Positions 1 to 64,000 of a DNA stretch of 64,000 bases are shown in pieces. Origin of the DNA: a virus. The notes below the pieces were generated by a model, which saw nothing but the letters and a program-made list of their open reading frames with translations, searched no databases and was not told the origin of the DNA. Every line of letters starts with the position of its first letter. Position 1 is the first letter of the stretch. The stretch is from positions 27,555-91,554 of IMG/VR virus record IMGVR_UViG_3300045284_000065; one strand, given 5' to 3'. The position numbers and the translations under genes are program-made.

Positions 1-3000
1 AGTGGTGCCGAAGAGGCCAGACGTTCCCTTGGACCTGATGCCGAAGGTGACCGGCGTGTTCTCGGTGACCGCCGCCGCTGTGTATGTCACCCCGGCCTGG
101 GTCGTCTTCAGGACACCGTTGACATACACCTCGTACTGGTAGCCGCTGCCACCAGTAGCCGCCGTCCATGCCACATGGGCATCCGTTGACGACGACGACG
201 CTGCGTTCACCCCGGTGACATCGGCGGGCTTGGTCACGATGCTCACAATGGCTGAGTACGGTCCACTACCCGCTGGTGTGCCACTAGCCGATCCGTTGAC
301 GCCCTTGATGCGGTACCAGTAGGTCGTGTTGGCAGTGAGGCCTGAGTCGGTGTACGTGGTGAGGCCAACAGTGGTGGTCAGAATGGTCGGCCAGGTCGTC
401 CCGTTGGTCGAGCGCTCCAAGGAGATACCGGTCAGCGCTTCTGCTGCTGTCCACGCAGGCCAGGTGAGCACCACGGCGTAGCCGGTGGAAGCGTTGGCTG
501 CGGTCAGCACCTTCGCCGTCGGTGGCTGCAAGAGGATCTGGGTAGTCTCGAACCAGAGGTCACCAACAGCGACGCCGTTCGCCACCGTGGGCTGCTGGTC
601 ACCGATCCAGATATCAGCAGAGACGGCACCGTCAGTGGCGTGTACCTCCAGGATCTCGGGGTGGCTGTGCCCAAGGGCTGCGTAGGCAATGTCACCCTCG
701 GTCGGGGTGAGATACTGGGGGTGCGGGTCTGGCTGGGCAACGTGGAGGGCGACCGCCCCGAGCTTCTCGTAGAGGAGATCGTGGTTGTGGACGATGGGGG
801 CGTAGAGATCATCCGCTTCGTCCTCGGTGAGGTAGAGGCCTGCTGCTTCATCTGCGTCGAGGTACTGGGAGTGAGGATCGTTGTAGACCTGCCCCGCCGC
901 TGCCAGGGTGACCGGCACGGTGTATCCGGGCGGTGCCGTCGTGCCATAGGTGATGCTGATCAGCGTGGGGTCTGTCTCGGTGTCGAGCACCGGCCACTTC
1001 TTGTTGAGGGCAGGGTCAACGTTGGTCAGGTTGATGTAGCTGTTCGGCAGGATGCTGTGCCGTGGGTCCACCGTCAGGGTGAGCACACCGTTCGGGTTCC
1101 ACGACCAGCCGCTCACCGCCCAAGAGTCCTGGATCTGGTGGTTGATGACCTGCTGACGGATCTCGGCCTGGTGGTTGTGGACGAGGGGTGCGTACTTCAC
1201 CACCTCACCGCTGTCGTCGTACTCCTCCAGGAAGTACTGCGGGTGCGGATCAGCAGCGGCGAGGTGATCCAGCATCACGTTCTTGACGTACGTCTCGGAC
1301 GAGAAGGGGATGTACTGGAAGACCATGTCGGCCAACGTCAGGTCAGTGCCCGCATCGTGGGCCGGGTTCGTCGGGTTGAAGAGGGGGTCGATGGCGATGA
1401 TCCAGTCGCCGTTCGCAAGCTCTGCCTGCTTGTCGGTGCCCACGTCGTAACGACCTGACGCATCGCTGTCGATGAAGTCGAGGACACCGCCCGAACTGCA
1501 CACCCAGTACATGCCGTGGCGATAGACGGTGGGGCCAAGCTCCCAGGAGGGGGCGGGCTTGGCGTGCGTGGTCCGGTATGCCTCGGCGTCGTACGTACCG
1601 ACGTAGAGGAGGTCACCGAGCAGTGCCTCCAACCCCGCCTGAGTGGCGAAGAAGGTGGCGTGGTAGGTGTCGAGCATGTCGGCGTTGATGCCGCTGCTAT
1701 CGACGGTATGACCCTGGTTGCCCTGGTGCCAGACCTTGCTCGTCTTGTACTTCAGGTTGGTGGCGTCAAGCGACATCAGGGCCGTGCCACCAGCACCGGC
1801 AAGCCCAGCGACGTTGTCGTGAGCACCACCCTGGTACCAGTAGAAGGCGGTGTTGGCGCGGGAGTACAGCGTGTCCTGTCCTGCACCGCCTGTGCCCTGA
1901 ATGCCGAAGCCATGCGTGGTGCTGGCGAGGAGCAGGTGCTGACCCTGGCGAGAGCCGAAGGTGAGTTGGGCACCCGTCCCGGTGATGTTCAGGCTGCCCG
2001 GAGTGATCGTGCCGCCCGTCAGTTGGAGGTACCCGGCGACGACTGCCGCTGGCGTGACGGCCACGGTGGCGAGCGGTGAGGCAGCGATGGCCTCGGCCAA
2101 GGTCGACAGGCGAGCGACACCGACGACTGCAGTCGTGGCTGCGGCCACGGTCAGTGATCGGTTGGCCGTCAGGTCACCACCTCCTGCGAGTGGTGCCGTC
2201 GTGCTGATGGTGATCGTCTTGTCGGCCTTGCCGTTGGTCAGGGTGCTGAGATCAGTGACGAGGTTGGTGACATCGGCCTCGACGATGTTGGCGAAGGAAC
2301 CGGGGACGCTGGACCCTGCCGACTTGAGGAACTGACCAGTAGTGCCTGGGCTGATCGTCACCTCGGCCGCTGTGACCGTGGCACCGGCAGCGATGATCCC
2401 GTTGGCAATGCTGGTGGTGCTCCGCCCGGTGCCACCGTCAGCCACCGCCACATCCACGCCGCCCGTGGTGTAGAAGTCCGAGTCGGAGTTGGCAATGTTG
2501 AACTGGCTCGCCGTCCCGACGAGGGTGTTACTCGTCAGGTTGATCGTCTTACCGGTGAGCGTCTCGGTACCGGCGAGGGTGGCGAAATCATTATCGGTGA
2601 GGGCGGTGTTGAACTGACTGGTAGTACCAGTCAGCGTGTTGGTGGCGAGGCTGATCGACTTGGCGGTCAGCGTCTCGGTGCCAGCCAAGGTGGCGAAGTC
2701 GTTGTCACTGAGCGCCGTGTTGAACTGAGCGGTGGTGCCCGACAGCGTGTTCGACAGCAGGTTGAGCGTCTTGTTGGTCAGGGTCTGGATGCCAGCCAAC
2801 GTGACGAGCAGCGAGGTGTCAGCGATGCCGTGGACCGTCGTCGTAGCCCCGGTGTGGGCGGTGAAGGAAGCAACCGAGGTGAGGTCGGCGTCAGTCACCG
2901 CCGTGTTGAACTGAGCGAGCGTGCCGCTGACGGTGTTGCTGCCAAGAGCGATCGTCTTGTTGGTCAGCGTCTCGATGCCCGCCAACGTGGCGAAGTCATC

Positions 3001-4503
3001 ACCAACGAGCGCCGTGTTGAACTGCCCCGTCGTCCCAGTGAGGGTGTTGCTCGTCAGATCGATGGTCTTGTTGGTCAGCGTCGCCACCGCTGAGTTCTTG
3101 GCAGCGTCAGATGTGTTGTCGACATTGCCCAGGCCTACGTCACCCTTGACGAGGGCGAGCATGGTCTTCACCGTGGCCGGGGCGAGGTCCTCGGGGTCAC
3201 CGGTACCAGCTGTGTTACGACCCCGGATCGTCTGCGTCGCCATGTCAGCGAGCTTGGCGAGGGTGACCGAGTTGTCCACGATGTCAGCGGTGGTGACCGA
3301 GGACTTGGTGGCGAGCGCACCGAGACCGCTGACATCGAGGTTGGTGATCCCGGCGAAGGCAGCGAGTGCAGCAGCACCACCCGACTTCAGAAACTGACCC
3401 GTAGTCCCTGGCCCGATCGTCTGCTGCGCGCCAGTTGCCGTGGTGCCCGCGGCGATAAGGCCATATGCCGTGGTGCTGGTGGCCCGACCGGTACCACCCT
3501 GAACCACGGTGACCGGGATGCTCAGGCCGAGGGCGGTGAGCAGGTTGGCGACGGTCACGTCGGTCGGTGCTGCCACACCGGCCGTGTTGTTCATCTTCAC
3601 GGTGTTGGCTGGCATCGTCGCCAGGTCGGCGTTGGCGATGGTGCCGTCCGTGATGTCGGCCGAGACGATGGTGCTCTTGAGAGCCAGCGATCCGAGGCCT
3701 GCCACCTTGGCGTTGGGCAGCAGGCTGGCCCCCGTGTACTCACCGAGGTCGAGCACCGCCGTGGCCTCGACACCGACAGCGGTCACGTCGATCCCGTTGC
3801 CGAACACCAGCGAGGTGAAGGCCGTGCCGAGGGAGGTGGTGTCCTCCTTGACGGTGATGCCAGAGATGCCACCACCGGCACCAGGTGGCGAGGCCCAGTT
3901 GCCATCGGCCCGCAGGAAGTTGGAGGCACCACCACCCGAGGCGGGCACCACACCCGACGAGGCTGCGCCGAACGTGCTGACGGCGATGGTCCGGTTCGCT
4001 GAGATGTCACCGCCACCAGTGAGTGGTGCAGTGACGCTGATCGCCGTCGTCTTGTCGGCCTTGGCGTTGAGCGCTGTGCTCGTAGCCCCGGAGATGGGCT
4101 TGCTGGCGTCGGCGGTGTTGTCGACGTTGCCGAGGCCGAGGGTGGTCCTCATCTCAGACGTGGTGGCATCGTCCAGCACCGTCTTGGCCACGGGCGTGAC
4201 CACGGTGGGATCGAGGAGCCATGACGTGCCGGTCCCCGACACGATGATGTCGCCCTTGTCGCCGTCCGTTACCCCAGTGCCGCCGTTCGTCCCGCCACCA
4301 CCGCTCTCGCCGTGCCACACGGGGAACGCTGGGTCACCAGCGCGGAAGGTGACCCACCCCATGCCGACGCTGGTCGGCATGCCACCGACGAAGTCGGTGA
4401 CGGTGACCGTGGCCTCGCCATAGACCTGAGGGATCTGAGCGGTCAGCGAGACCGTGTCGAGCTTGACCGCCTTCGCACGGTAGAGACCTGGGAAGGTCGC
4501 CAT
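1..4503 (-). CDS. Long tail fibre protein (3' end cut by window edge)
   Basis: An open minus-strand frame of 1501 codons runs to the window edge with no stop seen in the parts I checked. ATG 4503 lies one base after the stop of the SpoVS-like gene. N-terminal third: fibre modules of the type LGLGNVDNTADASKP and APLTGGGDISANRT. Around 2490-3090: repeats of about 36-38 residues built on FNTAL(S/T)DNDFATLAG. Around 700-1300: several DPHPQYL or DPHSQYL boxes followed by Y-x-x-x-x-H-x-H, a motif known in phage fibres. The last roughly 165 residues before the edge look like two fibronectin type III domains (TYWYRIKGVNG, YQYEVYVNGVL). Likely role: receptor contact at the virion surface. The true C terminus is not visible. 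Confidence 0.88.
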   Translation of the reverse strand, partial: MATFPGLYRAKAVKLDTVSLTAQIPQVYGEATVTVTDFVGGMPTSVGMGWVTFRAGDPAFPVWHGESGGGGTNGGTGVTDGDKGDIIVSGTGTSWLLDPTVVTPVAKTVLDDATTSEMRTTLGLGNVDNTADASKPISGATSTALNAKADKTTAISVTAPLTGGGDISANRTIAVSTFGAASSGVVPASGGGASNFLRADGNWASPPGAGGGISGITVKEDTTSLGTAFTSLVFGNGIDVTAVGVEATAVLDLGEYTGASLLPNAKVAGLGSLALKSTIVSADITDGTIANADLATMPANTVKMNNTAGVAAPTDVTVANLLTALGLSIPVTVVQGGTGRATSTTAYGLIAAGTTATGAQQTIGPGTTGQFLKSGGAAALAAFAGITNLDVSGLGALATKSSVTTADIVDNSVTLAKLADMATQTIRGRNTAGTGDPEDLAPATVKTMLALVKGDVGLGNVDNTSDAAKNSAVATLTNKTIDLTSNTLTGTTGQFNTALVGDDFATLAGIETLTNKTIALGSNTVSGTLAQFNTAVTDADLTSVASFTAHTGATTTVHGIADTSLLVTLAGIQTLTNKTLNLLSNTLSGTTAQFNTALSDNDFATLAGTETLTAKSISLATNTLTGTTSQFNTALTDNDFATLAGTETLTGKTINLTSNTLVGTASQFNIANSDSDFYTTGGVDVAVADGGTGRSTTSIANGIIAAGATVTAAEVTISPGTTGQFLKSAGSSVPGSFANIVEADVTNLVTDLSTLTNGKADKTITISTTAPLAGGGDLTANRSLTVAAATTAVVGVARLSTLAEAIAASPLATVAVTPAAVVAGYLQLTGGTITPGSLNITGTGAQLTFGSRQGQHLLLASTTHGFGIQGTGGAGQDTLYSRANTAFYWYQGGAHDNVAGLAGAGGTALMSLDATNLKYKTSKVWHQGNQGHTVDSSGINADMLDTYHATFFATQAGLEALLGDLLYVGTYDAEAYRTTHAKPAPSWELGPTVYRHGMYWVCSSGGVLDFIDSDASGRYDVGTDKQAELANGDWIIAIDPLFNPTNPAHDAGTDLTLADMVFQYIPFSSETYVKNVMLDHLAAADPHPQYFLEEYDDSGEVVKYAPLVHNHQAEIRQQVINHQIQDSWAVSGWSWNPNGVLTLTVDPRHSILPNSYINLTNVDPALNKKWPVLDTETDPTLISITYGTTAPPGYTVPVTLAAAGQVYNDPHSQYLDADEAAGLYLTEDEADDLYAPIVHNHDLLYEKLGAVALHVAQPDPHPQYLTPTEGDIAYAALGHSHPEILEVHATDGAVSADIWIGDQQPTVANGVAVGDLWFETTQILLQPPTAKVLTAANASTGYAVVLTWPAWTAAEALTGISLERSTNGTTWPTILTTTVGLTTYTDSGLTANTTYWYRIKGVNGSASGTPAGSGPYSAIVSIVTKPADVTGVNAASSSSTDAHVAWTAATGGSGYQYEVYVNGVLKTTQAGVTYTAAAVTENTPVTFGIRSKGTSGLFGTT

Positions 4504-4504
4504 G

Positions 4505-4912
4505 TCACCGCATGAAGAGGCGGAACGTCTGCGCCGAGATCTCCCCGCCGTCGTCACCGGGCACGTTGTCGAACCCAATGGCGCAGCCGAGGTCGACACC
4601 ACGCACTGCGACGTAGCCCCTGGCGATAGCGATGGCCTTGCACGACTGAGCCACGGCACCAGCACCGATGGCCCGGATGGTGGGCATCTTGAGGTCGTTG
4701 AAGATGTAGCCCTGGATGGCGAAGGCGAGCGACTGCGGTGTGGTCGTGCCCTTGACCATGATCAGACCCTCAGTCTCCTCGTCAGGGTCGAGGCGCGAGA
4801 ACATCACGCGCTCGGCTGGGCCTGTCTCGGAGTGGGGTCGACGGCGACGGTGATTCGGGGGGGCCACTGCTGGCGTGACCAGGTTCCAGCGATCCAGGAC
4901 TGGATCATCCAC
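4505..4912 (-). CDS. SpoVS-like (Alba-fold) protein
   Basis: 135 residues from GTG 4912, preceded by a GAGGAG ribosome site. After a basic, probably flexible first 35 residues comes a region that matches the sporulation protein SpoVS closely: IRAIGAGAVAQSCKAIAIAR followed by GYVAVRGVDLGCAIGF and an acidic turn before the last strand. In bacteria SpoVS is a small Alba-like protein, thought to bind nucleic acid, that affects sporulation and septation. In a phage it may alter host development or coat nucleic acid; that is inference. A small hairpin (CAGGTC-GTT-GACCTG, 4926-4940) separates it from the upstream RuvC-like gene. The fibre gene follows after one base. Confidence 0.8.
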   Translation of the reverse strand: MDDPVLDRWNLVTPAVAPPNHRRRRPHSETGPAERVMFSRLDPDEETEGLIMVKGTTTPQSLAFAIQGYIFNDLKMPTIRAIGAGAVAQSCKAIAIARGYVAVRGVDLGCAIGFDNVPGDDGGEISAQTFRLFMR

Positions 4913-4953
4913 GGCAAGTGCTCCTCAGGTCGTTGACCTGGGATCAGACCGTA

Positions 4954-5475
4954 TCAGTCGGCCCCGATCAGGGTGGGCTTCTTCGTGCGCGGCACACGGT
5001 TCTCGCTGATCCAGTAGGCCGTCATCAGGCAGGCCTCGGCGCGGCCATCATGCTTGACCATCTTGAAGCTCTCGGACCACTCGGGCCAGCGCTCGGTCGC
5101 ACGCTGACGCGAGAGGGCCTTGTCCTGGTTCAGGTGCATCTTGGTCTTCCAATGCCCCGCTGGCATGTGGACGATCGGGATGTCGAGAGCAGCGAGGACA
5201 CCGAGGATCTTGCCGTAGCCGACGCCGTAGGTGAACACCCCGGCCACGCCCTGCTTGGGCATCGAGTGGGCCTGCTCGACCACCGCTGTGTGGACCGGTC
5301 CATATCCCTGTATCAAGCGGGTGAGCATGTGAGCGTTCACCTCCTTGCCGATGCAGGGCATGTCCTCCAGGTCAGAGATGCTGGCGTCCTGTAACCGGAG
5401 GAACGCCAGCGCCCCCTTCTGACCGGGGTCGATGCCCAGGATGATGACGGCGTTGCGACCCACGCTGGGACTCAT
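4954..5475 (-). CDS. RuvC-like Holliday junction resolvase
   Basis: 173 residues. The RNase H-fold signature of RuvC is clear: GIDPGQKGA at the first strand (catalytic Asp about residue 16), VVEQAHS with the second acidic residue about residue 67, and KHDGRAEA near the C terminus with the last acidic group. This family cuts four-way junctions; in phages it usually resolves recombination or replication branches before packaging. ATG 5475 is chosen because it overlaps the stop of the preceding gene as ATGA; an upstream in-frame start at 5484 is less likely. It sits in a block of nucleases and a RecA-like gene. Confidence 0.85.
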   Translation of the reverse strand: MSPSVGRNAVIILGIDPGQKGALAFLRLQDASISDLEDMPCIGKEVNAHMLTRLIQGYGPVHTAVVEQAHSMPKQGVAGVFTYGVGYGKILGVLAALDIPIVHMPAGHWKTKMHLNQDKALSRQRATERWPEWSESFKMVKHDGRAEACLMTAYWISENRVPRTKKPTLIGAD

Positions 5476-5963
5476 GGAGACCAACGCATGTTCCTTCGCT
5501 CCACCGGGTCACGTCCGAGACGACGGCTCAACTCACGCGAGATCAGCTGGGCGCAGCGCTCGCAGTTGCCATAGACCACAGCCGTCAGCTTGCGCTTGGC
5601 GTAGGCGACGAGCAAGTCCTGCTTGGCCCGGTCGACCTGGGGATCCATCGCCTGCTGTGCGCGCGAGAGGGTCACCTTGTCCTTGGCCGCACCCCAGTTG
5701 AGCACCATGTGCTCGGCCTCCAGCCGCTTGACGTTGGCCTCGGCCTTCTCCTCTTCGACCTCGGCCTCTGCGAACTGGTAGGCGGCGTAGTTCTGCCACT
5801 GCACGAACTGGCTGAACAGCGCCATCATCGTGGTGTCATCGACACCGGTCAGGTCCCCGGGGATCTCCGGGATATCAAACTGCGGGCGTCCGAAGAGAGG
5901 CTCGACGTTTGCCAGGCTTGGCCCGCTGGACCCGGGGGGTGGGGGTGGGCGCTTCGATCTCAT
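5472..5963 (-). CDS. Coiled-coil protein of unknown function in recombination block
   Basis: 163 residues from ATG 5963, which has GGAG six bases upstream; an earlier start at 6011 would extend it into basic sequence with no ribosome site. It has a proline-rich N terminus, then a charged, strongly helical centre rich in E, A and K (about residues 75-120). The C-terminal part carries CERC and many arginines. It overlaps the 3' end of the exonuclease gene by 89 bases in another frame and the RuvC-like gene by ATGA. Context suggests a recombination or nuclease accessory role, but I recognise no family. Confidence 0.7.
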   Translation of the reverse strand: MRSKRPPPPPGSSGPSLANVEPLFGRPQFDIPEIPGDLTGVDDTTMMALFSQFVQWQNYAAYQFAEAEVEEEKAEANVKRLEAEHMVLNWGAAKDKVTLSRAQQAMDPQVDRAKQDLLVAYAKRKLTAVVYGNCERCAQLISRELSRRLGRDPVERRNMRWSP

Positions 5964-6870
5964 GGTTCTCCTCCAGGTCCCAACAGGTGCTCCGGTAGAC
6001 GCATGAGGCACAGACCTTGTCGCCGGGACGGGTAGCCCATATCGGCCTATCCGGTGCGATCCCTGCTCGTACCCCTTGAGCTACATCCTTCGCCATCTCC
6101 AGTACAGGAGCGATGAATGACTTATTGTAGCTCACCACGAACTCCTTGGTCGCCTGGGTGAACTTGCTCTCGTACACGAAGATGATCTGCTCGTACGCAG
6201 GCCAGGCCATCCACAGGTACAGCTGACCCTGACGCATGTGGGAGCCGAAGGGATGTGATATCGAGAACCAGATGTCCTCGGCCGACTTGCCGTCGAGGTA
6301 CTGCTGGTAGAGGCGGGGTGCCTCGAAGCGCAGGGTGCCCAGGCCGATGGACTTGATCTCCACCAGCGCCCGCTCGGGGAGGTGGACGGCGGCGTCAGCG
6401 TGGCCCTCCACCATGAAGTTGTTGTGTCGGAGGGGGTACTCCTTGTACTCCAGCCGCTCGCTCTGACAGAACTGGCAGGCCTGAGGAGACATGTCGTACC
6501 ACTGGTGGCCGCACTCCCTGCAGTGCCACATGCCGACGAGGATGCCCATCTCCCAGAACCAGGTCTGCCACTTGGCGTGGATGGCGTGGCCCTCGGAGAA
6601 GACGTTGCTCATCCTGAAGCTGGGGTTGGCCTTGGACACCCGGCCGATCGGTGCCCCGGTGATGGAGTAGTAGTCGTGCCGCCCGCACCAGTCGGTCTTC
6701 GCCATGTCGGAGGGGTGCATGTGCTTGGCCGAGTGGTCGTCGGGACGCCCACCCGTCGCCGTCTTCATGACGTGGCGCTCCACCTGGGGCAGCAGCAGGC
6801 CACTGGTGGACTTGAACGTGCCCTTCAGTCGCTGGAGTGCGGAGTCACGGAGAGGGCGGGGCAAAGTCAC
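5875..6870 (-). CDS. PD-(D/E)XK nuclease, Cas4/RecB-like, probable Fe-S cluster
   Basis: 331 residues. The nuclease core reads EGHADAAV followed by ALVEIKSIG, the D...E-x-K pattern of the RecB/Cas4 group. A lone cysteine early on (DWCGRHDYY) and a C-terminal trio (CASCVYRSTC) fit the four cysteines that hold an iron-sulfur cluster in Cas4-type exonucleases. Between them is an inserted zinc-ribbon-like pair (CRECGHQW...CQFCQSE), not part of the basic Cas4 fold. Likely a DNA end-processing exonuclease working with the nearby RecA-like protein. GTG 6870 has a purine-rich GAGGAGG directly abutting it, so the exact start is uncertain. Overlaps the upstream gene by 26 bases. Confidence 0.82.
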   Translation of the reverse strand: MTLPRPLRDSALQRLKGTFKSTSGLLLPQVERHVMKTATGGRPDDHSAKHMHPSDMAKTDWCGRHDYYSITGAPIGRVSKANPSFRMSNVFSEGHAIHAKWQTWFWEMGILVGMWHCRECGHQWYDMSPQACQFCQSERLEYKEYPLRHNNFMVEGHADAAVHLPERALVEIKSIGLGTLRFEAPRLYQQYLDGKSAEDIWFSISHPFGSHMRQGQLYLWMAWPAYEQIIFVYESKFTQATKEFVVSYNKSFIAPVLEMAKDVAQGVRAGIAPDRPIWATRPGDKVCASCVYRSTCWDLEENHEIEAPTPTPRVQRAKPGKRRASLRTPAV

Positions 6871-7138
6871 CCTCCTCGATCAGGACCAGGCGGCGCTTGT
6901 TCTTGCCCAGGGTGATGTGCAGTGCTGGGATCCGACCGTCCATCAGGGCGTGCTTGCGGAGGTCTTCCCACACGTCCTCCTTGATCGTGAACTGTCGGTT
7001 GCCGGTGGTCTTCTGCTCCCACAAGACGCCCGACTCGCGCACGTCGTTGCGCTTGGACCATCCGCTGCCGCTGCCTGGCTGACGGACACCGCCACGGCGC
7101 TTGGCCAGGCGGTGCTCCTCCTTCTCCCACTCCTTCAC
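6845..7138 (-). CDS. Small PD-(D/E)XK-type nuclease, resolvase-like
   Basis: 97 residues from GTG 7138, which overlaps the upstream stop as GTGA. The sequence runs EHRLAKRRGGVRQPGSGSG, then KRNDVRESGVLWEQKTTG and a helix-rich end. This matches a compact phage family related to archaeal Holliday junction resolvases, with N-D as the acidic position and E-x-K as the second catalytic pair. It would be a second junction or end nuclease beside the RuvC-like one. Family assignment is from motif memory; the biochemical activity is not certain. Confidence 0.68.
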   Translation of the reverse strand: MKEWEKEEHRLAKRRGGVRQPGSGSGWSKRNDVRESGVLWEQKTTGNRQFTIKEDVWEDLRKHALMDGRIPALHITLGKNKRRLVLIEEGDFAPPSP

Positions 7139-7371
7139 TCGTCTCCCGTGTCCACATCCAGCCAGACGATCTCTGTCTGCCCACCGTGACCGTGGACGTG
7201 TTCGATCGACTCCATGCCACGGTCGTAGTGGACGACAGACGAGGGCCACTGGCTGATCCAGTGGAGGGTGGCGACACCATCGGAGTACACGACCCCCTCG
7301 GCCACGATGCCGGTCCCCGAGACTCCGGTCGGGTCAACGTCACGACGGAGTACGAACCTACGGTGTGTCAT
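7135..7371 (-). CDS. Small conserved phage protein (HGHGG type)
   Basis: 78 residues from ATG 7371, with GGAG upstream; the longer frame from 7392 lacks a ribosome site. The pattern FVLRRDVDPTGVSGTG, then VVYSDGVATLHW, then HVHGHGGQTEIVWLD is one I associate with small proteins in actinobacteria and their phages. Function unknown. It is probably a single small beta-rich domain. Overlaps both neighbours. Confidence 0.7.
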   Translation of the reverse strand: MTHRRFVLRRDVDPTGVSGTGIVAEGVVYSDGVATLHWISQWPSSVVHYDRGMESIEHVHGHGGQTEIVWLDVDTGDE

Positions 7372-7507
7372 CTTCGCTCCAGTAGCCGTCACCTGGATCG
7401 GTGCCGTCGATACCGTGGACAGGGCAGGTCAGGTCAGCGATGCGGTAGCCGCCTGTGTCACCGAACCACGGACAGGTGCATCCTTCGGGACGGGGGTCAT
7501 CATCCAT
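7358..7507 (-). CDS. Tiny CxCP/CPVHG protein
   Basis: 49 residues, found by reading the gap between the RecA-like gene and the next one. ATG 7507 overlaps the RecA-like stop as ATGA, and TAG ends at 7358. It carries CTCPWFGDTGGYRIADLTCPVHG, split here as CTCPWFGDTG and LTCPVHG: two cysteine pairs and a histidine that could hold a zinc ion. Many actinophages carry short acidic proteins ending in such a CPVHG box. Function unknown. Confidence 0.65.
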   Translation of the reverse strand: MDDDPRPEGCTCPWFGDTGGYRIADLTCPVHGIDGTDPGDGYWSEDDTP

Positions 7508-8565
7508 CATGTCTTCCTCACCTTCTTGGTCTTGGTGGGCAGGGGTGGGGGTGGAGGTGGTGCTTCACCGAGCACCAGCTTGCGGACCTCGGCTTCGATC
7601 TGGACCTGGAGGTCGATGTCCTCGCGCATGGAGGCCAGCACTGGCTCCTTGCCGTTCCACTTCTGCCCGCCGTAGTGGTACCAGGCACCCTGCCGGGTGA
7701 TGATGTCGTAGGTCAGGGCGATGGCCCACAGCTGGGACACCACGTCGTAGTCACCCTTCTGGAAGGGTCCGTAGTTGGTGAAGTAGAAGGGCGTGACGCC
7801 CACCCGCATCGGCGGGGCCGTCTTGTTCTTCATCACCAGCGTCTTGATGACGAGGCCGACCTTGTTCTTCCCGGCGTCCAGCAGCCACTCGTCACGCACC
7901 ACCTCGACGCGGATGAAGTAGCTGAAGTTCTTGCCCTTGCCGCCCGGGGTGGTGCGAGGGTCGCCGTACATCACACCGATGCGGTCACGCCACTGGTTGA
8001 TGATGAGGCAGAGGCAGTCACGCTCATCCACGGTGCGGCGCTGGGCCTTGGGTGACTTCCGCATCAGCTTGTTGGTGAGACGGGCACCCAGGCCTGGCTG
8101 CCAGTCGGTCATCTCACCCTCGCCCTCACCGCTGGGGATGAGGGCCGGGTAGGAGTCCAGCACGATGGCGTCCACCGACTGGCTGTCGAGAGCGTCCAGC
8201 ATGATGGTGTAGGCCTCCTCCATCACGTTGGTCAGGGCCAGCACCACACGGGTGGTGTCGATGCCAAGCTCCTCGGCCCACTCCTTGTTGAAGTCCTCCG
8301 ATGCCACCCACAGCACCTGGTAGTCCGGGTTCGCCATCATGTTGGCGGCGATGGTCTTCAGTGCCATGACCGTCTTGCCGTGGGACTCCAGGCCGATGAT
8401 CTCGTTCCAAACGTTCAGCGGCCAGCCCCCACCGAGGGCCAGGTCGAACGAGAGCGAGCCAGTGGTGGCTCGGCGGAAGGTCGGGATCTCGCTGGCGTAC
8501 ACCAGCACCTCGGCCTTCATCTCCTTGTTGATCTGAGCGATCAGTGCGTCCACGGCGGTGGTCAT
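7507..8565 (-). CDS. RecA-like recombinase / UvsX-type ATPase
   Basis: 352 residues. Walker A is GLESHGKT (about residues 58-65) and a Walker B-like strand is DAIVLDSYPAL (about 131-141). A strand ending in INQWRDRIG and a GGKGKNFSYFIR segment are in the places expected for RecA loops. The C terminus is a proline run followed by a lysine-rich tail. It should form filaments on single-stranded DNA and drive strand exchange. ATG 8565 has GGGGGAC upstream. It probably starts a transcription unit with its own promoter (8639-8667), and nuclease genes follow it. Confidence 0.88.
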   Translation of the reverse strand: MTTAVDALIAQINKEMKAEVLVYASEIPTFRRATTGSLSFDLALGGGWPLNVWNEIIGLESHGKTVMALKTIAANMMANPDYQVLWVASEDFNKEWAEELGIDTTRVVLALTNVMEEAYTIMLDALDSQSVDAIVLDSYPALIPSGEGEGEMTDWQPGLGARLTNKLMRKSPKAQRRTVDERDCLCLIINQWRDRIGVMYGDPRTTPGGKGKNFSYFIRVEVVRDEWLLDAGKNKVGLVIKTLVMKNKTAPPMRVGVTPFYFTNYGPFQKGDYDVVSQLWAIALTYDIITRQGAWYHYGGQKWNGKEPVLASMREDIDLQVQIEAEVRKLVLGEAPPPPPPLPTKTKKVRKT

Positions 8566-8583
8566 GTGTCCCCCAACAGAAAG

Positions 8584-8628
8584 GACGGGTGAAGGAGGAG
8601 CTTCCGCCGCTGCTCTCCCTCACCCGTC
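8584..8628 (-). promoter_or_regulatory. 5'-leader hairpin ahead of RecA-like gene
   Basis: GACGGGTGA (8584-8592) and TCACCCGTC (8620-8628) form a perfect 9-bp stem, and the arms can pair further inward (GGAG with CTCC). No T tract follows on the minus strand, so a terminator is less likely than an mRNA-stabilising or regulatory 5' structure. It starts a few bases after the predicted transcription start. Confidence 0.5.
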
Positions 8629-8638
8629 TTCGGTGCCA

Positions 8639-8667
8639 AAGTTATCGAGGCGTAGGCGGATACGCAA
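8639..8667 (-). promoter_or_regulatory. Probable sigma-70-type promoter for the RecA/nuclease unit
   Basis: On the minus strand, TTGCGT (8667-8662) and TAACTT (8644-8639) are spaced by exactly 17 bases. They lie in a local AT-richer stretch upstream of the RecA-like gene. TAACTT fits the TANNNT -10 pattern common in actinobacteria. The predicted start would be near 8632, giving a leader of about 65 bases that contains the hairpin at 8584-8628. Confidence 0.5.
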
Positions 8668-8685
8668 CTCACGGAGTGTGTTATT

Positions 8686-9042
8686 TCAGCCGGGTTGCCA
8701 GGACGAGGCCATCCCCTGCTGGAACATGCCGTTGAACCCACAGTCGAAGCAGTGCGGAGCAGGAGGGGGGCCACGTCGGACACCCTCCCCCGACCTGCTG
8801 TAGTAGCGGGTGCTCCCGCACTCCGGGCACGGATCGGGGTCGATCTTGTGGGCCTTGCCACCGTGCCAGGTGGTCATGGCCCCCCACAGGTTGTCGATCG
8901 TCACCTTGGGCGGGGCCTGCTGGACCTGGGGCTGCATCTGCTGCTGGGGGATGTACCCAGGCGGTGGCCGCATCTGCTGGGGCTGGGGCTGCTGACGCTG
9001 CCCGCCGAACTTGCGGGCGTACCACCCGGAGGAGTCGCTCAT
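8686..9042 (-). CDS. Gln/Pro-rich protein with C-terminal zinc ribbon
   Basis: 118 residues. The first half is a low-complexity Q/P/M-rich stretch. The second half has CPECG and CFDCG pairs about 30 residues apart, a probable zinc ribbon. ATG 9042 overlaps the upstream stop as ATGA. Small proteins like this recur between polymerase and recombinase genes in actinophages; nucleic-acid binding is likely but unproven. Confidence 0.68.
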   Translation of the reverse strand: MSDSSGWYARKFGGQRQQPQPQQMRPPPGYIPQQQMQPQVQQAPPKVTIDNLWGAMTTWHGGKAHKIDPDPCPECGSTRYYSRSGEGVRRGPPPAPHCFDCGFNGMFQQGMASSWQPG

Positions 9043-9236
9043 GCCAGAGCAGTGGCGACTGCAGCGAGCGCCATGGCATCGGAGAGGAAGGTCAGCATCG
9101 CTCCCGACACGCGCTCTTGCAGATCCTGCAGACTCAGGTCTGCAGGATTGAGCGCCGTCGAGATGATCGAGCGGGCGTAGTCGTCGGCCAGGCCGATGAT
9201 CTGATCAGCCACGGCCACTTGCACCTGTGCTGGCAT
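9039..9236 (-). CDS. Small helical protein of unknown function
   Basis: 65 residues from ATG 9236, wholly helical and alanine/leucine-rich, with no cysteines or basic clusters. It is bound by ATGA overlap to the zinc-ribbon gene and sits just downstream of the polymerase gene, so it is probably co-translated. I recognise no family. Confidence 0.6.
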   Translation of the reverse strand: MPAQVQVAVADQIIGLADDYARSIISTALNPADLSLQDLQERVSGAMLTFLSDAMALAAVATALA

Positions 9237-9251
9237 GGTGTGGATAGTAAC

Positions 9252-11243
9252 TCACTTCTTCTTCGCTGCCGCCCAGGAGTACCCGATCTTGGAAGACACG
9301 ATAAGCGGGATCTCCCCGAGGATGGGGGACCCGGAGAGGTCGGTGACGCCAGTCATGGTGTCGGACACCAGCGCGAGCACCTCTTCAGCGTAGGCCTCCT
9401 CGCAGCGCACGATGATCTCGTCGTGGACCTGAAGCACCATCTGCGCTGGATATGCCGATATGCGTTGGTACAGGTTGAGCATGGCGATCTTCGTGATGTA
9501 GCTGGCGAAGCCCTGGACCAAGGCGTTGATGGCCTGGCGCTCGGCCCGCCAGCGCATCCACTCCTCCTCCTTGTGGTACTTCATCAGGTCCGGGAGACGA
9601 CGGAGCCTGCCGATGGGAGGGATGATGATCGTCGGCGGGTCAGTCGAGGGGCTGGCCGGGTCGCACCGGTCCCGGGCCTCGGCCAGCACCCGCTTCTTCC
9701 AGGGTTCAAGCCCGCCGAACATCTCGTAGTAACCATCGATGAGCTTCTGCGCCCGACGCTTGGAGCACTTGGCTACGTATGCAATCTTGTTCACCCCAGC
9801 GCCGTAGATGATGGCGAAGTTCTGCGTCTTGCCGACCGCCCGCTGCTCCTCGGTGACCTTGTCGAGGGGGATGTTCCACATGGCTGCCGCCGCCTGGCGG
9901 TGGACATCGTCACCACGCTTGAACACGGTCAGCATGTTGGGGTCGCCCGACTCGTAGCCAGCACACCGCAACTCCACCTGGTCGTAGTCGGCCACGATGA
10001 GGACGTGGCCTGGCCCAGCGATGAACAGTTCACGAATGACCGAGGACTTGGGGATCTGGTGGAGGTTGGGCTTCTCCGCTGAGAACCTGCCGGTGACGGT
10101 GCCGTGCTGCTTGAAGCTGGTGTGCAGCCGGGGTAGGCCGGAGTCGCGCTTGCTCAGGTACTTGTCGAAGCCAACGACGAAGGTGCCGCGCAGCTTCTCG
10201 TAGGCCGACCACTCCAGGAACAGGCGGGCTACCTCGTTGCTGCTGGCGTAGCGCTCCAGGAGCGCCTTGTTCAGCTGGGCGGCGTCGGTCTTGGCCGTGC
10301 GGTTGAGGGGGGTGAGGCCCTGGGGCTTCAGTGGGTGGCCGCTGGTGCCGACTGGTATCTCCTTGCCCTTCTCCACCTCACCGAACAGCACGTAGCGCTT
10401 GACCGAGAGGTTCGACATCGGGATCTCGTCCCCGACCAACTGGCCCACGTCCTTCTCGATCTGAGCGATGGAGGTGGTCAACTCCTCGCCCACCTTCTCC
10501 ATCGCTGACAGGTCGATGGGGAACCCGGCCGACTCCATGTCCATGAGCACCGGATACATGCTCATCTCGAAGTCGTAGACGGCCTTCAGTCCCCGCTTGA
10601 TGAGCTTGGGCCACAGCCTCTTGTAGAGGTACCGGGTGTAGACGAGGTCCTTGTTGAGGTACGAGGCGATCTCGTCCAGCCCGAAGTTCTCGACGCCCTT
10701 GGTCCCGAGCGAGGGGTACCACTTCTTGCGGTCGGCCGGTCGGAACCAGTCGATCGACAACTCCTTCAACCCGTACATGGGGAGTGACTCATCGATGACG
10801 TGCTGCAGGACGAGGGTGTCGTGGTAGGGGCCGGGTGGGATCCGACCGCCGAAGTACTTGGCGATGGTCTGCAGGTCGAACTTCAGATGGTGGTTGAGCT
10901 TGGCCCGGTCGCTGAACAGCAGCGGTTCGATCAACTCGGCCACCTGGTAGGGGTACAGCTGGCGCGGCGGCGGGGCGTAGGTCGCTGGCACCAGGTGCTC
11001 CACCATCCGCATCGACGGCTTGCCGGTAGGAGTCAGGCCGCGCTCGTCGCTCCAGAGCAACGAGGCTGGCGTCTTCTCCTTCTTCTGCACCGTGAGCCGG
11101 TGCCCCTTGGGGTGGCCGCAGGGGATCAGGAAGGTGTGGGCCGTGCAACCGAGGCCGCACCACAGCATCTCGTTGGTCTGCGTGTCGAGTCCGTTCGTCT
11201 CCAGGTCGATGACGAACGTGTCCTCACGGAGAAGCAGGTCCAC
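9252..11243 (-). CDS. Family A DNA polymerase with 3'-5' exonuclease domain
   Basis: 663 residues from GTG 11243. Exonuclease motifs: FVIDLETNG (residues 10-18), NHHLKFD (117-123) and YLNKDLVYTRY (195-205). Polymerase motif A is VADYDQVELR (417-426), the O helix is RAVGKTQNFAIIYG (468-481), and motif C is QVHDEIIV (about 610-617). There is no N-terminal 5'-3' exonuclease domain, as is usual for phage PolA-type replicases. In motif A the usual DYSQ is DYDQ. Likely the main phage replicase, working with the DnaB-type helicase and primase upstream. Confidence 0.93.
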   Translation of the reverse strand: MDLLLREDTFVIDLETNGLDTQTNEMLWCGLGCTAHTFLIPCGHPKGHRLTVQKKEKTPASLLWSDERGLTPTGKPSMRMVEHLVPATYAPPPRQLYPYQVAELIEPLLFSDRAKLNHHLKFDLQTIAKYFGGRIPPGPYHDTLVLQHVIDESLPMYGLKELSIDWFRPADRKKWYPSLGTKGVENFGLDEIASYLNKDLVYTRYLYKRLWPKLIKRGLKAVYDFEMSMYPVLMDMESAGFPIDLSAMEKVGEELTTSIAQIEKDVGQLVGDEIPMSNLSVKRYVLFGEVEKGKEIPVGTSGHPLKPQGLTPLNRTAKTDAAQLNKALLERYASSNEVARLFLEWSAYEKLRGTFVVGFDKYLSKRDSGLPRLHTSFKQHGTVTGRFSAEKPNLHQIPKSSVIRELFIAGPGHVLIVADYDQVELRCAGYESGDPNMLTVFKRGDDVHRQAAAAMWNIPLDKVTEEQRAVGKTQNFAIIYGAGVNKIAYVAKCSKRRAQKLIDGYYEMFGGLEPWKKRVLAEARDRCDPASPSTDPPTIIIPPIGRLRRLPDLMKYHKEEEWMRWRAERQAINALVQGFASYITKIAMLNLYQRISAYPAQMVLQVHDEIIVRCEEAYAEEVLALVSDTMTGVTDLSGSPILGEIPLIVSSKIGYSWAAAKKK
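9450..9461. repeat. Dispersed palindrome, copy ATATGCCGATAT
   Basis: Exact ATAT-N4-ATAT copy inside the polymerase gene. Same central bases as the copy at 59430-59441. Confidence 0.7.
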
Positions 11244-11286
11244 GGCCCCCCGTACCTGCTCCCCCGTGAGGAGGACTCGCGGGTGC

Positions 11287-12006
11287 CTACTCGTAGTCGT
11301 CCGTCATCTCGTCCGCGATCTCGCGCAACTCCTTGGGGAGAGGAATCTGCAGGATCTCGGGGTCGTACAGGTGGAACTGCTTCAACCGATCCTCGTCGGG
11401 GATCGGCGTGTCGTAGTCCTCGGTCAGCGCCGTGCGCTTGATGGGGCTGACGTTGTACTGGGTCGACGCCTTCTGGCCCGTCTTGCTCACCAGGAAGAAG
11501 CCCTTGGTCAGCGGCCCGATCTTCGGGTCGTTGGCGTAGGACTTCAGCACCTGGAACAGGCGAGCACCCACGTCCCAGGACTTCAACGACACGTCGCCGT
11601 TGGGGTCGAGGACGAAGACGTTGAAGGCCGACACGGCCTGGGGACGCACGCCCACCTCGCACAGCGGGCAGTCCTTGCCCACCGACTGCAGGCACACGTA
11701 GGAGCGGGTCTGCTTGCCGTCCTTGGTCTGGCGGTCGACCCAGTGGCGGCGGTACCCCACGTAGGGACCCTCCTCCGCGAAGGCGATGATCTGGCTGCGC
11801 TCCTCGGGACGGAAGCCCTGCGCCCATGAGGACGTGGAGTCCATCACCTCCTGGGAGCCACCCCAGCCGCCGCGTGGCGCGCTGCCTCCGTTGGTGGAGG
11901 GAGGGCGGGGAGCCGAACGGTCCTTGCTACGCGGCGGCGGCGAATCGTTCTCGCCGTCTTCGTCGGGCGGCTCCGCGGCAGGAGGTGCTGGTCGCTTGCT
12001 TGGCAT
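11287..12006 (-). CDS. Probable single-stranded DNA-binding protein with zinc-like cysteines
   Basis: 239 residues. The disordered N terminus is rich in P, S, D and E. A central core has CLQSVGKDCPLCEVGVRP followed by FNVFVLDPNG and KSWDVGARLFQVLKSY. The C-terminal tail is acidic and ends DEMTDDYE. An acidic tail and a cysteine-knuckle OB-like core are typical of phage SSBs of the gp32-like kind. It lies directly upstream of the polymerase gene. The family call rests on layout and motif style, so it is tentative. Confidence 0.62.
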   Translation of the reverse strand: MPSKRPAPPAAEPPDEDGENDSPPPRSKDRSAPRPPSTNGGSAPRGGWGGSQEVMDSTSSWAQGFRPEERSQIIAFAEEGPYVGYRRHWVDRQTKDGKQTRSYVCLQSVGKDCPLCEVGVRPQAVSAFNVFVLDPNGDVSLKSWDVGARLFQVLKSYANDPKIGPLTKGFFLVSKTGQKASTQYNVSPIKRTALTEDYDTPIPDEDRLKQFHLYDPEILQIPLPKELREIADEMTDDYE

Positions 12007-12025
12007 GTGAACCTCGATTTCGGTG

Positions 12026-12469
12026 TCAGTGATCGGCTTGAAGCGCTGCGAACGCTTTGCCTACATCCAGTGCGAACGAGCGGGTCGGTGGTTGCCGGTT
12101 GAGGATCACCTTGTGCTTGTCAGCAAGCGAAAGGATACATTCGATCTGCTCCCGTGTCCACAACCGACGCCCCTTCGTGGGGTGCTTCGCACCCGGCTTG
12201 GCGTTGGTCGGCTGGGACCGGTAGGGGGAGCGGGGCAGCAGGCCCTGCGTCTCCCACAGGCGGATCGAGTTCTGGCTGTAGCCGATGGCCTTGGCGAGCG
12301 CCGAGATGGGGAAGAACTGGACGACCTTGCCGTTGACGACGCCATCGGTCGGGCGTGCATCCCATATCGGCTTATCAGGAGGGGGACCCTCCTTCTTGTC
12401 TCGGTTGACCGGCTTGCGTCGGCCGGGGTAGTCCAGGTCACCGAAGAGTCGATCGACCGAGTCACTCAC
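12026..12469 (-). CDS. MerR-like helix-turn-helix DNA-binding protein
   Basis: 147 residues from GTG 12469, overlapping the upstream gene by 8 bases. The central part reads FPISALAKAIGYSQNSIRLWETQGLLP, the winged-helix signature of MerR-type proteins, followed by a long basic insertion and RRLWTREQIECILSLA. No effector-binding or dimerisation coil follows, so it is probably a minimal regulator or excisionase-like binder. It could be the reader of one of the palindromes in this window; that is speculation. Confidence 0.72.
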   Translation of the reverse strand: MSDSVDRLFGDLDYPGRRKPVNRDKKEGPPPDKPIWDARPTDGVVNGKVVQFFPISALAKAIGYSQNSIRLWETQGLLPRSPYRSQPTNAKPGAKHPTKGRRLWTREQIECILSLADKHKVILNRQPPTRSFALDVGKAFAALQADH

Positions 12470-12899
12470 CCTGCAGATGGTCCAGCATCTCTTGAGTGGC
12501 CTCACGCCACTGCACCAGGGGGGTGACGGCCCACACCGGCATCTGCCCACCGGGGTACAAGGTCTGCACCACCGACTGGAAGATGGCATCGACACTCATG
12601 CCTCGGTCGACGGCTGCGCGCGGTGGCCGACCGATCCGACCCGGCACCTTGGGTGTCGTGGACTGGTTCTTCCGGTAGGCCGGGACGACACCGTGCATCT
12701 GAGAACGGTGACGGGCCTGAGCGTTGGCCGACTTGAAGTCGTCGCGGCCACACTCGGGGCACGCCTCGGCAGGGATGTGGGACATGACGTGCCCGGACAG
12801 GGCCTGGGCGTTGGGGTACACCTTGCTGCACTCCGGGCAGACGAAGGTGCTGTCGGGGATCAGGTCGGGATCTTCTCGGATCATGTCTTCGGCCATCAT
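12462..12899 (-). CDS. Protein with two zinc-finger-like motifs
   Basis: 145 residues from ATG 12899 (ATGA overlap with the upstream stop). First finger: FVCPECSKVYPNAQALSGHVMSH, quoted in parts as CPECSKVY and LSGHVMSH, a C2H2 pattern. Second: ACPECGRDDF then ARHRSQMH. The C-terminal half is neutral and helical with no known domain. It lies in a cluster of small probable DNA binders. Likely a nucleic-acid-binding protein, function unknown. Confidence 0.7.
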   Translation of the reverse strand: MMAEDMIREDPDLIPDSTFVCPECSKVYPNAQALSGHVMSHIPAEACPECGRDDFKSANAQARHRSQMHGVVPAYRKNQSTTPKVPGRIGRPPRAAVDRGMSVDAIFQSVVQTLYPGGQMPVWAVTPLVQWREATQEMLDHLQGE

Positions 12900-13240
12900 C
12901 AGCGGCGCGCCTTCGCAGCGAGGATGCGCTCGGTCAGCAGCATGATGCGGAACTCGTCGCGCGTCGGGCGGCTGCCCTTGGGGTACTGGTAGTTCGGGGG
13001 ACGGAAGTAGTGGCGTGCCAGCAACGTCCCGAAGGTGTTGATGGTGTCTCGCCGCTCCATCCCGCACCGCTCGCAGCGCAGGGTCAGGGGGACGCCGAAC
13101 TGAGGGGTCCAGGTGCTGTCGTAGTCGAACCAGGAGTGGCCCAACGTGTTGCAGCGGAGGTAGCCCTGGCGCTCATGGTCGACAGTGCTCTGGTAGCCCT
13201 CCCCTAGGAGGGCTTCCAGGTCAGAGATCGTCTCGGTCAC
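12899..13240 (-). CDS. Small zinc-knuckle-type phage protein
   Basis: 113 residues from GTG 13240, with GAGG about 12 bases upstream. Key features are GHSWFDYDST, then LTLRCERCGMERRDTI and YQYPKGSRPTRDEFR. This arrangement (CxxC next to a basic turn, then a YxYP box) recurs in short actinophage proteins whose role is not established. It begins just downstream of a long dyad at 13255-13291, so its expression may be controlled there. Confidence 0.66.
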   Translation of the reverse strand: MTETISDLEALLGEGYQSTVDHERQGYLRCNTLGHSWFDYDSTWTPQFGVPLTLRCERCGMERRDTINTFGTLLARHYFRPPNYQYPKGSRPTRDEFRIMLLTERILAAKARR

Positions 13241-13254
13241 AATGTGTTACCTCG

Positions 13255-13291
13255 GTGTGTAGTGGTCACGGTGGAGTGTGACACTACACAC
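13255..13291. promoter_or_regulatory. Long inverted repeat, probable operator
   Basis: GTGTGTAGTG (13255-13264) and CACTACACAC (13282-13291) form a perfect 10-bp dyad around a 17-base centre that itself has TCAC/GTGA complementarity. It lies in the 59-base gap between the ribbon-helix-helix gene and the next gene, just upstream of the latter's ribosome site. The spacing of about 27 bases between arm centres fits a dimeric protein site better than a terminator. The neighbouring RHH protein is the obvious candidate binder. Confidence 0.5.
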
Positions 13292-13299
13292 GTTAGTAA

Positions 13300-13479
13300 C
13301 TAGACGGCAACCAAGTCCTTCTCCCAAGCGTCGAGCGCAGTCTCCAGGGCGCGCTCAACCAGGAGGGTCTTGGAGACGACGCGGCGATCCGCTTCGCGGT
13401 CCAAACGAGCCAGCAGTTCGTCAGACAGACGGAACTGTGCTTGGGTCCGGGGGTTGACCACAGTCTTTGGACGTGGCAT
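13300..13479 (-). CDS. Ribbon-helix-helix (CopG/Arc-like) regulator
   Basis: 59 residues from ATG 13479, chosen for its strong GGGAGGAAACCCC ribosome site. An in-frame ATG at 13533 would add a low-complexity T/K/P leader of 18 residues. The body reads TQAQFRLSDELLARLDREAD, then RRVVSKTLLVERALETALD: one strand and two helices in RHH order. Such proteins bind operators as dimers through the strand. It overlaps nothing downstream and is followed by the inverted repeat at 13255-13291. Confidence 0.74.
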   Translation of the reverse strand: MPRPKTVVNPRTQAQFRLSDELLARLDREADRRVVSKTLLVERALETALDAWEKDLVAV

Positions 13480-13525
13480 GGGGTTTCCTCCCTTCTTGGT
13501 GGGGGTGGTGGTAGTGGGCTTGCGG

Positions 13526-14011
13526 CTAGGCATCGTCGTCCTCCTTGTCAGCGTCGATGATGAAGAAAGCGAAGTTCTCGCTCTCCTCGTAAAGGGCCTG
13601 CAGTTCTGCGTCGGTGAGCTTGCCCTCGAAAGCAGCAGCGAGGAGGGCGTCCTCGTCCAGCACCACCTCGGTGCGCGTGCACTGTTCCAACAGCTTCTTG
13701 CGCTTCAACAGGGCCATGGCTGCTGCTTCGTTGAGCCGCTGGCTGGTGCGTCGAACACGGCGGATGGCCCCGACCTCGCGGCCCTTGGCCTTGCCGCCCT
13801 TGTACTCGGCGTAGGGGATCGGCTCCATCAACCTGATGATCCGATGCCCACCCTCCTGTAGCTCACCGACACGCTCCAACGTGTCCATGAGCGACTCCTT
13901 GTCCTTCTTCTCGCGGTACTCCGAGCGCTCGCGCATCGACCGGTTCTGCAGGTAGTCCTGCACCACCAGTTCGAGTTGGAGCGTTGAAGGCTTCGGTCGC
14001 TTTGTCGGCAT
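13526..14011 (-). CDS. Charged helical protein of unknown function
   Basis: 161 residues from ATG 14011; a GTG at 14029 would add six residues but has no ribosome site. It has a basic N terminus (MPTKRPKPSTLQLELVVQDY), a long charged helical centre rich in R, K and E, and an acidic tail ending DKEDDDA. There are no cysteines. It lies between the SNF2-type helicase and the RHH regulator. I recognise no family. Confidence 0.62.
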   Translation of the reverse strand: MPTKRPKPSTLQLELVVQDYLQNRSMRERSEYREKKDKESLMDTLERVGELQEGGHRIIRLMEPIPYAEYKGGKAKGREVGAIRRVRRTSQRLNEAAAMALLKRKKLLEQCTRTEVVLDEDALLAAAFEGKLTDAELQALYEESENFAFFIIDADKEDDDA

Positions 14012-14042
14012 ACCACCAGTGTAGGGCACAGGTGGGCACTTA

Positions 14043-15596
14043 TCAACTCGGGCCGTCTAGGAACTCCCGCAGTGACTGGAGGTCCAGTTTCAGGACCCCG
14101 CCCTTGTCGAACTCGCCGTCCACGAAGGCGCGCGCCACCTTGGCCTTCTGCTGGAGCATCTCGTACATGCGCTGCTCGATCGTCTGGTGGCCGTACATGT
14201 AGACGATGCGGATCTGCTTGAAGGCTGAGTCGGTGCGGTCGATGCGGGCCACGCGCTGGGCCAGAGCACCGGCCGACCACGGGAGGTCGTAGCTGATGAG
14301 GTGGCTCCCCTTGCCGAGGCTGATGCCGTAGGCCCCGGCGTCGGAGGACAGGAAGACCTTGCACGCCGGGTCGTTGTTGAACCGTTCGATGCGGCGGTCC
14401 CTCTCCTGGGCCGAGGTGATGTCACCGGTCAGGGTGGTGAAGGGGATCTTCAGCTTCAAGAAGGCCTGGCCGATCATGGCGATCATCGGCTTGAAGAAGG
14501 AGAAGATCACCACCTTGTGGTCGGGGGCTTCGTTGAGGATCTCGACCGCCGTCTCCACCAGGGCGTCCAGCTTGGCGTTCTCCAAGGGCAGGGCGTCGAG
14601 GAGGCCCGCCTCCTTCATCTCGGCGGCGTACTGCGACCCGGCCTTGGTCAGGGGAGAGTCGAAGTCGTCGGCCGACGCGCGCAGCAGGCGAGGGTGGGAC
14701 GACAGCATCCGCATGGCGAGCAGGCGGGACATCACCGCACCCAGGGCAGCGCTCGTCTCGGTGGGGGCGTGGCCGTAGTGAGCGGTGACATCGAAGTACC
14801 CGCCGATGCCAGCGGCGATGGCCTTGTCGAGAGCGTCGCTCAGGTCACGGCGCACGATGTCGTGGAGGCGCATGGTGATCTTGTCGAGGACGACCGGCAT
14901 CTCCACGTCGATCTTCTCGGGCAGCCACTCAGCGATGTCCTCCCGGCTCTTGCGGAACATCGCTGGGCCGAGGCGGTTCTGGATCAGGTGGAGGTTGCGG
15001 TAGCGCAGGGGCCTCCCCCAGCCATCGCGCACGATGAACGTGCGATCGAAGAGGCCGAAGCGACCGAGCACCTCGGGGTCAACGAACTCCATGATGCTGA
15101 ACAGTTCCTCGGGCCGGTTCTCCACAGGTTGTCCCGAGAGTCCGAGACGCACCTGTGCATGACGAGCGAGGAGCTTGGCCCGCTTGGAAGTCTTGGTGTT
15201 GAACCCCTTCAGTGCTGATACCTCGTCCGCGATGATGAAGTCGACCGGCAGCATCGCCTTGATCTCCTCCCAGTCATGCACAAGGCACTGGTAGTGGAGG
15301 ATCGTGTAGTTGAACAGGTGCGCGCGTCGATATCCCGATATCCGATGGCGCTTGTCACCCTCGATCACCTGGACGCTTGCTCGGGGGTCGACCTTGGCGA
15401 TCTCCCGGACCCACTGGTACTTCGTGGACTTGAGCGCGAACACTGCACCATTGGTGACGACGCGGCGCTGACGCAGGCGACGGACAGCGGCAGCCGAGGT
15501 GACCGTCTTGCCGCTGCCCATCACCATTGCCAGGAGCAGACTGTGCCGCTCCAGGATTCGCTCTACCCCGTCGATCTGGTAGGGGCGTAGCTCCAT
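14043..15596 (-). CDS. SNF2-type DEAD-like helicase/ATPase
   Basis: 517 residues. Motif I is MVMGSGKTV (about 24-32), preceded by the Q-like box LRPYQIDGVERIL. Motif II is IIADEVSALKG (about 124-134), motif III is LGLSGQPV, and the C-terminal RecA lobe has SSDAGAYGISL and QRVARIDRTDSAFKQIR. This is the compact SNF2/RapA-like helicase found in many phage replication modules, where it is thought to remodel or unwind DNA or move bound protein. It overlaps neither neighbour; a small gene precedes it by four bases. Confidence 0.88.
   Translation of the reverse strand: MELRPYQIDGVERILERHSLLLAMVMGSGKTVTSAAAVRRLRQRRVVTNGAVFALKSTKYQWVREIAKVDPRASVQVIEGDKRHRISGYRRAHLFNYTILHYQCLVHDWEEIKAMLPVDFIIADEVSALKGFNTKTSKRAKLLARHAQVRLGLSGQPVENRPEELFSIMEFVDPEVLGRFGLFDRTFIVRDGWGRPLRYRNLHLIQNRLGPAMFRKSREDIAEWLPEKIDVEMPVVLDKITMRLHDIVRRDLSDALDKAIAAGIGGYFDVTAHYGHAPTETSAALGAVMSRLLAMRMLSSHPRLLRASADDFDSPLTKAGSQYAAEMKEAGLLDALPLENAKLDALVETAVEILNEAPDHKVVIFSFFKPMIAMIGQAFLKLKIPFTTLTGDITSAQERDRRIERFNNDPACKVFLSSDAGAYGISLGKGSHLISYDLPWSAGALAQRVARIDRTDSAFKQIRIVYMYGHQTIEQRMYEMLQQKAKVARAFVDGEFDKGGVLKLDLQSLREFLDGPS
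15330..15341. repeat. Dispersed palindrome, copy ATATCCCGATAT
   Basis: Exact copy inside the SNF2-type helicase gene. Identical to those at 28797 and 41825. Confidence 0.7.
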
Positions 15597-15600
15597 CGCT

Positions 15601-15861
15601 CTAGCCTGCCCGACGCTGGCCGACCTTCTTGGCGGGGACCCGCTTGGCCGGGGTGACCACAGGCTCGGGCTTGACGTGAGCTACGCCGTTGATGGACTTG
15701 GCGTTGGTGTGCTTCCGCACCGCCTCCCGCAGGACCGAGTCGTCGTAGGGGGCGTGAACATCGATGGTGCGGCCGTCGTCCAGGAGGAAGCGGTGGATGA
15801 CCCACTCGTAGACCGCTGTGTACGTGCCGTCGTCGTTCTGCTCCAACTTGGTGATGACCAT
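15601..15861 (-). CDS. Small hypothetical protein
   Basis: 86 residues. The N-terminal half alternates aromatic and charged residues as a beta sheet would (YTAVYEWVIHRFLLDDG). The C-terminal 30 residues are basic (PAKRVPAKKVGQRRAG). It is packed between the helicase gene and an upstream zinc-type gene with gaps of four bases on each side. Function unknown; the basic tail suggests nucleic-acid contact. Confidence 0.6.
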   Translation of the reverse strand: MVITKLEQNDDGTYTAVYEWVIHRFLLDDGRTIDVHAPYDDSVLREAVRKHTNAKSINGVAHVKPEPVVTPAKRVPAKKVGQRRAG

Positions 15862-15865
15862 TGTG

Positions 15866-16285
15866 TCACTCTACTGGGCGGTAGATAAGCGAGCGCCACA
15901 CAGGACCGTGAGCGCAGTGCCCCTTGGCCCGAGGACGTGTCTCGCCTGTCCTCACGATGTATCCCTGGCGAGCAAGGCTAAGAACGACTGGCCCAAGTGC
16001 GCGTGGCTGGCGTGGCTCCTCCAGACCTTGGTCCCATAACTCATCGGTGAACATCTCCGGGTGGCGCTGGAGGTAGTGGATCAGGAAGTCCCGGGCATAT
16101 GCCTTCCACTCATCATCAGCATGAGCCTCGACCCGGGCCATCCCGATGTCGCGACCGAGGGCTGCATCATTCAGGTGTCGCTGCCGACGACAGAAGGTGC
16201 AGTCCACCCAGCGGTATCGAGCGATGCCGTCGACATCAATGCGTCGAAGCCGCCGTCTCCCCGTCCCGCCGCAGACGCAACTCAC
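15866..16285 (-). CDS. Zinc-type winged-helix-like protein in replication block
   Basis: 139 residues from ATG 16285 (ATGA overlap with the primase stop). N terminus: CVCGGTG and CTFCRRQ, four cysteines for a zinc ribbon. C terminus: EWKAYARDFLIHYLQRHPEMFTDELW, then LGPVVLSLARQGYIVRTGE and GPVWRSLIYRP, which reads as a winged helix of a kind common in phage replication loci. A role in primosome assembly is possible by position only. Confidence 0.62.
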   Translation of the reverse strand: MSCVCGGTGRRRLRRIDVDGIARYRWVDCTFCRRQRHLNDAALGRDIGMARVEAHADDEWKAYARDFLIHYLQRHPEMFTDELWDQGLEEPRQPRALGPVVLSLARQGYIVRTGETRPRAKGHCAHGPVWRSLIYRPVE

Positions 16286-17217
16286 ATCCCGAGTCTACGT
16301 GTACTGGCCCATGACGCCAGCAATAACTCATCGTCGGCAACATCGCCTACGTCCTTCGCTGCAGCACCATCCTCATCAACCAGGCCGTCGTAGCGCCAGG
16401 GGACCACAGCGCAGCCGCCGCGGCGCAGCATCGGAGCCAGAATCTCGGCTCCGTCGTGACCGGCCTTGTCGTTGTCGAGGGCCAGGTAGACGGTGGAGAA
16501 GGCCAGAGCGAGAAGACGCGCCTGGTCCTTCGACACCCAGGCTCCAAGTGCAGCGACGGCTGGGATGCCCAGCCCGAAGAGACGCACCGCATCGAGGGGT
16601 GATTCAACGAGTACTGCCTGGTCATGGCTCTCGATGAGAGAGTAACCGAACAGAGTCGTGGACTTGGGGACCCCCTCGGGGAGGGTTAACACACTGCCCG
16701 CCTGTCGGTACTGGGCACCGAGCAACTCACCGTCCGGTGTCCTGATGGGCAGGATCACCTGCTTGGTGTCGGGTGAGTACCTCACTCCATATGCGTCTAT
16801 GGCTTCTCGTCGTAGAAACCGACGCTCCAGGAACCTCCGGGGCACGTCCTTGAAGACGTTGAAGAGGGTGAAGTCGGTCAGCCGGTGGAGGAGGGGGGCC
16901 ACCACCTTGATCGGATCGGCGCGGGCCTCGTCCCAGCGGCGCACCAGCGACTGGTGCTTGAGATCCATCTCCAGGTCCTCGGGGGCATATCCCAATATGT
17001 CAGTGTGCAGGCCGGTGAGGGTGCCCGAGTAGCCGCAGGCGAAGCAGTGGTGCAGGAACGTGTGCTTGTTGATCGACCAGGAGGGGTGAACGTCTGGCTT
17101 GCCCGTGCGTTCCTCATGCATCGGGCACGCGCCCGATATCTCCTTCGTCCCATCGCGTAGGCGTTGGACTCCCAGGTCTTCCAGGACTTGGAACAGGTCA
17201 ATATCAGTTGAGTTCAT
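16282..17217 (-). CDS. DNA primase (zinc finger plus Toprim)
   Basis: 311 residues from ATG 17217 with AGGA upstream; a longer reading from 17256 would start inside the helicase gene. Zinc site: ACPMHEERTG then HHCFACGYSG. Toprim core: AVLVESPLDAVRL with the catalytic Glu (about residue 195) and YLALDNDKAGHDG with the D-x-D metal site (about 240). It makes RNA primers for lagging-strand synthesis. It follows the DnaB-type helicase with a 14-base overlap, so helicase and primase are probably made together. Confidence 0.87.
   Translation of the reverse strand: MNSTDIDLFQVLEDLGVQRLRDGTKEISGACPMHEERTGKPDVHPSWSINKHTFLHHCFACGYSGTLTGLHTDILGYAPEDLEMDLKHQSLVRRWDEARADPIKVVAPLLHRLTDFTLFNVFKDVPRRFLERRFLRREAIDAYGVRYSPDTKQVILPIRTPDGELLGAQYRQAGSVLTLPEGVPKSTTLFGYSLIESHDQAVLVESPLDAVRLFGLGIPAVAALGAWVSKDQARLLALAFSTVYLALDNDKAGHDGAEILAPMLRRGGCAVVPWRYDGLVDEDGAAAKDVGDVADDELLLASWASTRRLGM
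16987..16998. repeat. Dispersed palindrome, copy ATATCCCAATAT
   Basis: Exact spacing, one central base different, inside the primase gene. Confidence 0.7.
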
Positions 17218-18469
17218 GCTGCAAGTCCTTGGACTCGGGGAGGATCTCGTCAACACGGCCCTTCGACCAGTTCCAGCGGAGGATCGTCTCGGCGCGGGGG
17301 CCGGAACGAGAGGCGAGCACCTTCATGCGGATGGTGACGGCACCATGATCAGACTCCTCGGGGTCGTCGCGCTCGACCCCGAGCAGGACATCGGCTGACT
17401 GGCCGAAGGCCTGTGTGTACATCGGGGAGAACATCGTCAGCCCTCCCTTGGAACGTGTCATCGTGGCCTGGGTGGTCCCGATGATCGGGATGGACTGGGA
17501 CTGCGCCAGTTCCTTCAACCCGCGTGCAATCTCGGTCAGCGCCTGGGCTGACCCCTGTTCGATCTTCGGTGTCTCGGAGCGCATGAGGTAGAGCGCATCA
17601 ACGAGCACCACGTCGGGGCGGTAGTCCATGATCTTGGCCTGCAACCCGGAGATGGTCATGCCCGACAGGTCAGCCGAGGTGATGAACGAGCGGCCCGACT
17701 CCAGCCGCCGCAGGGCCTTGTCGATCTGGAGGTACTCACGGTTGTTGATCGTCCCGTTGAGGATGCCGGTGAGTGACACCTCGCCATAGAGCGCCATCAA
17801 GCGGTCGTGCTGCTCCTGGTTGGACATCTCGAAGCCGATGAACAGAGGCACGCGACCGGAGGAGTGGATGTTCTTCGCCATCGCCAGCAGGGTGGCGCTC
17901 TTGAACGCCTTGGGCAGGCCGATCATCACGATGAACTGCTCGGGCTGCAGCCCACCCGTGACGTAGTCGATGCCGTTGAAGCCAGTCGGGATGCCACGCA
18001 GAAAGCCGGGGTCGGAGCGGCGATCCTCCACCACATCCATCAGGCTGGTGCGCTGGGTGGTGAGGTCGGAGTCGAGGGCCGGGTTCGTCTCGCGGGCCAC
18101 CTGCATCAAGCCGTGCTTGATCACGTCGAACATGGCGTCGAGCGAGTCGGGGGAATCCGTGGTGTTGAGCAGGGTGATGGCCTCGGTCAGCATCTCGGTG
18201 CCGAGAGAGCGCTTGCGGCGCTGACGCAGACCATCGAGGAAGAAGGCCAGGGGCAGGGGAGAGACGGGCCACTCGAAGGAGGGGAACTTGTCGCGCATCA
18301 CCTCCAGGTCGGCGGGCTGGCCGTACGTTCGCCAATGCTCGGTGAGATATTCGTAGACCCGGCGATACCTGTCGTCGGTGAAGAACTCCGGGGTGATCTT
18401 GCCCGCCACGGCCACGGCGATGGCCTGTTCGTGGATGATCTTCGCCAACAGCCCCCGCTGTACGTCCAT
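17204..18469 (-). CDS. DnaB-type replicative helicase
   Basis: 421 residues. The helical N domain starts RGLLAKIIHEQAI and includes FFTDDRYRRVYEYL, the DnaB N-terminal pattern. Walker A is GLPKAFKSAT (184-193), a variant with K-A-F-K-S in place of the usual G-K-T/S. Walker B is VVLVDALYLM (about 280-289), and a glutamine sensor region is IIGTTQATMTRSKGG. It should form the ring that unwinds the fork for the PolA-type polymerase. The primase gene follows. Confidence 0.88.
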   Translation of the reverse strand: MDVQRGLLAKIIHEQAIAVAVAGKITPEFFTDDRYRRVYEYLTEHWRTYGQPADLEVMRDKFPSFEWPVSPLPLAFFLDGLRQRRKRSLGTEMLTEAITLLNTTDSPDSLDAMFDVIKHGLMQVARETNPALDSDLTTQRTSLMDVVEDRRSDPGFLRGIPTGFNGIDYVTGGLQPEQFIVMIGLPKAFKSATLLAMAKNIHSSGRVPLFIGFEMSNQEQHDRLMALYGEVSLTGILNGTINNREYLQIDKALRRLESGRSFITSADLSGMTISGLQAKIMDYRPDVVLVDALYLMRSETPKIEQGSAQALTEIARGLKELAQSQSIPIIGTTQATMTRSKGGLTMFSPMYTQAFGQSADVLLGVERDDPEESDHGAVTIRMKVLASRSGPRAETILRWNWSKGRVDEILPESKDLQHELN

Positions 18470-18470
18470 G

Positions 18471-18896
18471 TCAGGTGTAGTCCTCTCCCCGGATCACTTC
18501 ACGACCAAGCTGGCCGTAGCGATCAAGGCGTTGTGGGTCGGAGTCGTAAACGACCTGCAGACCTTCTCGATACGGCAGCAAGGAGCAGAACTGATCGAGA
18601 GAAACGTACTGCAGTGAGTCGTAGGGCAAGGGCATGGCGTCGAGGAACGCAGCTGCCTGGTCGGCAGCCTCGTCGCTGATGAACGTGACGATCTCGGCCC
18701 CGAAGTCGGGGAAGCGCCGCTTGTTGGTGGCGAGGCGGCGCAGTGGCACATCAAGCCAGTGCCAGTGGGAGGTGAAGTGGGGGTGGCTCCAGCGGTGACG
18801 CTTGTCGCCCTCCACCGTCTCGACGGTGACGAGCACGCCCTCCAGAACGACGATGTAGTGCGGCCTCACCGAGACCGCTAAGTCACCGTGCTCCAT
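18471..18896 (-). CDS. Hypothetical protein upstream of helicase
   Basis: 141 residues, mixed alpha/beta, from ATG 18896. The C-terminal part (YVSLDQFCSLLPYREGLQVVYDSD, seen as LLPYREGLQVVYDSDPQRLD) is reminiscent of small phage proteins near replication genes. It is separated from the helicase by one base. Upstream lies the structured stretch 18929-19040, which may be its leader. Function unknown. Confidence 0.6.
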   Translation of the reverse strand: MEHGDLAVSVRPHYIVVLEGVLVTVETVEGDKRHRWSHPHFTSHWHWLDVPLRRLATNKRRFPDFGAEIVTFISDEAADQAAAFLDAMPLPYDSLQYVSLDQFCSLLPYREGLQVVYDSDPQRLDRYGQLGREVIRGEDYT

Positions 18897-18928
18897 GGCG
18901 AACGCGTAGAAGGGTCATCGGCAGCTGC

Positions 18929-19040
18929 TCCCATAGCTTGATTGGATTGTGCCCCAGTCCGTCCCCCCGATGAGGTTCCGCTTCAGCGAAGCCTCATCGG
19001 TACCCCCCACCGGGGGGCCGAGCTATGGGACTCGGAACCG
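18929..19040 (-). ncRNA. Candidate structured RNA or origin element with competing helices
   Basis: The 172-base gap 18897-19068 has no convincing gene. It holds these complementary blocks: TCCCATAGCT (18929-18938) with AGCTATGGGA (19021-19030); CCGATGAGG (18967-18975) with CCTCATCGG (18992-19000); GGTTCCG (18974-18980) with CGGAACC (19033-19039); CCCCCC (19003-19008, or 18963-18968) with GGGGGG (19012-19017); and CCGAG (19018-19022) with CTCGG (19031-19035). Several exclude one another. A possible -10, TATTAC (19045-19040), would start a minus-strand RNA at its edge. Orientation is assumed from the neighbouring genes. Confidence 0.5.
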
Positions 19041-19068
19041 TAATACATCGCGCGTGCGGGCGCAACCA

Positions 19069-20121
19069 TCAACCATGCTTGCGGTTCCAGGGCAGCGTCC
19101 ATCCGGCCACGCGGTAGTCCTCGGGGTCACCGATCTCGCCCTCAGGCAGGGCTTCAATGCGGGCGCGCGCTGCGTCGATCAGGGGCTGCTCGGCAGCCAG
19201 CTTCGACTCCAACCGGTCCACGATGCGCTGGTTCTCCTCGCGCCGCGCCCGGTCGATCGCCGGGTCAGCGACCGCCGTGCTGCCCCACCACCCGGTGAAC
19301 AGCTGCCACGGGGTCTGGCCCTCGCGCAGGTCCAAGGTTGAGCCGGGTGCCATCAAGTCCTCGAAGAAGGCGTCGAAGTAGGCCTCGACGTACTCGGGGC
19401 TGTAGCCCTTGGCGAGGAACTGGCTGCGGATGTACCCGATCGCTGGGCCGCGGTGCATCACCCGGTGCTCGCGCCAGTGCGGGTACTGGGCGAGGATCTC
19501 CGTGAACCACAGCGTCTCGAACCGGGTCGCCAGCTGGGTGGCCGGGTCGGTGGTGACCGTGGCGGTCCCCTGGGCTGCGGTGGGATCGTCCCCGATCACC
19601 CCGGAGGGGTTCAAGTCCCCTTGATGTTCGCGTTCGTACTTCAAGTTGGGCCTCCCCTGATCGCACTCGCGGTGGACTGGAAGCTTGCCGTGGAGCCAGC
19701 CCTCCTTGGGCTGGACGGGGAAGGTGCAGACACAACAGGGTCCTGACCAGCGGTTGGGCTTCCTGAGGGCCGGAGGCCCATACGACGACGAGTTCTTCTC
19801 CGTAGGAGAAGAACGTTTCTTTTCAGTCTCATTTGAGACACCTTCTGAGACACCCAGCAGCAGGTAGGAGTAGCTGTTCTGGCCCCGGCTGGTGACCCTC
19901 GGGGTGCGGCTGATCAGGCCTGCGGACTCGGCTCGGACCAGCAGGCGCGCCACCGTGGGCACAGGGATCTGAGTGCGACGCGCTAGCTCCCGGATCGACG
20001 GGTAGGGGTCGGGCAGGTACTTCGCCAGCGCCCGCAGGATGGTCTGCATGCGCTTCCAGGTCTGCGCCGGTATCTCACTCGGTCGCTTGATGCTGCTGAT
20101 CTGGACTGCTACTGTTGCCAC
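19069..20121 (-). CDS. Winged-helix protein, candidate replication initiator
   Basis: 350 residues from GTG 20121, with GAGGGG upstream. The N-terminal 95 residues form a winged helix-turn-helix: PSIRELARRTQIPVPTVARLLVRAESAGLI. A four-cysteine/histidine patch (CCVCTFPVQP, HRECDQG) follows a linker. The C-terminal half has a helical segment ALWFTEILAQYPHW-like and YSPEYVEAYFDAFFEDL, then a charged helix. Position next to helicase, primase and the structured element suggests an initiator or helicase loader; the sequence alone does not prove it. Confidence 0.62.
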   Translation of the reverse strand: MATVAVQISSIKRPSEIPAQTWKRMQTILRALAKYLPDPYPSIRELARRTQIPVPTVARLLVRAESAGLISRTPRVTSRGQNSYSYLLLGVSEGVSNETEKKRSSPTEKNSSSYGPPALRKPNRWSGPCCVCTFPVQPKEGWLHGKLPVHRECDQGRPNLKYEREHQGDLNPSGVIGDDPTAAQGTATVTTDPATQLATRFETLWFTEILAQYPHWREHRVMHRGPAIGYIRSQFLAKGYSPEYVEAYFDAFFEDLMAPGSTLDLREGQTPWQLFTGWWGSTAVADPAIDRARREENQRIVDRLESKLAAEQPLIDAARARIEALPEGEIGDPEDYRVAGWTLPWNRKHG

Positions 20122-20167
20122 GGCGTAACCCCTCTCGACGCTCCAACGACCGAGAGTAGTACACGCG

Positions 20168-20195
20168 AAGAGGCCCCCCGGAAGGGGGGCCTCTT
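20168..20195. terminator. Strong GC hairpin, probable terminator
   Basis: AAGAGGCCCCCC, tetraloop GGAA, then GGGGGGCCTCTT: a perfect 12-bp stem in the 91-base gap after the gene ending at 20213. There is no long T tract, as is common for terminators in GC-rich genomes. It is symmetrical, so it could act on either strand. It probably ends the 20213-23175 unit before the initiator-like gene. Confidence 0.72.
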
Positions 20196-20212
20196 GACGT
20201 TGGGGGGATGAA

Positions 20213-20440
20213 CTACCCCCAGCGCTCCTGATGCTTCGCCAGGCGCATCTGCAGCCGGTAGGCGATGGAGTCGTTCCAGCCCGACAGGTGGTCGACCAGC
20301 TTGGCCAGATCGTCGGCGCTGAACGCCACTCGGATCATCGGCTCGCCGTCGTCACCGTTGGTGGACGGAGGGGGTGGTGCCGGTGCCGGGACCTTCTTGG
20401 CGATGGTCTTGGAAGGGGCCTTCTTGGTTGCTGTTGGCAT
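20213..20440 (-). CDS. Small Lys/Pro-rich protein of unknown function
   Basis: 75 residues. A basic, proline-rich N terminus (MPTATKKAPSKTIAKK) leads to a helical C-terminal half (FSADDLAKLVDHLSGWND). The start codon is inside one copy of the dispersed palindrome (20439-20450). The basic arm suggests DNA contact. No family recognised. Confidence 0.6.
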   Translation of the reverse strand: MPTATKKAPSKTIAKKVPAPAPPPPSTNGDDGEPMIRVAFSADDLAKLVDHLSGWNDSIAYRLQMRLAKHQERWG

Positions 20441-20450
20441 ATCAGGATAT
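20439..20450. repeat. Dispersed palindrome, copy ATATCAGGATAT
   Basis: Exact spacing; the start codon of the gene at 20213-20440 lies within it, so occupancy could affect that gene's expression. Confidence 0.7.
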
Positions 20451-20912
20451 CCTAGCCACCACTGGCCTTGCCGTCACCCGCTCCAAGAAGGCAGCGAGGC
20501 ACTCATCGAAGCGCTCTGCATCATCCCGGCTGAACCGCTGTTGTGTCCGACTCCCCCGCAGCGGCCCCCGCTCACAGCACAGCGTGAACCCGCCCGAGAT
20601 AGGCCAGGCGTGGATGCCCTCGCTGACCTCACACAGCCAGTGGTCACCGCCCTTGATGTCCTTGGACTGCAGGAACTCGCCCATCTGTTCGGTCAGGGCG
20701 CTATCCCAGGCGAAGAGATCCAGGCAGTACTGGATGAACCCAGCGATGAGCTTCAACTCCTTCGCAGGCCGGACAACGATGTCCTTGATGGGCCACTTCG
20801 CCCAGGGCAACCCCAAGCACACCTTGCAGTCCACCTTCGCGAAGTCAGTGGTGACATTGGTGCTTCCGTTGCACAGTGACTGGCGAACGCCGATGTGAGT
20901 CCTTGTACTCAC
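20442..20912 (-). CDS. Hypothetical cysteine-containing protein
   Basis: 156 residues from GTG 20912, overlapping the upstream stop as GTGA. The N terminus has CNGSTNVTTDFAKVDCKVCLG; cysteines recur later (WLCEVSEG, LCCERGPLRG). A helical region with tryptophans lies in the middle. It may bind zinc, but the spacing is irregular. Function unknown. Confidence 0.6.
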   Translation of the reverse strand: MSTRTHIGVRQSLCNGSTNVTTDFAKVDCKVCLGLPWAKWPIKDIVVRPAKELKLIAGFIQYCLDLFAWDSALTEQMGEFLQSKDIKGGDHWLCEVSEGIHAWPISGGFTLCCERGPLRGSRTQQRFSRDDAERFDECLAAFLERVTARPVVARIS

Positions 20913-21034
20913 TCGTCGTCCCACATCTCGTCGTCGTCGGCCATCTCCTGGGCCTTGGTCGCCAGCCACTCGTAGTCGCTACGGGTGGCGTCCGGTCCCA
21001 TCATGTCGATGATGTCGAATCCGTTCTTGATCAT
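20909..21034 (-). CDS. 41-residue acidic protein
   Basis: Found by reading the gap at 20913-21104. ATG 21034 has AAAGGGACC upstream, and the stop overlaps the next start as GTGA. The sequence begins MIKNGFDIIDMMGPDATRS and ends DDDEMWDDE, so it is strongly acidic at the C terminus. Tight coupling to the next gene supports it. Function unknown. Confidence 0.58.
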   Translation of the reverse strand: MIKNGFDIIDMMGPDATRSDYEWLATKAQEMADDDEMWDDE

Positions 21035-21073
21035 TGCTGGTCCCTTTCAGGGGTTCGGTGGGTGGTAAGTGGC

Positions 21074-21097
21074 GGCGGGTCGCCAGCGCGACCCGCC
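21074..21097. terminator. GC-rich hairpin downstream of 21105-21683
   Basis: GGCGGGTCG (21074-21082) pairs with CGACCCGCC (21089-21097), leaving a six-base loop. It lies just after the stop of the gene at 21105-21683. No T tract follows. Terminator or partial terminator is the likely role. Confidence 0.55.
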
Positions 21098-21104
21098 ACC
21101 TGAG

Positions 21105-21683
21105 CTAGATGGTCTGGAGGGTGTTCCGCATCAGGTTGATGCGATTGATGAAGGTCACGACCGCCGCGTCGAGCGAGCGGACCACGGAGCGCAGGGCCAC
21201 CGGACGGATCCCGGCGATGTCGCTGCGATAGCGGGTCAGCATCGTGAAGTACCCGTCCAGCTGGCTGATCTTGGGCTGGATCATCGTGCGGTTCATGCGG
21301 TTGGCGCGGATCCCCGGGATGAACTCGGTGACGATGTTGCGGAGCATCGGCTTGATGTCCTCATGCAGCGTCGACAGGATGCAGTGGGCGATGTAGATGC
21401 CCGAGGCCAGCTGGCGCTGTGCGACCGTCATGGTCGGCCAGGTGGCGATGCTCCACACCGAGCCACGGCCGCGCTGCCATGTGCCGATGGTGTACAGGGC
21501 TGTCTCCGGGGTGACCCCCGAGGCAACCGTCCGATACTCCTGCAGCCAGCCCGACGCCGTGGGGGTGTCGACCCCGGCGTAGACGGCCAACTCCGATGCT
21601 GTGAACTCCAGCTTCAACGGCGTCTGCGTGACGCAATCCAACAGGAAGCCTTCGACGTTCGATGTAGCCTGTCGATAACTCAT
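21105..21683 (-). CDS. Hypothetical helical protein
   Basis: 192 residues from ATG 21683; a longer open frame upstream has no plausible start and is compositionally different. A possible helix-turn-helix-like segment is FTASELAVYAGVDTPTASGWLQEY near residues 25-50. The rest is helical with few charges clustered. Bounded on both sides by hairpins, so it may be its own transcript. DNA binding is possible, unproven. Confidence 0.6.
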   Translation of the reverse strand: MSYRQATSNVEGFLLDCVTQTPLKLEFTASELAVYAGVDTPTASGWLQEYRTVASGVTPETALYTIGTWQRGRGSVWSIATWPTMTVAQRQLASGIYIAHCILSTLHEDIKPMLRNIVTEFIPGIRANRMNRTMIQPKISQLDGYFTMLTRYRSDIAGIRPVALRSVVRSLDAAVVTFINRINLMRNTLQTI

Positions 21684-21724
21684 TACAACTGCTTTCTCCG
21701 GTCCCCCGGTGTTTGGTGGTGAAC

Positions 21725-21750
21725 AGGGCGGGGGTTGCAGCCCCCGCCCT
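21725..21750. terminator. Terminator hairpin after gene 21760-22761
   Basis: AGGGCGGGGG (21725-21734) pairs with CCCCCGCCCT (21741-21750) with a six-base loop, nine bases past the stop of the upstream gene. Adjacent AACA and TGTT extend the stem with a bulge. On the minus strand a short TGTT follows. Confidence 0.7.
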
Positions 21751-21759
21751 TGTTCGTGG

Positions 21760-22761
21760 TCAGCCCGCCTGGGACAGGAAGGCTTGGATCTCCGCGTCGG
21801 TCGCGGTGGGTGTGCGGAGCAGCCGGATGAACTCCACCCGCTGCTGGATGTTGTCGACGCGGCCGTCGACCGCCTCGCCCTCGCCCGGCGCGAAGCCGAA
21901 CTTGCGGTAGTACGAGGACGCTGCACCGAGGGTGCGATCGACATCAGCGAGCAACTCCAGACCGGGGGTCGGAGTGAACGGGCTGGCGACATCCTGGGCC
22001 AGGGCATCGACGGCCTTGGCCGTGTTGGTCAGCTGGTCCATCGAAGCGTTGAACGCAGCGACCTCCTCGGGGGTGTCGTTGTCGTGCTGGGCGTTGTGGA
22101 GGTCACGCAGCTGCTGCTTGCGGCTCTCCAGGTAGGCGTTCTCCAGCGTCTTGGGGTCGACCCCGGCCGCGATCTCGGTGGGCGAGGAAGCAGCGAGGGC
22201 ACCCTTGCGGTCGGCCGCGGTCGGCTCACGACCGGGGACGTTCGGCTGGCGCTTCAACGCCATGCGGACATCGTTGGCCGCGACGAGGAAGCCCTTGGTG
22301 CGGGACTCCACGCGGGTGACCGCCTTGGCCCACGCATCGGCATCGATGCCACGCGGCTTGGACGCAGCCTCGCCGCGGGCGATTGCCGCCAGCGCCGCCA
22401 GCACCTTGCCTCCCTCGGTCTTGGGGCTGCCCGCCTCCTGGTGGGTGCGGTACGCCGCCTCGTTGAAGCGGTCGGAGGGTGCCCACGCCACAGCGGTGTC
22501 CCGCAGATGGCGCAGAGAGTCCTGGGAGTACTGCTCACCCACGGGGGTGGTCACCCCCTCCTTGCCCAACCGCTTGGCGAGAGCGGAGAGACGCTCAGGA
22601 ACCGAGCCACCTTCTCCACTCGCGGGGAGAAGGTCTGAGCGCTTGCCGCTCTGCTCCTCGGGCACATGGGCGAGCACGGCGTCAGCCAGTCCCCAGGTGT
22701 CCTTCGTGTCGTCGGTGACGAGCCGGGTGGCGGCTCGCACGACTTGGTCATAGGTGGTCAT
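21760..22761 (-). CDS. Probable DNA-binding protein with HTH-like N-terminal region
   Basis: 333 residues from ATG 22761; the frame continues upstream but without a better start. It opens MTTYDQVVRAATRLVTDD. Residues 50-130 contain LSALAKRLGKEGVTTPVGEQYSQDSLRHLRDTA, seen in parts, which resembles helix-turn-helix regions of actinobacterial regulators (I am reminded of DUF6192/RacO-like proteins). The second half is helical and charged. It is the largest protein of this unit and a candidate reader of the dispersed palindromes. Low certainty on function. Confidence 0.6.
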   Translation of the reverse strand: MTTYDQVVRAATRLVTDDTKDTWGLADAVLAHVPEEQSGKRSDLLPASGEGGSVPERLSALAKRLGKEGVTTPVGEQYSQDSLRHLRDTAVAWAPSDRFNEAAYRTHQEAGSPKTEGGKVLAALAAIARGEAASKPRGIDADAWAKAVTRVESRTKGFLVAANDVRMALKRQPNVPGREPTAADRKGALAASSPTEIAAGVDPKTLENAYLESRKQQLRDLHNAQHDNDTPEEVAAFNASMDQLTNTAKAVDALAQDVASPFTPTPGLELLADVDRTLGAASSYYRKFGFAPGEGEAVDGRVDNIQQRVEFIRLLRTPTATDAEIQAFLSQAG

Positions 22762-22792
22762 TGGTCGGTGTCTCCTTGGTTGAGAGGGATGG

Positions 22793-22999
22793 TCAGAAGT
22801 GGCGTTGGATGTAGGTGTCGAGGCGACGGCGGCAGATGCGGAGCGTCTTCTCCAGGTCCAGGTCCCGGTGCTTGCGGCCTTTGAGGACATCGAGCGAGTT
22901 CACGATCTGCGCCAGGGTGATGTCGAGGATGTTGAGGGTCAGCTGATCCTCCACGCTCTCGATCGCCGGGGCGAAGTCGTCCTCGTCTGCCGATGTCAT
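22793..22999 (-). CDS. Small acidic-to-basic helical protein
   Basis: 68 residues from ATG 22999 (ATGA overlap with the upstream gene). The first 20 residues are acidic; then a helix DITLAQIVNSLDVLKG leads to a basic end (KTLRICRRRLDTYIQRHF). Likely a small dimeric helical protein. Function unknown. Confidence 0.6.
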   Translation of the reverse strand: MTSADEDDFAPAIESVEDQLTLNILDITLAQIVNSLDVLKGRKHRDLDLEKTLRICRRRLDTYIQRHF

Positions 23000-23175
23000 C
23001 AGACCTTCTTCGCCCGCTTGGTGTTCGTGGCGAGGGTCGCCTTGCTCAACTGCTTGCCCTGCCAGTCGGTGTAGCGCGCCCGGAACTTGAAGGTGATCGG
23101 GTCCTGCTCAGGGAGCAGGTTCAGTAGGTGCAGCACGTCCTCCTCGGTCAAGGCCATCCGAATGTATTGGTCCAT
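22999..23175 (-). CDS. 58-residue protein at the head of the left-hand unit
   Basis: Found by reading the gap 23000-23258. ATG 23175 opens MDQYIRMALTEEDVLHLLNL and the frame ends with a basic tail (NTKRAKKV); its TGA overlaps the next start as ATGA. A promoter-like pair ends only eight bases before the start codon, so the mRNA is probably leaderless. As the first gene of the leftward unit it may be expressed early. No family recognised. Confidence 0.62.
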   Translation of the reverse strand: MDQYIRMALTEEDVLHLLNLLPEQDPITFKFRARYTDWQGKQLSKATLATNTKRAKKV

Positions 23176-23183
23176 GGATGAGA

Positions 23184-23212
23184 ACCCTATCGGATCTCAA
23201 CACGGGATGCAA
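23184..23212 (-). promoter_or_regulatory. Probable leaderless promoter for leftward unit
   Basis: TTGCAT (23212-23207) and TAGGGT (23189-23184) on the minus strand are 17 bases apart, and only eight bases separate the -10 box from ATG 23175. Transcription would begin at or within a couple of bases of the start codon. Leaderless genes are common in actinobacteria. The rest of 23176-23258 holds only weak signals for the opposite direction (TTGTGA at 23221, CTAGAC at 23245). Confidence 0.55.
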
Positions 23213-23258
23213 CCAACAACTTGTGATTTCTTCGTTGAGGTGTGCTAGACCCATAGAC

Positions 23259-23525
23259 ATGTATGCCCTCGGTGTTACCTCGGTTTGGCTCGCTGTCGTT
23301 CTCGCTGAGAACTGGATCGAGGTGCCAAGTTGGGCCTGGCGTGCCATCGCTGGCGTCCTAGGAGTCGGCTGGATATGCCTATATGACCCCAGCCACTGGT
23401 GGTTGGGGGTCGGGATCGGAGGTGCCGCCGTCGTCTTGGCCATGGCTACTGACTTACTGATGGTGCTCACCGACTGGGTTAGAGTGCAGGTCCTCAACCG
23501 AACCGGGCCAAGGAGGCCATTGTGA
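23259..23525 (+). CDS. Small membrane protein
   Basis: 88 residues from ATG 23259. Three hydrophobic segments can be seen: VTSVWLAVVLAENW, AIAGVLGVGWICLY and GIGGAAVVLAMATDLLMVL, followed by a basic tail. Size and layout would allow a holin-like role, but no lysin gene adjoins it, and superinfection or membrane-modifying functions fit equally. One of two plus-strand genes here; the next gene's GTG start overlaps its stop. One copy of the dispersed palindrome lies inside (23373-23384). Confidence 0.68.
   Translation: MYALGVTSVWLAVVLAENWIEVPSWAWRAIAGVLGVGWICLYDPSHWWLGVGIGGAAVVLAMATDLLMVLTDWVRVQVLNRTGPRRPL
23373..23384. repeat. Dispersed palindrome, copy ATATGCCTATAT
   Basis: Exact spacing, inside the plus-strand membrane protein gene. 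Confidence 0.65.
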
Positions 23526-24361
23526 CCATGCACGTAGTACTAGGGAACGGCGAGATGCCGACCCGTGAGTTGACCGCCTCGCTGGAGGACCTGAAGGCCT
23601 CGGCGCAGCAGGAGCAGGACAACTTCTGGTTTCTGATCCAGGCCAAGAGCGAGCCGAACGCCACCGACCGGGCGCTGGTCAACTGGCTCATCAAGAACGA
23701 GGCCTGGTACGCCATCATCTCGGACGGCACCGATGTCGACCCGATGTACCTGGCCGAGTCCCAGGAGACGCACACCGCCAAGCGCATGGCCCCCAAGGTC
23801 GTGGAGTTGATGAATGCGGGACCGGAAGAGGGCGAGGGTGCCCAGCTGCTGGCCCTGTTCGTCAGCGACGACTTCTCCGACCCGGCCGACGCCTGGCTCA
23901 ACGACGTGGGCGCTGCTGTACAGGAGGCTGGCTTCGAGGTGCGCGCGCTGAACGACGGCCTCGTCGTGGTCGACATGAGCGATGTCGAGCCTGACGAGGT
24001 GGTCGACGAGGACGAGGAGGAGTTGGAGGCCGAGGAGCAGTCCCTGGCCGAGCAGCTGGACGAGATGAACCGCGAGGAACTGATCGCCTTCGCTCAGTCC
24101 AAGGGCGTCACCTTCCCGCCGCGGACCCGCATCCCCACGATGATCGCCACCCTGCTCGCCAAGACGGACGGTGCCGCCGCGGTCGAGGAACCGCTGGAGG
24201 ATGAGACGGCACCAGAGACGCCAGCGCTGGCCTCAGTGAGCACCCTGGCCCCCTCGGTGCCAGGCCTGTCGGCCCCGGCAATGGTCATCGTCATCATGAA
24301 CGGGACGGTCACGGCGCGGATCGCCACGCCTGAGATGGCCGAGGCTCTGATCAACGCCTGA
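23522..24361 (+). CDS. Acidic two-part protein, C-terminal SAP/HeH-like helix pair
   Basis: 279 residues from GTG 23522. Residues 1-145 look like a compact alpha/beta domain (TRELTASLEDLKASAQQEQD, then DRALVNWLIKNEAWYAIISDG). A very acidic linker (DEDEEELEAEEQ) leads to MNREELIAFAQSKGVTFPPRTR, a helix-extended-helix pattern seen in SAP/HeH DNA-binding tails. The last 60 residues are neutral with a hydrophobic VIVIM strand. Function unknown. It is co-transcribed with the small membrane protein. Confidence 0.66.
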   Translation: MTMHVVLGNGEMPTRELTASLEDLKASAQQEQDNFWFLIQAKSEPNATDRALVNWLIKNEAWYAIISDGTDVDPMYLAESQETHTAKRMAPKVVELMNAGPEEGEGAQLLALFVSDDFSDPADAWLNDVGAAVQEAGFEVRALNDGLVVVDMSDVEPDEVVDEDEEELEAEEQSLAEQLDEMNREELIAFAQSKGVTFPPRTRIPTMIATLLAKTDGAAAVEEPLEDETAPETPALASVSTLAPSVPGLSAPAMVIVIMNGTVTARIATPEMAEALINA

Positions 24362-24440
24362 CGTTGACACATTCTGTAGAGTGAGTGCCACCAGTCAAAC
24401 GGCTGGCGGCGAGGGAGAGATTCCGCCCTCTTCCTCCGGG

Positions 24441-24473
24441 GTGGGGAGGTTGGTCCGCCGCTGACCTCCCCAC
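24441..24473. terminator. Convergent terminator between plus and minus genes
   Basis: GTGGGGAGGT (24441-24450) pairs perfectly with ACCTCCCCAC (24464-24473). It lies between the end of the plus gene (24361) and the end of the minus tail-tip gene (24478), so it can stop transcription from both sides. A weaker GAGGG/CCCTC hairpin lies at about 24411-24430. The rest of 24362-24440 shows no gene. Confidence 0.75.
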
Positions 24474-24477
24474 CTGC

Positions 24478-25953
24478 TCACGGCCAGGGCGAGATGACGT
24501 TCTGAGTGCTGGGTGCTGCTGCCGTGAGGTACGGCAGGACAGTCGGGGTGGGGGACCAGGGCACCAGGGGCCGAGACTCGTTCCACATCGGGTCCTCCGG
24601 GTAGAGCACGTCGAGGTGGCCGTGGACCGGGATCCCAGCCGGGACCCACTGGTAGGCCAGCCCCTGCAGCGCCGCCTCGTCGTCGGTCAGCGGCGACGAG
24701 GCGTCGACCTTCCAGGCGAACAGCCGACCGAAGGTGGAGTTGCGGAGGTTGTACCAGCAGCTGTAGCTGGCGTGGCGGTTGGACGTGCCGCCGTACCAGC
24801 TGAAGTCCTCGCGCGCCCCGTACGTGGTGTCGCCGTCGAAGTAGGGCCAGTCGTTGCCGTTGTCGGGCAGGTTCCCCGGCTCCACGCACACCTGGTCGAT
24901 GTCGAAGACCCCGGTGGTCAGGGTGGCGTCATACGGCTCGTACTCCAGGCGCAGCATCCCCGACACCGCCTCGCCAGGATCGCGCATGGTGCGGATGTGG
25001 GTGAAGCCTGCGCCGATCAGCCACGACGGAGTCGTCTCACCGTCGCGCAGCGTCTCGTAGCCCCAGTTGGCCATTGACACCCGGTAGTCGTCGTCCCAGG
25101 TGATCAGGCCCAGCTTCAGGACACCAGCGCCGCGCACCTGCATCTGGATCGTCAGGCCTGGTTCGCGGCGACGGCGGTAGGTCAGCGGGAAGACGTTGCT
25201 CTCCAGGATCAGGGGGGTGCCTCCGGTGACACGACCGCAGTTGTTGCCCGCCCCCGGAGGGGGGTCACCGACGAGAGCGATCGACCCATTGGTGCGCCAG
25301 AAGTTCGTCGTCAACTCGAAGCTCGGGTTGGCGATCAGGTTGAGCCGCTGCGGGTAGATCCAGACGTGCTGGGTGCGCGCCGTCTCGAAGGGGATCGGCG
25401 TCCGCTCGATCAGCAGCGTGCCCTCGACAGCGTTGGGCATGGTCCCGGCGTCAGCACCGGCAGACACGTCATCCCAGTAGAACAGCACCCGCTTGTTCGA
25501 CAGGGTGGCGTCGACAGCCGGGACCACGCCATCGTTGGCGTGCATCAGGGGGTTGCCGAGGAACGTGCTGTCGGTGACGAACATCAGGTCGTCCAGCGAC
25601 GATGATCCCTTGTCGAGAGCGAAGCCGACTGCGGCCACTGGTGTCGTCGGCGTCCCCGGAGGGATCACGAAGCGGGAGGAGACGGCGATCTCGGCCACGT
25701 TGCGGGTCGTCCCGGCAGCCTTGGTGATCGTCACCGGCAGGGACGGACCCACGACGTAGGTGCTGCCCCAGCCCAGCATGTTCTTCAGCGTGTCGACCTT
25801 GTTGATACCGGCATATGCCGTAGTCGTCGGGAGGTTCTCGCCCTCGCCCGAGATCAGCGCCGGAGCCTGTGGAAACAGGTACAGCTGGACACTGGCCCCG
25901 GCCCACCCGGCCTTGAGAGTGGAGAGGAACTGCGAGGTGAAGTAGTAACTCAC
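24478..25953 (-). CDS. Tail-tip or fibre-associated structural protein
   Basis: 491 residues from GTG 25953 (GTGA overlap with the gene upstream). Residues 1-200 are beta-rich with no clear motif. From about residue 205 comes NLIANPSFELTTNFWRTNG, the usual opening of a carbohydrate-binding-module-like jelly roll in phage structural proteins, which ends near DIDQVCVEPGN. The C-terminal part is aromatic-rich (YSCWYNLRN). Probably a receptor-contact or sugar-binding subunit at the baseplate rim. It is the last gene of the structural unit. Confidence 0.72.
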   Translation of the reverse strand: MSYYFTSQFLSTLKAGWAGASVQLYLFPQAPALISGEGENLPTTTAYAGINKVDTLKNMLGWGSTYVVGPSLPVTITKAAGTTRNVAEIAVSSRFVIPPGTPTTPVAAVGFALDKGSSSLDDLMFVTDSTFLGNPLMHANDGVVPAVDATLSNKRVLFYWDDVSAGADAGTMPNAVEGTLLIERTPIPFETARTQHVWIYPQRLNLIANPSFELTTNFWRTNGSIALVGDPPPGAGNNCGRVTGGTPLILESNVFPLTYRRRREPGLTIQMQVRGAGVLKLGLITWDDDYRVSMANWGYETLRDGETTPSWLIGAGFTHIRTMRDPGEAVSGMLRLEYEPYDATLTTGVFDIDQVCVEPGNLPDNGNDWPYFDGDTTYGAREDFSWYGGTSNRHASYSCWYNLRNSTFGRLFAWKVDASSPLTDDEAALQGLAYQWVPAGIPVHGHLDVLYPEDPMWNESRPLVPWSPTPTVLPYLTAAAPSTQNVISPWP

Positions 25954-28900
25954 TCCTGCTCCTCTCCGATGAAGAAGGGATCGAACACACCTGGGTCCAG
26001 CGGGCCGATCTTCTCGGCACCGGTATCGGTGGGTCCACCAGGATGCCCTGCCGCTGGGCCGGTCAGGGTGAGGGTCTTGACGAACACGTCCGAGGTGACC
26101 TGCGACGAGTTGCCGACGTAGTAGAGCGAGGCCCCGGAGAAGTGGACGTAGGGCGAGCGACTGGTGTTGGACCCAGCCGCCCGACTGACCACAGCGATCG
26201 CTGGCACGACGTAGGCCCCGTTGGCCGGGACGGTGCCGGATACCGAGGTCGGTGCCCAGTTGCCGACTGTCGGGGTCACCGCCCCCAGCGCCGCCGCCAG
26301 GCTGATGAAGTCATCAGGCCTGCCACCATCCCCGAAGAAGAACAGGAAGGCCTGCATCGACCCGACGCCGAACTCGCTGGCGCAGGAGATGGTGAAGGTG
26401 TACACGTCACCGGGCTTGCACGGTGTGCCCACATCGAAGGGGAGGATCTCCAGTGGTGGATCAGGTGCGATCTGGGTCTGCTTGCCGTCGCCGCAAGTGA
26501 TCAGCAGATCGGCCAGAGCATCGGCTGGACCGGTGTAGACGTGCATCATCCCCTTGCCGCTGGTCGGCCCGGGGTTGTATCCGTAGGTCCCTGAACTGAA
26601 GCCGATCCTGTCGTAGCTCAATGGACTGGCCGGGATGCCAGAGCCGGTGGGCTTGGGGTAGGTGAGGTCGTGGATCCCTGCCCAGTTGCCGGTGCCGTTC
26701 ATGAACTCAGAGTCATCGGGGAGCAGTAACACATTGGGGGACGAGGTGACATCGCAGTCGCACTTGGCCGCTGCATTGACCAGTGACTTCATTCCACCGA
26801 CCGTGCCCCGACCACGGTAGAGGTAGCCGATCGTGCCGACCAGCGCGCGGTAGGAGTAGTCGCCCAGCCCCGGCTCGTACTTCACCCCGAAGTTCTCACC
26901 GATGCGCTGCAGCAGGGAGAGGGGGGTGAAGTCGGTGTGGTACATGTCGAGCGACGACTCGGCGTACTCACGGGTGAGGTCGAACTGGTAGCCGAAGATC
27001 TGCAGCCAGCGCTTCAGGTCGCCGTCGTTGGCCCCGCCGCGCATGTTGTCGTCCAGGTAGCGGTAGTACGGCGGCAGGGCATTCCACAGGTGCTCGGCGT
27101 GATGGTGGTTGCGCGGCAGCAGGCAGCAGTGGATGGCGGAACGCACCCAGTCGAAGCCGACGCGGAAGAACAGGGCGTAGTAGTACCAGCGACCGGGGGT
27201 CAGGCCTGTGGCGGCCGATGTCTCGGGGGAATGAGGGTCGAACTGGTTGGGGGTGAGGATCTCATGGCTGGTGGCGTCGTAGCGATAGCCGGTGGGGTAC
27301 AGCTGCGCCTTGGTCTGCCGCATGATCGCCTGACCGTCGTTGACCGTGGACGGGTAGCCCATAGCGGCGCGGATGATCGTCACCTCGCTCCAGGTGATGT
27401 CGGCCAGCGTGGAGGGCGTCTCCCAGGAGATCGCAAACTGCTCGGGGACGTTCCACTCGATCTCGATGGTGTCGTAGTTGATCGGCTGGGAGTAGAGAGT
27501 GCCCTTGCCGACACCAGCAGGCGTCCACCCCGGCAGGGTCGTCGGATATCGGATGGCCGTCTGCTGGGTGCGGGCATTGGTCGAGCCACGGACGTAGTCG
27601 CCACCTGAAACGGTGGTATCGATGACGCGCTGCACGGTGAAGGCGGGCTGGTCCCACCACTTCGACGTGTCGTCCGTCTCGGTACCGGGCCACCACGGAC
27701 GGTTGAGGGAGGGCGGCGAAAGCTCCGTCACCGGCCCGACCGGTGCCGGAGTGAGCACAGTCGACGGCCCGTCCTCGCCGCGCACCAGGGTGGTAGTCGG
27801 CCCCTGGGGTGACGGGAGGATGGTGGTCGTAGGACCAGGCAGTGACGGCTCCAGGTCCGAGGTGGGGCCAGGAGCGGACGGCTGGACCTTCATGGTGCGG
27901 CTCGCGCCGACCGGCTCTAGCACCACGTTCTCTCCGGTGAAGGCGGTGAAGGCACCCGAGTCGGCTGCGATCCCGGCGAAGGAGTTGATGTTCCAGCCGA
28001 ACTTCTCGGTCCCACCGGGGACGTTGTTGGCCCCGATGCCGTTGGTGATCGACACGTTGGAGAGCCAGCCCCGCATGGACAGCGTGCCGTCCTCGGCCCC
28101 ACCGAAGGTCACCTGCTCGGTGTCCATGTACAGGGCGGTGACGTTCTCGAAGACGAGGGGGTCGCCCTGGGCCACCCAATCGGTCGGCAGCGGGACCAGC
28201 GGGGTGCCCACCGGGGTGAGCGCCTCGGGTGCGGTGAAGAAGGTCACCGTGGCGTCCGTGGTGGAGTAGTTCGTCGTGATCGCCAGCCAGCCCCAGTCGA
28301 CGTTGTCGTCGTCCCACACATCAGCGAGCACAGCGTTGATGTCGTCGGTCATCCCATCCGAGGAGGCGTGGAAGCTGAACTCAGTGCCCTTACGACGCAG
28401 CGAGAAGCTGCGCCCGAGTGGGGTGACATCACCGGTCGATGCTGTCGAGGCGACGTTGGCGTTGATCTTGGCGTAGGTGAACGTCGTCGTGGTCGGAACT
28501 GTCGTGATCGTGACAGTCCCGTCGAAGGGAGCGCCGACGCCGGTCACGATGACGGCGTTGCCGACCGCCAGCTTGTGGGGGTCCTTCGTGGTGATGGTCG
28601 CCACGTTCGTGGTCAGCTGCTTGTTCAGCACCTTCGACGCTGGCGTGGTGTTCCACTTCTGGACGAGCACCTGCTCAGTGGTGAGCAGCTTGCCCGTGAA
28701 GTTCACCCTGACCATGAGGGTGAAGTCGCTGGTCACGGTCGAGAGGTTGGGGACCGTGGCCCGGCAGTACTCGCCACTTACGCCATCGAACGATACATAT
28801 CCCGATATGGTCGGCGTGCTCGACTGATGCAGCGTGATGGTCTTGCCCCACTGCTCGTTGAACACCGTCGTGGCGGTCGGGACCCGCAGGGACTCCTGGT

Positions 28901-31900
28901 CCATGCGGAACATCTCGATGTTGGTGGCGTCGTTGTAGATCCTCAGGTTGGCGATGCGCCCACCGAACCAAGAGGTGTCACCCTCGGTCGCACCGATCCA
29001 GAACGGCCCGTTGCCCTGCACCAGACCCGAGGTGGGGTAGTTGGTCACGATCGGCTGGCCGATAGCGACCCAGCTGTCGCCGTAGTCGAGCGTCTCGAAG
29101 AGGCGCAGGCTCTGCTGATTGGGCACCGTCATGTCCACTGCCAGCCTGAGGTAGCGGTACTCCCCATTGACCGGGCCAGCGATGGGCCGGGTGGTCGAGG
29201 TGTATTCGATGGAGCCAGACGAGTTGGTCCAGGTGAACAGCAACTCACCGTTGGGCGACAGGCGCACCAGGTAGGAGTGGTTGTTGCCCGCCGACCAGCG
29301 TCCGAAGAGAGTCTGAGCCGGTCCCTCGGAGTGGGATGTCGGCGGGTCCTCCGAGTCCACTACCAGCTGACCGGTCCAGCGATCGGCGGCGAGTCGGATG
29401 TCGATGGTCATCGACCCGGCGATGGCAGGGAAGCCGCCAGCCGGGACGGTGGCGTAGTTGCCGAGGGTCCCGGGGAAGTAGAGGTAGCCGGGGTTGGGCG
29501 ATGTCTCGATGGCGGTCTGCGTCTTCACGATGGTGACGGTCTGACCGGTCACGGCCTTGAAGCTGGTCGCCGCTGGGTCGATGGCCAAGCAGGTCTGGTC
29601 GATCAGCAGCGCCTCAGTGTTCTGGATCGGCACGCCACCCGGATCGAACGAAGTGCGGAACGAGACGTTGCTGATCGCCCCGTCGAAGAAGTTGCCGATG
29701 ACCAGCGTCGCTATCGAAGCGAACATTGGACCGGAGGTGGGCGTCTCGGAGAGTCGGGTCCAGGTCCGGTTGTCATCGGAGGTCCAGAAGCGGACGTAGT
29801 TGCTGGTTCCGGCCTCGAAGGAGACGGCCACCCGCTTGGCTGCCTGGGCCTGCAGCCCCAGCGCCGGGGACTCCACGACGTTGTCGTAGTTGTTGCCGTT
29901 CGATGACCAGTAGAACAGCAGGGTCCCCCGGCTGGAGAGCAGGAAGGACCAGCCGACGAGGCCAGCGCTGCCCGACTTGGTCATGATCGCCCGGTTGCGC
30001 CGCGGCGGCGTCCAGTCGTTGGCGATCAGGCGGGCCTCCACCACGAACGAGGTGTTGTCCTGGAAGGCCGTCTCGTTGGGGACAGTGAGGAAGTTGCTCT
30101 CGGTCCCCGGCAGCACGATGTAGCCGAAGTCGACCGGGACGTAGTCACGCCGCACCGTCGCCGTGCCACCCTGCAGAGCGAGCGTGCCAGCCTGAGGGTT
30201 GGCCGGGATGTGCTCGGAGGCCAGGCGCAGCATCTCCAGGGAGGTCGACTGAGTCGACCCGTAGATGGACAGCCCGTAGAGACGCCCGTCGTACTGCGCC
30301 CCGATGACCAGTGGCGATGTCGAGTTGAAGACGGTGCCAGTCAGGCCACTCTGGCGCGTCCCCAGCGGTGCCCAGGTGACGCCGCTGTCGGGGGAGAGCC
30401 AGAAGTCCACGACCCGGACACCGCCGACGATGTCAGTGTCGATCCGCACCACCTGGCGGCTGGTGCTCGCTGGCACCGGCTGGGTGCAGGTCAGCGTGTA
30501 GAAGACCGTGCCGTCGATGGAGTAGAGGAACTGCAGACACCCGTTGATGTCCATCATCACGGCGTAGCCACGCTGGCCCGCCGCTGCCCACTTCGAGATG
30601 ATGGTCTGAGCGGTGTAGGGCAGCCAGGAGCGCGGGAGGATGCCGAAGACGAATGAGGTGGGGCCGGTGATCTCCAGGGTCGCAGCGTCGGCAATCACCA
30701 GGTCGTTGCCGAGCGTCCCGGGGAACAGGATGTAGCCGGTGCCCTTCGGTGCCGGGTTGCGGTAGACGGTGATGGCCTGGCCGGTCGCCGCTGTCAGAGC
30801 AGTGCTGGTCGATGTGACGGCGTTTCCCTGAGCGTCGTTGATGAAGTTGTCGGCGTTGAGGCCAAACACCTCGGTGCCCTCCACCGGCAGCGCTCCGGTC
30901 CCCGTGCGGATAGAGACATATCCAATGTCCCCGTCGATCGACGGCCCAGTGGGGACCGACCCCGAGGTCCAGCCCGAGCCGATCCGCAGCGGGTTAGTGC
31001 TGTTGCCGATCGCAGAAGCACCCACGGTGACGCTGAAGCTCGCCGTCCACGACGCTGCCGCAGGAGGGGTGAGGCTGTCGGTCAGCGAGTACCACACCTT
31101 GTGGTTCACCACCCCGGTGGGGTCGTAGAAGATGCTGTACCAGACCCACTGCTCGTTGGCGTCGATGGTGGTGCGGCTAGTAGCCCTGAAGTAGGAGGAG
31201 TCGTTGGGACCCCAGGAGAACAACAGGCCATATGGGCCAGTCACCACCCGATAGACCAACCCCTTGCCGACCGGGACGCTGAAGTGGTTGGGCACCGTGT
31301 CCCGCTGACGCATCCGCAGGATGATGTACATCGGCGTGATCACGTCGAGAGCGGTGGCGTCGGGCGTCTCCATGTAGTTGCCGGTCGTGCCGGGGAAGGT
31401 GGCGTACCCCTGCCCGATCGCCTTGGGCGTGCGGACGACGGTCACGACGGTGTTGACCGGCCCCACCGAGGGAGCGAATGACGTGGCATCGGGGACCACC
31501 CCAGCCAGGTCCTGATTCCCGTCGAAACGAATCGCCTCGACGCCGCTGTCCGCTTCGGACATGTAGTACACGCGCCCGACGAAGGGAGAGAGGCCGCTCG
31601 TCGTGTTGTTGCCGATGAGTACCTGGCCCGACTGGGTGAGCAGAGGGGTGGTCCCGGCATTGGCCCCGGTGACCGGGGTCCCCAGCTGGATCCAGGTGGC
31701 CTTCAGCGGGTCGATCTCGTTGTCGAAGGAGTACCAGTAGGTGCAGACCGCCGAGGAGATCACGACCTGGCCCCGGATCCAGATGTCCTTGTCGATGGCG
31801 ATGCCGGGGATATCAGCGTTGGCAGCGACGCCACCGATCGGTGCCACCGAGGTGTTGAGGACGCCGACAACAGGCCGGTTGGTGGACTGGATGCTGAGAT

Positions 31901-32090
31901 AGGCGTGGGTGCTGTTCCACCCGCAGATCGGTCGGTTCAGGCTGCTCAGAGCACTGAAGCGGACCCGCACGGTGAACTGGAGCGAAGTGGGTGGCGACGC
32001 CAGGTTGGCGCGATCGATCCTCGCGTAGTTGCCGACCTGACCTGGGAAGTACAGGTAGCCGGGAGCGTCGACAGGGAAGGCGAGAGGCAT
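25950..32090 (-). CDS. Giant gpI-like baseplate protein with six LamG-like domains
   Basis: 2046 residues. Six copies of a LamG/concanavalin-type domain, each opening with a variant of GYLYFPGTLGNYA, begin near residues 8, 230, 453, 656, 868 and 1100. A linker of PGPTT-type repeats (about 1400-1457) follows. The C-terminal part has a WYYYALFFRV segment and then LWNALPPYYRYLDDN and FGYQFDLTREYAES, characteristic of P2 gpI-type tail proteins that link baseplate to fibres. The last 250 residues are beta-rich. LamG domains bind sugars or proteins, so this looks like a wedge component fused to its own adhesin stack. Start ATG 32090 overlaps the gpJ-like stop. Confidence 0.82.
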   Translation of the reverse strand: MPLAFPVDAPGYLYFPGQVGNYARIDRANLASPPTSLQFTVRVRFSALSSLNRPICGWNSTHAYLSIQSTNRPVVGVLNTSVAPIGGVAANADIPGIAIDKDIWIRGQVVISSAVCTYWYSFDNEIDPLKATWIQLGTPVTGANAGTTPLLTQSGQVLIGNNTTSGLSPFVGRVYYMSEADSGVEAIRFDGNQDLAGVVPDATSFAPSVGPVNTVVTVVRTPKAIGQGYATFPGTTGNYMETPDATALDVITPMYIILRMRQRDTVPNHFSVPVGKGLVYRVVTGPYGLLFSWGPNDSSYFRATSRTTIDANEQWVWYSIFYDPTGVVNHKVWYSLTDSLTPPAAASWTASFSVTVGASAIGNSTNPLRIGSGWTSGSVPTGPSIDGDIGYVSIRTGTGALPVEGTEVFGLNADNFINDAQGNAVTSTSTALTAATGQAITVYRNPAPKGTGYILFPGTLGNDLVIADAATLEITGPTSFVFGILPRSWLPYTAQTIISKWAAAGQRGYAVMMDINGCLQFLYSIDGTVFYTLTCTQPVPASTSRQVVRIDTDIVGGVRVVDFWLSPDSGVTWAPLGTRQSGLTGTVFNSTSPLVIGAQYDGRLYGLSIYGSTQSTSLEMLRLASEHIPANPQAGTLALQGGTATVRRDYVPVDFGYIVLPGTESNFLTVPNETAFQDNTSFVVEARLIANDWTPPRRNRAIMTKSGSAGLVGWSFLLSSRGTLLFYWSSNGNNYDNVVESPALGLQAQAAKRVAVSFEAGTSNYVRFWTSDDNRTWTRLSETPTSGPMFASIATLVIGNFFDGAISNVSFRTSFDPGGVPIQNTEALLIDQTCLAIDPAATSFKAVTGQTVTIVKTQTAIETSPNPGYLYFPGTLGNYATVPAGGFPAIAGSMTIDIRLAADRWTGQLVVDSEDPPTSHSEGPAQTLFGRWSAGNNHSYLVRLSPNGELLFTWTNSSGSIEYTSTTRPIAGPVNGEYRYLRLAVDMTVPNQQSLRLFETLDYGDSWVAIGQPIVTNYPTSGLVQGNGPFWIGATEGDTSWFGGRIANLRIYNDATNIEMFRMDQESLRVPTATTVFNEQWGKTITLHQSSTPTISGYVSFDGVSGEYCRATVPNLSTVTSDFTLMVRVNFTGKLLTTEQVLVQKWNTTPASKVLNKQLTTNVATITTKDPHKLAVGNAVIVTGVGAPFDGTVTITTVPTTTTFTYAKINANVASTASTGDVTPLGRSFSLRRKGTEFSFHASSDGMTDDINAVLADVWDDDNVDWGWLAITTNYSTTDATVTFFTAPEALTPVGTPLVPLPTDWVAQGDPLVFENVTALYMDTEQVTFGGAEDGTLSMRGWLSNVSITNGIGANNVPGGTEKFGWNINSFAGIAADSGAFTAFTGENVVLEPVGASRTMKVQPSAPGPTSDLEPSLPGPTTTILPSPQGPTTTLVRGEDGPSTVLTPAPVGPVTELSPPSLNRPWWPGTETDDTSKWWDQPAFTVQRVIDTTVSGGDYVRGSTNARTQQTAIRYPTTLPGWTPAGVGKGTLYSQPINYDTIEIEWNVPEQFAISWETPSTLADITWSEVTIIRAAMGYPSTVNDGQAIMRQTKAQLYPTGYRYDATSHEILTPNQFDPHSPETSAATGLTPGRWYYYALFFRVGFDWVRSAIHCCLLPRNHHHAEHLWNALPPYYRYLDDNMRGGANDGDLKRWLQIFGYQFDLTREYAESSLDMYHTDFTPLSLLQRIGENFGVKYEPGLGDYSYRALVGTIGYLYRGRGTVGGMKSLVNAAAKCDCDVTSSPNVLLLPDDSEFMNGTGNWAGIHDLTYPKPTGSGIPASPLSYDRIGFSSGTYGYNPGPTSGKGMMHVYTGPADALADLLITCGDGKQTQIAPDPPLEILPFDVGTPCKPGDVYTFTISCASEFGVGSMQAFLFFFGDGGRPDDFISLAAALGAVTPTVGNWAPTSVSGTVPANGAYVVPAIAVVSRAAGSNTSRSPYVHFSGASLYYVGNSSQVTSDVFVKTLTLTGPAAGHPGGPTDTGAEKIGPLDPGVFDPFFIGEEQE
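28797..28808. repeat. Dispersed palindrome, copy ATATCCCGATAT
   Basis: Exact copy in the sixth LamG-like unit of the gpI-like gene; the other five units have no such site at this place, so it is not a product of the protein repeat. Confidence 0.7.
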
Positions 32091-34189
32091 CAGGTGTTCG
32101 CCAAGCCCCCGTCAGCGGTCACCCACAGGCCGTCGTGGATGAACTCGTCGTCGGTGTAGTAGGGCGGGTAGCTGGCCGACGACGCCGACTCGTCGTACTT
32201 GACCGGGTCGATGCGTGGGATGTGCAGGTCGTCCACGATGATGTCCCCCACCTCGCCCACCGTGACCGGCGTCGGGGAGTAGCGCACGAAGGTGAAGTCG
32301 ATCGAGGTGCTGGCGGCAGGCGTGGTGTTGGGCGACGACTTGCGGGCGATGACCACGTCCCAGTCGGCGTACCCCGGCGTTGACGGGACGCCGGTACCAC
32401 CGTGGAGAGTGGCGTTGGAGCGCACGACGTAGTCCCACCACGATCCGTTGGCCGGGTTGCTCAACACGATGTGGTCGCCCACGTCGACACGGCCCAGGTC
32501 CGCCGTGCGGTTGTCACTCCCGGCAGAGGGCGACGTGGTATCCCGATATGAAATGGCGATGTGCAGGAAGTCGGGGTCGGTCGAGGTCGTGTCGTCGTAG
32601 AGCCGGTAGAACGTGGCGGTCGGCTCGGGCGGGCTGGCCCCGGCCTCGAACTTCCACTGGCTGGTGAACATCGTCTCCACCGGCTGGGTGGGAGGCCCGA
32701 GCACCAGAGGGTCGACCACCACGGTGCCGCTCTCGGAGGGCGGGCGTGAGGTGGTCAGCCAGTTGACCTCGGCCCAGTCCACGCCCTGCACAGTGAGCAC
32801 GGCTCGGTAGACATCACCGAGGGTGATGCGGGTGCCGAAGTCGACCATGTCGAAGTCGAGCAGCGTGTGGAGCGTGGAGTCGACCTTGTTGCGAACGTCG
32901 AGACGGTTGAACACCTCGGCCACCTGGATGTTGATCCTGATGAAGACGTTGGTCCACAGGTCCATGCAGTGCAGCGGGCCAGCCACGACGGTGGAGCCGA
33001 TGAGGATCTTGTCCTGCATCGTCTGCTCGACAGAGGTACACAGCCGCTGCATCTGAGCATCGGTGCATTCGTCAGCGCTGGAGGACAGGGTCGGAGCGAC
33101 CCACACCTTGACGGCGGTGTACACCGTGCCATAGGCGACGCTCTTGGCCACTCCTGGCGTCTGCATCGCCAGGTCGGCGTAGTCGTTGAGGGTGACAGCG
33201 CGGCTGCGGATGCGGGCACCGGCCCGGGGGACCGAGAAGCGCATCGATGCCACCGACTCGGCATCGGCTCCACCAGAGGGAGAAGCCGGGTTGGACACCG
33301 TCACCTGCCATGCCTCGAAGAAGCCAGCAATCGGGACGATGGTGGAGATCATCTTGGCCGGGACATCATTGGCCGCTGCGCCGACGCCGTAGCGGTAGGT
33401 GGCGAACAGCTGGGCGTTAGCAGACGGGATCCGGCCCGACGTGTTGTCCCCGAAGCAGATGTGGGTGAAGCCCTGGTCGTCCAGGTAGGTGGTGAACACC
33501 GACTGGGTCGGGCGCGCCGTTGCCAGATCGGTGGTGTAGGTCCACACGACCTGCTGGTAGCCCTCGCTCGACACGATGCGGAGCGACCCGGCGATGATGC
33601 CCTTCTGCGGCAGGGTGAACTCGGTGTTGGCGATACCGAAGGCCACGCCGATCGGCGTGTCCCGCACTGTCACGCCCTCCTGGGCAAGCAGCGTGAACGG
33701 ATCGTCACCAGGGTGGAACGTCACTGCGTTGACAGTCTCGAAGACGATGGTGTCCCCGGCGTTATCCGAAGAGGAGTAGCACCGGGTGCCTGCTGGAATG
33801 GTGAGCGGGTCCTTGGGGTCGGTGGGATCGGGGGTGTAGGGGGTGATGGTCAGGTCCACCGATGCCGCCGCCTGTCCAGTCGGCTTGTAGCCGAGCATGT
33901 CGGCGATGTAGTACACCGACTGGGGCCGAATGGCAGTGGCGAGGAATGACTCACTGGCCGTGCGGTCGATGTAGAAGTTGAGGATGTCACCGAGGTAGGC
34001 GAACAGTTCCAGGATCACCGTGCCGAAGTCGGAGGACTCCCCGGCCGTCGTCCACTCGGGCATGATCGTGTTGGCGAGACGGACCAACTCGGCCCGGAGC
34101 GACGTGAAGTCACGACTGGTGTAGTCGAGGATCAGCTTGTTCTTGAGGCCTTCGTCGTCCAGTGAGACGAGCACGCCGATGTCAGACAC
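32090..34189 (-). CDS. Baseplate J-like (gpJ/gp6-type) wedge protein
   Basis: 699 residues. N terminus: LDYTSRDFTSLRAELVRLAN followed by ESSDFGTVILELFAYLGDILNFYIDR, the typical opening of baseplate J proteins in contractile tails. The middle has AGARIRSRAVTLNDYADLAMQTPGVAK, another family hallmark. The C-terminal 200 residues are an extension not found in short gpJ. It forms the iris-like ring of the baseplate wedge. The gp25-like gene precedes it by eight bases and the gpI-like gene overlaps its stop. Confidence 0.88.
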   Translation of the reverse strand: MSDIGVLVSLDDEGLKNKLILDYTSRDFTSLRAELVRLANTIMPEWTTAGESSDFGTVILELFAYLGDILNFYIDRTASESFLATAIRPQSVYYIADMLGYKPTGQAAASVDLTITPYTPDPTDPKDPLTIPAGTRCYSSSDNAGDTIVFETVNAVTFHPGDDPFTLLAQEGVTVRDTPIGVAFGIANTEFTLPQKGIIAGSLRIVSSEGYQQVVWTYTTDLATARPTQSVFTTYLDDQGFTHICFGDNTSGRIPSANAQLFATYRYGVGAAANDVPAKMISTIVPIAGFFEAWQVTVSNPASPSGGADAESVASMRFSVPRAGARIRSRAVTLNDYADLAMQTPGVAKSVAYGTVYTAVKVWVAPTLSSSADECTDAQMQRLCTSVEQTMQDKILIGSTVVAGPLHCMDLWTNVFIRINIQVAEVFNRLDVRNKVDSTLHTLLDFDMVDFGTRITLGDVYRAVLTVQGVDWAEVNWLTTSRPPSESGTVVVDPLVLGPPTQPVETMFTSQWKFEAGASPPEPTATFYRLYDDTTSTDPDFLHIAISYRDTTSPSAGSDNRTADLGRVDVGDHIVLSNPANGSWWDYVVRSNATLHGGTGVPSTPGYADWDVVIARKSSPNTTPAASTSIDFTFVRYSPTPVTVGEVGDIIVDDLHIPRIDPVKYDESASSASYPPYYTDDEFIHDGLWVTADGGLANT

Positions 34190-34197
34190 AGTGACTC

Positions 34198-34659
34198 CTA
34201 GAGGGGTGCGGGCGGAACGGCGTCGTGCAGCGCCTCGATGTGACCCGGCAGGGTCCGACCGAAGAACTCCGACGACGGCAGCGGAATGGTCAACGTGCTC
34301 TCGCCGCCCACCGACGAGGACTGGTAGCTGATCTTCACGTCCACTTCAGCTTCGGGCACACCCGAGGTTTCGATGATGACGTAGCGGATGGAGGCGCGAA
34401 GCAGGACGCGCCCATCGGGACCGGTGTTGGCATTGGCCAAGCGCGTGCGGACGATGGAGGCGGCGTCCTGTCGCTCCAGTTCGTCACGGGGATCGAACAG
34501 CGCCGACTGCAGGTCGCACCCGTAGTGGGGCCGGAAGACACGCTCGCCCTGGTTGGTCATCAGGGCGTCGATCACCTGGCCGCGCACGATCTCGTCGTAG
34601 TTGGTGGTGGTGCCGACCTTGCCGCCCTGCACGCGGAAGGGGACCTGGAGCGCTCTCAT
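34198..34659 (-). CDS. gp25-like baseplate wedge protein
   Basis: 153 residues from ATG 34659 (ATGA overlap); the open frame continues upstream but inside the hub gene. Family pattern: IVRGQVIDALMTNQGERVFRPHYGCDLQSALFDP, in parts GERVFRPHYGCDLQ, then ELERQDAASIVRTRLA. gp25-type proteins, also found in type VI secretion, start sheath assembly. About the usual length. Confidence 0.87.
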   Translation of the reverse strand: MRALQVPFRVQGGKVGTTTNYDEIVRGQVIDALMTNQGERVFRPHYGCDLQSALFDPRDELERQDAASIVRTRLANANTGPDGRVLLRASIRYVIIETSGVPEAEVDVKISYQSSSVGGESTLTIPLPSSEFFGRTLPGHIEALHDAVPPAPL

Positions 34660-35855
34660 ACCAGGCCTCGCAGTCGGGGGTTGTTCCAGGAGGAGACCCA
34701 GCGCTTGTTCTCGTCCAGGCTCAACGAGGGGCGTCCCTGGGGCGGGTCCTGCCGCTCCCAGAAGGGCTTGTAGGGCACCTCGGTGTAGCCAGGAGTGGCC
34801 TCTTTGGTCGGCCGGGTGAGGAACAGCATCGTCTGGTACTGCTGATCGTTGGCGTTGTGACCAACCGCGCGGACGAACCACTTGCCGTCGCCCTCGGGCT
34901 TGAAGTACTTGCTCGACGCCGTGACCACATCGACGCATGACCCCGGCCAGATGTCGGCATCGCCCCATATGCGCGCCACACCCGACTCGGCCCACCCATC
35001 TGCCCTCGTCTGCCAGGCATCGACGTAGACCTGGGCCTCCACCTGGTCGCGGATCAGCTGGGTCGACTCGAAGACGAACCCGGCGAAGTCACCGTCCTGG
35101 GTGATCGTCTGAGCCTCGTTGCCAGTGGTGAAGAAGCCGAACTTGATGCCGAGGTTGTTCTTGAGCATCTCGGAGGTGGCCTGGCTGGAGAAGTCGATCA
35201 GGGTGCGGTCGGTGGTCCCGACGCCGATGCTGCTCTGGCCCGACACCAGGCTGGTGTAGGAACCAGTCTCTCGGTAGGTCTTCAGTGGGTCGATGACCTG
35301 GACCACGCCATAGCGGGTGTACACCGACCAGCCGATCCGCTTGGCGAGGTCAGTGACCATCGTCCAGTCGCTCTCGTCGGTCTGAGCGAGTGCCTCCCAT
35401 ATGTGGGTATGCGATTGCCCTCCCGACCCCAGGCCGCTGTTGTTGACCAGATCACTGATCACCCCGGTCGCCGTGCGGTTGACGAAGAAGCGCGGCTTGC
35501 CCTCGAACATCACCTTGGAGGGACCGAGGATGCTCATCGTGAACGACAACTGGCTGGTCGCCTTCTGCTCGTTGGTGATCTCGGCCACGTAGCCCTGGAA
35601 CAACTCCGTGCGCGGCGGTGCCCCGTAGTAGAAGGAGATGGGCTGGTCGATGATGCCATCAGTCGTCGTCAGCGTGGTGGAGATCACCGACAGCGTCGCC
35701 CCATCGTGCTGGCCCTCGGACACGATCATCTGCAGTTCCTTGGGCACCACGTCGAACGCCGCCCCCTTCAGCTGGGGGCTGAAGACCGGGACCCGGCCGC
35801 GCATCGACCGACCACCGGAGCCTCCCGCAGAGGGGTTGAGGTCAGTCATCGTCAT
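34656..35855 (-). CDS. Tail hub protein, gpD-like
   Basis: 399 residues from ATG 35855, overlapping the upstream stop as ATGA. The barrel-type fold of hub proteins (P2 gpD / T4 gp27) is suggested by ELQMIVSEGQHDGATLSVIS, the strand FQGYVAEITNE, and the central WTMVTDLAKRIGWSVYTRYG. The last part has WPGSCVDVVTASS and RAVGHNANDQQYQTMLFLTRP. It should sit under the tube at the baseplate centre. It is longer than gpX-like neighbours and of typical gpD size. Confidence 0.8.
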   Translation of the reverse strand: MTMTDLNPSAGGSGGRSMRGRVPVFSPQLKGAAFDVVPKELQMIVSEGQHDGATLSVISTTLTTTDGIIDQPISFYYGAPPRTELFQGYVAEITNEQKATSQLSFTMSILGPSKVMFEGKPRFFVNRTATGVISDLVNNSGLGSGGQSHTHIWEALAQTDESDWTMVTDLAKRIGWSVYTRYGVVQVIDPLKTYRETGSYTSLVSGQSSIGVGTTDRTLIDFSSQATSEMLKNNLGIKFGFFTTGNEAQTITQDGDFAGFVFESTQLIRDQVEAQVYVDAWQTRADGWAESGVARIWGDADIWPGSCVDVVTASSKYFKPEGDGKWFVRAVGHNANDQQYQTMLFLTRPTKEATPGYTEVPYKPFWERQDPPQGRPSLSLDENKRWVSSWNNPRLRGLV

Positions 35856-36199
35856 CAGGTCACCGGCAACCTGAGGTATGCGCCCGGCATGATGTCCAGC
35901 GGGTACCAGATCTGCGGGTTCATCTCGGCCAGCACATGCCACTGGTTGGGGTCATCGAGGATCTTGAACCCGAGGAAGGGCAGGTTCTCCGTCTCCTTGG
36001 CGTAGTAGGCCGTTGTGGCCCCCGGGATATCTGGCTCGGTCGTGACGCGGTACAGCGCCTCGCGCAGATCGATGCGGATATGCAGCGATGTCTTACCCAC
36101 ATCCCCGGACAGCAACGGGTAGCCCCGAGTGCTGTAGGAGTGGGAGAAGGTGGCCAATCGGTCAGCGACCTCGTAGCGGGAACCTGGGGGAACAGCCAT
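35855..36199 (-). CDS. Small baseplate protein, gp53/gpX-like (LysM-type end)
   Basis: 114 residues. The C-terminal half, WHVLAEMNPQIWYPLDIMPG then AYLRLPVT, is the LysM-related pattern of P2 gpX and T4 gp53-type proteins that attach wedge and hub. The N-terminal half is beta-rich. ATG 36199 overlaps the upstream stop. Order NlpC protein, gpX-like, gpD-like, gp25, gpJ, gpI fits known contractile-tail operons. Confidence 0.78.
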   Translation of the reverse strand: MAVPPGSRYEVADRLATFSHSYSTRGYPLLSGDVGKTSLHIRIDLREALYRVTTEPDIPGATTAYYAKETENLPFLGFKILDDPNQWHVLAEMNPQIWYPLDIMPGAYLRLPVT

Positions 36200-37749
36200 C
36201 AGTGCAACGGGGGGAGAGGAGTGTCGGGAGTGGTGTCGGTGAAGTGGCTGCCGTTCGTGGTGTACACCCGAACGCAGTAGTTGTACTGCAGGGAGTTGCC
36301 CGAGTAGGTGGAGATGGTGACATCCTGATCGTGCGAAGCGGCATGGAGGACCGAGAAGGAGTCAGTGGTCTTCGTCCAGAGGTAGGCCACATGGTTGGTC
36401 CCGGGTCGATCGGGGTGGTTATAGCGCATGAGGAGGTCGCCCCTGATGCCGCTGGTGAGGACCGACTTGAAGATGTTCTGAGAGTTGAGTTCTCCATGCG
36501 GCTGACCGAAGCCCCACAGGCGCTCGACGAAGTTGTTGCCTTGGAAGCCGCCGATCATCGACGCCACCGAGGGAATCCCTCCACCCTTGTTCGCCCACTT
36601 GGGCCAGCCCAGGTTGGAGGCGATGGTGTCGCCGTCAGGCTCCAGGGAGACCAACCCGGCCCACACGTAGCTGGAACAGTCGGCCATCGCCCACAGGTTG
36701 CCCCGGTTGCCCTCGGCACCGACGTAGATCGTGTGGGCAGCGTCGGAGTGTGACTTGGCGTTCTCCGCTGCCCTGGCACCGATCGTGCCGTCACGGCTGA
36801 GAGGGGTGCCATCAGCGTTCGCGAAGGTGCCCTCGCTGTTCACCCCGAGGGAGGGGCGACTGATGTCCTCGTTGTTGGTCGGCCAACTCATCTCCTCGAA
36901 GGAGAGGTTGAACACCGGGGCCGCTGGGATGTTGTAGTGGATGGTGCGATCGACGGTGGATGTCGGAGCGGTGAAGCCGGTGATGTCGCGCACCGGACCC
37001 ATGTAGATGACCCGCATCGTCAGGGCGACGCGCATGCGCGTCGGTGTCATCTCATGGGTGAACTTCTCGTAGACGATCTGGCTGTTGATCGGCCGACCCT
37101 GCACCGTGATGTCCTTGGAGAACACGACGGTGATGTCCCGGGGGTTGACCATCATCACGCCCGAGTCGGGGATGGTGTTGTTGGCCCCCGTCCCTCCCGG
37201 TATCACATTGCGGACCACCAGGTCGAAGTAGTCCAGGTCATCGAGGACGCCGCGGTTGCCCGGGACCATCGCCTCGGTCTGCCGATCGAAGAACAACTCG
37301 AAACTGAACTCCAGGATGCTGGGCGGGGCCACCAGGTTGCCCGAGTCGAAGATCGTGTTGAAGGGGTCCAGCGCCCCCTGGTCGAGGTAGTTCACGTACT
37401 GCCGAGTGATCGTCGTCGGGTTGTACATGAAGTAGAGGCGGCACGTCGATGGCAGGTCGGTGGCGTTGACCTGGGCACGGCGGATGTAGCCCCGCTTGAT
37501 GTTGGCGGGGGCCGGTCCACCGATCGCCCCCTTCTGGAACGGGATGTTGTGAGCACCGGCCTCCCAGGAGGCGAACGGCGGGTTGGTGCGCCACCTGGTC
37601 GTGCCCGCACCCGGGACGAAGGTGCCGAAGTCGAGCCACTCATAGCCCGACGTGGTCTGCTGCCGACCCTGGGCGTCGACCACCGTCTGCGGGGTGACGT
37701 ACGTCGGGGTACGCGAACTGGTCGTCGGGACGTAGGTGTTGACAGCCAT
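36199..37749 (-). CDS. CIS-tube-like baseplate protein with NlpC/P60 endopeptidase domain
   Basis: 516 residues from ATG 37749, which overlaps the tape-measure stop; upstream sequence in the same frame is arginine-rich shadow. Residues about 60-280 resemble the contractile-injection-system tube/LysM scaffold: RLYFMYNPTTITRQYVNY, LEFSFELFFDRQTE, and a DITVVFSKDITV strand. Residues about 330-510 form a cysteine-peptidase domain with MADCSSYVWAGL (nucleophile Cys near 356) and NHVAYLWTK (His near 452). It probably cuts peptide bonds in peptidoglycan at the tail tip during entry. Confidence 0.78.
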   Translation of the reverse strand: MAVNTYVPTTSSRTPTYVTPQTVVDAQGRQQTTSGYEWLDFGTFVPGAGTTRWRTNPPFASWEAGAHNIPFQKGAIGGPAPANIKRGYIRRAQVNATDLPSTCRLYFMYNPTTITRQYVNYLDQGALDPFNTIFDSGNLVAPPSILEFSFELFFDRQTEAMVPGNRGVLDDLDYFDLVVRNVIPGGTGANNTIPDSGVMMVNPRDITVVFSKDITVQGRPINSQIVYEKFTHEMTPTRMRVALTMRVIYMGPVRDITGFTAPTSTVDRTIHYNIPAAPVFNLSFEEMSWPTNNEDISRPSLGVNSEGTFANADGTPLSRDGTIGARAAENAKSHSDAAHTIYVGAEGNRGNLWAMADCSSYVWAGLVSLEPDGDTIASNLGWPKWANKGGGIPSVASMIGGFQGNNFVERLWGFGQPHGELNSQNIFKSVLTSGIRGDLLMRYNHPDRPGTNHVAYLWTKTTDSFSVLHAASHDQDVTISTYSGNSLQYNYCVRVYTTNGSHFTDTTPDTPLPPLH

Positions 37750-40700
37750 CAGTTGGACCGCACCATCCGCTTCTTCATCTGATCCTCCAGCTGATCGGCC
37801 ATTTGAGCCACAACACGCCGCACGTCGATGCCGTTGCTGGAGGGTGGGCCACCAGCAGCGTTGATCACGAACTGGTTGTGGAAGACCATCCCTCCACTGC
37901 TGCCCACCGGCCCGCTGCCGAGCATGTGCTGGGCGTAGCTGGGATCCGGGCCGAGGTACGGAACCTCGTTCGTGCTCGGGATATCGCCATATCCAGCTTC
38001 CTTGGCTGCCTCCAGGCCCAGTCGCTGGTTCGTCTCGCTCAGGTGCAGACCGGCGCGGTACCCGAGCCAAGGGTTGAAGTCCGAACCGCTGCCCGACAGC
38101 GTGTACATCGCCTTGAGGTTGACGTAGGGGTCGAGCAGTTCGTCGTAGGACCCGATGCCGAACATCTTCTGCCGCTCCGGTCCCAGGCTGCCGAGCATGT
38201 TGATCTGCGTCAGGCCGTAGCTGTTGTCACCGGTACCGGCGTTGGTGTTGTGCGCCGACGGGTTCCAGTCGCTCTCCCGCTTGGCGATGCCGACGACGGT
38301 GGGGATCGCTGAGTTGGAGAACCCTGCCGCATGGGCGATCTTGGCCACCATGGCACCGGTAGACAGCCCGGTGGCATCGATCCCCAGGTTCTTGAGCGCC
38401 TCCGTCAGCGTCGAGGCACCGCTGCTGGTCGCACCACCGCCACCACCACCACCACCACCAGAGTTGTTGAGGCCACCACCGCCGATCTTGCTGCCGAACG
38501 ACTTGCCGTAGCTGAAGTCCTTGGCCATCCCCTGCGACTGCAGACCACCGAAGTGGAAGGTCCCGGCCGCACCGACCAGGGCACCGTAGAGAGTCGGGTC
38601 GAAGTTCAGTGAACTGAGGTCAGCGTTGGGGTCGTCCATGCCGAAGGTGCCCAGGAACAGGGACATGACGGCGGGAACGATGCCACCAATGGCCGTTATG
38701 GCGGTATCCCGGTTCAACCCTCCCTTGAACAGGTTGAAGATGGCCCCGAGGCCTGCCAGCGGGTCCTTGCCGAGATCGGGGTCGGGGTTGGGTTCAGCGC
38801 CGGTACCTACCGTGTCTGCAGGGGCAGGAGCGTTGGCATCGGGGTGCCCGACCCCGGGTGCCCCTGCGATCCCCGGATAGACCCCCGCTGCATGGGCGTT
38901 GAGGATGGCGATCACTGCCTGTGGATCGGTACTCCACGTCGGCAGTGGCGTGCCGAAGTCGTTGAACGGCTCATTGCCCGAGAAGGGACGCCCTCCGGTC
39001 GAGTAGGGGTCATCGGGGGGAGGGGTGTCACCGACCCCCGGTGCATCACCGAGGCCGACGTGCCACGGTTCCCCGAAGCCCTTGCCCGAGCGCAGCCCGA
39101 ACTTCCCGGCGTTCTTCATGAGCCAGCCGTACTGGCTGGCAGGACCAAGGTCAGCCGCCAAGCCGCGCGTGTGCGCCGAAGGCCGACCCGACACCTTGTT
39201 GAACCCCTTGGCCTTGAGGTTCTGCTGGGTGACTGTGTCACGCAGGCCCGAGTTGACGCGCAACTTGGGGTTGGCCTTCATCATCCGGTCGACCTTGCGC
39301 TTCATATCGGGGTGCAGGCCAGCCGTGGAGGAGGTGCCCATCATCCCCCACTCCATGCCAGGGCTGTCGCCAAGGCCGTCAGGCTCATCGCCGCCCGCAG
39401 CCTTAATGACGGCGTCAACGACACCGCCACCGGCCGTGAAGGACCCCTCGAACAGCTGCATCAGCGAGTCCATCCCGCCCGGCAGAACCATGTTGGTACC
39501 GGCAGTCAAGCCCCCGATGAGACCCTTGGTCAATGACTCGACACCGTGAAGGCCATAGCCGATGCCGCCACCGAGAAGCGCACCGATGGGACCGCCGCGC
39601 TCCAACAGGCCCATCAGCAGTTCTTCCAGCTGATCAGGGAGATACTGCATGACCGACAGAGCGCCCTTGCTGGTCTGAGCCGGGATCACCCGAGACATGA
39701 CGTTGGCCATCAGGTCGTTGAACCAGCGGTTGGACTCTTCCTTGTTGGAGTAGCTCCCGGCCATCGTCCCGGCCAGGCTCAGTTCGCCGCGGCCCTTGGC
39801 CGAGACGGCCTGCAGGCGCTCCCAGGGCTGGTTACCGCCCCGAGCGGTGTCGAACTGGTTGACCGGAGAGACGATGAACTTGCCCTGGGTCGAGTTGGTG
39901 CGGTTCGCCTTGCCCAGCGAATAGTCCCACCAGTACTCCTTCATGTCGGGCGTGATGCCCTGGGTGGTCAGCCAGGCGTCGATGTTGGAGCCGGGGAAGT
40001 ACTGGGCGAGCAGCTGTCCGTAGTCGAACGGCTTGCCGGTGTCGGGCGGCGGGCGCATTCCTTCGACCCAGCGCAGGATGCCCTCGGCCCACTCCGACAG
40101 CGACTTCACCTTGCCGCCGCGGCCGATCATGTTGAAGGCCCCACCCGTGAGGTACGCCTGCTGCTGCTGTCCCGGCTGCAGCTGCTGGGCCACAGCACCG
40201 GCCATCGCCCCCACCGGGGTAGCCGGGGTGATCATCTGCATCTGCTGGACGGCCGAGAGGAACCCAGTGGTGCGGGCGCTGCCCTGGCGGGCAGTGCCGA
40301 GGTCCATCATCGCCCCGGCCGAGCGGGCGATGCCCATGAGGTTGATCAGGTCCTCAGGTGACCCCCTGACATCGCCGGGGAAGCGGGCCAGGTTGGTGGC
40401 GATCCCATTCGGACCACCCGTCTGCGCCCCCGTGGCGAACATCTGCCCGGACAGCTGGGACTGCATGTTCATCGACAGCTGGCGGTTGGTGCCCAAGGTC
40501 TGCGTGATGAACCGCAGCGGGAACATCGCCAGGTCCTTGAGTATGTCACTGCCTGCTGCTGCCGAGGCCACCCCAAAGAGCTTGTTGACGACACCGCTGC
40601 CACCCGAGGTGGACTGCACCGTCGACTGCATGGCGGCGTTCGCCTGGTTGACGTTGTTCGCCGCCTGGTTGGCCTGGTTGCCGATCTGGTTGAACATGCC

Positions 40701-40886
40701 CCCGATCTGCTGGCCCAGGCGCTGCTGTTGGTTGGCGAGGTTCTGCAGGGACTGGTTGAGGCCGCTGACCGCCGTGTTCAGCTGGGTCAGCTGGTCGGTC
40801 GCCTGCTGCAGCCCAGGGATCTGGATGTTGGGGTTGCTACCACCGCCCCCGCCACCCCCGCCGAATCCGGCGAAGAAGTTAGCCAT
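37749..40886 (-). CDS. Tape measure protein with M15 peptidase and lytic transglycosylase domains
   Basis: 1045 residues from ATG 40886, with GAGGAG upstream. A glycine run and a Q/N-rich coiled coil (25-95) open it. Hydrophobic segments with glycine spacing lie near 430-490. An M15/VanY-type DD-peptidase core follows: SAHTRGLAADLG (near 572) and EPWHVG (near 607). The C terminus carries a transglycosylase-like domain: AKRESDWNPSA with the catalytic Glu (near 870) and SYGLTQIN (near 890). It sets tail length and would open the wall on injection. Two wall-cutting domains in one tape measure is uncommon. One dispersed palindrome lies inside (37981-37992). Confidence 0.9.
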   Translation of the reverse strand: MANFFAGFGGGGGGGGSNPNIQIPGLQQATDQLTQLNTAVSGLNQSLQNLANQQQRLGQQIGGMFNQIGNQANQAANNVNQANAAMQSTVQSTSGGSGVVNKLFGVASAAAGSDILKDLAMFPLRFITQTLGTNRQLSMNMQSQLSGQMFATGAQTGGPNGIATNLARFPGDVRGSPEDLINLMGIARSAGAMMDLGTARQGSARTTGFLSAVQQMQMITPATPVGAMAGAVAQQLQPGQQQQAYLTGGAFNMIGRGGKVKSLSEWAEGILRWVEGMRPPPDTGKPFDYGQLLAQYFPGSNIDAWLTTQGITPDMKEYWWDYSLGKANRTNSTQGKFIVSPVNQFDTARGGNQPWERLQAVSAKGRGELSLAGTMAGSYSNKEESNRWFNDLMANVMSRVIPAQTSKGALSVMQYLPDQLEELLMGLLERGGPIGALLGGGIGYGLHGVESLTKGLIGGLTAGTNMVLPGGMDSLMQLFEGSFTAGGGVVDAVIKAAGGDEPDGLGDSPGMEWGMMGTSSTAGLHPDMKRKVDRMMKANPKLRVNSGLRDTVTQQNLKAKGFNKVSGRPSAHTRGLAADLGPASQYGWLMKNAGKFGLRSGKGFGEPWHVGLGDAPGVGDTPPPDDPYSTGGRPFSGNEPFNDFGTPLPTWSTDPQAVIAILNAHAAGVYPGIAGAPGVGHPDANAPAPADTVGTGAEPNPDPDLGKDPLAGLGAIFNLFKGGLNRDTAITAIGGIVPAVMSLFLGTFGMDDPNADLSSLNFDPTLYGALVGAAGTFHFGGLQSQGMAKDFSYGKSFGSKIGGGGLNNSGGGGGGGGGATSSGASTLTEALKNLGIDATGLSTGAMVAKIAHAAGFSNSAIPTVVGIAKRESDWNPSAHNTNAGTGDNSYGLTQINMLGSLGPERQKMFGIGSYDELLDPYVNLKAMYTLSGSGSDFNPWLGYRAGLHLSETNQRLGLEAAKEAGYGDIPSTNEVPYLGPDPSYAQHMLGSGPVGSSGGMVFHNQFVINAAGGPPSSNGIDVRRVVAQMADQLEDQMKKRMVRSN
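37981..37992. repeat. Dispersed palindrome, copy ATATCGCCATAT
   Basis: Exact spacing, near the 3' end of the tape measure gene. Confidence 0.65.
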
Positions 40887-41136
40887 GACTCCTCGTCTTC
40901 TTCCACTCGATCATGGCCATCCAATACCTACGCTGCCTGCCTGTCATGCTGCGGATCTCGGAGAGAGACCACCCTGGGTAGTTCTGAGCGATCACTTCGT
41001 AGTTGAGGTAGTTCGATGTCTCACTGGAGGCGAAAGAAGTCCAGCCAGTTGAAGTTGAGTTGCTGATCCTCCTGACACCCGTGGCACGGGAACTTGATGG
41101 ACAGGTCGATGCTGGGCTGGCGCTCGGCCATCTCAT
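40879..41136 (-). CDS. Tail assembly chaperone, downstream frame (likely frameshift product)
   Basis: The real part is probably codons after about 41035: it includes NYPGWSLSEIRSMTGRQRRYW then a basic end, like the second half of tail chaperones (SEIRxMTxRQRRYW). It is +1 to the 41021-41821 gene and runs from its overlap to seven bases inside the tape measure. The upstream 33 residues of this frame look like shadow coding. No ribosome site precedes an internal start except a weak GTG (about 41001). A slip on UUU-C near 41034 would fuse it to the upstream product. Provided extent is the maximal open frame. Confidence 0.6.
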   Translation of the reverse strand: MRWPSASPASTCPSSSRATGVRRISNSTSTGWTSFASSETSNYLNYEVIAQNYPGWSLSEIRSMTGRQRRYWMAMIEWKKTRSHG

Positions 41137-41821
41137 CGAGTAGTTCCTGGCGGTCCTTCATGGTCATGCCCTTGGCGTAGGAGAGAGGGTCCACGACCAT
41201 CCCCCCGTTGACCGAGAGGATGCAGGCCGACAGCAGCGTCGTGTTCATCTCGGCGTTGGTCAGGCCCTCCTTGCGGAGGATCTCCATCTGGTCGGCACCG
41301 GTAGCCAGCCGCACCTCCAGGGCCTCGCCCCTGGAGGTGCGGTAGTTGAACGACCGCTCATCGATGTTGTTGACCACCTTGGGCTTGAAGTCCTCACTGA
41401 GCTTCACCCCGAGGTCCTGGGCACGCCCGCACCGCGAGCAGGTGTGCGGGAAGCGGCGGTCGTCGCCGTAGGTCACCCGAGCGATGTTCAGGAACAGGAC
41501 ATCGCGCTCACCGACGAGCAGCTGACGAAGGTGCCCCTGGCGATCAGCCAGGGGCATCGACGCCAGGTCCAGGTTCCCGATGCGGACGGTACCGAGAGCA
41601 ATGACTGCGTCGAAGATCTCCCCCGAGCGCTTGTACCGGGCGAGTTGCTCCTCGTCGTTCCCGGTCATCTCCCGCACTTCGGCCCGGCGTTGGTCCTGGC
41701 CGTTGTACTGGAGTCCTCGGAGGAGGTCGACCAGGCAGTCGGGTGCCGGATCGATGGTCGGCACGGGGCCGACCATCTCCTCCTGGGCGCGCTTGAGATC
41801 TTGTTCTTCGACGTTGGTCAC
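41021..41821 (-). CDS. Probable tail assembly chaperone / gp26-like protein with cysteine pairs
   Basis: 266 residues from GTG 41821. Cysteine pairs CSRCGRAQDL and CHGCQEDQQL suggest a zinc site. The central part is helical (NDEEQLARYKRSGEIFDAVI). Position between tail tube and tape measure, together with the overlapping downstream frame, marks it as the tail chaperone; some features also resemble T4-type gp26/gp51 hub-assembly proteins, which I cannot exclude. A copy of the dispersed palindrome sits immediately upstream (41825-41836). Confidence 0.68.
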   Translation of the reverse strand: MTNVEEQDLKRAQEEMVGPVPTIDPAPDCLVDLLRGLQYNGQDQRRAEVREMTGNDEEQLARYKRSGEIFDAVIALGTVRIGNLDLASMPLADRQGHLRQLLVGERDVLFLNIARVTYGDDRRFPHTCSRCGRAQDLGVKLSEDFKPKVVNNIDERSFNYRTSRGEALEVRLATGADQMEILRKEGLTNAEMNTTLLSACILSVNGGMVVDPLSYAKGMTMKDRQELLDEMAERQPSIDLSIKFPCHGCQEDQQLNFNWLDFFRLQ

Positions 41822-41824
41822 TGC

Positions 41825-41836
41825 ATATCCCGATAT
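41825..41836. repeat. Dispersed palindrome, copy ATATCCCGATAT
   Basis: Exact copy that fills most of the 20-base gap between tail tube and tail chaperone genes, directly upstream of GTG 41821. Confidence 0.72.
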
Positions 41837-41841
41837 CTAGC

Positions 41842-42450
41842 TCAGGTCCCGACGAGGACCGGGGTGGAGACCAGATTGAGGGCGTTGTTGAGGCTCGCCG
41901 CCTGGTCGTGGCCGAAGTACACCTCGAAGCCTTCGTGGTGGACCTGCATCTGGTGGACGAGGATGCCGTTGTTCTGAGCATCGAGGCCACCGAAGCCAAC
42001 GCTGGCCGTCCAGCAGTTGTAGAACTGGAAGGCGATCACCGCGCCGTCGTAGGACCGCGTCGACATCGACGCCGCCCCGTGAGTCACCGGGTGGCCCATC
42101 ACTCGCACGGTGAGGGTGTAGCGGTACTGGGTGATCTGACCGTTGGAGAAGTCCAACGTGCCTGCCCCGTGCTGGACGGCGAACATCTTCTTGGCCAAGT
42201 TCCACATCTGTGGCTTGTCGAAGAAGACGCCCGACGACATGGTGAGGGGCTGGAAGTTGGTCTGCCCCGGGAGCTTGTGGGGCGTGGTGTTGTAGCCCCC
42301 CTCCCGGTAGGCAGTCATGTCGGTGTCCATGGCGATGCCTTCGACGGACATGAAGCCCATCTGGCCGAAGACCATGCCGTCAACCCCGACTGCATCGACC
42401 AGGAACTTGAAGTTCCTGACCGGATCGGAACGCTCGAATGTGGTTGCCAC
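41842..42450 (-). CDS. Tail tube protein, gp19-like
   Basis: 202 residues from GTG 42450 with AAGGAG upstream. It opens RSDPVRNFKFLVDAVGVDGM, then MGFMSVEGIAMDTDMTAYREGG, and PGQTNFQPLTMSSGVF, the T4 gp19-type tube pattern. Hexameric rings of it stack inside the sheath. It follows the sheath gene by nine bases, the usual order. Confidence 0.9.
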   Translation of the reverse strand: MATTFERSDPVRNFKFLVDAVGVDGMVFGQMGFMSVEGIAMDTDMTAYREGGYNTTPHKLPGQTNFQPLTMSSGVFFDKPQMWNLAKKMFAVQHGAGTLDFSNGQITQYRYTLTVRVMGHPVTHGAASMSTRSYDGAVIAFQFYNCWTASVGFGGLDAQNNGILVHQMQVHHEGFEVYFGHDQAASLNNALNLVSTPVLVGT

Positions 42451-42459
42451 TGCTACTCC

Positions 42460-44868
42460 TTAGCTGAAGGCCTGGACTTCGTTGGTGAACTGGCTGCTGG
42501 TGATCTGCGTGATCTTGATCACCACGAACTCGGCGGGGTACTCCAGCGCCACGCCGATCTCCATCCGCACCTCGCCCGACGAGATGACGTTGATGGTGTT
42601 GATCGTTGAGTCACACCGGATGTAATACGCCTGGTTGGGCGAGGTGCCCCGCAGGCCTCCGCGCTCCCACAGGGGCCGGAGGATGTTGTCGGCCGTGATG
42701 CGGAGGCTGGACCACAGGCGCTCATCGTTGTTCTCGAAGATGGCGTACTGGGTCGAGCGACGCAGCTGCTCCTTGATGTTGATCAGGGTGCGGCGAGCCG
42801 AGATGTAGTGGTCCGGGCCGTAGCTCTTGCGAGTACGAGCGCCCATGACGCAGATGCCCGCCCCGACCACCGGCCGGATGATGTTGACATCGGCGTGGTT
42901 GAGGTCGCCCAGTTCGGTGTCGGTGAACTTGGCCTGCACGCCCACGGCGTTGGTCAGCGTGGCGATCACACCAGCCGGTGCCCGGTGGAACCCGATGGTG
43001 GCATCGATGCGGGCCATGACGCCCATCACCGCCCCACCGGACGGGATCGGGATGACCGCCCCGACCTGGGTCGGGTGGGGGATCAGGATCCACGGCCCGT
43101 AGCTCGCCGTGTAGGAGGTCTGGTCGTAGATCAGATCGTTCTTCATCTCCACGGCGTAGCTGGAGGTCGCGTAGCTCACCGTGTAGTCCTTGGCCTGGGC
43201 GAAGTCGTTGAAGACCATCACGTCTTCCCGGTCGCTGAAGCTCGACGGGGAGAAGTTCGCCCCGACGAGGACCGACCCACCATCGTTCAACTCACCCGGA
43301 CGATCGCGGAACGTCTCGTCAGCGAGGTAGGAGGCGATGTTGATGACGAGCGGTCCTTCGACCCCACCGAGGTTCATCGGCGCTGTCTGGAGGTCCGAGG
43401 CGGTCGGCCAATCCGGGTCGTCGCCACCGGCCAGGAGCACCTGAGTGAGCTTCTCGACGGGCTGCTCGACGTTGAGGTTGAGGTTGGTGATCCGCACGAA
43501 GCGGGACCCGCCGAGGGAGTCGTTGATGGCCGAGTCGACCCGGCGCGTCCCGGCAAGTTCGCCGCGCACCGAGAGGCCCTGGAACCGCTCCAGCGTCTCG
43601 TAGTTGATCCCATCAGGCTGCAGCTGAAGGATCTCCAGCGAGAAGTTCCTCGGCTCGTTGACGTTGACCCCGAGGCGATAGGCGATCTTGTTGCCCCAGT
43701 CGCCAGCGCTGATGGCGTTGATCCTGAAGGCCGTCAGAGGGGTGGTCGCCCCATCGGTGACGCTCACCTTCGCCGTGGCCCCGTAGGTGCCCGCCGTCTC
43801 GGCCTTGGCCGCTCGCACGATCCAGGCGAAGCGCCCACCGTTCTGGAAGAACGAGTACACGCTGAAGGGCAGGTACGACAGGGCCTTGGGCGCTGCCGTG
43901 GTGACCACGGTGCCGGGGAACTGCCCCGAGGCCCACACCCCGTTGTTGGCACCGATCGTGCCCGACTGCGGACCAGGGGTCCACGCCGTGCCCGACCAGC
44001 TGAAGGCCCAGGGACCGATCCAGATGACCTGGCCCGAGGTCCACGCTGTCGCTGGTACGGCGACGTAGCCCTCACCGGACACACCGGGGACGGTCGTGGC
44101 GACAGTGATGCCAGGCGTGGTGCCGGTCAGGCTGGCGACGTTGACGACGATGGGGCTGACATCTCCGTAGAGGCCACCGCCGTAGGTCACCGTGAACGCC
44201 GTCGTGGCGATCGGGCCACCGGCCACCGTGATGGAGTTGCCGGGGATGGCCGTGTCGATCGCCGCCTTGACCTGCGCGGCGGTGGCGTCCCAGGCGATGT
44301 TGGCCGTGGTCACCCCAAGCGTCGTCAAGGTCCAGGTGCCACCCGAGATGGTGCCCGACTTGGTGAGGGTCTGCACCTCGTTGACCGAGAGCAGCTTGGC
44401 GGCGTTGGTGGCGTCGCTGGCCGTGATGTCGGGGTCGGCGGCAAAGGCCTGACCCGGAGCAGCAGCCTGCCGGTTGGTCGCCAAGGCCGGGAGGTTGTAG
44501 TACGCCTTCGAGTTGTCGCCCAAGCGGACGTACTCACCCGGAGTGTTGAAGTTCGGCGGGCCGACGAACTTGCCGTTGCCCTTGGTGGCGTGCGCCTGCA
44601 GGGTGGTGAAGTTGGTCGGAGCGCCCGAGGGGAACGCGCTCCCGGTGAGGTCGAAGGGATCGGTCCCGGCCGGGGCCGGGATGGCATCGAACCCGCCGAA
44701 GACCGTGAAGTAGTCGCTCCACGATTCGACGAGAAGGGGGGTGTTGACCGGCCCCTTGGGGGCCAGTCCGACGAAGGCGGCAACCGTGGTGGTTCCGGCA
44801 ACGTCGGAGGGGTTCAGGAGGAGAGACTCCTCCAGGTAGACGCCTGGACGGCGGTAGGTGCTGGGCAT
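42460..44868 (-). CDS. Contractile tail sheath protein
   Basis: 802 residues from ATG 44868, with AGAGGAG upstream. The N terminus, TYRRPGVYLEES then FVGLAPKGPVNTPLLVESW, is the universal sheath opening. The C-terminal part has YAIFENNDERLWSSLR and the final handshake strands IGVALEYPAEFVVIKITQ. Between residues about 150 and 300 sits a long beta-rich insertion, so it is much longer than T4-like minimal sheaths. Contraction drives injection. A large antisense frame here is shadow. Confidence 0.94.
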   Translation of the reverse strand: MPSTYRRPGVYLEESLLLNPSDVAGTTTVAAFVGLAPKGPVNTPLLVESWSDYFTVFGGFDAIPAPAGTDPFDLTGSAFPSGAPTNFTTLQAHATKGNGKFVGPPNFNTPGEYVRLGDNSKAYYNLPALATNRQAAAPGQAFAADPDITASDATNAAKLLSVNEVQTLTKSGTISGGTWTLTTLGVTTANIAWDATAAQVKAAIDTAIPGNSITVAGGPIATTAFTVTYGGGLYGDVSPIVVNVASLTGTTPGITVATTVPGVSGEGYVAVPATAWTSGQVIWIGPWAFSWSGTAWTPGPQSGTIGANNGVWASGQFPGTVVTTAAPKALSYLPFSVYSFFQNGGRFAWIVRAAKAETAGTYGATAKVSVTDGATTPLTAFRINAISAGDWGNKIAYRLGVNVNEPRNFSLEILQLQPDGINYETLERFQGLSVRGELAGTRRVDSAINDSLGGSRFVRITNLNLNVEQPVEKLTQVLLAGGDDPDWPTASDLQTAPMNLGGVEGPLVINIASYLADETFRDRPGELNDGGSVLVGANFSPSSFSDREDVMVFNDFAQAKDYTVSYATSSYAVEMKNDLIYDQTSYTASYGPWILIPHPTQVGAVIPIPSGGAVMGVMARIDATIGFHRAPAGVIATLTNAVGVQAKFTDTELGDLNHADVNIIRPVVGAGICVMGARTRKSYGPDHYISARRTLINIKEQLRRSTQYAIFENNDERLWSSLRITADNILRPLWERGGLRGTSPNQAYYIRCDSTINTINVISSGEVRMEIGVALEYPAEFVVIKITQITSSQFTNEVQAFS

Positions 44869-44934
44869 TGTCGCTCCTCTGTTGTGACGTGATGACAACG
44901 AGTGCGACGACGTGTGCTACGGGTCTGATGACTG

Positions 44935-45768
44935 TTACGGCGTTTCAGGTGGACGTTCGTTGGTGATGTGGAAGAACTCGCCTCCTTCCTCACGCTCGGC
45001 CTGAGTGAAGGTGGTGAGGGGGGTCGGCTGGTTGTGGAGGAAGGACTCGTAGTACGAGTCGAAGCGCTCCAGGTCGACGCCGACGATGAGCGACCGCAGG
45101 ACCTTGTAGACCATCCCGTCGTCCTCGGTGAGCCGGGACTGCGGAATCTCGGCCTGCATCGAGATGGTCCACGCCTTGCGGAAGATGCGCTTGGTGCCCG
45201 ACTCGGTCGTCTCGATGGTGTTGTTGGGCACCATGTCGAGGTTCTCGGTGCGTCGCCAGGTGTCGTCGGCTGGGCACCGGATGTGGAAGGGGCGCACCGG
45301 GAAGATGTCGGTCATGAAGATCGACGTGAGGTAGCGGTCGTGCAGATTGGACCGGGCGAAGGTGGTCACCTGGAACATCATGCGGAACGGGAGGTAGGCC
45401 TTCAGCTGCCACTCGGTGTTGCCGAACGGGGGCGGCGGTAGCCCGGGCGAGAAGCTCGGCCGGTACAGCGTCCTGGTCGGGTCGTAGTGGTCCTCGTTGG
45501 AGAGGTAGTAGTCGCTGTGGAACAGGTCGAACGCCGGTTCGACGTTGATCAGGTCGATGATGATGAACGGATAGCGAATCTGACGCTCGCCCTCGGGGAA
45601 GCGGAACCACACCGGCACCTTGACCGGTGGGGCCGTGGGAGAGGCGGGCACGGCGGGCACGGTCAGGCCCGACAGGTGCTCCTTGAGCGCCGCCTCCTCG
45701 GCCAGGATGAAGCCGCGGTGGCCGTCGAGATCCGGCTCGGCCAGGAGGGGGTAGGTGTCAGTGCCCAC
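44935..45768 (-). CDS. Probable tail terminator or completion protein
   Basis: 277 residues from GTG 45768, overlapping the upstream gene by 11 bases; the frame is open further but in shadow sequence. Beta-rich with aromatic motifs: VPVWFRFPEGERQIRYPFII, PFRMMFQVTTFARS, and RPFHIRCPADDT. It lies directly before the sheath, where tail terminator genes occur. The 66-base gap downstream (44869-44934) holds a small GTTGT/ACAAC dyad and the sheath ribosome site. Confidence 0.65.
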   Translation of the reverse strand: MGTDTYPLLAEPDLDGHRGFILAEEAALKEHLSGLTVPAVPASPTAPPVKVPVWFRFPEGERQIRYPFIIIDLINVEPAFDLFHSDYYLSNEDHYDPTRTLYRPSFSPGLPPPPFGNTEWQLKAYLPFRMMFQVTTFARSNLHDRYLTSIFMTDIFPVRPFHIRCPADDTWRRTENLDMVPNNTIETTESGTKRIFRKAWTISMQAEIPQSRLTEDDGMVYKVLRSLIVGVDLERFDSYYESFLHNQPTPLTTFTQAEREEGGEFFHITNERPPETP

Positions 45769-46144
45769 TGTAAGGCACCCGCGTTCCCGGCCCGAAGGCT
45801 GCCGCCATGTGATCACCTGCAGCCGCGTACCCAGCGCGCGCATCGGCCTGGGCGGTGCGGAACAGCGGGGAAGGAGGCGTCACCTCGTCGCCGTACTCCA
45901 GCAGCATCGCCTGGGAGACACGCTCCTGGTTGTTCACGCCGATGACGAGCATGCCGTCCTGGGACCACACCGAGATGTCGTCGGCCAGCTGCGCCCAGTG
46001 CTCGTCCTGGCGGGCACGCTCCTGCACCCGGTCCTGCATCACGGTGATCGCCTTCGCCTGGGCCGCATTGGCCTCTAACGCCAGCCGTTGGGCATAGCGG
46101 GCTATGTCAGCGGACAGGCCGCTGAGATCGATCGTGGTAGCCAC
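45758..46144 (-). CDS. HK97 gp10-like neck/tail completion protein
   Basis: 128 residues from GTG 46144, with GGGAG upstream. Opens with a helical segment (DIARYAQRLALEANAAQA, KAITVMQDRVQE), then strand ISVWSQDGMLVIGVN and LEYGDEVTPPSPLFRTAQ. The last element is a typical gp10-family ending (LEYG...P.PFxR). These proteins join head and tail. The gap 46145-46224 upstream shows no gene. Confidence 0.66.
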   Translation of the reverse strand: MATTIDLSGLSADIARYAQRLALEANAAQAKAITVMQDRVQERARQDEHWAQLADDISVWSQDGMLVIGVNNQERVSQAMLLEYGDEVTPPSPLFRTAQADARAGYAAAGDHMAAAFGPGTRVPYSGH

Positions 46145-46224
46145 GGGTTCTCCCGGTGCAGCTGGGCGATGTGGTCGGGAGCCGCGCAGCCCCTGACGCC
46201 AGCGACGTTAGCCCATGAGGCTGC

Positions 46225-48063
46225 TCAGGCAGCGGACTCCAAGGCCTCGACGCGCCCGATGATCTCCAGGAGGGTGGCGATGGTCAGCGTGATCGTCTTG
46301 GAGTAGTCGAGCATCTGGTGCTTGGGCGAGCCAGGAGCGACACCAGCGGCCTCGGCCTCTTCGGCCGAGTACACCTCGTCGGGCTGGCCGTCGACCGCCT
46401 CGGGCACGATGTTCATCACCTCGTCAGCGATCAGGGCATCAGTCTCACCGCGGTCGGAGTCGTTGTTCCACGTCACCCGGTACGGCTGGAAGGCCTTGAA
46501 CCGAGCCACCGCACCGAGGATCGGGGACACGATCGTCTTGGCCCGACGATCGGAGGTCTCGTTGAACTTGACCCCGGTGGTGCCGTTCTGAGTGATCGAA
46601 CCGATCGGCGTGGCTCCATAGGCGAACTGGGCGAACATCTGACCGCTGGTAGAGGCGCTACCGATGTGGCGGCAGTAGAGGTTCTGGATGCTGGCTGCCG
46701 AGGTCGTGGTGCGGATCGAACCTTCAGCACCGGAACCAGCGCCGTACATCTCGATCCCAGCGTTGTTGAGGTCCGCTGCTGCCTTGCCCCAAATGAAGGC
46801 GTTGCTCAACATCATGCCCTGGAAGACGCCGTTCGGGGAGAAGTTGATCTGGCCACCGGCACCGGTCTGGAAGGTGATGTCGCCCGCCCCCGTAGTGAGC
46901 AGCCGAAGCAACCCGGTGCTGAGAGCATTGCTAACCCGCAACTCGGTGGTGCCGTTGAAGCCCACATACCCGGCGTTCCCTGTCGGAGCAGCCGTCGTAC
47001 CGCTCCCGTAGAACCCCATGTAGCAGTTGTTGCCGCCAGCCGTGGTGTCGATCAGGACGACCTGCCCACCGTTGCCCCCGGCACGAATCTGAACGCCCGA
47101 GTAGATGTAGCTGTTGACGGCGGCGGTACCCGAAGCAGTGAGGTTGCCGGTGATGTCGACACCCAGGTTGTCGACGTGAAGCTTCTCAGCGTTGGCAACG
47201 AAGAACCGGTGGACCGACGTGGTCAACTCGGCGGCGTAGTTCATGTATCCCGGCATTCCCTGGATGTATCCAAACCGGGTGCTGCCCACCACCGGGTTGA
47301 ACTGAATGAAGGGAGCGTCACCGCCACGGGTGAAGTACAGAGGGCCGGTCATCGTGTCGCCAGCGACGGCCACGCGCGCACCATCGCCAGCGGCGATCTG
47401 CGCGTCGACATAGTCCTTGCGAGCGGCGGCGTTGGCCGTGGTGTCCTGGGCCGCAGTGCAGAGGAACCGGGTCGCCTGCATGCTCCCTGCCGCCGAGACC
47501 ATGGAGGAGAACGCTGCCGTCCCGACCACCTTGAGGTTGCCTGCCGACAGGGTCAGCACGTCGGCACCGGCCGCACCGTTGAGGGTCAACGACGGGGCCA
47601 GGATCGGGGAGTCCGAGATGAGGTTGGCAGGAGAGGTCGTCAGCTTGGCCGTGCGGTTGCCACCGCCCGCAGCGGTGAAGACCGACACCGTGTCGGCCTG
47701 GAACCCGGCCGAGGTGACGAAGTCGATCGAGGAGCGCAGCTTGGTGTTGGAGAACACCAACCCGGCACCGCTCGCGCTGATGTGAGCGAACGTCGCCGTA
47801 CCTGTCGCCCCGGTACCCGAGGAGACGAGACGCACCAAGCGCGACGACAGCAGGGGGATCCACTCCCCTGACCACACGCTGACGGTGTCGGTGGACTGCA
47901 CGTAGACGGCCTGCCCAGTCTGCGGGTTGGCAGGACGCGAGGCGTCGTCGGCATATCGCAATATGCCGCGGTACTGAAGAAAGTCACCGTCCTCCTTGCG
48001 CCAGTTGTGGGTCCAGTTGATCCACCCTGCCGGGCCATAGGTGGTGGGGAGCGGTTCAGCCAT
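46225..48063 (-). CDS. Fibre or spike with C-terminal S74 chaperone domain
   Basis: 612 residues from ATG 48063, with AGGAGG upstream. A beta-rich body of serine/threonine/alanine-rich repeats leads to a C-terminal intramolecular chaperone: KFNETSDRRAKTIVSPI (near 506), ALIADEVMNIVPEAV, and a helical end KTITLTIATLLEIIGRVEAL. S74 domains trimerise fibres and cut themselves off at the serine of the SDRR box. It is placed between neck genes, an unusual site for a fibre. Confidence 0.85.
   Translation of the reverse strand: MAEPLPTTYGPAGWINWTHNWRKEDGDFLQYRGILRYADDASRPANPQTGQAVYVQSTDTVSVWSGEWIPLLSSRLVRLVSSGTGATGTATFAHISASGAGLVFSNTKLRSSIDFVTSAGFQADTVSVFTAAGGGNRTAKLTTSPANLISDSPILAPSLTLNGAAGADVLTLSAGNLKVVGTAAFSSMVSAAGSMQATRFLCTAAQDTTANAAARKDYVDAQIAAGDGARVAVAGDTMTGPLYFTRGGDAPFIQFNPVVGSTRFGYIQGMPGYMNYAAELTTSVHRFFVANAEKLHVDNLGVDITGNLTASGTAAVNSYIYSGVQIRAGGNGGQVVLIDTTAGGNNCYMGFYGSGTTAAPTGNAGYVGFNGTTELRVSNALSTGLLRLLTTGAGDITFQTGAGGQINFSPNGVFQGMMLSNAFIWGKAAADLNNAGIEMYGAGSGAEGSIRTTTSAASIQNLYCRHIGSASTSGQMFAQFAYGATPIGSITQNGTTGVKFNETSDRRAKTIVSPILGAVARFKAFQPYRVTWNNDSDRGETDALIADEVMNIVPEAVDGQPDEVYSAEEAEAAGVAPGSPKHQMLDYSKTITLTIATLLEIIGRVEALESAA
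47953..47964. repeat. Dispersed palindrome, copy ATATCGCAATAT
   Basis: Exact spacing, near the 5' end of the S74 fibre gene. Confidence 0.65.
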
Positions 48064-48071
48064 TGGTCCTC

Positions 48072-48527
48072 CTAGAGCACCAGAATGATGACGAAGGCCA
48101 CATTGGCCTTGGCGTTAGGGATCGTGCCCTGACCCGACTTCCAGGTGATCGGGACGGTGACATCGGAAGCGCCGAAGACCGCAGGTCCGGTCACGTTGAA
48201 GCGGTGGATGTTGGCGGCATTGTTCCAGTCGTTGATGCGGATCTGCGCTCCCGCTCCCAACTGCTGGAACACAGCGGTGCGGTCAGCACCATCGCTGTCG
48301 AGCAGACGGAAGACAGCGTTGTGGGCGAGCGTGAGGTTGGCGTTGTCGAAGCGCACCTGGTTGCCGGTGGGCGGGGGGGCCAGGCTGGAGTACTGCCAGG
48401 CGTAGCTGTTGTAGATGTACTCGGGCTTGTCTTCCACGGTGGTGAGGCGCGCTTCGATCGTCGCTAGGTAATCGTTGAGGTCCTGGCCCCAGGGGTCCTG
48501 GCCGATGGTCGGTGGTGTGTTGCTCAT
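48072..48527 (-). CDS. Small structural protein linked to S74 fibre
   Basis: 151 residues from ATG 48527, with GGAGGTACC upstream. The helical start (DLNDYLATIEARLTTVEDK) is followed by a beta-rich body ending VAFVIILVL. It precedes the S74 fibre by eight bases; a connector or fibre-partner role is likely by position only. Confidence 0.66.
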   Translation of the reverse strand: MSNTPPTIGQDPWGQDLNDYLATIEARLTTVEDKPEYIYNSYAWQYSSLAPPPTGNQVRFDNANLTLAHNAVFRLLDSDGADRTAVFQQLGAGAQIRINDWNNAANIHRFNVTGPAVFGASDVTVPITWKSGQGTIPNAKANVAFVIILVL

Positions 48528-49120
48528 TGGGTACCTCCATATGGCCCTGAGCCGTATGGCCCCATCCCGTAGCTGCTCACCGTCAATGGCGGCACCACCG
48601 AGTCGATGACTCCACCAAGCCCCCCGGGGACGTAGTCGAGGAGCATGTCGTCGTCCAGGAACGTCTCGATGCCTGCGATGCCGATGACCACGTCCTCGCC
48701 CTTGAGACGGCCCCGGATCTGGTAGCCAGCCACTTCCCAGAATCGACTGTTGTAGTAGAAGAGGTCGTGGTTGCGGTCGTGACGCCAGATCTCCGACGAT
48801 GACTCACTGGTGAGCATGTTGCCGTGGGCGTCGGTCACCGAGAGGCCCGCCTCGTACATGTTGCGCGACGACACGGCGCAACGCATGCGCTCGGTGGGAC
48901 GACGCCCCTCGGGGCTGTAGTCCTCCACGGCCTCGGACTGGTCGACCCACAGGATCGGGATGCGGATGCCCTTGGCGTACTTGCGGAAGCCCTCGTCGTA
49001 CACCTCGTCGTAGACGGAGGTGTCACCGTCGAAGCGGTAGTAGATGATGGCCTCACCCACGTCGCGCTGGTAGCGGCCGAAGTGCTTCCAGATCTGAGCA
49101 ACCTCGCGGCGCGACTCCAT
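48524..49120 (-). CDS. Head-tail connector/neck-like protein
   Basis: 198 residues from ATG 49120 (ATGA overlap). It starts RREVAQIWKHFGRYQRDVG and contains YNSRFWEVAGYQIRGRLKG, a pattern I associate with neck proteins of contractile-tailed phages. The C-terminal tail is glycine/tyrosine-rich (YGMGPYGSGPYGG). Probably part of the neck collar. Confidence 0.62.
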   Translation of the reverse strand: MESRREVAQIWKHFGRYQRDVGEAIIYYRFDGDTSVYDEVYDEGFRKYAKGIRIPILWVDQSEAVEDYSPEGRRPTERMRCAVSSRNMYEAGLSVTDAHGNMLTSESSSEIWRHDRNHDLFYYNSRFWEVAGYQIRGRLKGEDVVIGIAGIETFLDDDMLLDYVPGGLGGVIDSVVPPLTVSSYGMGPYGSGPYGGTQ

Positions 49121-49383
49121 CAGTAGTCCCTCGTCCCGATGGTGACCCAGCCGATGTCCTGACCGTTGCGGTACCACTCCTCGCGCGAGCGCCGCACGGG
49201 GTAGCGCCGGGAGATGTACGGGTTCGGCCCGGTCACGTAGGTGGACAGGGGGATGACGTAGTTGTTCGGGAAAGCCAGTTGCGCCAGTGCTGTGCGCTTG
49301 GGCTGCCAGGGGGACTGGGAGTAGCGGTGCCTCGGGTTCTGGCGCAGAAAGTAGGCCGGATTGCCGTAGTAGTCGCTGTACAT
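49120..49383 (-). CDS. Small aromatic-rich virion-like protein
   Basis: 87 residues, rich in Y, R and P (MYSDYYGNPAYFLRQNPRHR, then RRYPVRRSREEWYRNGQDIG). ATG and stop overlap both neighbours as ATGA. Its place between two connector-type genes suggests a minor neck component. No family recognised. Confidence 0.62.
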   Translation of the reverse strand: MYSDYYGNPAYFLRQNPRHRYSQSPWQPKRTALAQLAFPNNYVIPLSTYVTGPNPYISRRYPVRRSREEWYRNGQDIGWVTIGTRDY

Positions 49384-50132
49384 CAGAGGTTGCTGTCGTA
49401 GAGGATGTCGATCACCTCGACATCAGTCGACTGTGTGCCCTCGGGGATCGCCGGGTAGATGCGCTCAGGCGGGCGGGGGTCATCGAACTCACGATCGATG
49501 TACACCGGCACGAAGCGCCCGGTCATCTTGGCCACCCGGCGCAGGCGCGACTGATCGAGGGAGTTGAGGCCCATGTTCAGCATCGCCGCCTTGTTGTTGT
49601 ACTCCGTCTCGAAGTTCTGGAGCATCTGGACGACCTGGGTGAAGCGCTGGCGGGCCGGGATGAACATGCCCTCGGGCGTCGATACGTCGATATCGAGCGA
49701 CAGTTCCATCGCCAGCGACCACAGGGCGGAGACCACTCCGCCGAGCATGATCACGTCGTAGTGGACCGGCTGGAAGGTCGTCACGTCGCCGCCGTAGCTC
49801 ACCTCATGGACCGACTTGCCGACGTGGAAGGCCAGGTCAGCGTCCGAGAACCAGGTGTAGTGGTACCCGGCCACCACCAGCGACTTGCCGAGATCGGCAG
49901 CCTCGGTGAGCTTCAGCAACCCGGCGCGCTCGTCCAGCTGCCAGTCCGTGGTCAACGATGCAGCGCCAGCGTCGGGAGTGACGTAGACCTGCAGCGAGGA
50001 CGGGGCGATCAGGGGATGTGGGAGGCGCACCGTGAGCACGTTGAGCACCCCGGCGTCGACCTCGAAGTACTGGGGGAAGTCCCGCAGGTAGTTGCGTGCC
50101 CCGGCGGTCAGGTCATCAGTGGTGGTGGGCAT
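49383..50132 (-). CDS. Probable head-tail adaptor protein
   Basis: 249 residues from ATG 50132, with GGAGGTATCCCC directly upstream. N-terminal half is beta-rich with strands LNVLTVRLPHPLIAP and LKLTEAADLGKSLVVAGY. The second half is helical (LWSLAMELSLDIDVSTPEG, QRFTQVVQMLQNFETEYNN). The layout fits adaptor proteins below the portal. The ribosome site lies in a CCATATGGAGG palindrome that is also seen ahead of the gene starting at 48527. Confidence 0.62.
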   Translation of the reverse strand: MPTTTDDLTAGARNYLRDFPQYFEVDAGVLNVLTVRLPHPLIAPSSLQVYVTPDAGAASLTTDWQLDERAGLLKLTEAADLGKSLVVAGYHYTWFSDADLAFHVGKSVHEVSYGGDVTTFQPVHYDVIMLGGVVSALWSLAMELSLDIDVSTPEGMFIPARQRFTQVVQMLQNFETEYNNKAAMLNMGLNSLDQSRLRRVAKMTGRFVPVYIDREFDDPRPPERIYPAIPEGTQSTDVEVIDILYDSNL

Positions 50133-50166
50133 GGGGATACCTCCATATGGAGCGTAGATGATCGCC

Positions 50167-53100
50167 TCATGGCCAGACCTGGACTGCTCCGACGTAGACC
50201 CGGTCCACCGCCCGATCACCGAGGAAGATGGCGTCGGCGTAGTTGAGGACGATCGCCGTCTCCTCCCTGATGCCGGGGGAACCGGCAGTGTGAGCGTGGA
50301 ACGCTGCCTCCAGGATCAGCGTGATGCTAAAGACGAGAGTGATGATCTCGGCGGTGTGGGCATGGAAGGCCGAGTCGATGGCGAGGTTGTGAATCTGCGT
50401 GTACGCAACATCAGAAGCGGTCTGAGCGTGAACAGCGTCGGCAACGACGAGCATCGGGACGGCGTAGAGGACGACGTTGCCAGCGCTGTGGGCGAGCAGC
50501 CCGTCCGCCGCTGTGATGACGTGGACCTGGGTGATGGCCGGTACTTCGGCCGACTGCAAGTGGGCGCTGTCGGCAACGAGCAGCGTGGATCCACCGGCCA
50601 GCGAGATGGTCGTGGCGACAGAGGCGTGGAGTGCGCTGTCCATCGCCAGGTTGTGGATCTGACCCAGGTCGGGGCTGGCGACGGTGGAGGCGTGTACCGC
50701 ATCAGCCACCGTCAGGTTGTGGACCTGGAACAGCGCCAGGTTGTCGGTGACGGCGTGCGCTGCGTCCTGCACCACCACGTTGTTGGCGAGGGTGAAGGTG
50801 ACGTTGTCAGCAACGGAGGCGTGCTGGGCGGCACCGACCACCAACGCCGGGGTGATGATTGTGTTATCAGCAGCGTGGGCGTGGACAGCGTCCTGGGTGG
50901 CCAGGTTGTAGCTGTTGGTGACGGTGTCGGCTACGGAGGCATGGACAGCGCCCTGTACGCCGTCCATGTTGATGTTGAGCGGGCCGACGTTGTCAGTGAC
51001 CTGGTTGTGGAGGGCGCTCTGGATGGCCAGGTCGCCCTGCATCTGCAAGGTGACGTTGTCGGTGATCTGAGCGTGGCTGGCACCCTGCACCACCAGATCG
51101 ACAACGAGCAGGACATCGGGTGACGTGACAGCGTGCGCTGTGCCCTGGACAGCCGGATCGACACCGAGGATCGGAGCTTGCGCCACGGAGGCGTGGGCTG
51201 CATCGGCAGCGGCGAGAACGACGTAGTTGAGGACCACTCCGTCAGCGGCGGAAGCATGCGTGCTGCCCTGGGGGTAGAGGTCAACAGCGAGGAGGGCGTT
51301 GTCGGCTACGGCGTGAACAGCCGCTGCGACCACCAGCATCGGGACGGCGTAGAGCGTCGGAGCGTCGGCAGCGTGAGCGTGTGTCGCACCCTGAGCGACG
51401 ACGACGTTCTCCACGACCACGTTGTCTGCAAGGGGCAGGTGACCTGCTGCCTGGACGACGAGGTCAACGCCGAGGGAGACGTTGTCGGTGGCGTGGGCAT
51501 GCAGCGCATCAGCGACGGTGAGAGAGGCACCGAGGCCGACGTTGTCCGAGAGAGTGGCGTGAATGGCGTCAGCGGGAGCCAGGACGACGTAGTTGAGGGT
51601 GACGCTGTCGGCAATGGGAGCGTGTATCGCTGCCTGAGCGGCAAGGTCTACGACGAGGAACGGGCTGGCTGCGGTGGGGGCATGGAGTGCGTCGGCAGGA
51701 GCCAGCACCACGTAGTTGAGTACGGCGTTATCGGTGACAGCGTGAGCGGCGCTACCTACGACAAGATCGACACCGAGCGCCACGTTTGCGGCGGTATGGG
51801 CATGCGCTGCGTCCTGGACGACGAGGTTGGTGCTGGGGACGAAGAGGACGACGTTGTCAGCGACAGGAGCGTGAGTGGCGCTCTGGACAACGAGATCGAC
51901 CACCAGCGGGACATCGATGATGCCGCCAGCAGGAGGGACGGGCGCGTCGAGGAGGTGGGTCGCCACCGGACCCGAGACGATGGCTCCCTGCTCCCACCAG
52001 ATCCACTTCTGATCGTTGAGCGGATCGTTGTCCGGGGCGTAGAACATCCCGTTCCGCATCGAGTAATGCAGGAAGAGGTTGGCCGTGCGCTGCACGGCGT
52101 ACGTCGTCATCTCGGCTTCAAGCTGGGCCTGGGTCAGCGCCGCTGTCCAGCACTTGAAGGCGCAGCCCATCGAGTAGGGGTTGCTGCCGTACTCACCGGA
52201 CAGCACACGCAGCTTCAGGCCGGTGATCGTGCCCTTGCTGGCGTTGTGGACCGTGGAGAGGGTCGATGTCCCCTGCGGTGCCCAGTAGAGATCAGTGCCC
52301 CCGGTGATCGACCGGGACATGGCGAGGAAGACCCAGGTGTTGAGCGGGACGGTGTAGCCAGCGGAGAAGTCTCCGGTGTCCATGTACTGACGGATCGAAC
52401 CATCGGGGGCAACCGATGTGCTGCAGTAGGTGCTGCCGCCACTGAACAGCGACCACACGTCGGTGGAGATGGCGCACCGACCCTCGTACCGCACCCAGCC
52501 GCACCACGACAGGTCGGTGTCGCTGGGGAAGGCGTTGCTGTTGCCGTTGAGCGCGATGGCCTTGCCGTTGGACAGCATCCGCATGGAGCCATCCGTCACC
52601 GGCAGCGGGGGCGAGGCGAGATCTACAACGGTGAGGTCATCAACGATGGTCGGCGGGGAGCCGTAGGAACGGAAGCCGATTGCGCCACCGACGATGGGAG
52701 CACCCTGGGTGTCGGTCTGTGGTGAAGAATCAGTGGCGTCGATCTGCCAGGTGCCAGGTTCGGCCGAGCCGTCGTTCCACCACTTGACCTTGTGGCTGGT
52801 GCCGACCACACGGACCTTCCACCAGCGCACGCCCGCAGCGTTGAGTGACGCATCGGTGAAGTTGCCGATGCTGGTGTACGCACCCACCTTGTAGAGATCG
52901 ACACGCCCAGCGGGCGCTACCTGAGCGACGTAGCCCGACGATGCGGCGTAGCCGCCCAGCCCGTCGTACAGACGCCAGCAGATCTCCGGGTAGTTGGGGT
53001 TGGCTGTTTGCCACTCCACCTTCACCGTCATCTCGAAATCGGTGACGTACTTATCGGAGGACGCCACAGAGGGTCCACCGGACGGTGTGACAATGCCCTT

Positions 53101-56040
53101 GTTGCCCGAGATGGTGTAGTAGGGGCGCTGGACCGGCCACTTGGCCCAGTCCCAGTGATCCTGGTCAGGAACGTTCCAGTCCTCGGAGAAGAGGTAGGGA
53201 GATACCGCCCCGCCCGTGCCGTACCCAGATATGACAGCGTGAGTGGCGTTGGCGACGACGAGGGTGGTCGAGGAGATCTGGGTGAGGACGACGTTGTCGG
53301 ATACGGGGGTATGGGTCGCCGCCTGTACGACAAGGAGCACTTCGATAGCGGCATTTGCTGCCGTGGAGGCGTGAGCAGCCCCCTGAACGACGAGATCGAC
53401 ACCGAGAGCGACAGTGGCAGCCGTGGGAGCGTGGACCGCTCCCTGAACAGCGAGGGTGGTGACGATGACCTGGGTGAGGACCGTGTTGTCAGCGGCGTGA
53501 GCGTGCGCTGCGCTCTGGACAACGAGAGTGGGGACCACCGTCTCGGTGAGAACGAGTGGGGTGCCTGCGACGACGATGCCAGCAGGGTCGGTCAGCGTCC
53601 AGGTACGACCCCTGGCATCGACCCAGGATGTGCCGCTGACATACTCGCTGGCATCGAACCGCCACAACAGCGTGCCCGCCGCTGGGTCGCTCCCTGTACG
53701 CATCTCCAGCCAGTAGATGCGCCCTGCGAAGGTGTTGCCAGTAGGTGTCCACCCGTTGGCCGAGCCAATGATCACACTCTCGGGGCTGTCATAGGCAGGC
53801 TCCGAGCCGCCCCAGGTGTACCCGTTGATGTAGGTCCACGAAGCGCCGTCATCAGTGGACCGGTATCCCCAATACCCCAGCGCTATCTGACTGGCACCGA
53901 TAGCAAACACCTCAGGGCTGCCAGTCGGCGGTGCTCCGTTAGAAACGCCCATCGACCAGCCTGGTAGGGCGTTCCCATTCGAAACGAAGGCGTAGTTCGT
54001 GTAGATGTCGCCATCGGTGGTAATCGACGGGTCGATGGCTTCGCTGCTTCTGGAGAGATACCAGCCCTGGTTACCGCCGCTGTCGTTCCCCTGGCTAGCA
54101 ATAGTGGTAGAGGTGCCGTACTGAGTGATGTTCGTCGGTCCCGAGATCTTGAACCGCCAAGTCCACTCGTTCGGTAGAGGCCCAGGGTCAGAGGTCTTCA
54201 CCACAGCGATCTGCGGGTCGTAGTACACCCCTCCCGGCCCCGTTGACGTAGTGGCGTGAGTGGCGTTGTCAACGACAAGATCTATCGGTGGTGGACCGGT
54301 GACCGCCTTGATCGTCGGCGTGACCGAGTAGGTCAGATCGGCCGCACCGTTGCGGAGCACCCGGAACGTGAGGGTGTCGTTGTTGACGAGGTTGGCCGAC
54401 TTCAACGTGAGGGCGAACAACAACTCGGTGTAGTTGTTGGCGCTCCACCCGACGCCCTCTTGCAGCCCCGTCATCGACTGGGTTCCTGCCACGAAGGAAC
54501 CGGTCCCACCGCTCAACCGTTGGCTCGTCGGCTGTCCCTCACACAGCGCTGACTCACCGCCACCGTTGTAGATGGTGGGGACATAGTGCCCGACGACAGT
54601 GGTCGGAGGTGTCGCTGGCACCGTGTACACACGGGTCATGTAGTCGTAGGTGGCCTGGGCCGTCCACGTCGTGCCGTTGTAGTCGCACCGGTTACCGGCT
54701 CGGCTAGGAGGAGAGGTGAAGTCAACGACCATCTCGACGCAGTTCGACGCATCACCGGCATTGGTGGCGACGATCGCCATGACGTAGTTGGTGCCGTTGA
54801 CCAACGTGAACGTGCCGTCGAAGTCGAAGAAGACCCACCCGAAGTAGCCGGACAACGTCGCTGGAGTGAGCACCGTTGTCGATGTCGCCAGCGCTGCGCC
54901 CGTGCCGACACTGCTCGTCCCGAACGTCCCCGAGTGGGCGTAGAGGACAGCGGTGTAGGTGCCAGGAGGCGTGCCCAGCCTGTGGATGTCGAAGGCCATC
55001 CTCGACAACTTCTCGCCGTTGCCCGTAAAGGACTGCCCGGAGCGAACGTCGGTCTTGACCCAACTGTCGTACTGGGAGAACGGCCAGGTGGTGAGCAGGG
55101 CCGGGTTAGAACCGACATCAGTCCACGCCCCAGCGTTCTTGGCGTATTGGAGCTTGAAGTCGGTGGTCTTAAGGACGGCGTCGGCCCCCGCCTGCAACCG
55201 CACCCGCAGTTGCACGTTGGCGTCACTGACGACGCTGACCGAAGGCGTGGTGTCCTGCGCTGCGAGAGCAACGCTGGTGGTCTCGCTGCCCTCTGCGAAG
55301 ACCTGAGATGCCGCTTGTGTGATAGCAGGAGGCGGCAAGGCCCGGAAGACGACGACCAGGCTCACCCACTCGGCGGCGACGGTGGTGATGTTGTAGGTCT
55401 GCTGCCCCGCAGCGGTGACGATCTTGTACTGACCGACAGCACTGACGCTGGTGGCGTCCTGGCCGCTGGTGCCACCACCGGCCCGAGTGACCTGCGCTGA
55501 CCACGAACCGTTGAGGGTGTCGGAGTCAGCGGTGGGCACCGTTCGTGTCTCGGTGGCGCAAGCGCCGAGGACGAGAGCGCCGACAGGAATGGCCTGGGCA
55601 GTAGCGGTCGCTACGGACGCTGCCGTCGTGGCACCGAGAGCAGAAGCGGCATCGAAGCCGAAGCCCGAGTCGGTGTCAACGCCTGTGAACACCTCGGCAT
55701 AGGCCGCTTTGCCGACAGCCGCAGGGGAGAGGGTGACCGTGATCGTGCCGCCTGTAGCCACAGCGGCGGTCGCTACCCTCGTCAGAATCGCCCCAGCGAC
55801 ACCAGAGCCTGCGGTGGACGTTCCGTTGACGTTGGCTATCTGGTTGGTGTAGGTGTTGCCGCCCGAGTCAGCACAGGTGAACGTCGGGGCTGTGGCGCTG
55901 GTGTTGTCAGCGGCGACTCGGACGACGACGAAGTCCCCGATGGCGATCGGGTTCGTCGTCGTGATGACAAGCGTGGTGCCTGAGACGTTGTTGGCGTTGT
56001 TGCCCAGCGCCGACTTGAAGGCGACCGGCCCCGCCGCCAT
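50167..56040 (-). CDS. Giant repeat fibre with about 26 tandem 22-residue repeats and LamG-like domain
   Basis: 1957 residues. Residues 1-250: Ig-like beta-rich domain (TFTCADSGGNTYTNQIANV region). Around 837-943 a short array, and from about 1377 to 1930 a long array, of repeats with the core A-x-HA-x-x-ADNV-x-L (for example VQDAAHAHTAANVALG); I count about 26 in the long block and five or six in or near the short one. A LamG/concanavalin-type domain lies at about 1157-1333 (WVRYEGRCAISTDVW). A short unique end, DRAVDRVYVGAVQVWP, closes it. Such alanine/histidine repeats suggest a long thin fibre stalk. Likely an adhesin; exact fold unknown. Confidence 0.82.
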   Translation of the reverse strand: MAAGPVAFKSALGNNANNVSGTTLVITTTNPIAIGDFVVVRVAADNTSATAPTFTCADSGGNTYTNQIANVNGTSTAGSGVAGAILTRVATAAVATGGTITVTLSPAAVGKAAYAEVFTGVDTDSGFGFDAASALGATTAASVATATAQAIPVGALVLGACATETRTVPTADSDTLNGSWSAQVTRAGGGTSGQDATSVSAVGQYKIVTAAGQQTYNITTVAAEWVSLVVVFRALPPPAITQAASQVFAEGSETTSVALAAQDTTPSVSVVSDANVQLRVRLQAGADAVLKTTDFKLQYAKNAGAWTDVGSNPALLTTWPFSQYDSWVKTDVRSGQSFTGNGEKLSRMAFDIHRLGTPPGTYTAVLYAHSGTFGTSSVGTGAALATSTTVLTPATLSGYFGWVFFDFDGTFTLVNGTNYVMAIVATNAGDASNCVEMVVDFTSPPSRAGNRCDYNGTTWTAQATYDYMTRVYTVPATPPTTVVGHYVPTIYNGGGESALCEGQPTSQRLSGGTGSFVAGTQSMTGLQEGVGWSANNYTELLFALTLKSANLVNNDTLTFRVLRNGAADLTYSVTPTIKAVTGPPPIDLVVDNATHATTSTGPGGVYYDPQIAVVKTSDPGPLPNEWTWRFKISGPTNITQYGTSTTIASQGNDSGGNQGWYLSRSSEAIDPSITTDGDIYTNYAFVSNGNALPGWSMGVSNGAPPTGSPEVFAIGASQIALGYWGYRSTDDGASWTYINGYTWGGSEPAYDSPESVIIGSANGWTPTGNTFAGRIYWLEMRTGSDPAAGTLLWRFDASEYVSGTSWVDARGRTWTLTDPAGIVVAGTPLVLTETVVPTLVVQSAAHAHAADNTVLTQVIVTTLAVQGAVHAPTAATVALGVDLVVQGAAHASTAANAAIEVLLVVQAATHTPVSDNVVLTQISSTTLVVANATHAVISGYGTGGAVSPYLFSEDWNVPDQDHWDWAKWPVQRPYYTISGNKGIVTPSGGPSVASSDKYVTDFEMTVKVEWQTANPNYPEICWRLYDGLGGYAASSGYVAQVAPAGRVDLYKVGAYTSIGNFTDASLNAAGVRWWKVRVVGTSHKVKWWNDGSAEPGTWQIDATDSSPQTDTQGAPIVGGAIGFRSYGSPPTIVDDLTVVDLASPPLPVTDGSMRMLSNGKAIALNGNSNAFPSDTDLSWCGWVRYEGRCAISTDVWSLFSGGSTYCSTSVAPDGSIRQYMDTGDFSAGYTVPLNTWVFLAMSRSITGGTDLYWAPQGTSTLSTVHNASKGTITGLKLRVLSGEYGSNPYSMGCAFKCWTAALTQAQLEAEMTTYAVQRTANLFLHYSMRNGMFYAPDNDPLNDQKWIWWEQGAIVSGPVATHLLDAPVPPAGGIIDVPLVVDLVVQSATHAPVADNVVLFVPSTNLVVQDAAHAHTAANVALGVDLVVGSAAHAVTDNAVLNYVVLAPADALHAPTAASPFLVVDLAAQAAIHAPIADSVTLNYVVLAPADAIHATLSDNVGLGASLTVADALHAHATDNVSLGVDLVVQAAGHLPLADNVVVENVVVAQGATHAHAADAPTLYAVPMLVVAAAVHAVADNALLAVDLYPQGSTHASAADGVVLNYVVLAAADAAHASVAQAPILGVDPAVQGTAHAVTSPDVLLVVDLVVQGASHAQITDNVTLQMQGDLAIQSALHNQVTDNVGPLNINMDGVQGAVHASVADTVTNSYNLATQDAVHAHAADNTIITPALVVGAAQHASVADNVTFTLANNVVVQDAAHAVTDNLALFQVHNLTVADAVHASTVASPDLGQIHNLAMDSALHASVATTISLAGGSTLLVADSAHLQSAEVPAITQVHVITAADGLLAHSAGNVVLYAVPMLVVADAVHAQTASDVAYTQIHNLAIDSAFHAHTAEIITLVFSITLILEAAFHAHTAGSPGIREETAIVLNYADAIFLGDRAVDRVYVGAVQVWP

Positions 56041-56046
56041 CAGGCG

Positions 56047-56166
56047 CTACTCGTCGTCGGTGAAGTCGGAGTCAGCGCCGATGACGCCGTCCTGAACCTC
56101 CAGAGTGATGGCACCGGCCTCTTCTTCCTTCTCGCCCTCGTCAGGCGTATCAGGCTCGTCGCTCAC
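56047..56166 (-). CDS. 39-residue acidic protein
   Basis: Found by reading the gap 56041-56162. GTG 56166 overlaps the upstream stop as GTGA, and TAG at 56047 is six bases before the giant fibre start. The sequence begins MSDEPDTPDEGEKEEEAG and stays acidic. Translational coupling supports it. It may be a tiny structural or chaperone peptide; function unknown. Confidence 0.55.
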   Translation of the reverse strand: MSDEPDTPDEGEKEEEAGAITLEVQDGVIGADSDFTDDE

Positions 56167-56555
56167 GTCGGGTCAGCGATCTCGACCTTCCAGGCCGGGA
56201 CGTTGACCGTGTTGGAGGCGGTCAGCGCCTGGCTGGTGCAGGTCGTGACATAGAGGCCGTTGGTGCCGTTGTCCAGGTAGATGTGGGTGGCGGTGCCCGA
56301 CGCCGAGATGCTGATACCGGAGAGGGCGTTGATCGTCACCTTGCGCCCGCTGGTGTCGCCATCGACAGGGCCGGTGAAGCTGCCAGCGGTCAGCCCGGTC
56401 TGTTGGGCGAGCTTGATCGCGTCGATCTGCGCCGCAGTGGGTGGCGTCGCCGTCCCGGAGTTCGCATGCTGTGCTGATGTCACAGTCAGGCGGGTGGCTC
56501 CCTTGATGGCGGCGAGCGCTGCGTCGAGCACAGCGTTCTCTGCGAACTTGGCCAT
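56163..56555 (-). CDS. Small head/tail structural protein
   Basis: 130 residues with GGAGAC upstream of ATG 56555. The N-terminal helix MAKFAENAVLDAALAAIKGA leads to an HANSGTATPPTAAQID loop and a beta-rich C-terminal half. The organisation resembles minor virion proteins near fibre genes. Function unknown. Confidence 0.62.
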   Translation of the reverse strand: MAKFAENAVLDAALAAIKGATRLTVTSAQHANSGTATPPTAAQIDAIKLAQQTGLTAGSFTGPVDGDTSGRKVTINALSGISISASGTATHIYLDNGTNGLYVTTCTSQALTASNTVNVPAWKVEIADPT

Positions 56556-56565
56556 TGATGTCTCC

Positions 56566-56796
56566 TTATCCGATGATCACGTACAACGTGGCGGGGTCTT
56601 TGGTGGGCAGGTCATCGAACTCGGCCTGGGTCATGGAGTCCCATTGTGCATCCTCGCCGGGGTCGCCTTTGGGACCCGGCTTGCCGGTGGGGATGACGAC
56701 ACCGATCGACTGCATCGAGGTAGCGACATGAACCGGCCGCTGCGGGGCCGTGATGACCGGGGTGACGGTCGGGGTCGCTGAGACGACGATGCTCAC
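56566..56796 (-). CDS. Small protein with short collagen-like stretch
   Basis: 76 residues from GTG 56796 (GTGA overlap). It has a Thr/Pro/Val-rich start, a brief G-x-P run (GKPGPKGDPGED), and a C-terminal AEFDDLPTKDPATLYVIIG. The last element is a common ending of phage fibre-linked peptides. Probably a virion decoration or fibre joint. Confidence 0.64.
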   Translation of the reverse strand: MSIVVSATPTVTPVITAPQRPVHVATSMQSIGVVIPTGKPGPKGDPGEDAQWDSMTQAEFDDLPTKDPATLYVIIG

Positions 56797-57497
56797 GGGA
56801 CACGCCCGTTGGGGCCGACGAAGTACGGCATGACTGTGGTGCTGCCGCTGCCGTCGTCCACGACAACGGGTGGCAGGAAGTCGGTGGAAGTGACGCGGGG
56901 CAAGATCGTGACCGTGCCGTAGATCCAGGTGCGGATCTGATCGGTGGTGGGCCACGGCTCGGGGTCCTCCACGCCGGGGGGCTTGGGGAAGCCCGCCACG
57001 TCGATGGGCGACTTGGAGTACAGGTCCCAGTTGTAGATCCCGATGTAGGGGTTCTCGCTGCGGGGCAGGAACAGCGTCACCGTGGTGTAGCCGGGGTCGT
57101 CGGCGGTCGGCGGCGTGTACTCGTCCTTGACGGCGAAGGTGGTGACCAGGGTCGAGTGGTAGGTGTGGCAGATACGGATCTGCGCCGACCAGTCCCACGT
57201 CGTGCTCATGTCGGGGGTGGTGTCGGCCGGGTCCAGGATCGTCAACGGGATCGTCACGTCGTCGCCCTGGTACCAGGTCAGGTCGACCCGGCTGGGGACG
57301 TTGGACCAGGTGTCGGTGCTGGATCCAGAGCCGAGAGCGGCACCCGATCCAGAGGTGATCGCTGGATAGAACGGTATGGGCTGGTACATCGGCTCTCCCG
57401 GTAGAAGCTCAGTCGCCAGTGTGACCATCTCGGCCGTGGTGGCGATGCGATTTGGGCCGTCCCAACCGCTGCGGCGTGCTACGTACCCGGCGCTCAT
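56793..57497 (-). CDS. Virion protein of unknown role (Ig-like beta region)
   Basis: 234 residues from ATG 57497 (ATGA overlap with the collar fibre). VDLTWYQGDDVTIPLTILDP and ATTWDWSAQIRI-like strands suggest an immunoglobulin-like or baseplate-upper-protein-like domain in the middle. Aromatic and proline-rich end. Position suggests a fibre anchor. No firm family. Confidence 0.62.
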   Translation of the reverse strand: MSAGYVARRSGWDGPNRIATTAEMVTLATELLPGEPMYQPIPFYPAITSGSGAALGSGSSTDTWSNVPSRVDLTWYQGDDVTIPLTILDPADTTPDMSTTWDWSAQIRICHTYHSTLVTTFAVKDEYTPPTADDPGYTTVTLFLPRSENPYIGIYNWDLYSKSPIDVAGFPKPPGVEDPEPWPTTDQIRTWIYGTVTILPRVTSTDFLPPVVVDDGSGSTTVMPYFVGPNGRVP

Positions 57498-59086
57498 CAG
57501 GTCCTGATGTAGTAATACATCGTGAAGAAGTTGGGGGTGAAGTCAATGGCGTTGGGGGACTTCTTGCCGTAGACCGCCTGGATCATGTCGTGGTCGTGAT
57601 TCTGCGGTGTGCCCTCGAAGGCGTGACCGTGGGGACCACCCTGGACGGTCTGGTTGGCCGAGAGGCCAGCGCCCTGGACCAGCGCCAGGTCCGACGACGT
57701 GGGGGACACCTCCTTGTTGGTGTACATGGGGGTGAGCACGGCGTTGGCCCCGACCGTCGCACCATCGTTCACCGGGGTCACGGTCGCCGCCACCGTGGCG
57801 ATGCCGGTGTTGTGGTGGTGCGGCGTCTCGGTGTCCTTGTGCGAGTGGTCGGGCAGGGCGTGCGTGTGGGGGCCGGTGGTGGCCTGGATGATCCCCTTGG
57901 GCGTCACCGAGGTGGGGTTGGCGTTGACCGAGTGGTGGTGCTCGGGGATGTTGGCCTCGATCAGCACGTAGGTGTTGGTCTTGCGCTCCACCCCGCCGAT
58001 GACCGGGCCGAAGTTGGCCACACCAGCGGCCGAGAAGTTGGGCATGACTACCCGGCTGGTCAGGTTGGGCAGGGCCACCTGACGGTGGGGGGCATATCCC
58101 GATACGTAGTCGGCCAGGGCGGCGATGGTGAACAGGCCGGGGTAGTCGTCCTCCAGGGCGGTCCTGCCGTTCAGGGGCAGCCAGCCCTTGGCCTCCATGC
58201 GGGCGATCGACTCCAGGGACATGATCACGGTGCCGACCGGGATCATGTTGCCCATCGTGGCGATCTCGTCCCACTCCAGCCCGCCGAGGGGAGCATCGTT
58301 GGCGATGTAGACCGAGCCGTTGTTGGGGTTCTGCCAGAAGTCGCCCTTGTTCGGCAGCGTCGGCGGGGAGGTCGCTCGACGCAGGTTGCGCGCCTGGATA
58401 TCGGCTGATGCCGATATGCCCTCGGCCGTCACCGTCTTGGCTGCCAGAGCCGCCTTGACGACGAGGTTGTCCTCGATCTGCAGCGTCTTCTCCCCGGATC
58501 GCTGCATCGTGGTGTCGCTGCCCCATATCGTGCGGCCGTCGCCGTAGACCCGGTACCAGTCCTGGAGCGGTGCGCCAGCACTGGCTCCGGGGGCCTTGAA
58601 GTTGCGGATCAGGTCGTCGCCAGCGTTGATGCTCGTCATCAGCGCCGGGGCCAGGAACTTGCGCTTGTCGATGACGAAGTCAGCGAGGCTGGCCCCCTCC
58701 TTGCAGTAGACCGCCGCCAGGATGGTGGCGTTCACCGGAGGGTCGGGGTAGTAGGGGTCGTTGGACTCCTTGCCCGGCATGACGTAGGGCTTCCCGGCAT
58801 CGTTGACCAGGATCAGGTCGAACTTGGAGGTGCCGCTCGGGACCGAGACGAACAGGTCGGCGGTCTCGACGTAGACGAACTTGCCGTTGACCATGGCCGA
58901 CCCGGGGGAGACCTTGATCTGGTTGGACCCGGACCCGGTGACCTGGCAGCCCTCCAACACGCCCCAGCGGCCCTGGGACATCGTGTTGAAGTCGATCCTG
59001 TCTGGCTCGGAGAGCAGTGGCTCCGTCACCGTTCCGGCGTTGGGGATCAGGAACCCACCATGAGCCACTGATGGGCGTGCCACCAC
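57497..59086 (-). CDS. Tail-collar-type fibre with His-rich metal-binding tip
   Basis: 529 residues from GTG 59086 (or 59083), with AGGAGG upstream. A collar-domain core contains GTVIMSLESIARMEAKGWLP and LNGRTALEDDYPGLF (near 300). C-terminal third: HHHSVN, HTHALPDHSHKD, HHHN, HGHAFEG and NHDHDM within about 100 residues (385-498), like the metal-binding HxH tips of short tail fibres. The end, FTMYYYIRT, is typical. Receptor-binding fibre is the likely role. Confidence 0.82.
   Translation of the reverse strand: MVARPSVAHGGFLIPNAGTVTEPLLSEPDRIDFNTMSQGRWGVLEGCQVTGSGSNQIKVSPGSAMVNGKFVYVETADLFVSVPSGTSKFDLILVNDAGKPYVMPGKESNDPYYPDPPVNATILAAVYCKEGASLADFVIDKRKFLAPALMTSINAGDDLIRNFKAPGASAGAPLQDWYRVYGDGRTIWGSDTTMQRSGEKTLQIEDNLVVKAALAAKTVTAEGISASADIQARNLRRATSPPTLPNKGDFWQNPNNGSVYIANDAPLGGLEWDEIATMGNMIPVGTVIMSLESIARMEAKGWLPLNGRTALEDDYPGLFTIAALADYVSGYAPHRQVALPNLTSRVVMPNFSAAGVANFGPVIGGVERKTNTYVLIEANIPEHHHSVNANPTSVTPKGIIQATTGPHTHALPDHSHKDTETPHHHNTGIATVAATVTPVNDGATVGANAVLTPMYTNKEVSPTSSDLALVQGAGLSANQTVQGGPHGHAFEGTPQNHDHDMIQAVYGKKSPNAIDFTPNFFTMYYYIRT
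58398..58417. repeat. Extended inverted repeat related to the dispersed palindrome
   Basis: ATATCGGC, TGAT, GCCGATAT: a perfect 8-bp dyad with a four-base centre inside the collar fibre gene. Each arm has the half-site plus GC core of the dispersed motif. A near copy (ATATCCCGATAC, 58094-58105) lies 300 bases away. Confidence 0.6.
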
Positions 59087-59102
59087 CTACCTCCTGTTCA
59101 GG

Positions 59103-59417
59103 TCATGCGACGTTGGAAAGCGCCCCGATGCCGTGGAGGTACCGGGCGATGGCCACCGGCAGCTGGTAGATCTTGCCCTCTTCCAGCTTGTAGTGGATGT
59201 GCGGGTTGCCGTAGGTGAACTCATCGATGGTGCGCCCCATGCGGATCTGGACCCGCCCGCTGCTGTCGACAGCAGTCGGCATGGCGACTGGTTCGACCAC
59301 CACCTCCTTGGCTGCGAAGCCGAGGTCGGAAGGTCGGGTGACCTCGCTGTTGTCGGGGTCCATGTCGGGGTCCAAGTCCACTTGGACCTCTGGGGGTGAA
59401 GTGCGCGCTGCCATCAT
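59103..59417 (-). CDS. Small head-associated protein
   Basis: 104 residues from ATG 59417, with AAGGAAC upstream. An acidic, proline-rich N terminus (DLDPDMDPDNSE) leads to a mixed C-terminal half with a YGNPHIHYKLEEGKIYQLPV box. Such boxes occur in small capsid-adjacent proteins of actinophages. A dispersed palindrome (59430-59441) lies just upstream. Confidence 0.64.
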   Translation of the reverse strand: MMAARTSPPEVQVDLDPDMDPDNSEVTRPSDLGFAAKEVVVEPVAMPTAVDSSGRVQIRMGRTIDEFTYGNPHIHYKLEEGKIYQLPVAIARYLHGIGALSNVA

Positions 59418-59429
59418 GTGTTCCTTCTG

Positions 59430-59441
59430 ATATGCCGATAT
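59430..59441. repeat. Dispersed palindrome, copy ATATGCCGATAT
   Basis: Exact copy in the 39-base gap 59418-59456, 12 bases upstream of ATG 59417. Confidence 0.72.
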
Positions 59442-59456
59442 GCGATCGAGTCGAGA

Positions 59457-59999
59457 CTACGCCTCGAACTCTTCGAGCCAGGTGATCAGTGTGACCCGCT
59501 GCTTGCCGTCGATCTCCAGGTCGTAGACCGCCTGGGCCTGGTCCGGGTGGGCGTTGACGTAGTCCTCGACCTCGGCAATGGTGTGGTCGCCGGGGTCGAA
59601 CTCGCCGTCATCGGGCGGCGGTTCATCGGGCGGTGCGCCCTGCTCGACCATGCGGGGCGTGCCCGCCGTGGCCGCTGCAGTGACGGTGTAGGTGCCACCA
59701 GCAGGCGGGCCGACACCGGCCGCCACCGTGCAGATGATGGTGACCGCACCGGCCCCAGTGAAGGTCACCGTGCCGCTGAACTTGTCGGGCTGGGCTGCAG
59801 GGCTGCCTGGACCGGTAAAGGTCCAGTCGAAGTCAGCAGCCGGTCGTGCCCCGGGGTTGGGCACCGAGAAGGCGAACTTCAGCCCGTTGGTCACGTCCTT
59901 GGTGGCCTGGGCCACGCCGCCACCCGACGACGGGATGGATGCACCACCACCCTGGGTGGTGAACATGGTGTTGGGGCCGTGAACGGCGACGATGCTCAT
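59457..59999 (-). CDS. Candidate capsid decoration or head fibre protein
   Basis: 180 residues from ATG 59999, with GGAGGTATCCCC upstream. The middle has an Ig-like beta pattern with PNPGARPAADFDWTFTGPG, then GTVTFTGAGAVTIICTV and an alanine-threonine strand, and the end is acidic and helical. It follows the major capsid gene after a hairpin at 60029-60055, the usual place for decoration proteins. Function inferred from position. Confidence 0.64.
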   Translation of the reverse strand: MSIVAVHGPNTMFTTQGGGASIPSSGGGVAQATKDVTNGLKFAFSVPNPGARPAADFDWTFTGPGSPAAQPDKFSGTVTFTGAGAVTIICTVAAGVGPPAGGTYTVTAAATAGTPRMVEQGAPPDEPPPDDGEFDPGDHTIAEVEDYVNAHPDQAQAVYDLEIDGKQRVTLITWLEEFEA

Positions 60000-60028
60000 G
60001 GGGATACCTCCGTATCAGGATCATGGGC

Positions 60029-60055
60029 GGGGAGAGGGGTGTTACCCCCCTCCCC
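60029..60055. terminator. Hairpin between capsid and decoration genes
   Basis: GGGGAGAGGGG pairs with CCCCCCTCCCC around a tight loop, in the 75-base gap after the capsid stop. No T tract. Probably a partial terminator that adjusts downstream expression relative to the abundant capsid protein. Confidence 0.58.
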
Positions 60056-60074
60056 CCGATGAATCACCGACTGC

Positions 60075-61469
60075 TCAGTTGGTGATGATCTTGACGACGG
60101 ACGACTCCGTCACGACACCCCAGCCCCAGATGGCGTACCACGCCAGGGCATGCTCACGGCCGAAGTCGAGCACCCCGCCATCGCGGAGTTCGACCGGCAG
60201 CGAGATGGCGTGCCCGAAGGCGTTGTCCCCGAGCATCATGGCCTCGTAGGCCTTGCCCGTGGGTCCCCACGGCTCGCCCCACCCTGGGGTGGCGACGGCC
60301 AGCGGGTAGGTGTCCATCGATCCCGGCGGCACGTCGGGAACACCAGCACCGGACCCCGTGGGGATGGCGATGTCAGCGAACGGGTCGGCGGTCACGTTGT
60401 ACCCGGCCGGGACACCAGAGGTGCCGAGGTCGCGCTGGGCCGTGGTCACGCCGAGAGCGGCACCACGCCAATCCGGCACATCACCGGGAGCGTTGGTGAC
60501 GGCCCCACCGGGCAGCTGCGGCCATGGGTCGGTCACGTCGGTCGTGCTCGACGGGCCGGTGATCTGCGTCGTCTCGATGAACACCACGTCGTCGATCCGG
60601 CCGACCTCGCCCAGCATGAAGTTCCCGGGTGCGGCGTACTTGGTCACTTCGATCCACTCGGGGGTGTCCCGCAGACGGCGCGACTGGTGCGGGTGGATGA
60701 AGCAGACGTACGTCTCCCCGAGGCGAGGGACGTTCTTCGAGGCGAGCACCTCGACGGCGTCCTTCACAGCGTGCGGGTGGAGGTAGTACGTGTCGGCGGG
60801 GGTGCCCGTCGAGTTGACGACGGCGTTGACGGTGGTCGCCGCCAGTCCCGGCTCGTACACGCCGTAGCCCGTGTTGATGGCGGTCGGCTTGGCGTAGCCG
60901 AAGACCACGCTCGACGCACGCGAGAGCGTGTACCGGGCCTGGTTGTCCATGTAGAGCGCCATGTTCCGGCCGAGGAGGCGGGAGGCGCTCGCCATGATGT
61001 CATCGAACGAGGCGTTGAGCAGAAGCTCCGACACCGCGACAGCGAAGCCCTGCTCCTGCACGGTGATGGCGTACTGGTTGGCCGTGATGGCGTGCGTCTT
61101 CATCCGCACGCCTTCGGTGAGGGGACCGGAGGGCACGGGCAGGTTGTTGTAGCGCATGAAGTTCACGGTCAATCCGGGCATGGTGCCCAGTTCGGCCTTC
61201 TTCACGGCGAACTGCTCGAAGCGCAGGACCGGCATGGACTGGAACAAGATCTCCTTGCTCCAGATGGTCTGGATGGCCGGTCCCATCATCGTGGTACCGG
61301 AGGTCACGGATCCGGCGTAGCCGACTCCCGTGTTGTCGACGTTCGCGAGGCCGGAATAGCCGACGGGCGCGACGTATTGGGAGTAATCCCCTCCTGTGGC
61401 GATACGGGTGGTGCCCGTGATGCCAGAGACGACGGGGAGTTCTCCGCCAAGGCCTGAGCCGAGGGGCAT
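60075..61469 (-). CDS. Major capsid protein, N4-gp56 family
   Basis: 464 residues from ATG 61469, with AAGGAG upstream. Family pattern: TIWSKEILFQSMPVLRFEQF, GLTVNFMRYNNLPVPSGPLTEG (in parts LPVPSGPLTEG), ITVQEQGFAVAVSELLLNAS, and the later block CFIHPHQSRRLRDTPEWIEV with NFMLGEVGRIDDVVF. These are characteristic of the N4 gp56-type shell protein. It is known from podoviruses but also in contractile and other phages. The coiled-coil scaffold gene precedes it. Confidence 0.88.
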   Translation of the reverse strand: MPLGSGLGGELPVVSGITGTTRIATGGDYSQYVAPVGYSGLANVDNTGVGYAGSVTSGTTMMGPAIQTIWSKEILFQSMPVLRFEQFAVKKAELGTMPGLTVNFMRYNNLPVPSGPLTEGVRMKTHAITANQYAITVQEQGFAVAVSELLLNASFDDIMASASRLLGRNMALYMDNQARYTLSRASSVVFGYAKPTAINTGYGVYEPGLAATTVNAVVNSTGTPADTYYLHPHAVKDAVEVLASKNVPRLGETYVCFIHPHQSRRLRDTPEWIEVTKYAAPGNFMLGEVGRIDDVVFIETTQITGPSSTTDVTDPWPQLPGGAVTNAPGDVPDWRGAALGVTTAQRDLGTSGVPAGYNVTADPFADIAIPTGSGAGVPDVPPGSMDTYPLAVATPGWGEPWGPTGKAYEAMMLGDNAFGHAISLPVELRDGGVLDFGREHALAWYAIWGWGVVTESSVVKIITN

Positions 61470-61487
61470 GATTCAACTCCTTGAGGA

Positions 61488-61506
61488 GGAGGCGGTTACC
61501 GCCTCC
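61488..61506 (-). promoter_or_regulatory. Hairpin across scaffold stop, upstream of capsid start
   Basis: GGAGGCGG and CCGCCTCC flank the three-base loop TTA, which on the minus strand is the TAA stop of the scaffold gene. It sits 18 bases before the capsid start. It might uncouple translation or mark an RNA processing end so that the capsid gene is more strongly expressed. Confidence 0.45.
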
Positions 61507-62308
61507 GTTGGCGTGGACTGGTGGCGTTCAACAGTTGCTCTCGATAGCGCTTGTACGTATCCATGTCCATTGCCCGAATGTCCTCAGGCGTCAGCTGCTC
61601 ATATGACGGTAGTTGCTCCATTGGTCCGACCGGGGGGACGGACGGCATCGCCGCCCCACGGAAGGGTGCAGGCTGCTGGGCAGCCTGCAGATTCTGGAAG
61701 ATCATGTCGGAGCGTGTCTTCATCTCCTCGATGGACCTGTCCACTTCGTCGGGGGTTGACCCCTGTACGAGGTCGCGGAGTTCGGGGAAGATGAACTCCG
61801 ACTCTTGGTCGATGCGCGCCTGGCGGTACTGCGCTGCCTCTTGCAGTGCCCGCTCACGATCGAAGACGGCGCGGTCGGTTTCGTAGCGCTGGTTCAGCTG
61901 CTCGATCTGGCTGGTGAACTCGGACTCGCGCCGCTCGAAGAGTTGACGGAGGTCCATCTCCTCCTCTTCCTTCTCCTTCAGCAGACGGTCGCGCTCTGCG
62001 ATCTCGGCCTCGCGCTGGGCCAGTTCAGCGGCACGCTCGTCCTGGAGGGCCTTCAACTGGGCACCCATCTCCTCCAGGCGGGGGTAGAGCTTCTCCTTCT
62101 CCTGCCGACGAGCCTCGTCCAGCTGCTCGGCGGTGAACCGAGCGCCGTTGCCGTTGACCTGGGCCTGGTCCACCACCTGGATCGGCTGACTGACTGCCTG
62201 GTCAGGTCGAACCTGCTGGAAGTTGCTCGCCACCGGAGTGGCCGGTTGGACTCCTACCAACAATCCCTGGCCGTCACTCACGATTCCGTTTCCTGCCGCG
62301 TCAGACAC
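61496..62308 (-). CDS. Head scaffolding protein
   Basis: 270 residues from GTG 62308. An unstructured Q/V-rich N terminus leads to a long charged coiled coil of about 90 residues (from EQLDEARRQEKEKLYPRLEE onward, E/K/R/Q-rich), then DLVQGSTPDEVDRSIEEM and a proline-rich, basic tail (SPRQRRR). Size, coil and place between portal and capsid fit a scaffold that guides shell assembly. No sequence match is claimed. Confidence 0.77.
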   Translation of the reverse strand: MSDAAGNGIVSDGQGLLVGVQPATPVASNFQQVRPDQAVSQPIQVVDQAQVNGNGARFTAEQLDEARRQEKEKLYPRLEEMGAQLKALQDERAAELAQREAEIAERDRLLKEKEEEEMDLRQLFERRESEFTSQIEQLNQRYETDRAVFDRERALQEAAQYRQARIDQESEFIFPELRDLVQGSTPDEVDRSIEEMKTRSDMIFQNLQAAQQPAPFRGAAMPSVPPVGPMEQLPSYEQLTPEDIRAMDMDTYKRYREQLLNATSPRQRRR

Positions 62309-62385
62309 TGTTCACGAACCTCCCGAGACACCAGTAATACCACAATCGGCCCGCATATCCAGGTATGACACTGCGCTTAGGGACA

Positions 62386-64000
62386 TCAGTCGGTGCTCTG
62401 TTCCTCGTAGTCCATCACCTCAGGCGGGTACATGCCGTAGGCGAGGAACTGCATCTCCTGGGCCAGCGCCGGGTCCACTGGTGGCGTCGCTGGCACCGGG
62501 TTGCCCTCGGCATCGGCCGTCATCATGGGCTGCCCGTCCGGTGTCATACCGGTCGCCATCATGTTGAAGGCGGCGATCTGGCTCTGGATGAGGGTGAGGG
62601 CACCCTGCTCCTTGGTGTCCTCCAGCATCTCCTCGAAGATCTCCCGGATCTTCTGGTCCGGGAACTGGATCCCGAGGTCGCGCAGCGCGCCGCGGCGGGA
62701 CTCCAGGCTCATCGCCATCTTGGCCTGGATCTCGTTGATCTTGATGAGCGTGTCCATCGGCATCGGGCTGGGCCAGTCGACGTAGTTCCGATATGACACT
62801 GGAGAGGACGGGTCCAGCTGGGGCACCTGGTCGGGCTTCAGCATCGTGGAGGACAGCTGCGGGTTGTACACCGTCAGTTCGGGGGCGTAGATGAAGGCGT
62901 GCTTGATGATCAGTTCGTTGATGCGCTGGAAGAAGGGGACGTACTGGATCTTCTTGCGCTCATGCTTCAGCATCAGGGGCTGGTACTGCATGGAGAGCGC
63001 CACGCCTGATGTGTTACTGATCGGCTGCATCGTGCCCAGGGCGGCAGCAGGGACGCCCATGAACTCATGCATCGACTGCTTCAGAAGCTCCATGTAGCCG
63101 AGGGGGCCGGTGAAGTTGGTCTGAAGCTCCAGGTTCTGGACCTTGGCGTCCTTGTTGCCGATGGCCCACACCTTGCGGGCACCCTTCTCCAGGTTGGAGG
63201 CCTTGGCCCCCGTGATCACCGTGACCGGAGCGACGTGGTAGTTGATGATGTCGCTGATCTCGGTGGCCTTCTCGTTGTACTCCCGGTTGAGGGGGATGAT
63301 GTCGTTGGCATCACCCAGCCCCCAAGGAGACGAGGCCACGGCGAAGTTCTGCGTGTACACGACCGGTATCTCACCGAGCGGGTTGGGCCGCTGGTCGATC
63401 ATCTCGTCGTTGATGTACTCCTCGATGGTGTCCTCGGTCATCAGTTCGACGTAGGTCATCACCATGCGCGAGCCGTCCTGGGCCGTGCCCCAGAACTTGT
63501 ACTTCAGCTTGAAGCGGATCATCCGCGAGCGGTCATGCGGATGCCACTCGGGGAAGCAGAAGGCCGGATTCAGAGGGAGTATCCGAATCCGGCCCTCATG
63601 CGGCAGACCAGCGGTGTCCATGAACGGCGGCTCGTAGGCCACCTTGGCGAACACGTCACCGCTGACAGCACCCAGCTGGCCGAACTCCATCAGCAGGGCG
63701 GGCTTGGAGTTGTGGATCTCCCACACCTCCTTGAGCAGGTAGGGCGTGATGGCCCCAGTGATCTCGGGGGAGTGGAAGTTGATGCCCTTGCCGAAGCTGA
63801 AGTTGACCAGGAAGTCGATGAAGGCCCGGACCCAGTTGAAGGTCAGCTGCGGCTCCCCGATCTCACGGCGGTACGCCCACTGGTGGCCCAGGTACCACGC
63901 CCAGTTGTTGGCATATCGGGATAAGCGGGGGCCGTGTACCTCGAACTCCTCGTCGGCGAGTTCGACGAGGCCCAGGGGGCTGATGGCGAGGGTGAGGTCA
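62386..64000 (-). CDS. Portal protein (5' part beyond window)
   Basis: The frame is open to the right edge (at least 537 residues visible), so the N terminus is missing. The visible part includes YLGHQWAYRREIGEPQLTFN, WVRAFIDFLVNFSFGKG, DDAND-like IIPLNREYNEKATEISDIIN, GVPAAALGTMQPISNTSGVA, and a long C-terminal helix region. These are typical portal elements: clip, stem and crown. It forms the dodecameric DNA channel. The last 40 residues are acidic. A palindrome copy lies near the edge (63913-63924). Confidence 0.87.
   Translation of the reverse strand, partial: DLTLAISPLGLVELADEEFEVHGPRLSRYANNWAWYLGHQWAYRREIGEPQLTFNWVRAFIDFLVNFSFGKGINFHSPEITGAITPYLLKEVWEIHNSKPALLMEFGQLGAVSGDVFAKVAYEPPFMDTAGLPHEGRIRILPLNPAFCFPEWHPHDRSRMIRFKLKYKFWGTAQDGSRMVMTYVELMTEDTIEEYINDEMIDQRPNPLGEIPVVYTQNFAVASSPWGLGDANDIIPLNREYNEKATEISDIINYHVAPVTVITGAKASNLEKGARKVWAIGNKDAKVQNLELQTNFTGPLGYMELLKQSMHEFMGVPAAALGTMQPISNTSGVALSMQYQPLMLKHERKKIQYVPFFQRINELIIKHAFIYAPELTVYNPQLSSTMLKPDQVPQLDPSSPVSYRNYVDWPSPMPMDTLIKINEIQAKMAMSLESRRGALRDLGIQFPDQKIREIFEEMLEDTKEQGALTLIQSQIAAFNMMATGMTPDGQPMMTADAEGNPVPATPPVDPALAQEMQFLAYGMYPPEVMDYEEQSTD

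Follow-up and report, generated by a model that had tools for sequence, protein, structure and literature searches.

The window, a stretch of 64,000 nucleotides from a virus, encodes on its minus strand a fibre-like structural protein that carries two histidine-anchored repeat arrays, a lone repeat unit, two globular modules and a C-terminal tag (Table 1). An earlier note, made from the sequence alone, had assigned the fibre to the interval 50167-53550; the arrays lie where it put them, but the gene itself reaches further 5', to 56040. The same note had reported about 26 tandem copies of the repeat and a second short array near 53210-53530, and unit counting agrees on both points, with 26 units at the place proposed for the main array and five in the short one.

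Table 1. Features of the array gene and its surroundings in the window (labels such as L010 denote other contigs)
Feature	Position	Strand	Basis or remark
Array-carrying fibre-like structural gene, 1957 aa	50167..56040	minus	open frame, ATG start
Main array, 26 units of 19-24 aa (aa ~1381-1927), consensus VDLVVQDAxHAxTADNVxLx	50260..51900	minus	unit listing, shuffles
Short array, 5 units (aa ~837-945)	53206..53532	minus	unit listing
Lone unit (His at aa 595), immediately ahead of the first globular module	54223..54285	minus	
First globular module, from lone unit to short array; lectin-like by eye only	53530..54243	minus	
Second globular module (aa 942-1372), between short and main arrays	51925..53217	minus	
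C-terminal tag LNYADAIFLGDRAVDRVYVGAVQVWP	50170..50259	minus	common to L010, L011, L012 and L082
Tail sheath protein (contractile tail)	42460..44898	minus	PHROG tail sheath, E-value: 1.7e-39; Pfam Phage_sheath_1C
Tail fibre, C-terminal end matching tail fibre families	46225..48063	minus	PHROG tail fiber, E-value: 2.4e-24
Baseplate J-like protein	32090-34189		
130-aa protein, homologue encoded just after the Mae-JY22 array gene	56163..56555	minus	BLASTP, 41% identity, E-value: 5e-24

The first globular module has no Pfam match at E<=1, and segments similar to it are present in L010 and L011. For the second, Pfam has no match and PDB no significant one. The C-terminal tag shows weak matches (E-values: 0.2-6) to the ends of minor tail proteins of mycobacteriophages and other actinophages. 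Its last residues are VYVGAVQVWP, and the resemblance may hint, weakly, at an actinobacterial host.

Two other long genes on the minus strand of the window have repetitive products. Positions 1-4665 hold a fibre-like gene with 37-residue repeats of the type LTNKT...FNTAL.D.DFATLAGTET, which show as a 111-base repeat in the DNA at 2536-2807; towards its C-terminal end there are also separate HNH/HSH motifs. The 2046-aa product of positions 25950-32090 has jelly-roll/LamG-like segments, about five in tandem (Laminin_G_3 is matched weakly, E-value: 0.007), and after them a tail-protein-like region.

Repeat unit and selection

The units were listed by anchoring each on its conserved histidine, which is present in 30 of the 31 array units (26 + 5), in line with the one fixed place per unit that had been proposed. 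The string A-x-H-A is found 25 times in the protein, whereas 2000 composition-preserving shuffles gave 1.1 on average and never more than 5. The fuller motif of the earlier note, A-x-HA-x-x-ADNV, holds as a consensus but not as a fixed string, the complete A-x-HA-x-x-ADN occurring only four times. Spacing in the window protein ranges from 19 to 24 residues and is most often 20 (12 spacings of 20, eight of 22 and four of 21), so that a unit length of "about 22" is a slight overestimate here, although the relatives do keep to 22 as a rule (409 spacings of 22, 36 of 24 and eight of 20, with odd values rare).

The conserved columns of the unit alternate (L-7, V-5; A-2, H0, H+2, A+4; V+7, L+9, Q+11, H+13), and there are two short turns per unit, at AD and at DN. 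This alternation suggests that the histidine pair lies on one face of one strand. The prevalence of spacings of 22, 24 and 20 in the relatives indicates that strand alternation is kept.

Tandem Repeats Finder, run on the DNA, detects no array at the repeat region. Identity between units is 0.54, 0.55 and 0.426 (about 0.43) at codon positions 1, 2 and 3, respectively, and the third-position value matches that of random synonymous codon choice (0.411, range 0.37-0.46). Compared with the closest orthologous block, that of L011 (144 colinear codons), dN/dS is approximately 0.28 (dN ~0.26, dS ~0.90). The randomised third codon positions, taken with this dN/dS, show that selection acts on the protein, which confirms what had been read from the degenerate DNA repeats.

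Repeat family and exchange of its array

Neither the gene nor its array matches a family in Pfam, PHROGs or NCBIfam. The array has no match among PDB sequences, and a profile built from 27 arrays also has none at E<=10. When the relatives are searched against the same three family libraries, matches are confined to non-array domains or are weak and below the cut-off; caspase and PWWP Pfam matches inside the relatives' arrays are of the latter kind and were rejected. In a literature search, HAHTADN appears in no paper.

Degenerate-codon scans locate family arrays of up to 27 units in about 50 contigs of environmental phages in IMG/VR. Among 50,697 phage records, the family is carried only by one isolate, Microcystis phage Mae-JY22, one further match being insignificant. 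The Mae-JY22 protein (XAI95683, hypothetical protein, 225 aa) is HAH-rich and belongs to the repeat family of the window protein, but is nearly a stand-alone array without large globular modules. Bacterial or prophage copies were also considered: 84,980 bacterial and archaeal genomes gave 16 pattern matches, all isolated and none arrayed, and these were discarded.

The window protein has tandem L-x-V-x-x-A-x-H-A-x-x-A-D-N-V-x-L units of 20-24 residues, and hhalign aligns the units of the window and L011 with those of the other contigs (probability 98.4, E-value: 9e-15). By sequence comparison, the protein is a diverged member or branch of the HADN/HxH family, which is a real phage virion-fibre repeat family; none of the libraries and papers searched describes it. 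The N-terminal domains ahead of the relatives' arrays vary (e.g. DNRLRE/CBM96 in L014). In L009, L033, L069, L074, L088 and L090, the C-terminus of the array protein carries a second short repeat of approximately 10 residues after the array, such as SRVLIVRGENRVLIVAREQRVLIVAREQRVL. The array genes of L061, L054, L025, L074, L058 and L009 are located in the head/connector module, which is unexpected for a tail fibre.

A second histidine, forming HxH in most units, is common but not universal in the family. In the 559 units from outside the window, L011 and L012, the first histidine is present in 99% and the second in 92%, although the anchoring of units on histidine biases the first figure upward (this bias was reduced by adding skipped units according to the spacing). 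HxH is present in 540 of the 637 units scored in the wider family, and the first histidine is missing in only eight. Some of the search patterns required HxH, but an additional scan without a requirement for the second histidine still found HxH in 67 of the 80 units of newly found contigs. The window protein departs from this trait, with HxH in only 7 of its 31 array units. When it is taken together with L011 (51 units), the first histidine is kept in 98% and the second in 27%, the replacements being Q, S, P and V. L090 is also HxH-poor (2/9 units).

The closest partial relative of the window gene is in L010 (IMGVR_UViG_3300018073_000013). Positions 2825-4115 of the window coding sequence, which correspond to the second globular module, share 86.9% DNA identity (blastn) and 86% protein identity with L010, and the last 74 bases, which belong to the C-terminal tag, share 79.7% DNA identity. 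In L010, both positions of the histidine arrays are occupied by a threonine repeat of approximately 21 residues (KELALSIPIAGTTTLTxD type), which has no match in the 50,697 phage records. The threonine repeat and a C-terminal tag of the same kind recur in L082, while L011 and L012 retain the histidine repeat around partly different modules. The threonine repeat lies at 7539-13517 in L010 and at 2040-4127 in L082. Homology between the two repeats, suggested by a possible A-x-T-x-T alignment, was rejected, as hhalign gave a probability of 0.1, no better than permuted controls.

As the module and tag are conserved in L010 and the flanking arrays are replaced, the array behaves as an exchangeable stalk. 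The evidence for stalk exchange is clear: judged from these alignments, the array is swapped as a block for an unrelated threonine repeat. The earlier note had foreseen neither this exchange nor the head-connector site of the gene in relatives.

Proposed stalk and its place on the virion

The explanation proposed for the array protein is the following. We infer that the gene product is a fibre exposed on the virion surface and that the array is its stalk. Short beta-strand units would be linked into this stalk, which would keep the globular modules apart and present them, probably for binding to the host surface, and the length of the stalk would change by gain or loss of whole units. Each unit would follow the pattern L/V-x-L-x-Q-x-H-x-L-x-V, AD turn, A-x-H-x-H-x-A, DN turn, with both histidines on one face of a strand and most likely inside the stalk. 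In complete HxH units, the simplest mechanism would be that of T4 gp37 and R-pyocin, in which three chains would assemble and six histidines per level would hold a metal ion. The window lineage, which mostly has the first histidine alone, would have a stalk held together chiefly by hydrogen bonds and packing, and at most approximately 7 of its levels would bind metal.

The stalk reading is favoured by the 31 array units with their 30 anchor histidines, by purifying selection, by block exchange in L010 and by virion-gene neighbours. It is weakened by the low confidence of the structure predictions discussed below (pLDDT 40 and 59), by the lack of a sequence relation to solved fibres, by the presence of HxH in 7 of 31 units and by modules that match no known binding domain. 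That the array protein is a surface-fibre stalk is, on balance, probable. For the whole explanation, from a surface fibre with a beta-strand stalk displaying globular modules to the trimer and metal mechanism in HxH units, the case is evenly poised.

The protein might instead be a head or neck appendage rather than a tail fibre, attached in most relatives near the portal and head connector (e.g. as a whisker or head fibre). The array genes of the relatives more often adjoin portal, terminase, head-tail adaptor, head closure and head morphogenesis genes; in L061 the array gene lies between portal and head morphogenesis, and in Mae-JY22 it lies near a head morphogenesis gene. However, the window gene lies in the tail module, near the sheath and tail fibre genes, the C-terminal tag weakly resembles minor tail proteins of actinophages, and the site of attachment does not follow from gene position. 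A head or neck appendage is a reading that we doubt but take seriously. The tail-module site in the window and the head-connector site in relatives show the repeat to be a general virion part with no single position.

Fold and histidine sites of the array

The earlier note had suggested a beta-solenoid or a novel stalk. Structures were predicted with single-chain AlphaFold2, and both predictions are strand-rich, at low confidence, which agrees with the suggestion in general terms only. The window array reaches a pLDDT of 40, and its model was left out of the fold search. The array of L063, a consensus-type relative, gives a regular solenoid-like model with three strands per unit (pLDDT 59). 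In a Foldseek search with this model, no PDB match is significant (best E-value: 0.015, TM 0.33-0.40), and those that rank highest are for the most part enzymes with a beta-helix and the tailspikes of P22, HK620 and Sf6. Poxvirus matches were rejected as chance matches of repeats, as they combine a low E-value with a TM of approximately 0.14. The only reasonable viral match, A0A8S5T8B9 (TM 0.61, 25% identity), may be another member of the HADN/HxH family. AlphaFold2 has been documented to predict spurious beta-solenoids from repeat sequences (PMC11795689). Given the low pLDDT, this bias and the absence of a significant structure match, neither a solenoid nor another stalk is established.

The array could be a single-chain right-handed parallel beta-helix, in which the unit of approximately 22 residues would be a three-strand rung, with an Asn ladder at ADN, a stacked His ladder and no need for metal. 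Proteins with this fold typically show Asn ladders and a rung length near 22 residues. The regular three-strand rung of the L063 model and the identity of the top Foldseek matches also point to it, but the model reaches only pLDDT 59 and PDB matches no better than those given above, AlphaFold2 is prone to false solenoids on repeats, and the window array itself is at pLDDT 40. The P22, HK620 and Sf6 tailspikes are similar to the array in having approximately 22 residues per repeat and an Asn at the turn, in addition to the weak Foldseek resemblance of a low-confidence model. They differ in that their rungs are irregular in sequence and form part of enzymes, and the fold match is not significant. 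A beta-helix of this kind is unlikely, and if the array protein is a surface-fibre stalk, a metal-free beta-helix would likewise be an improbable form for it.

In the T4 gp37 and R-pyocin shafts and in P2-type spikes, octahedral iron is bound on the three-fold axis via HxH, with six histidines from three chains binding one iron (PMC6116203); T4 gp37 has seven iron ions (PMC11705849). The array is like the T4 gp37 tip, the R1/R2 pyocin fibre shaft and the P2/phi92 spike in having HxH, small flanking residues and beta strands, the last predicted here at low confidence. In contrast to these proteins, the relatives are built from a tandem unit of strictly 22 residues, in which HxH recurs up to 27 times. 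The window lineage departs from the T4 gp37 and pyocin shafts in another respect, the second histidine having been lost from most of its units. No homology to solved metal shafts is detectable by sequence (27-array profile against PDB, E<=10). Repeated HxH is strong in relatives and sparse in the window, and its position on a strand is taken from low-confidence models.

The tail-fibre repeats of Alteromonas phage R22Y gp12 have HxH copies 22 residues apart (HxHxIxDIxGLxxxL type; PMC11705849), and this spacing within a phage fibre is shared by the relatives. Identity with the R22Y type was rejected: the gp12 sequence is HTHSIEDINGLRSEID-like, against LxVxDAxHAHTADNxxL here, and the D-I-x-G-L signature is absent from the unit table.

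By analogy with the T4 gp37 and pyocin shafts, HxH metal sites in the family are plausible. The row of histidine metal sites envisaged in the earlier note is in keeping with the wider family, which has the iron-binding motif of gp37 and pyocin, but the window protein has it in so few units that a continuous metal row there is unlikely. Were the array a surface-fibre stalk, metal binding by HxH in the HxH-rich relatives would be a tentative proposal, somewhat on the unlikely side. A fuller version, a new fibre architecture in which HxH-rich members have one HxH per level on a trimeric stalk with 10-27 metal ions in a row, and so would be metal-hardened and metal-carrying spacers, block-exchangeable with the threonine repeat and present on both head-connector and tail fibres, is distinctly unlikely.

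A metal-loaded fibre, in which nearly every unit of the HxH-rich relatives would hold iron or a similar ion on the three-fold axis (tens per fibre) and the window protein would be partly decayed, is also improbable. It is consistent with the frequencies of both histidines in the 559 units and with the small Ala residues that flank them in register, and gp37 and pyocin shafts use HxH to coordinate Fe octahedrally (PMC6116203). On the other hand, it is without homology to known metal shafts, and the replacements at the second position in the window and L011 include residues unable to bind metal. The first histidine stays at 98% despite this loss, which argues that it has a role beyond HxH chelation. 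The array could also be a low-complexity linker, rich in Ala and Val, that is flexible and has little defined structure, which would suit the low AlphaFold2 confidence and a composition rich in A, V and L. An unstructured linker would not, however, be expected to have fixed columns of His, Leu and Ala, to keep almost exactly to a 22-residue spacing in distant phages or to show a dN/dS of ~0.28, and this reading is very unlikely.

Phage fibre stalks set the reach of binding domains, and many of them are without a family name or structure. If the HxH units of the stalk proposed here bind metal, fibres built from them would rank with the most metal-rich ones suggested for any phage, and this would bear on the idea of phages carrying iron in their tails. 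The window protein and its L010 relative, two related fibres with one globular module in common and different stalks, constitute a natural experiment. This pair makes it testable whether the sequence of a stalk is important or only its length and stiffness.
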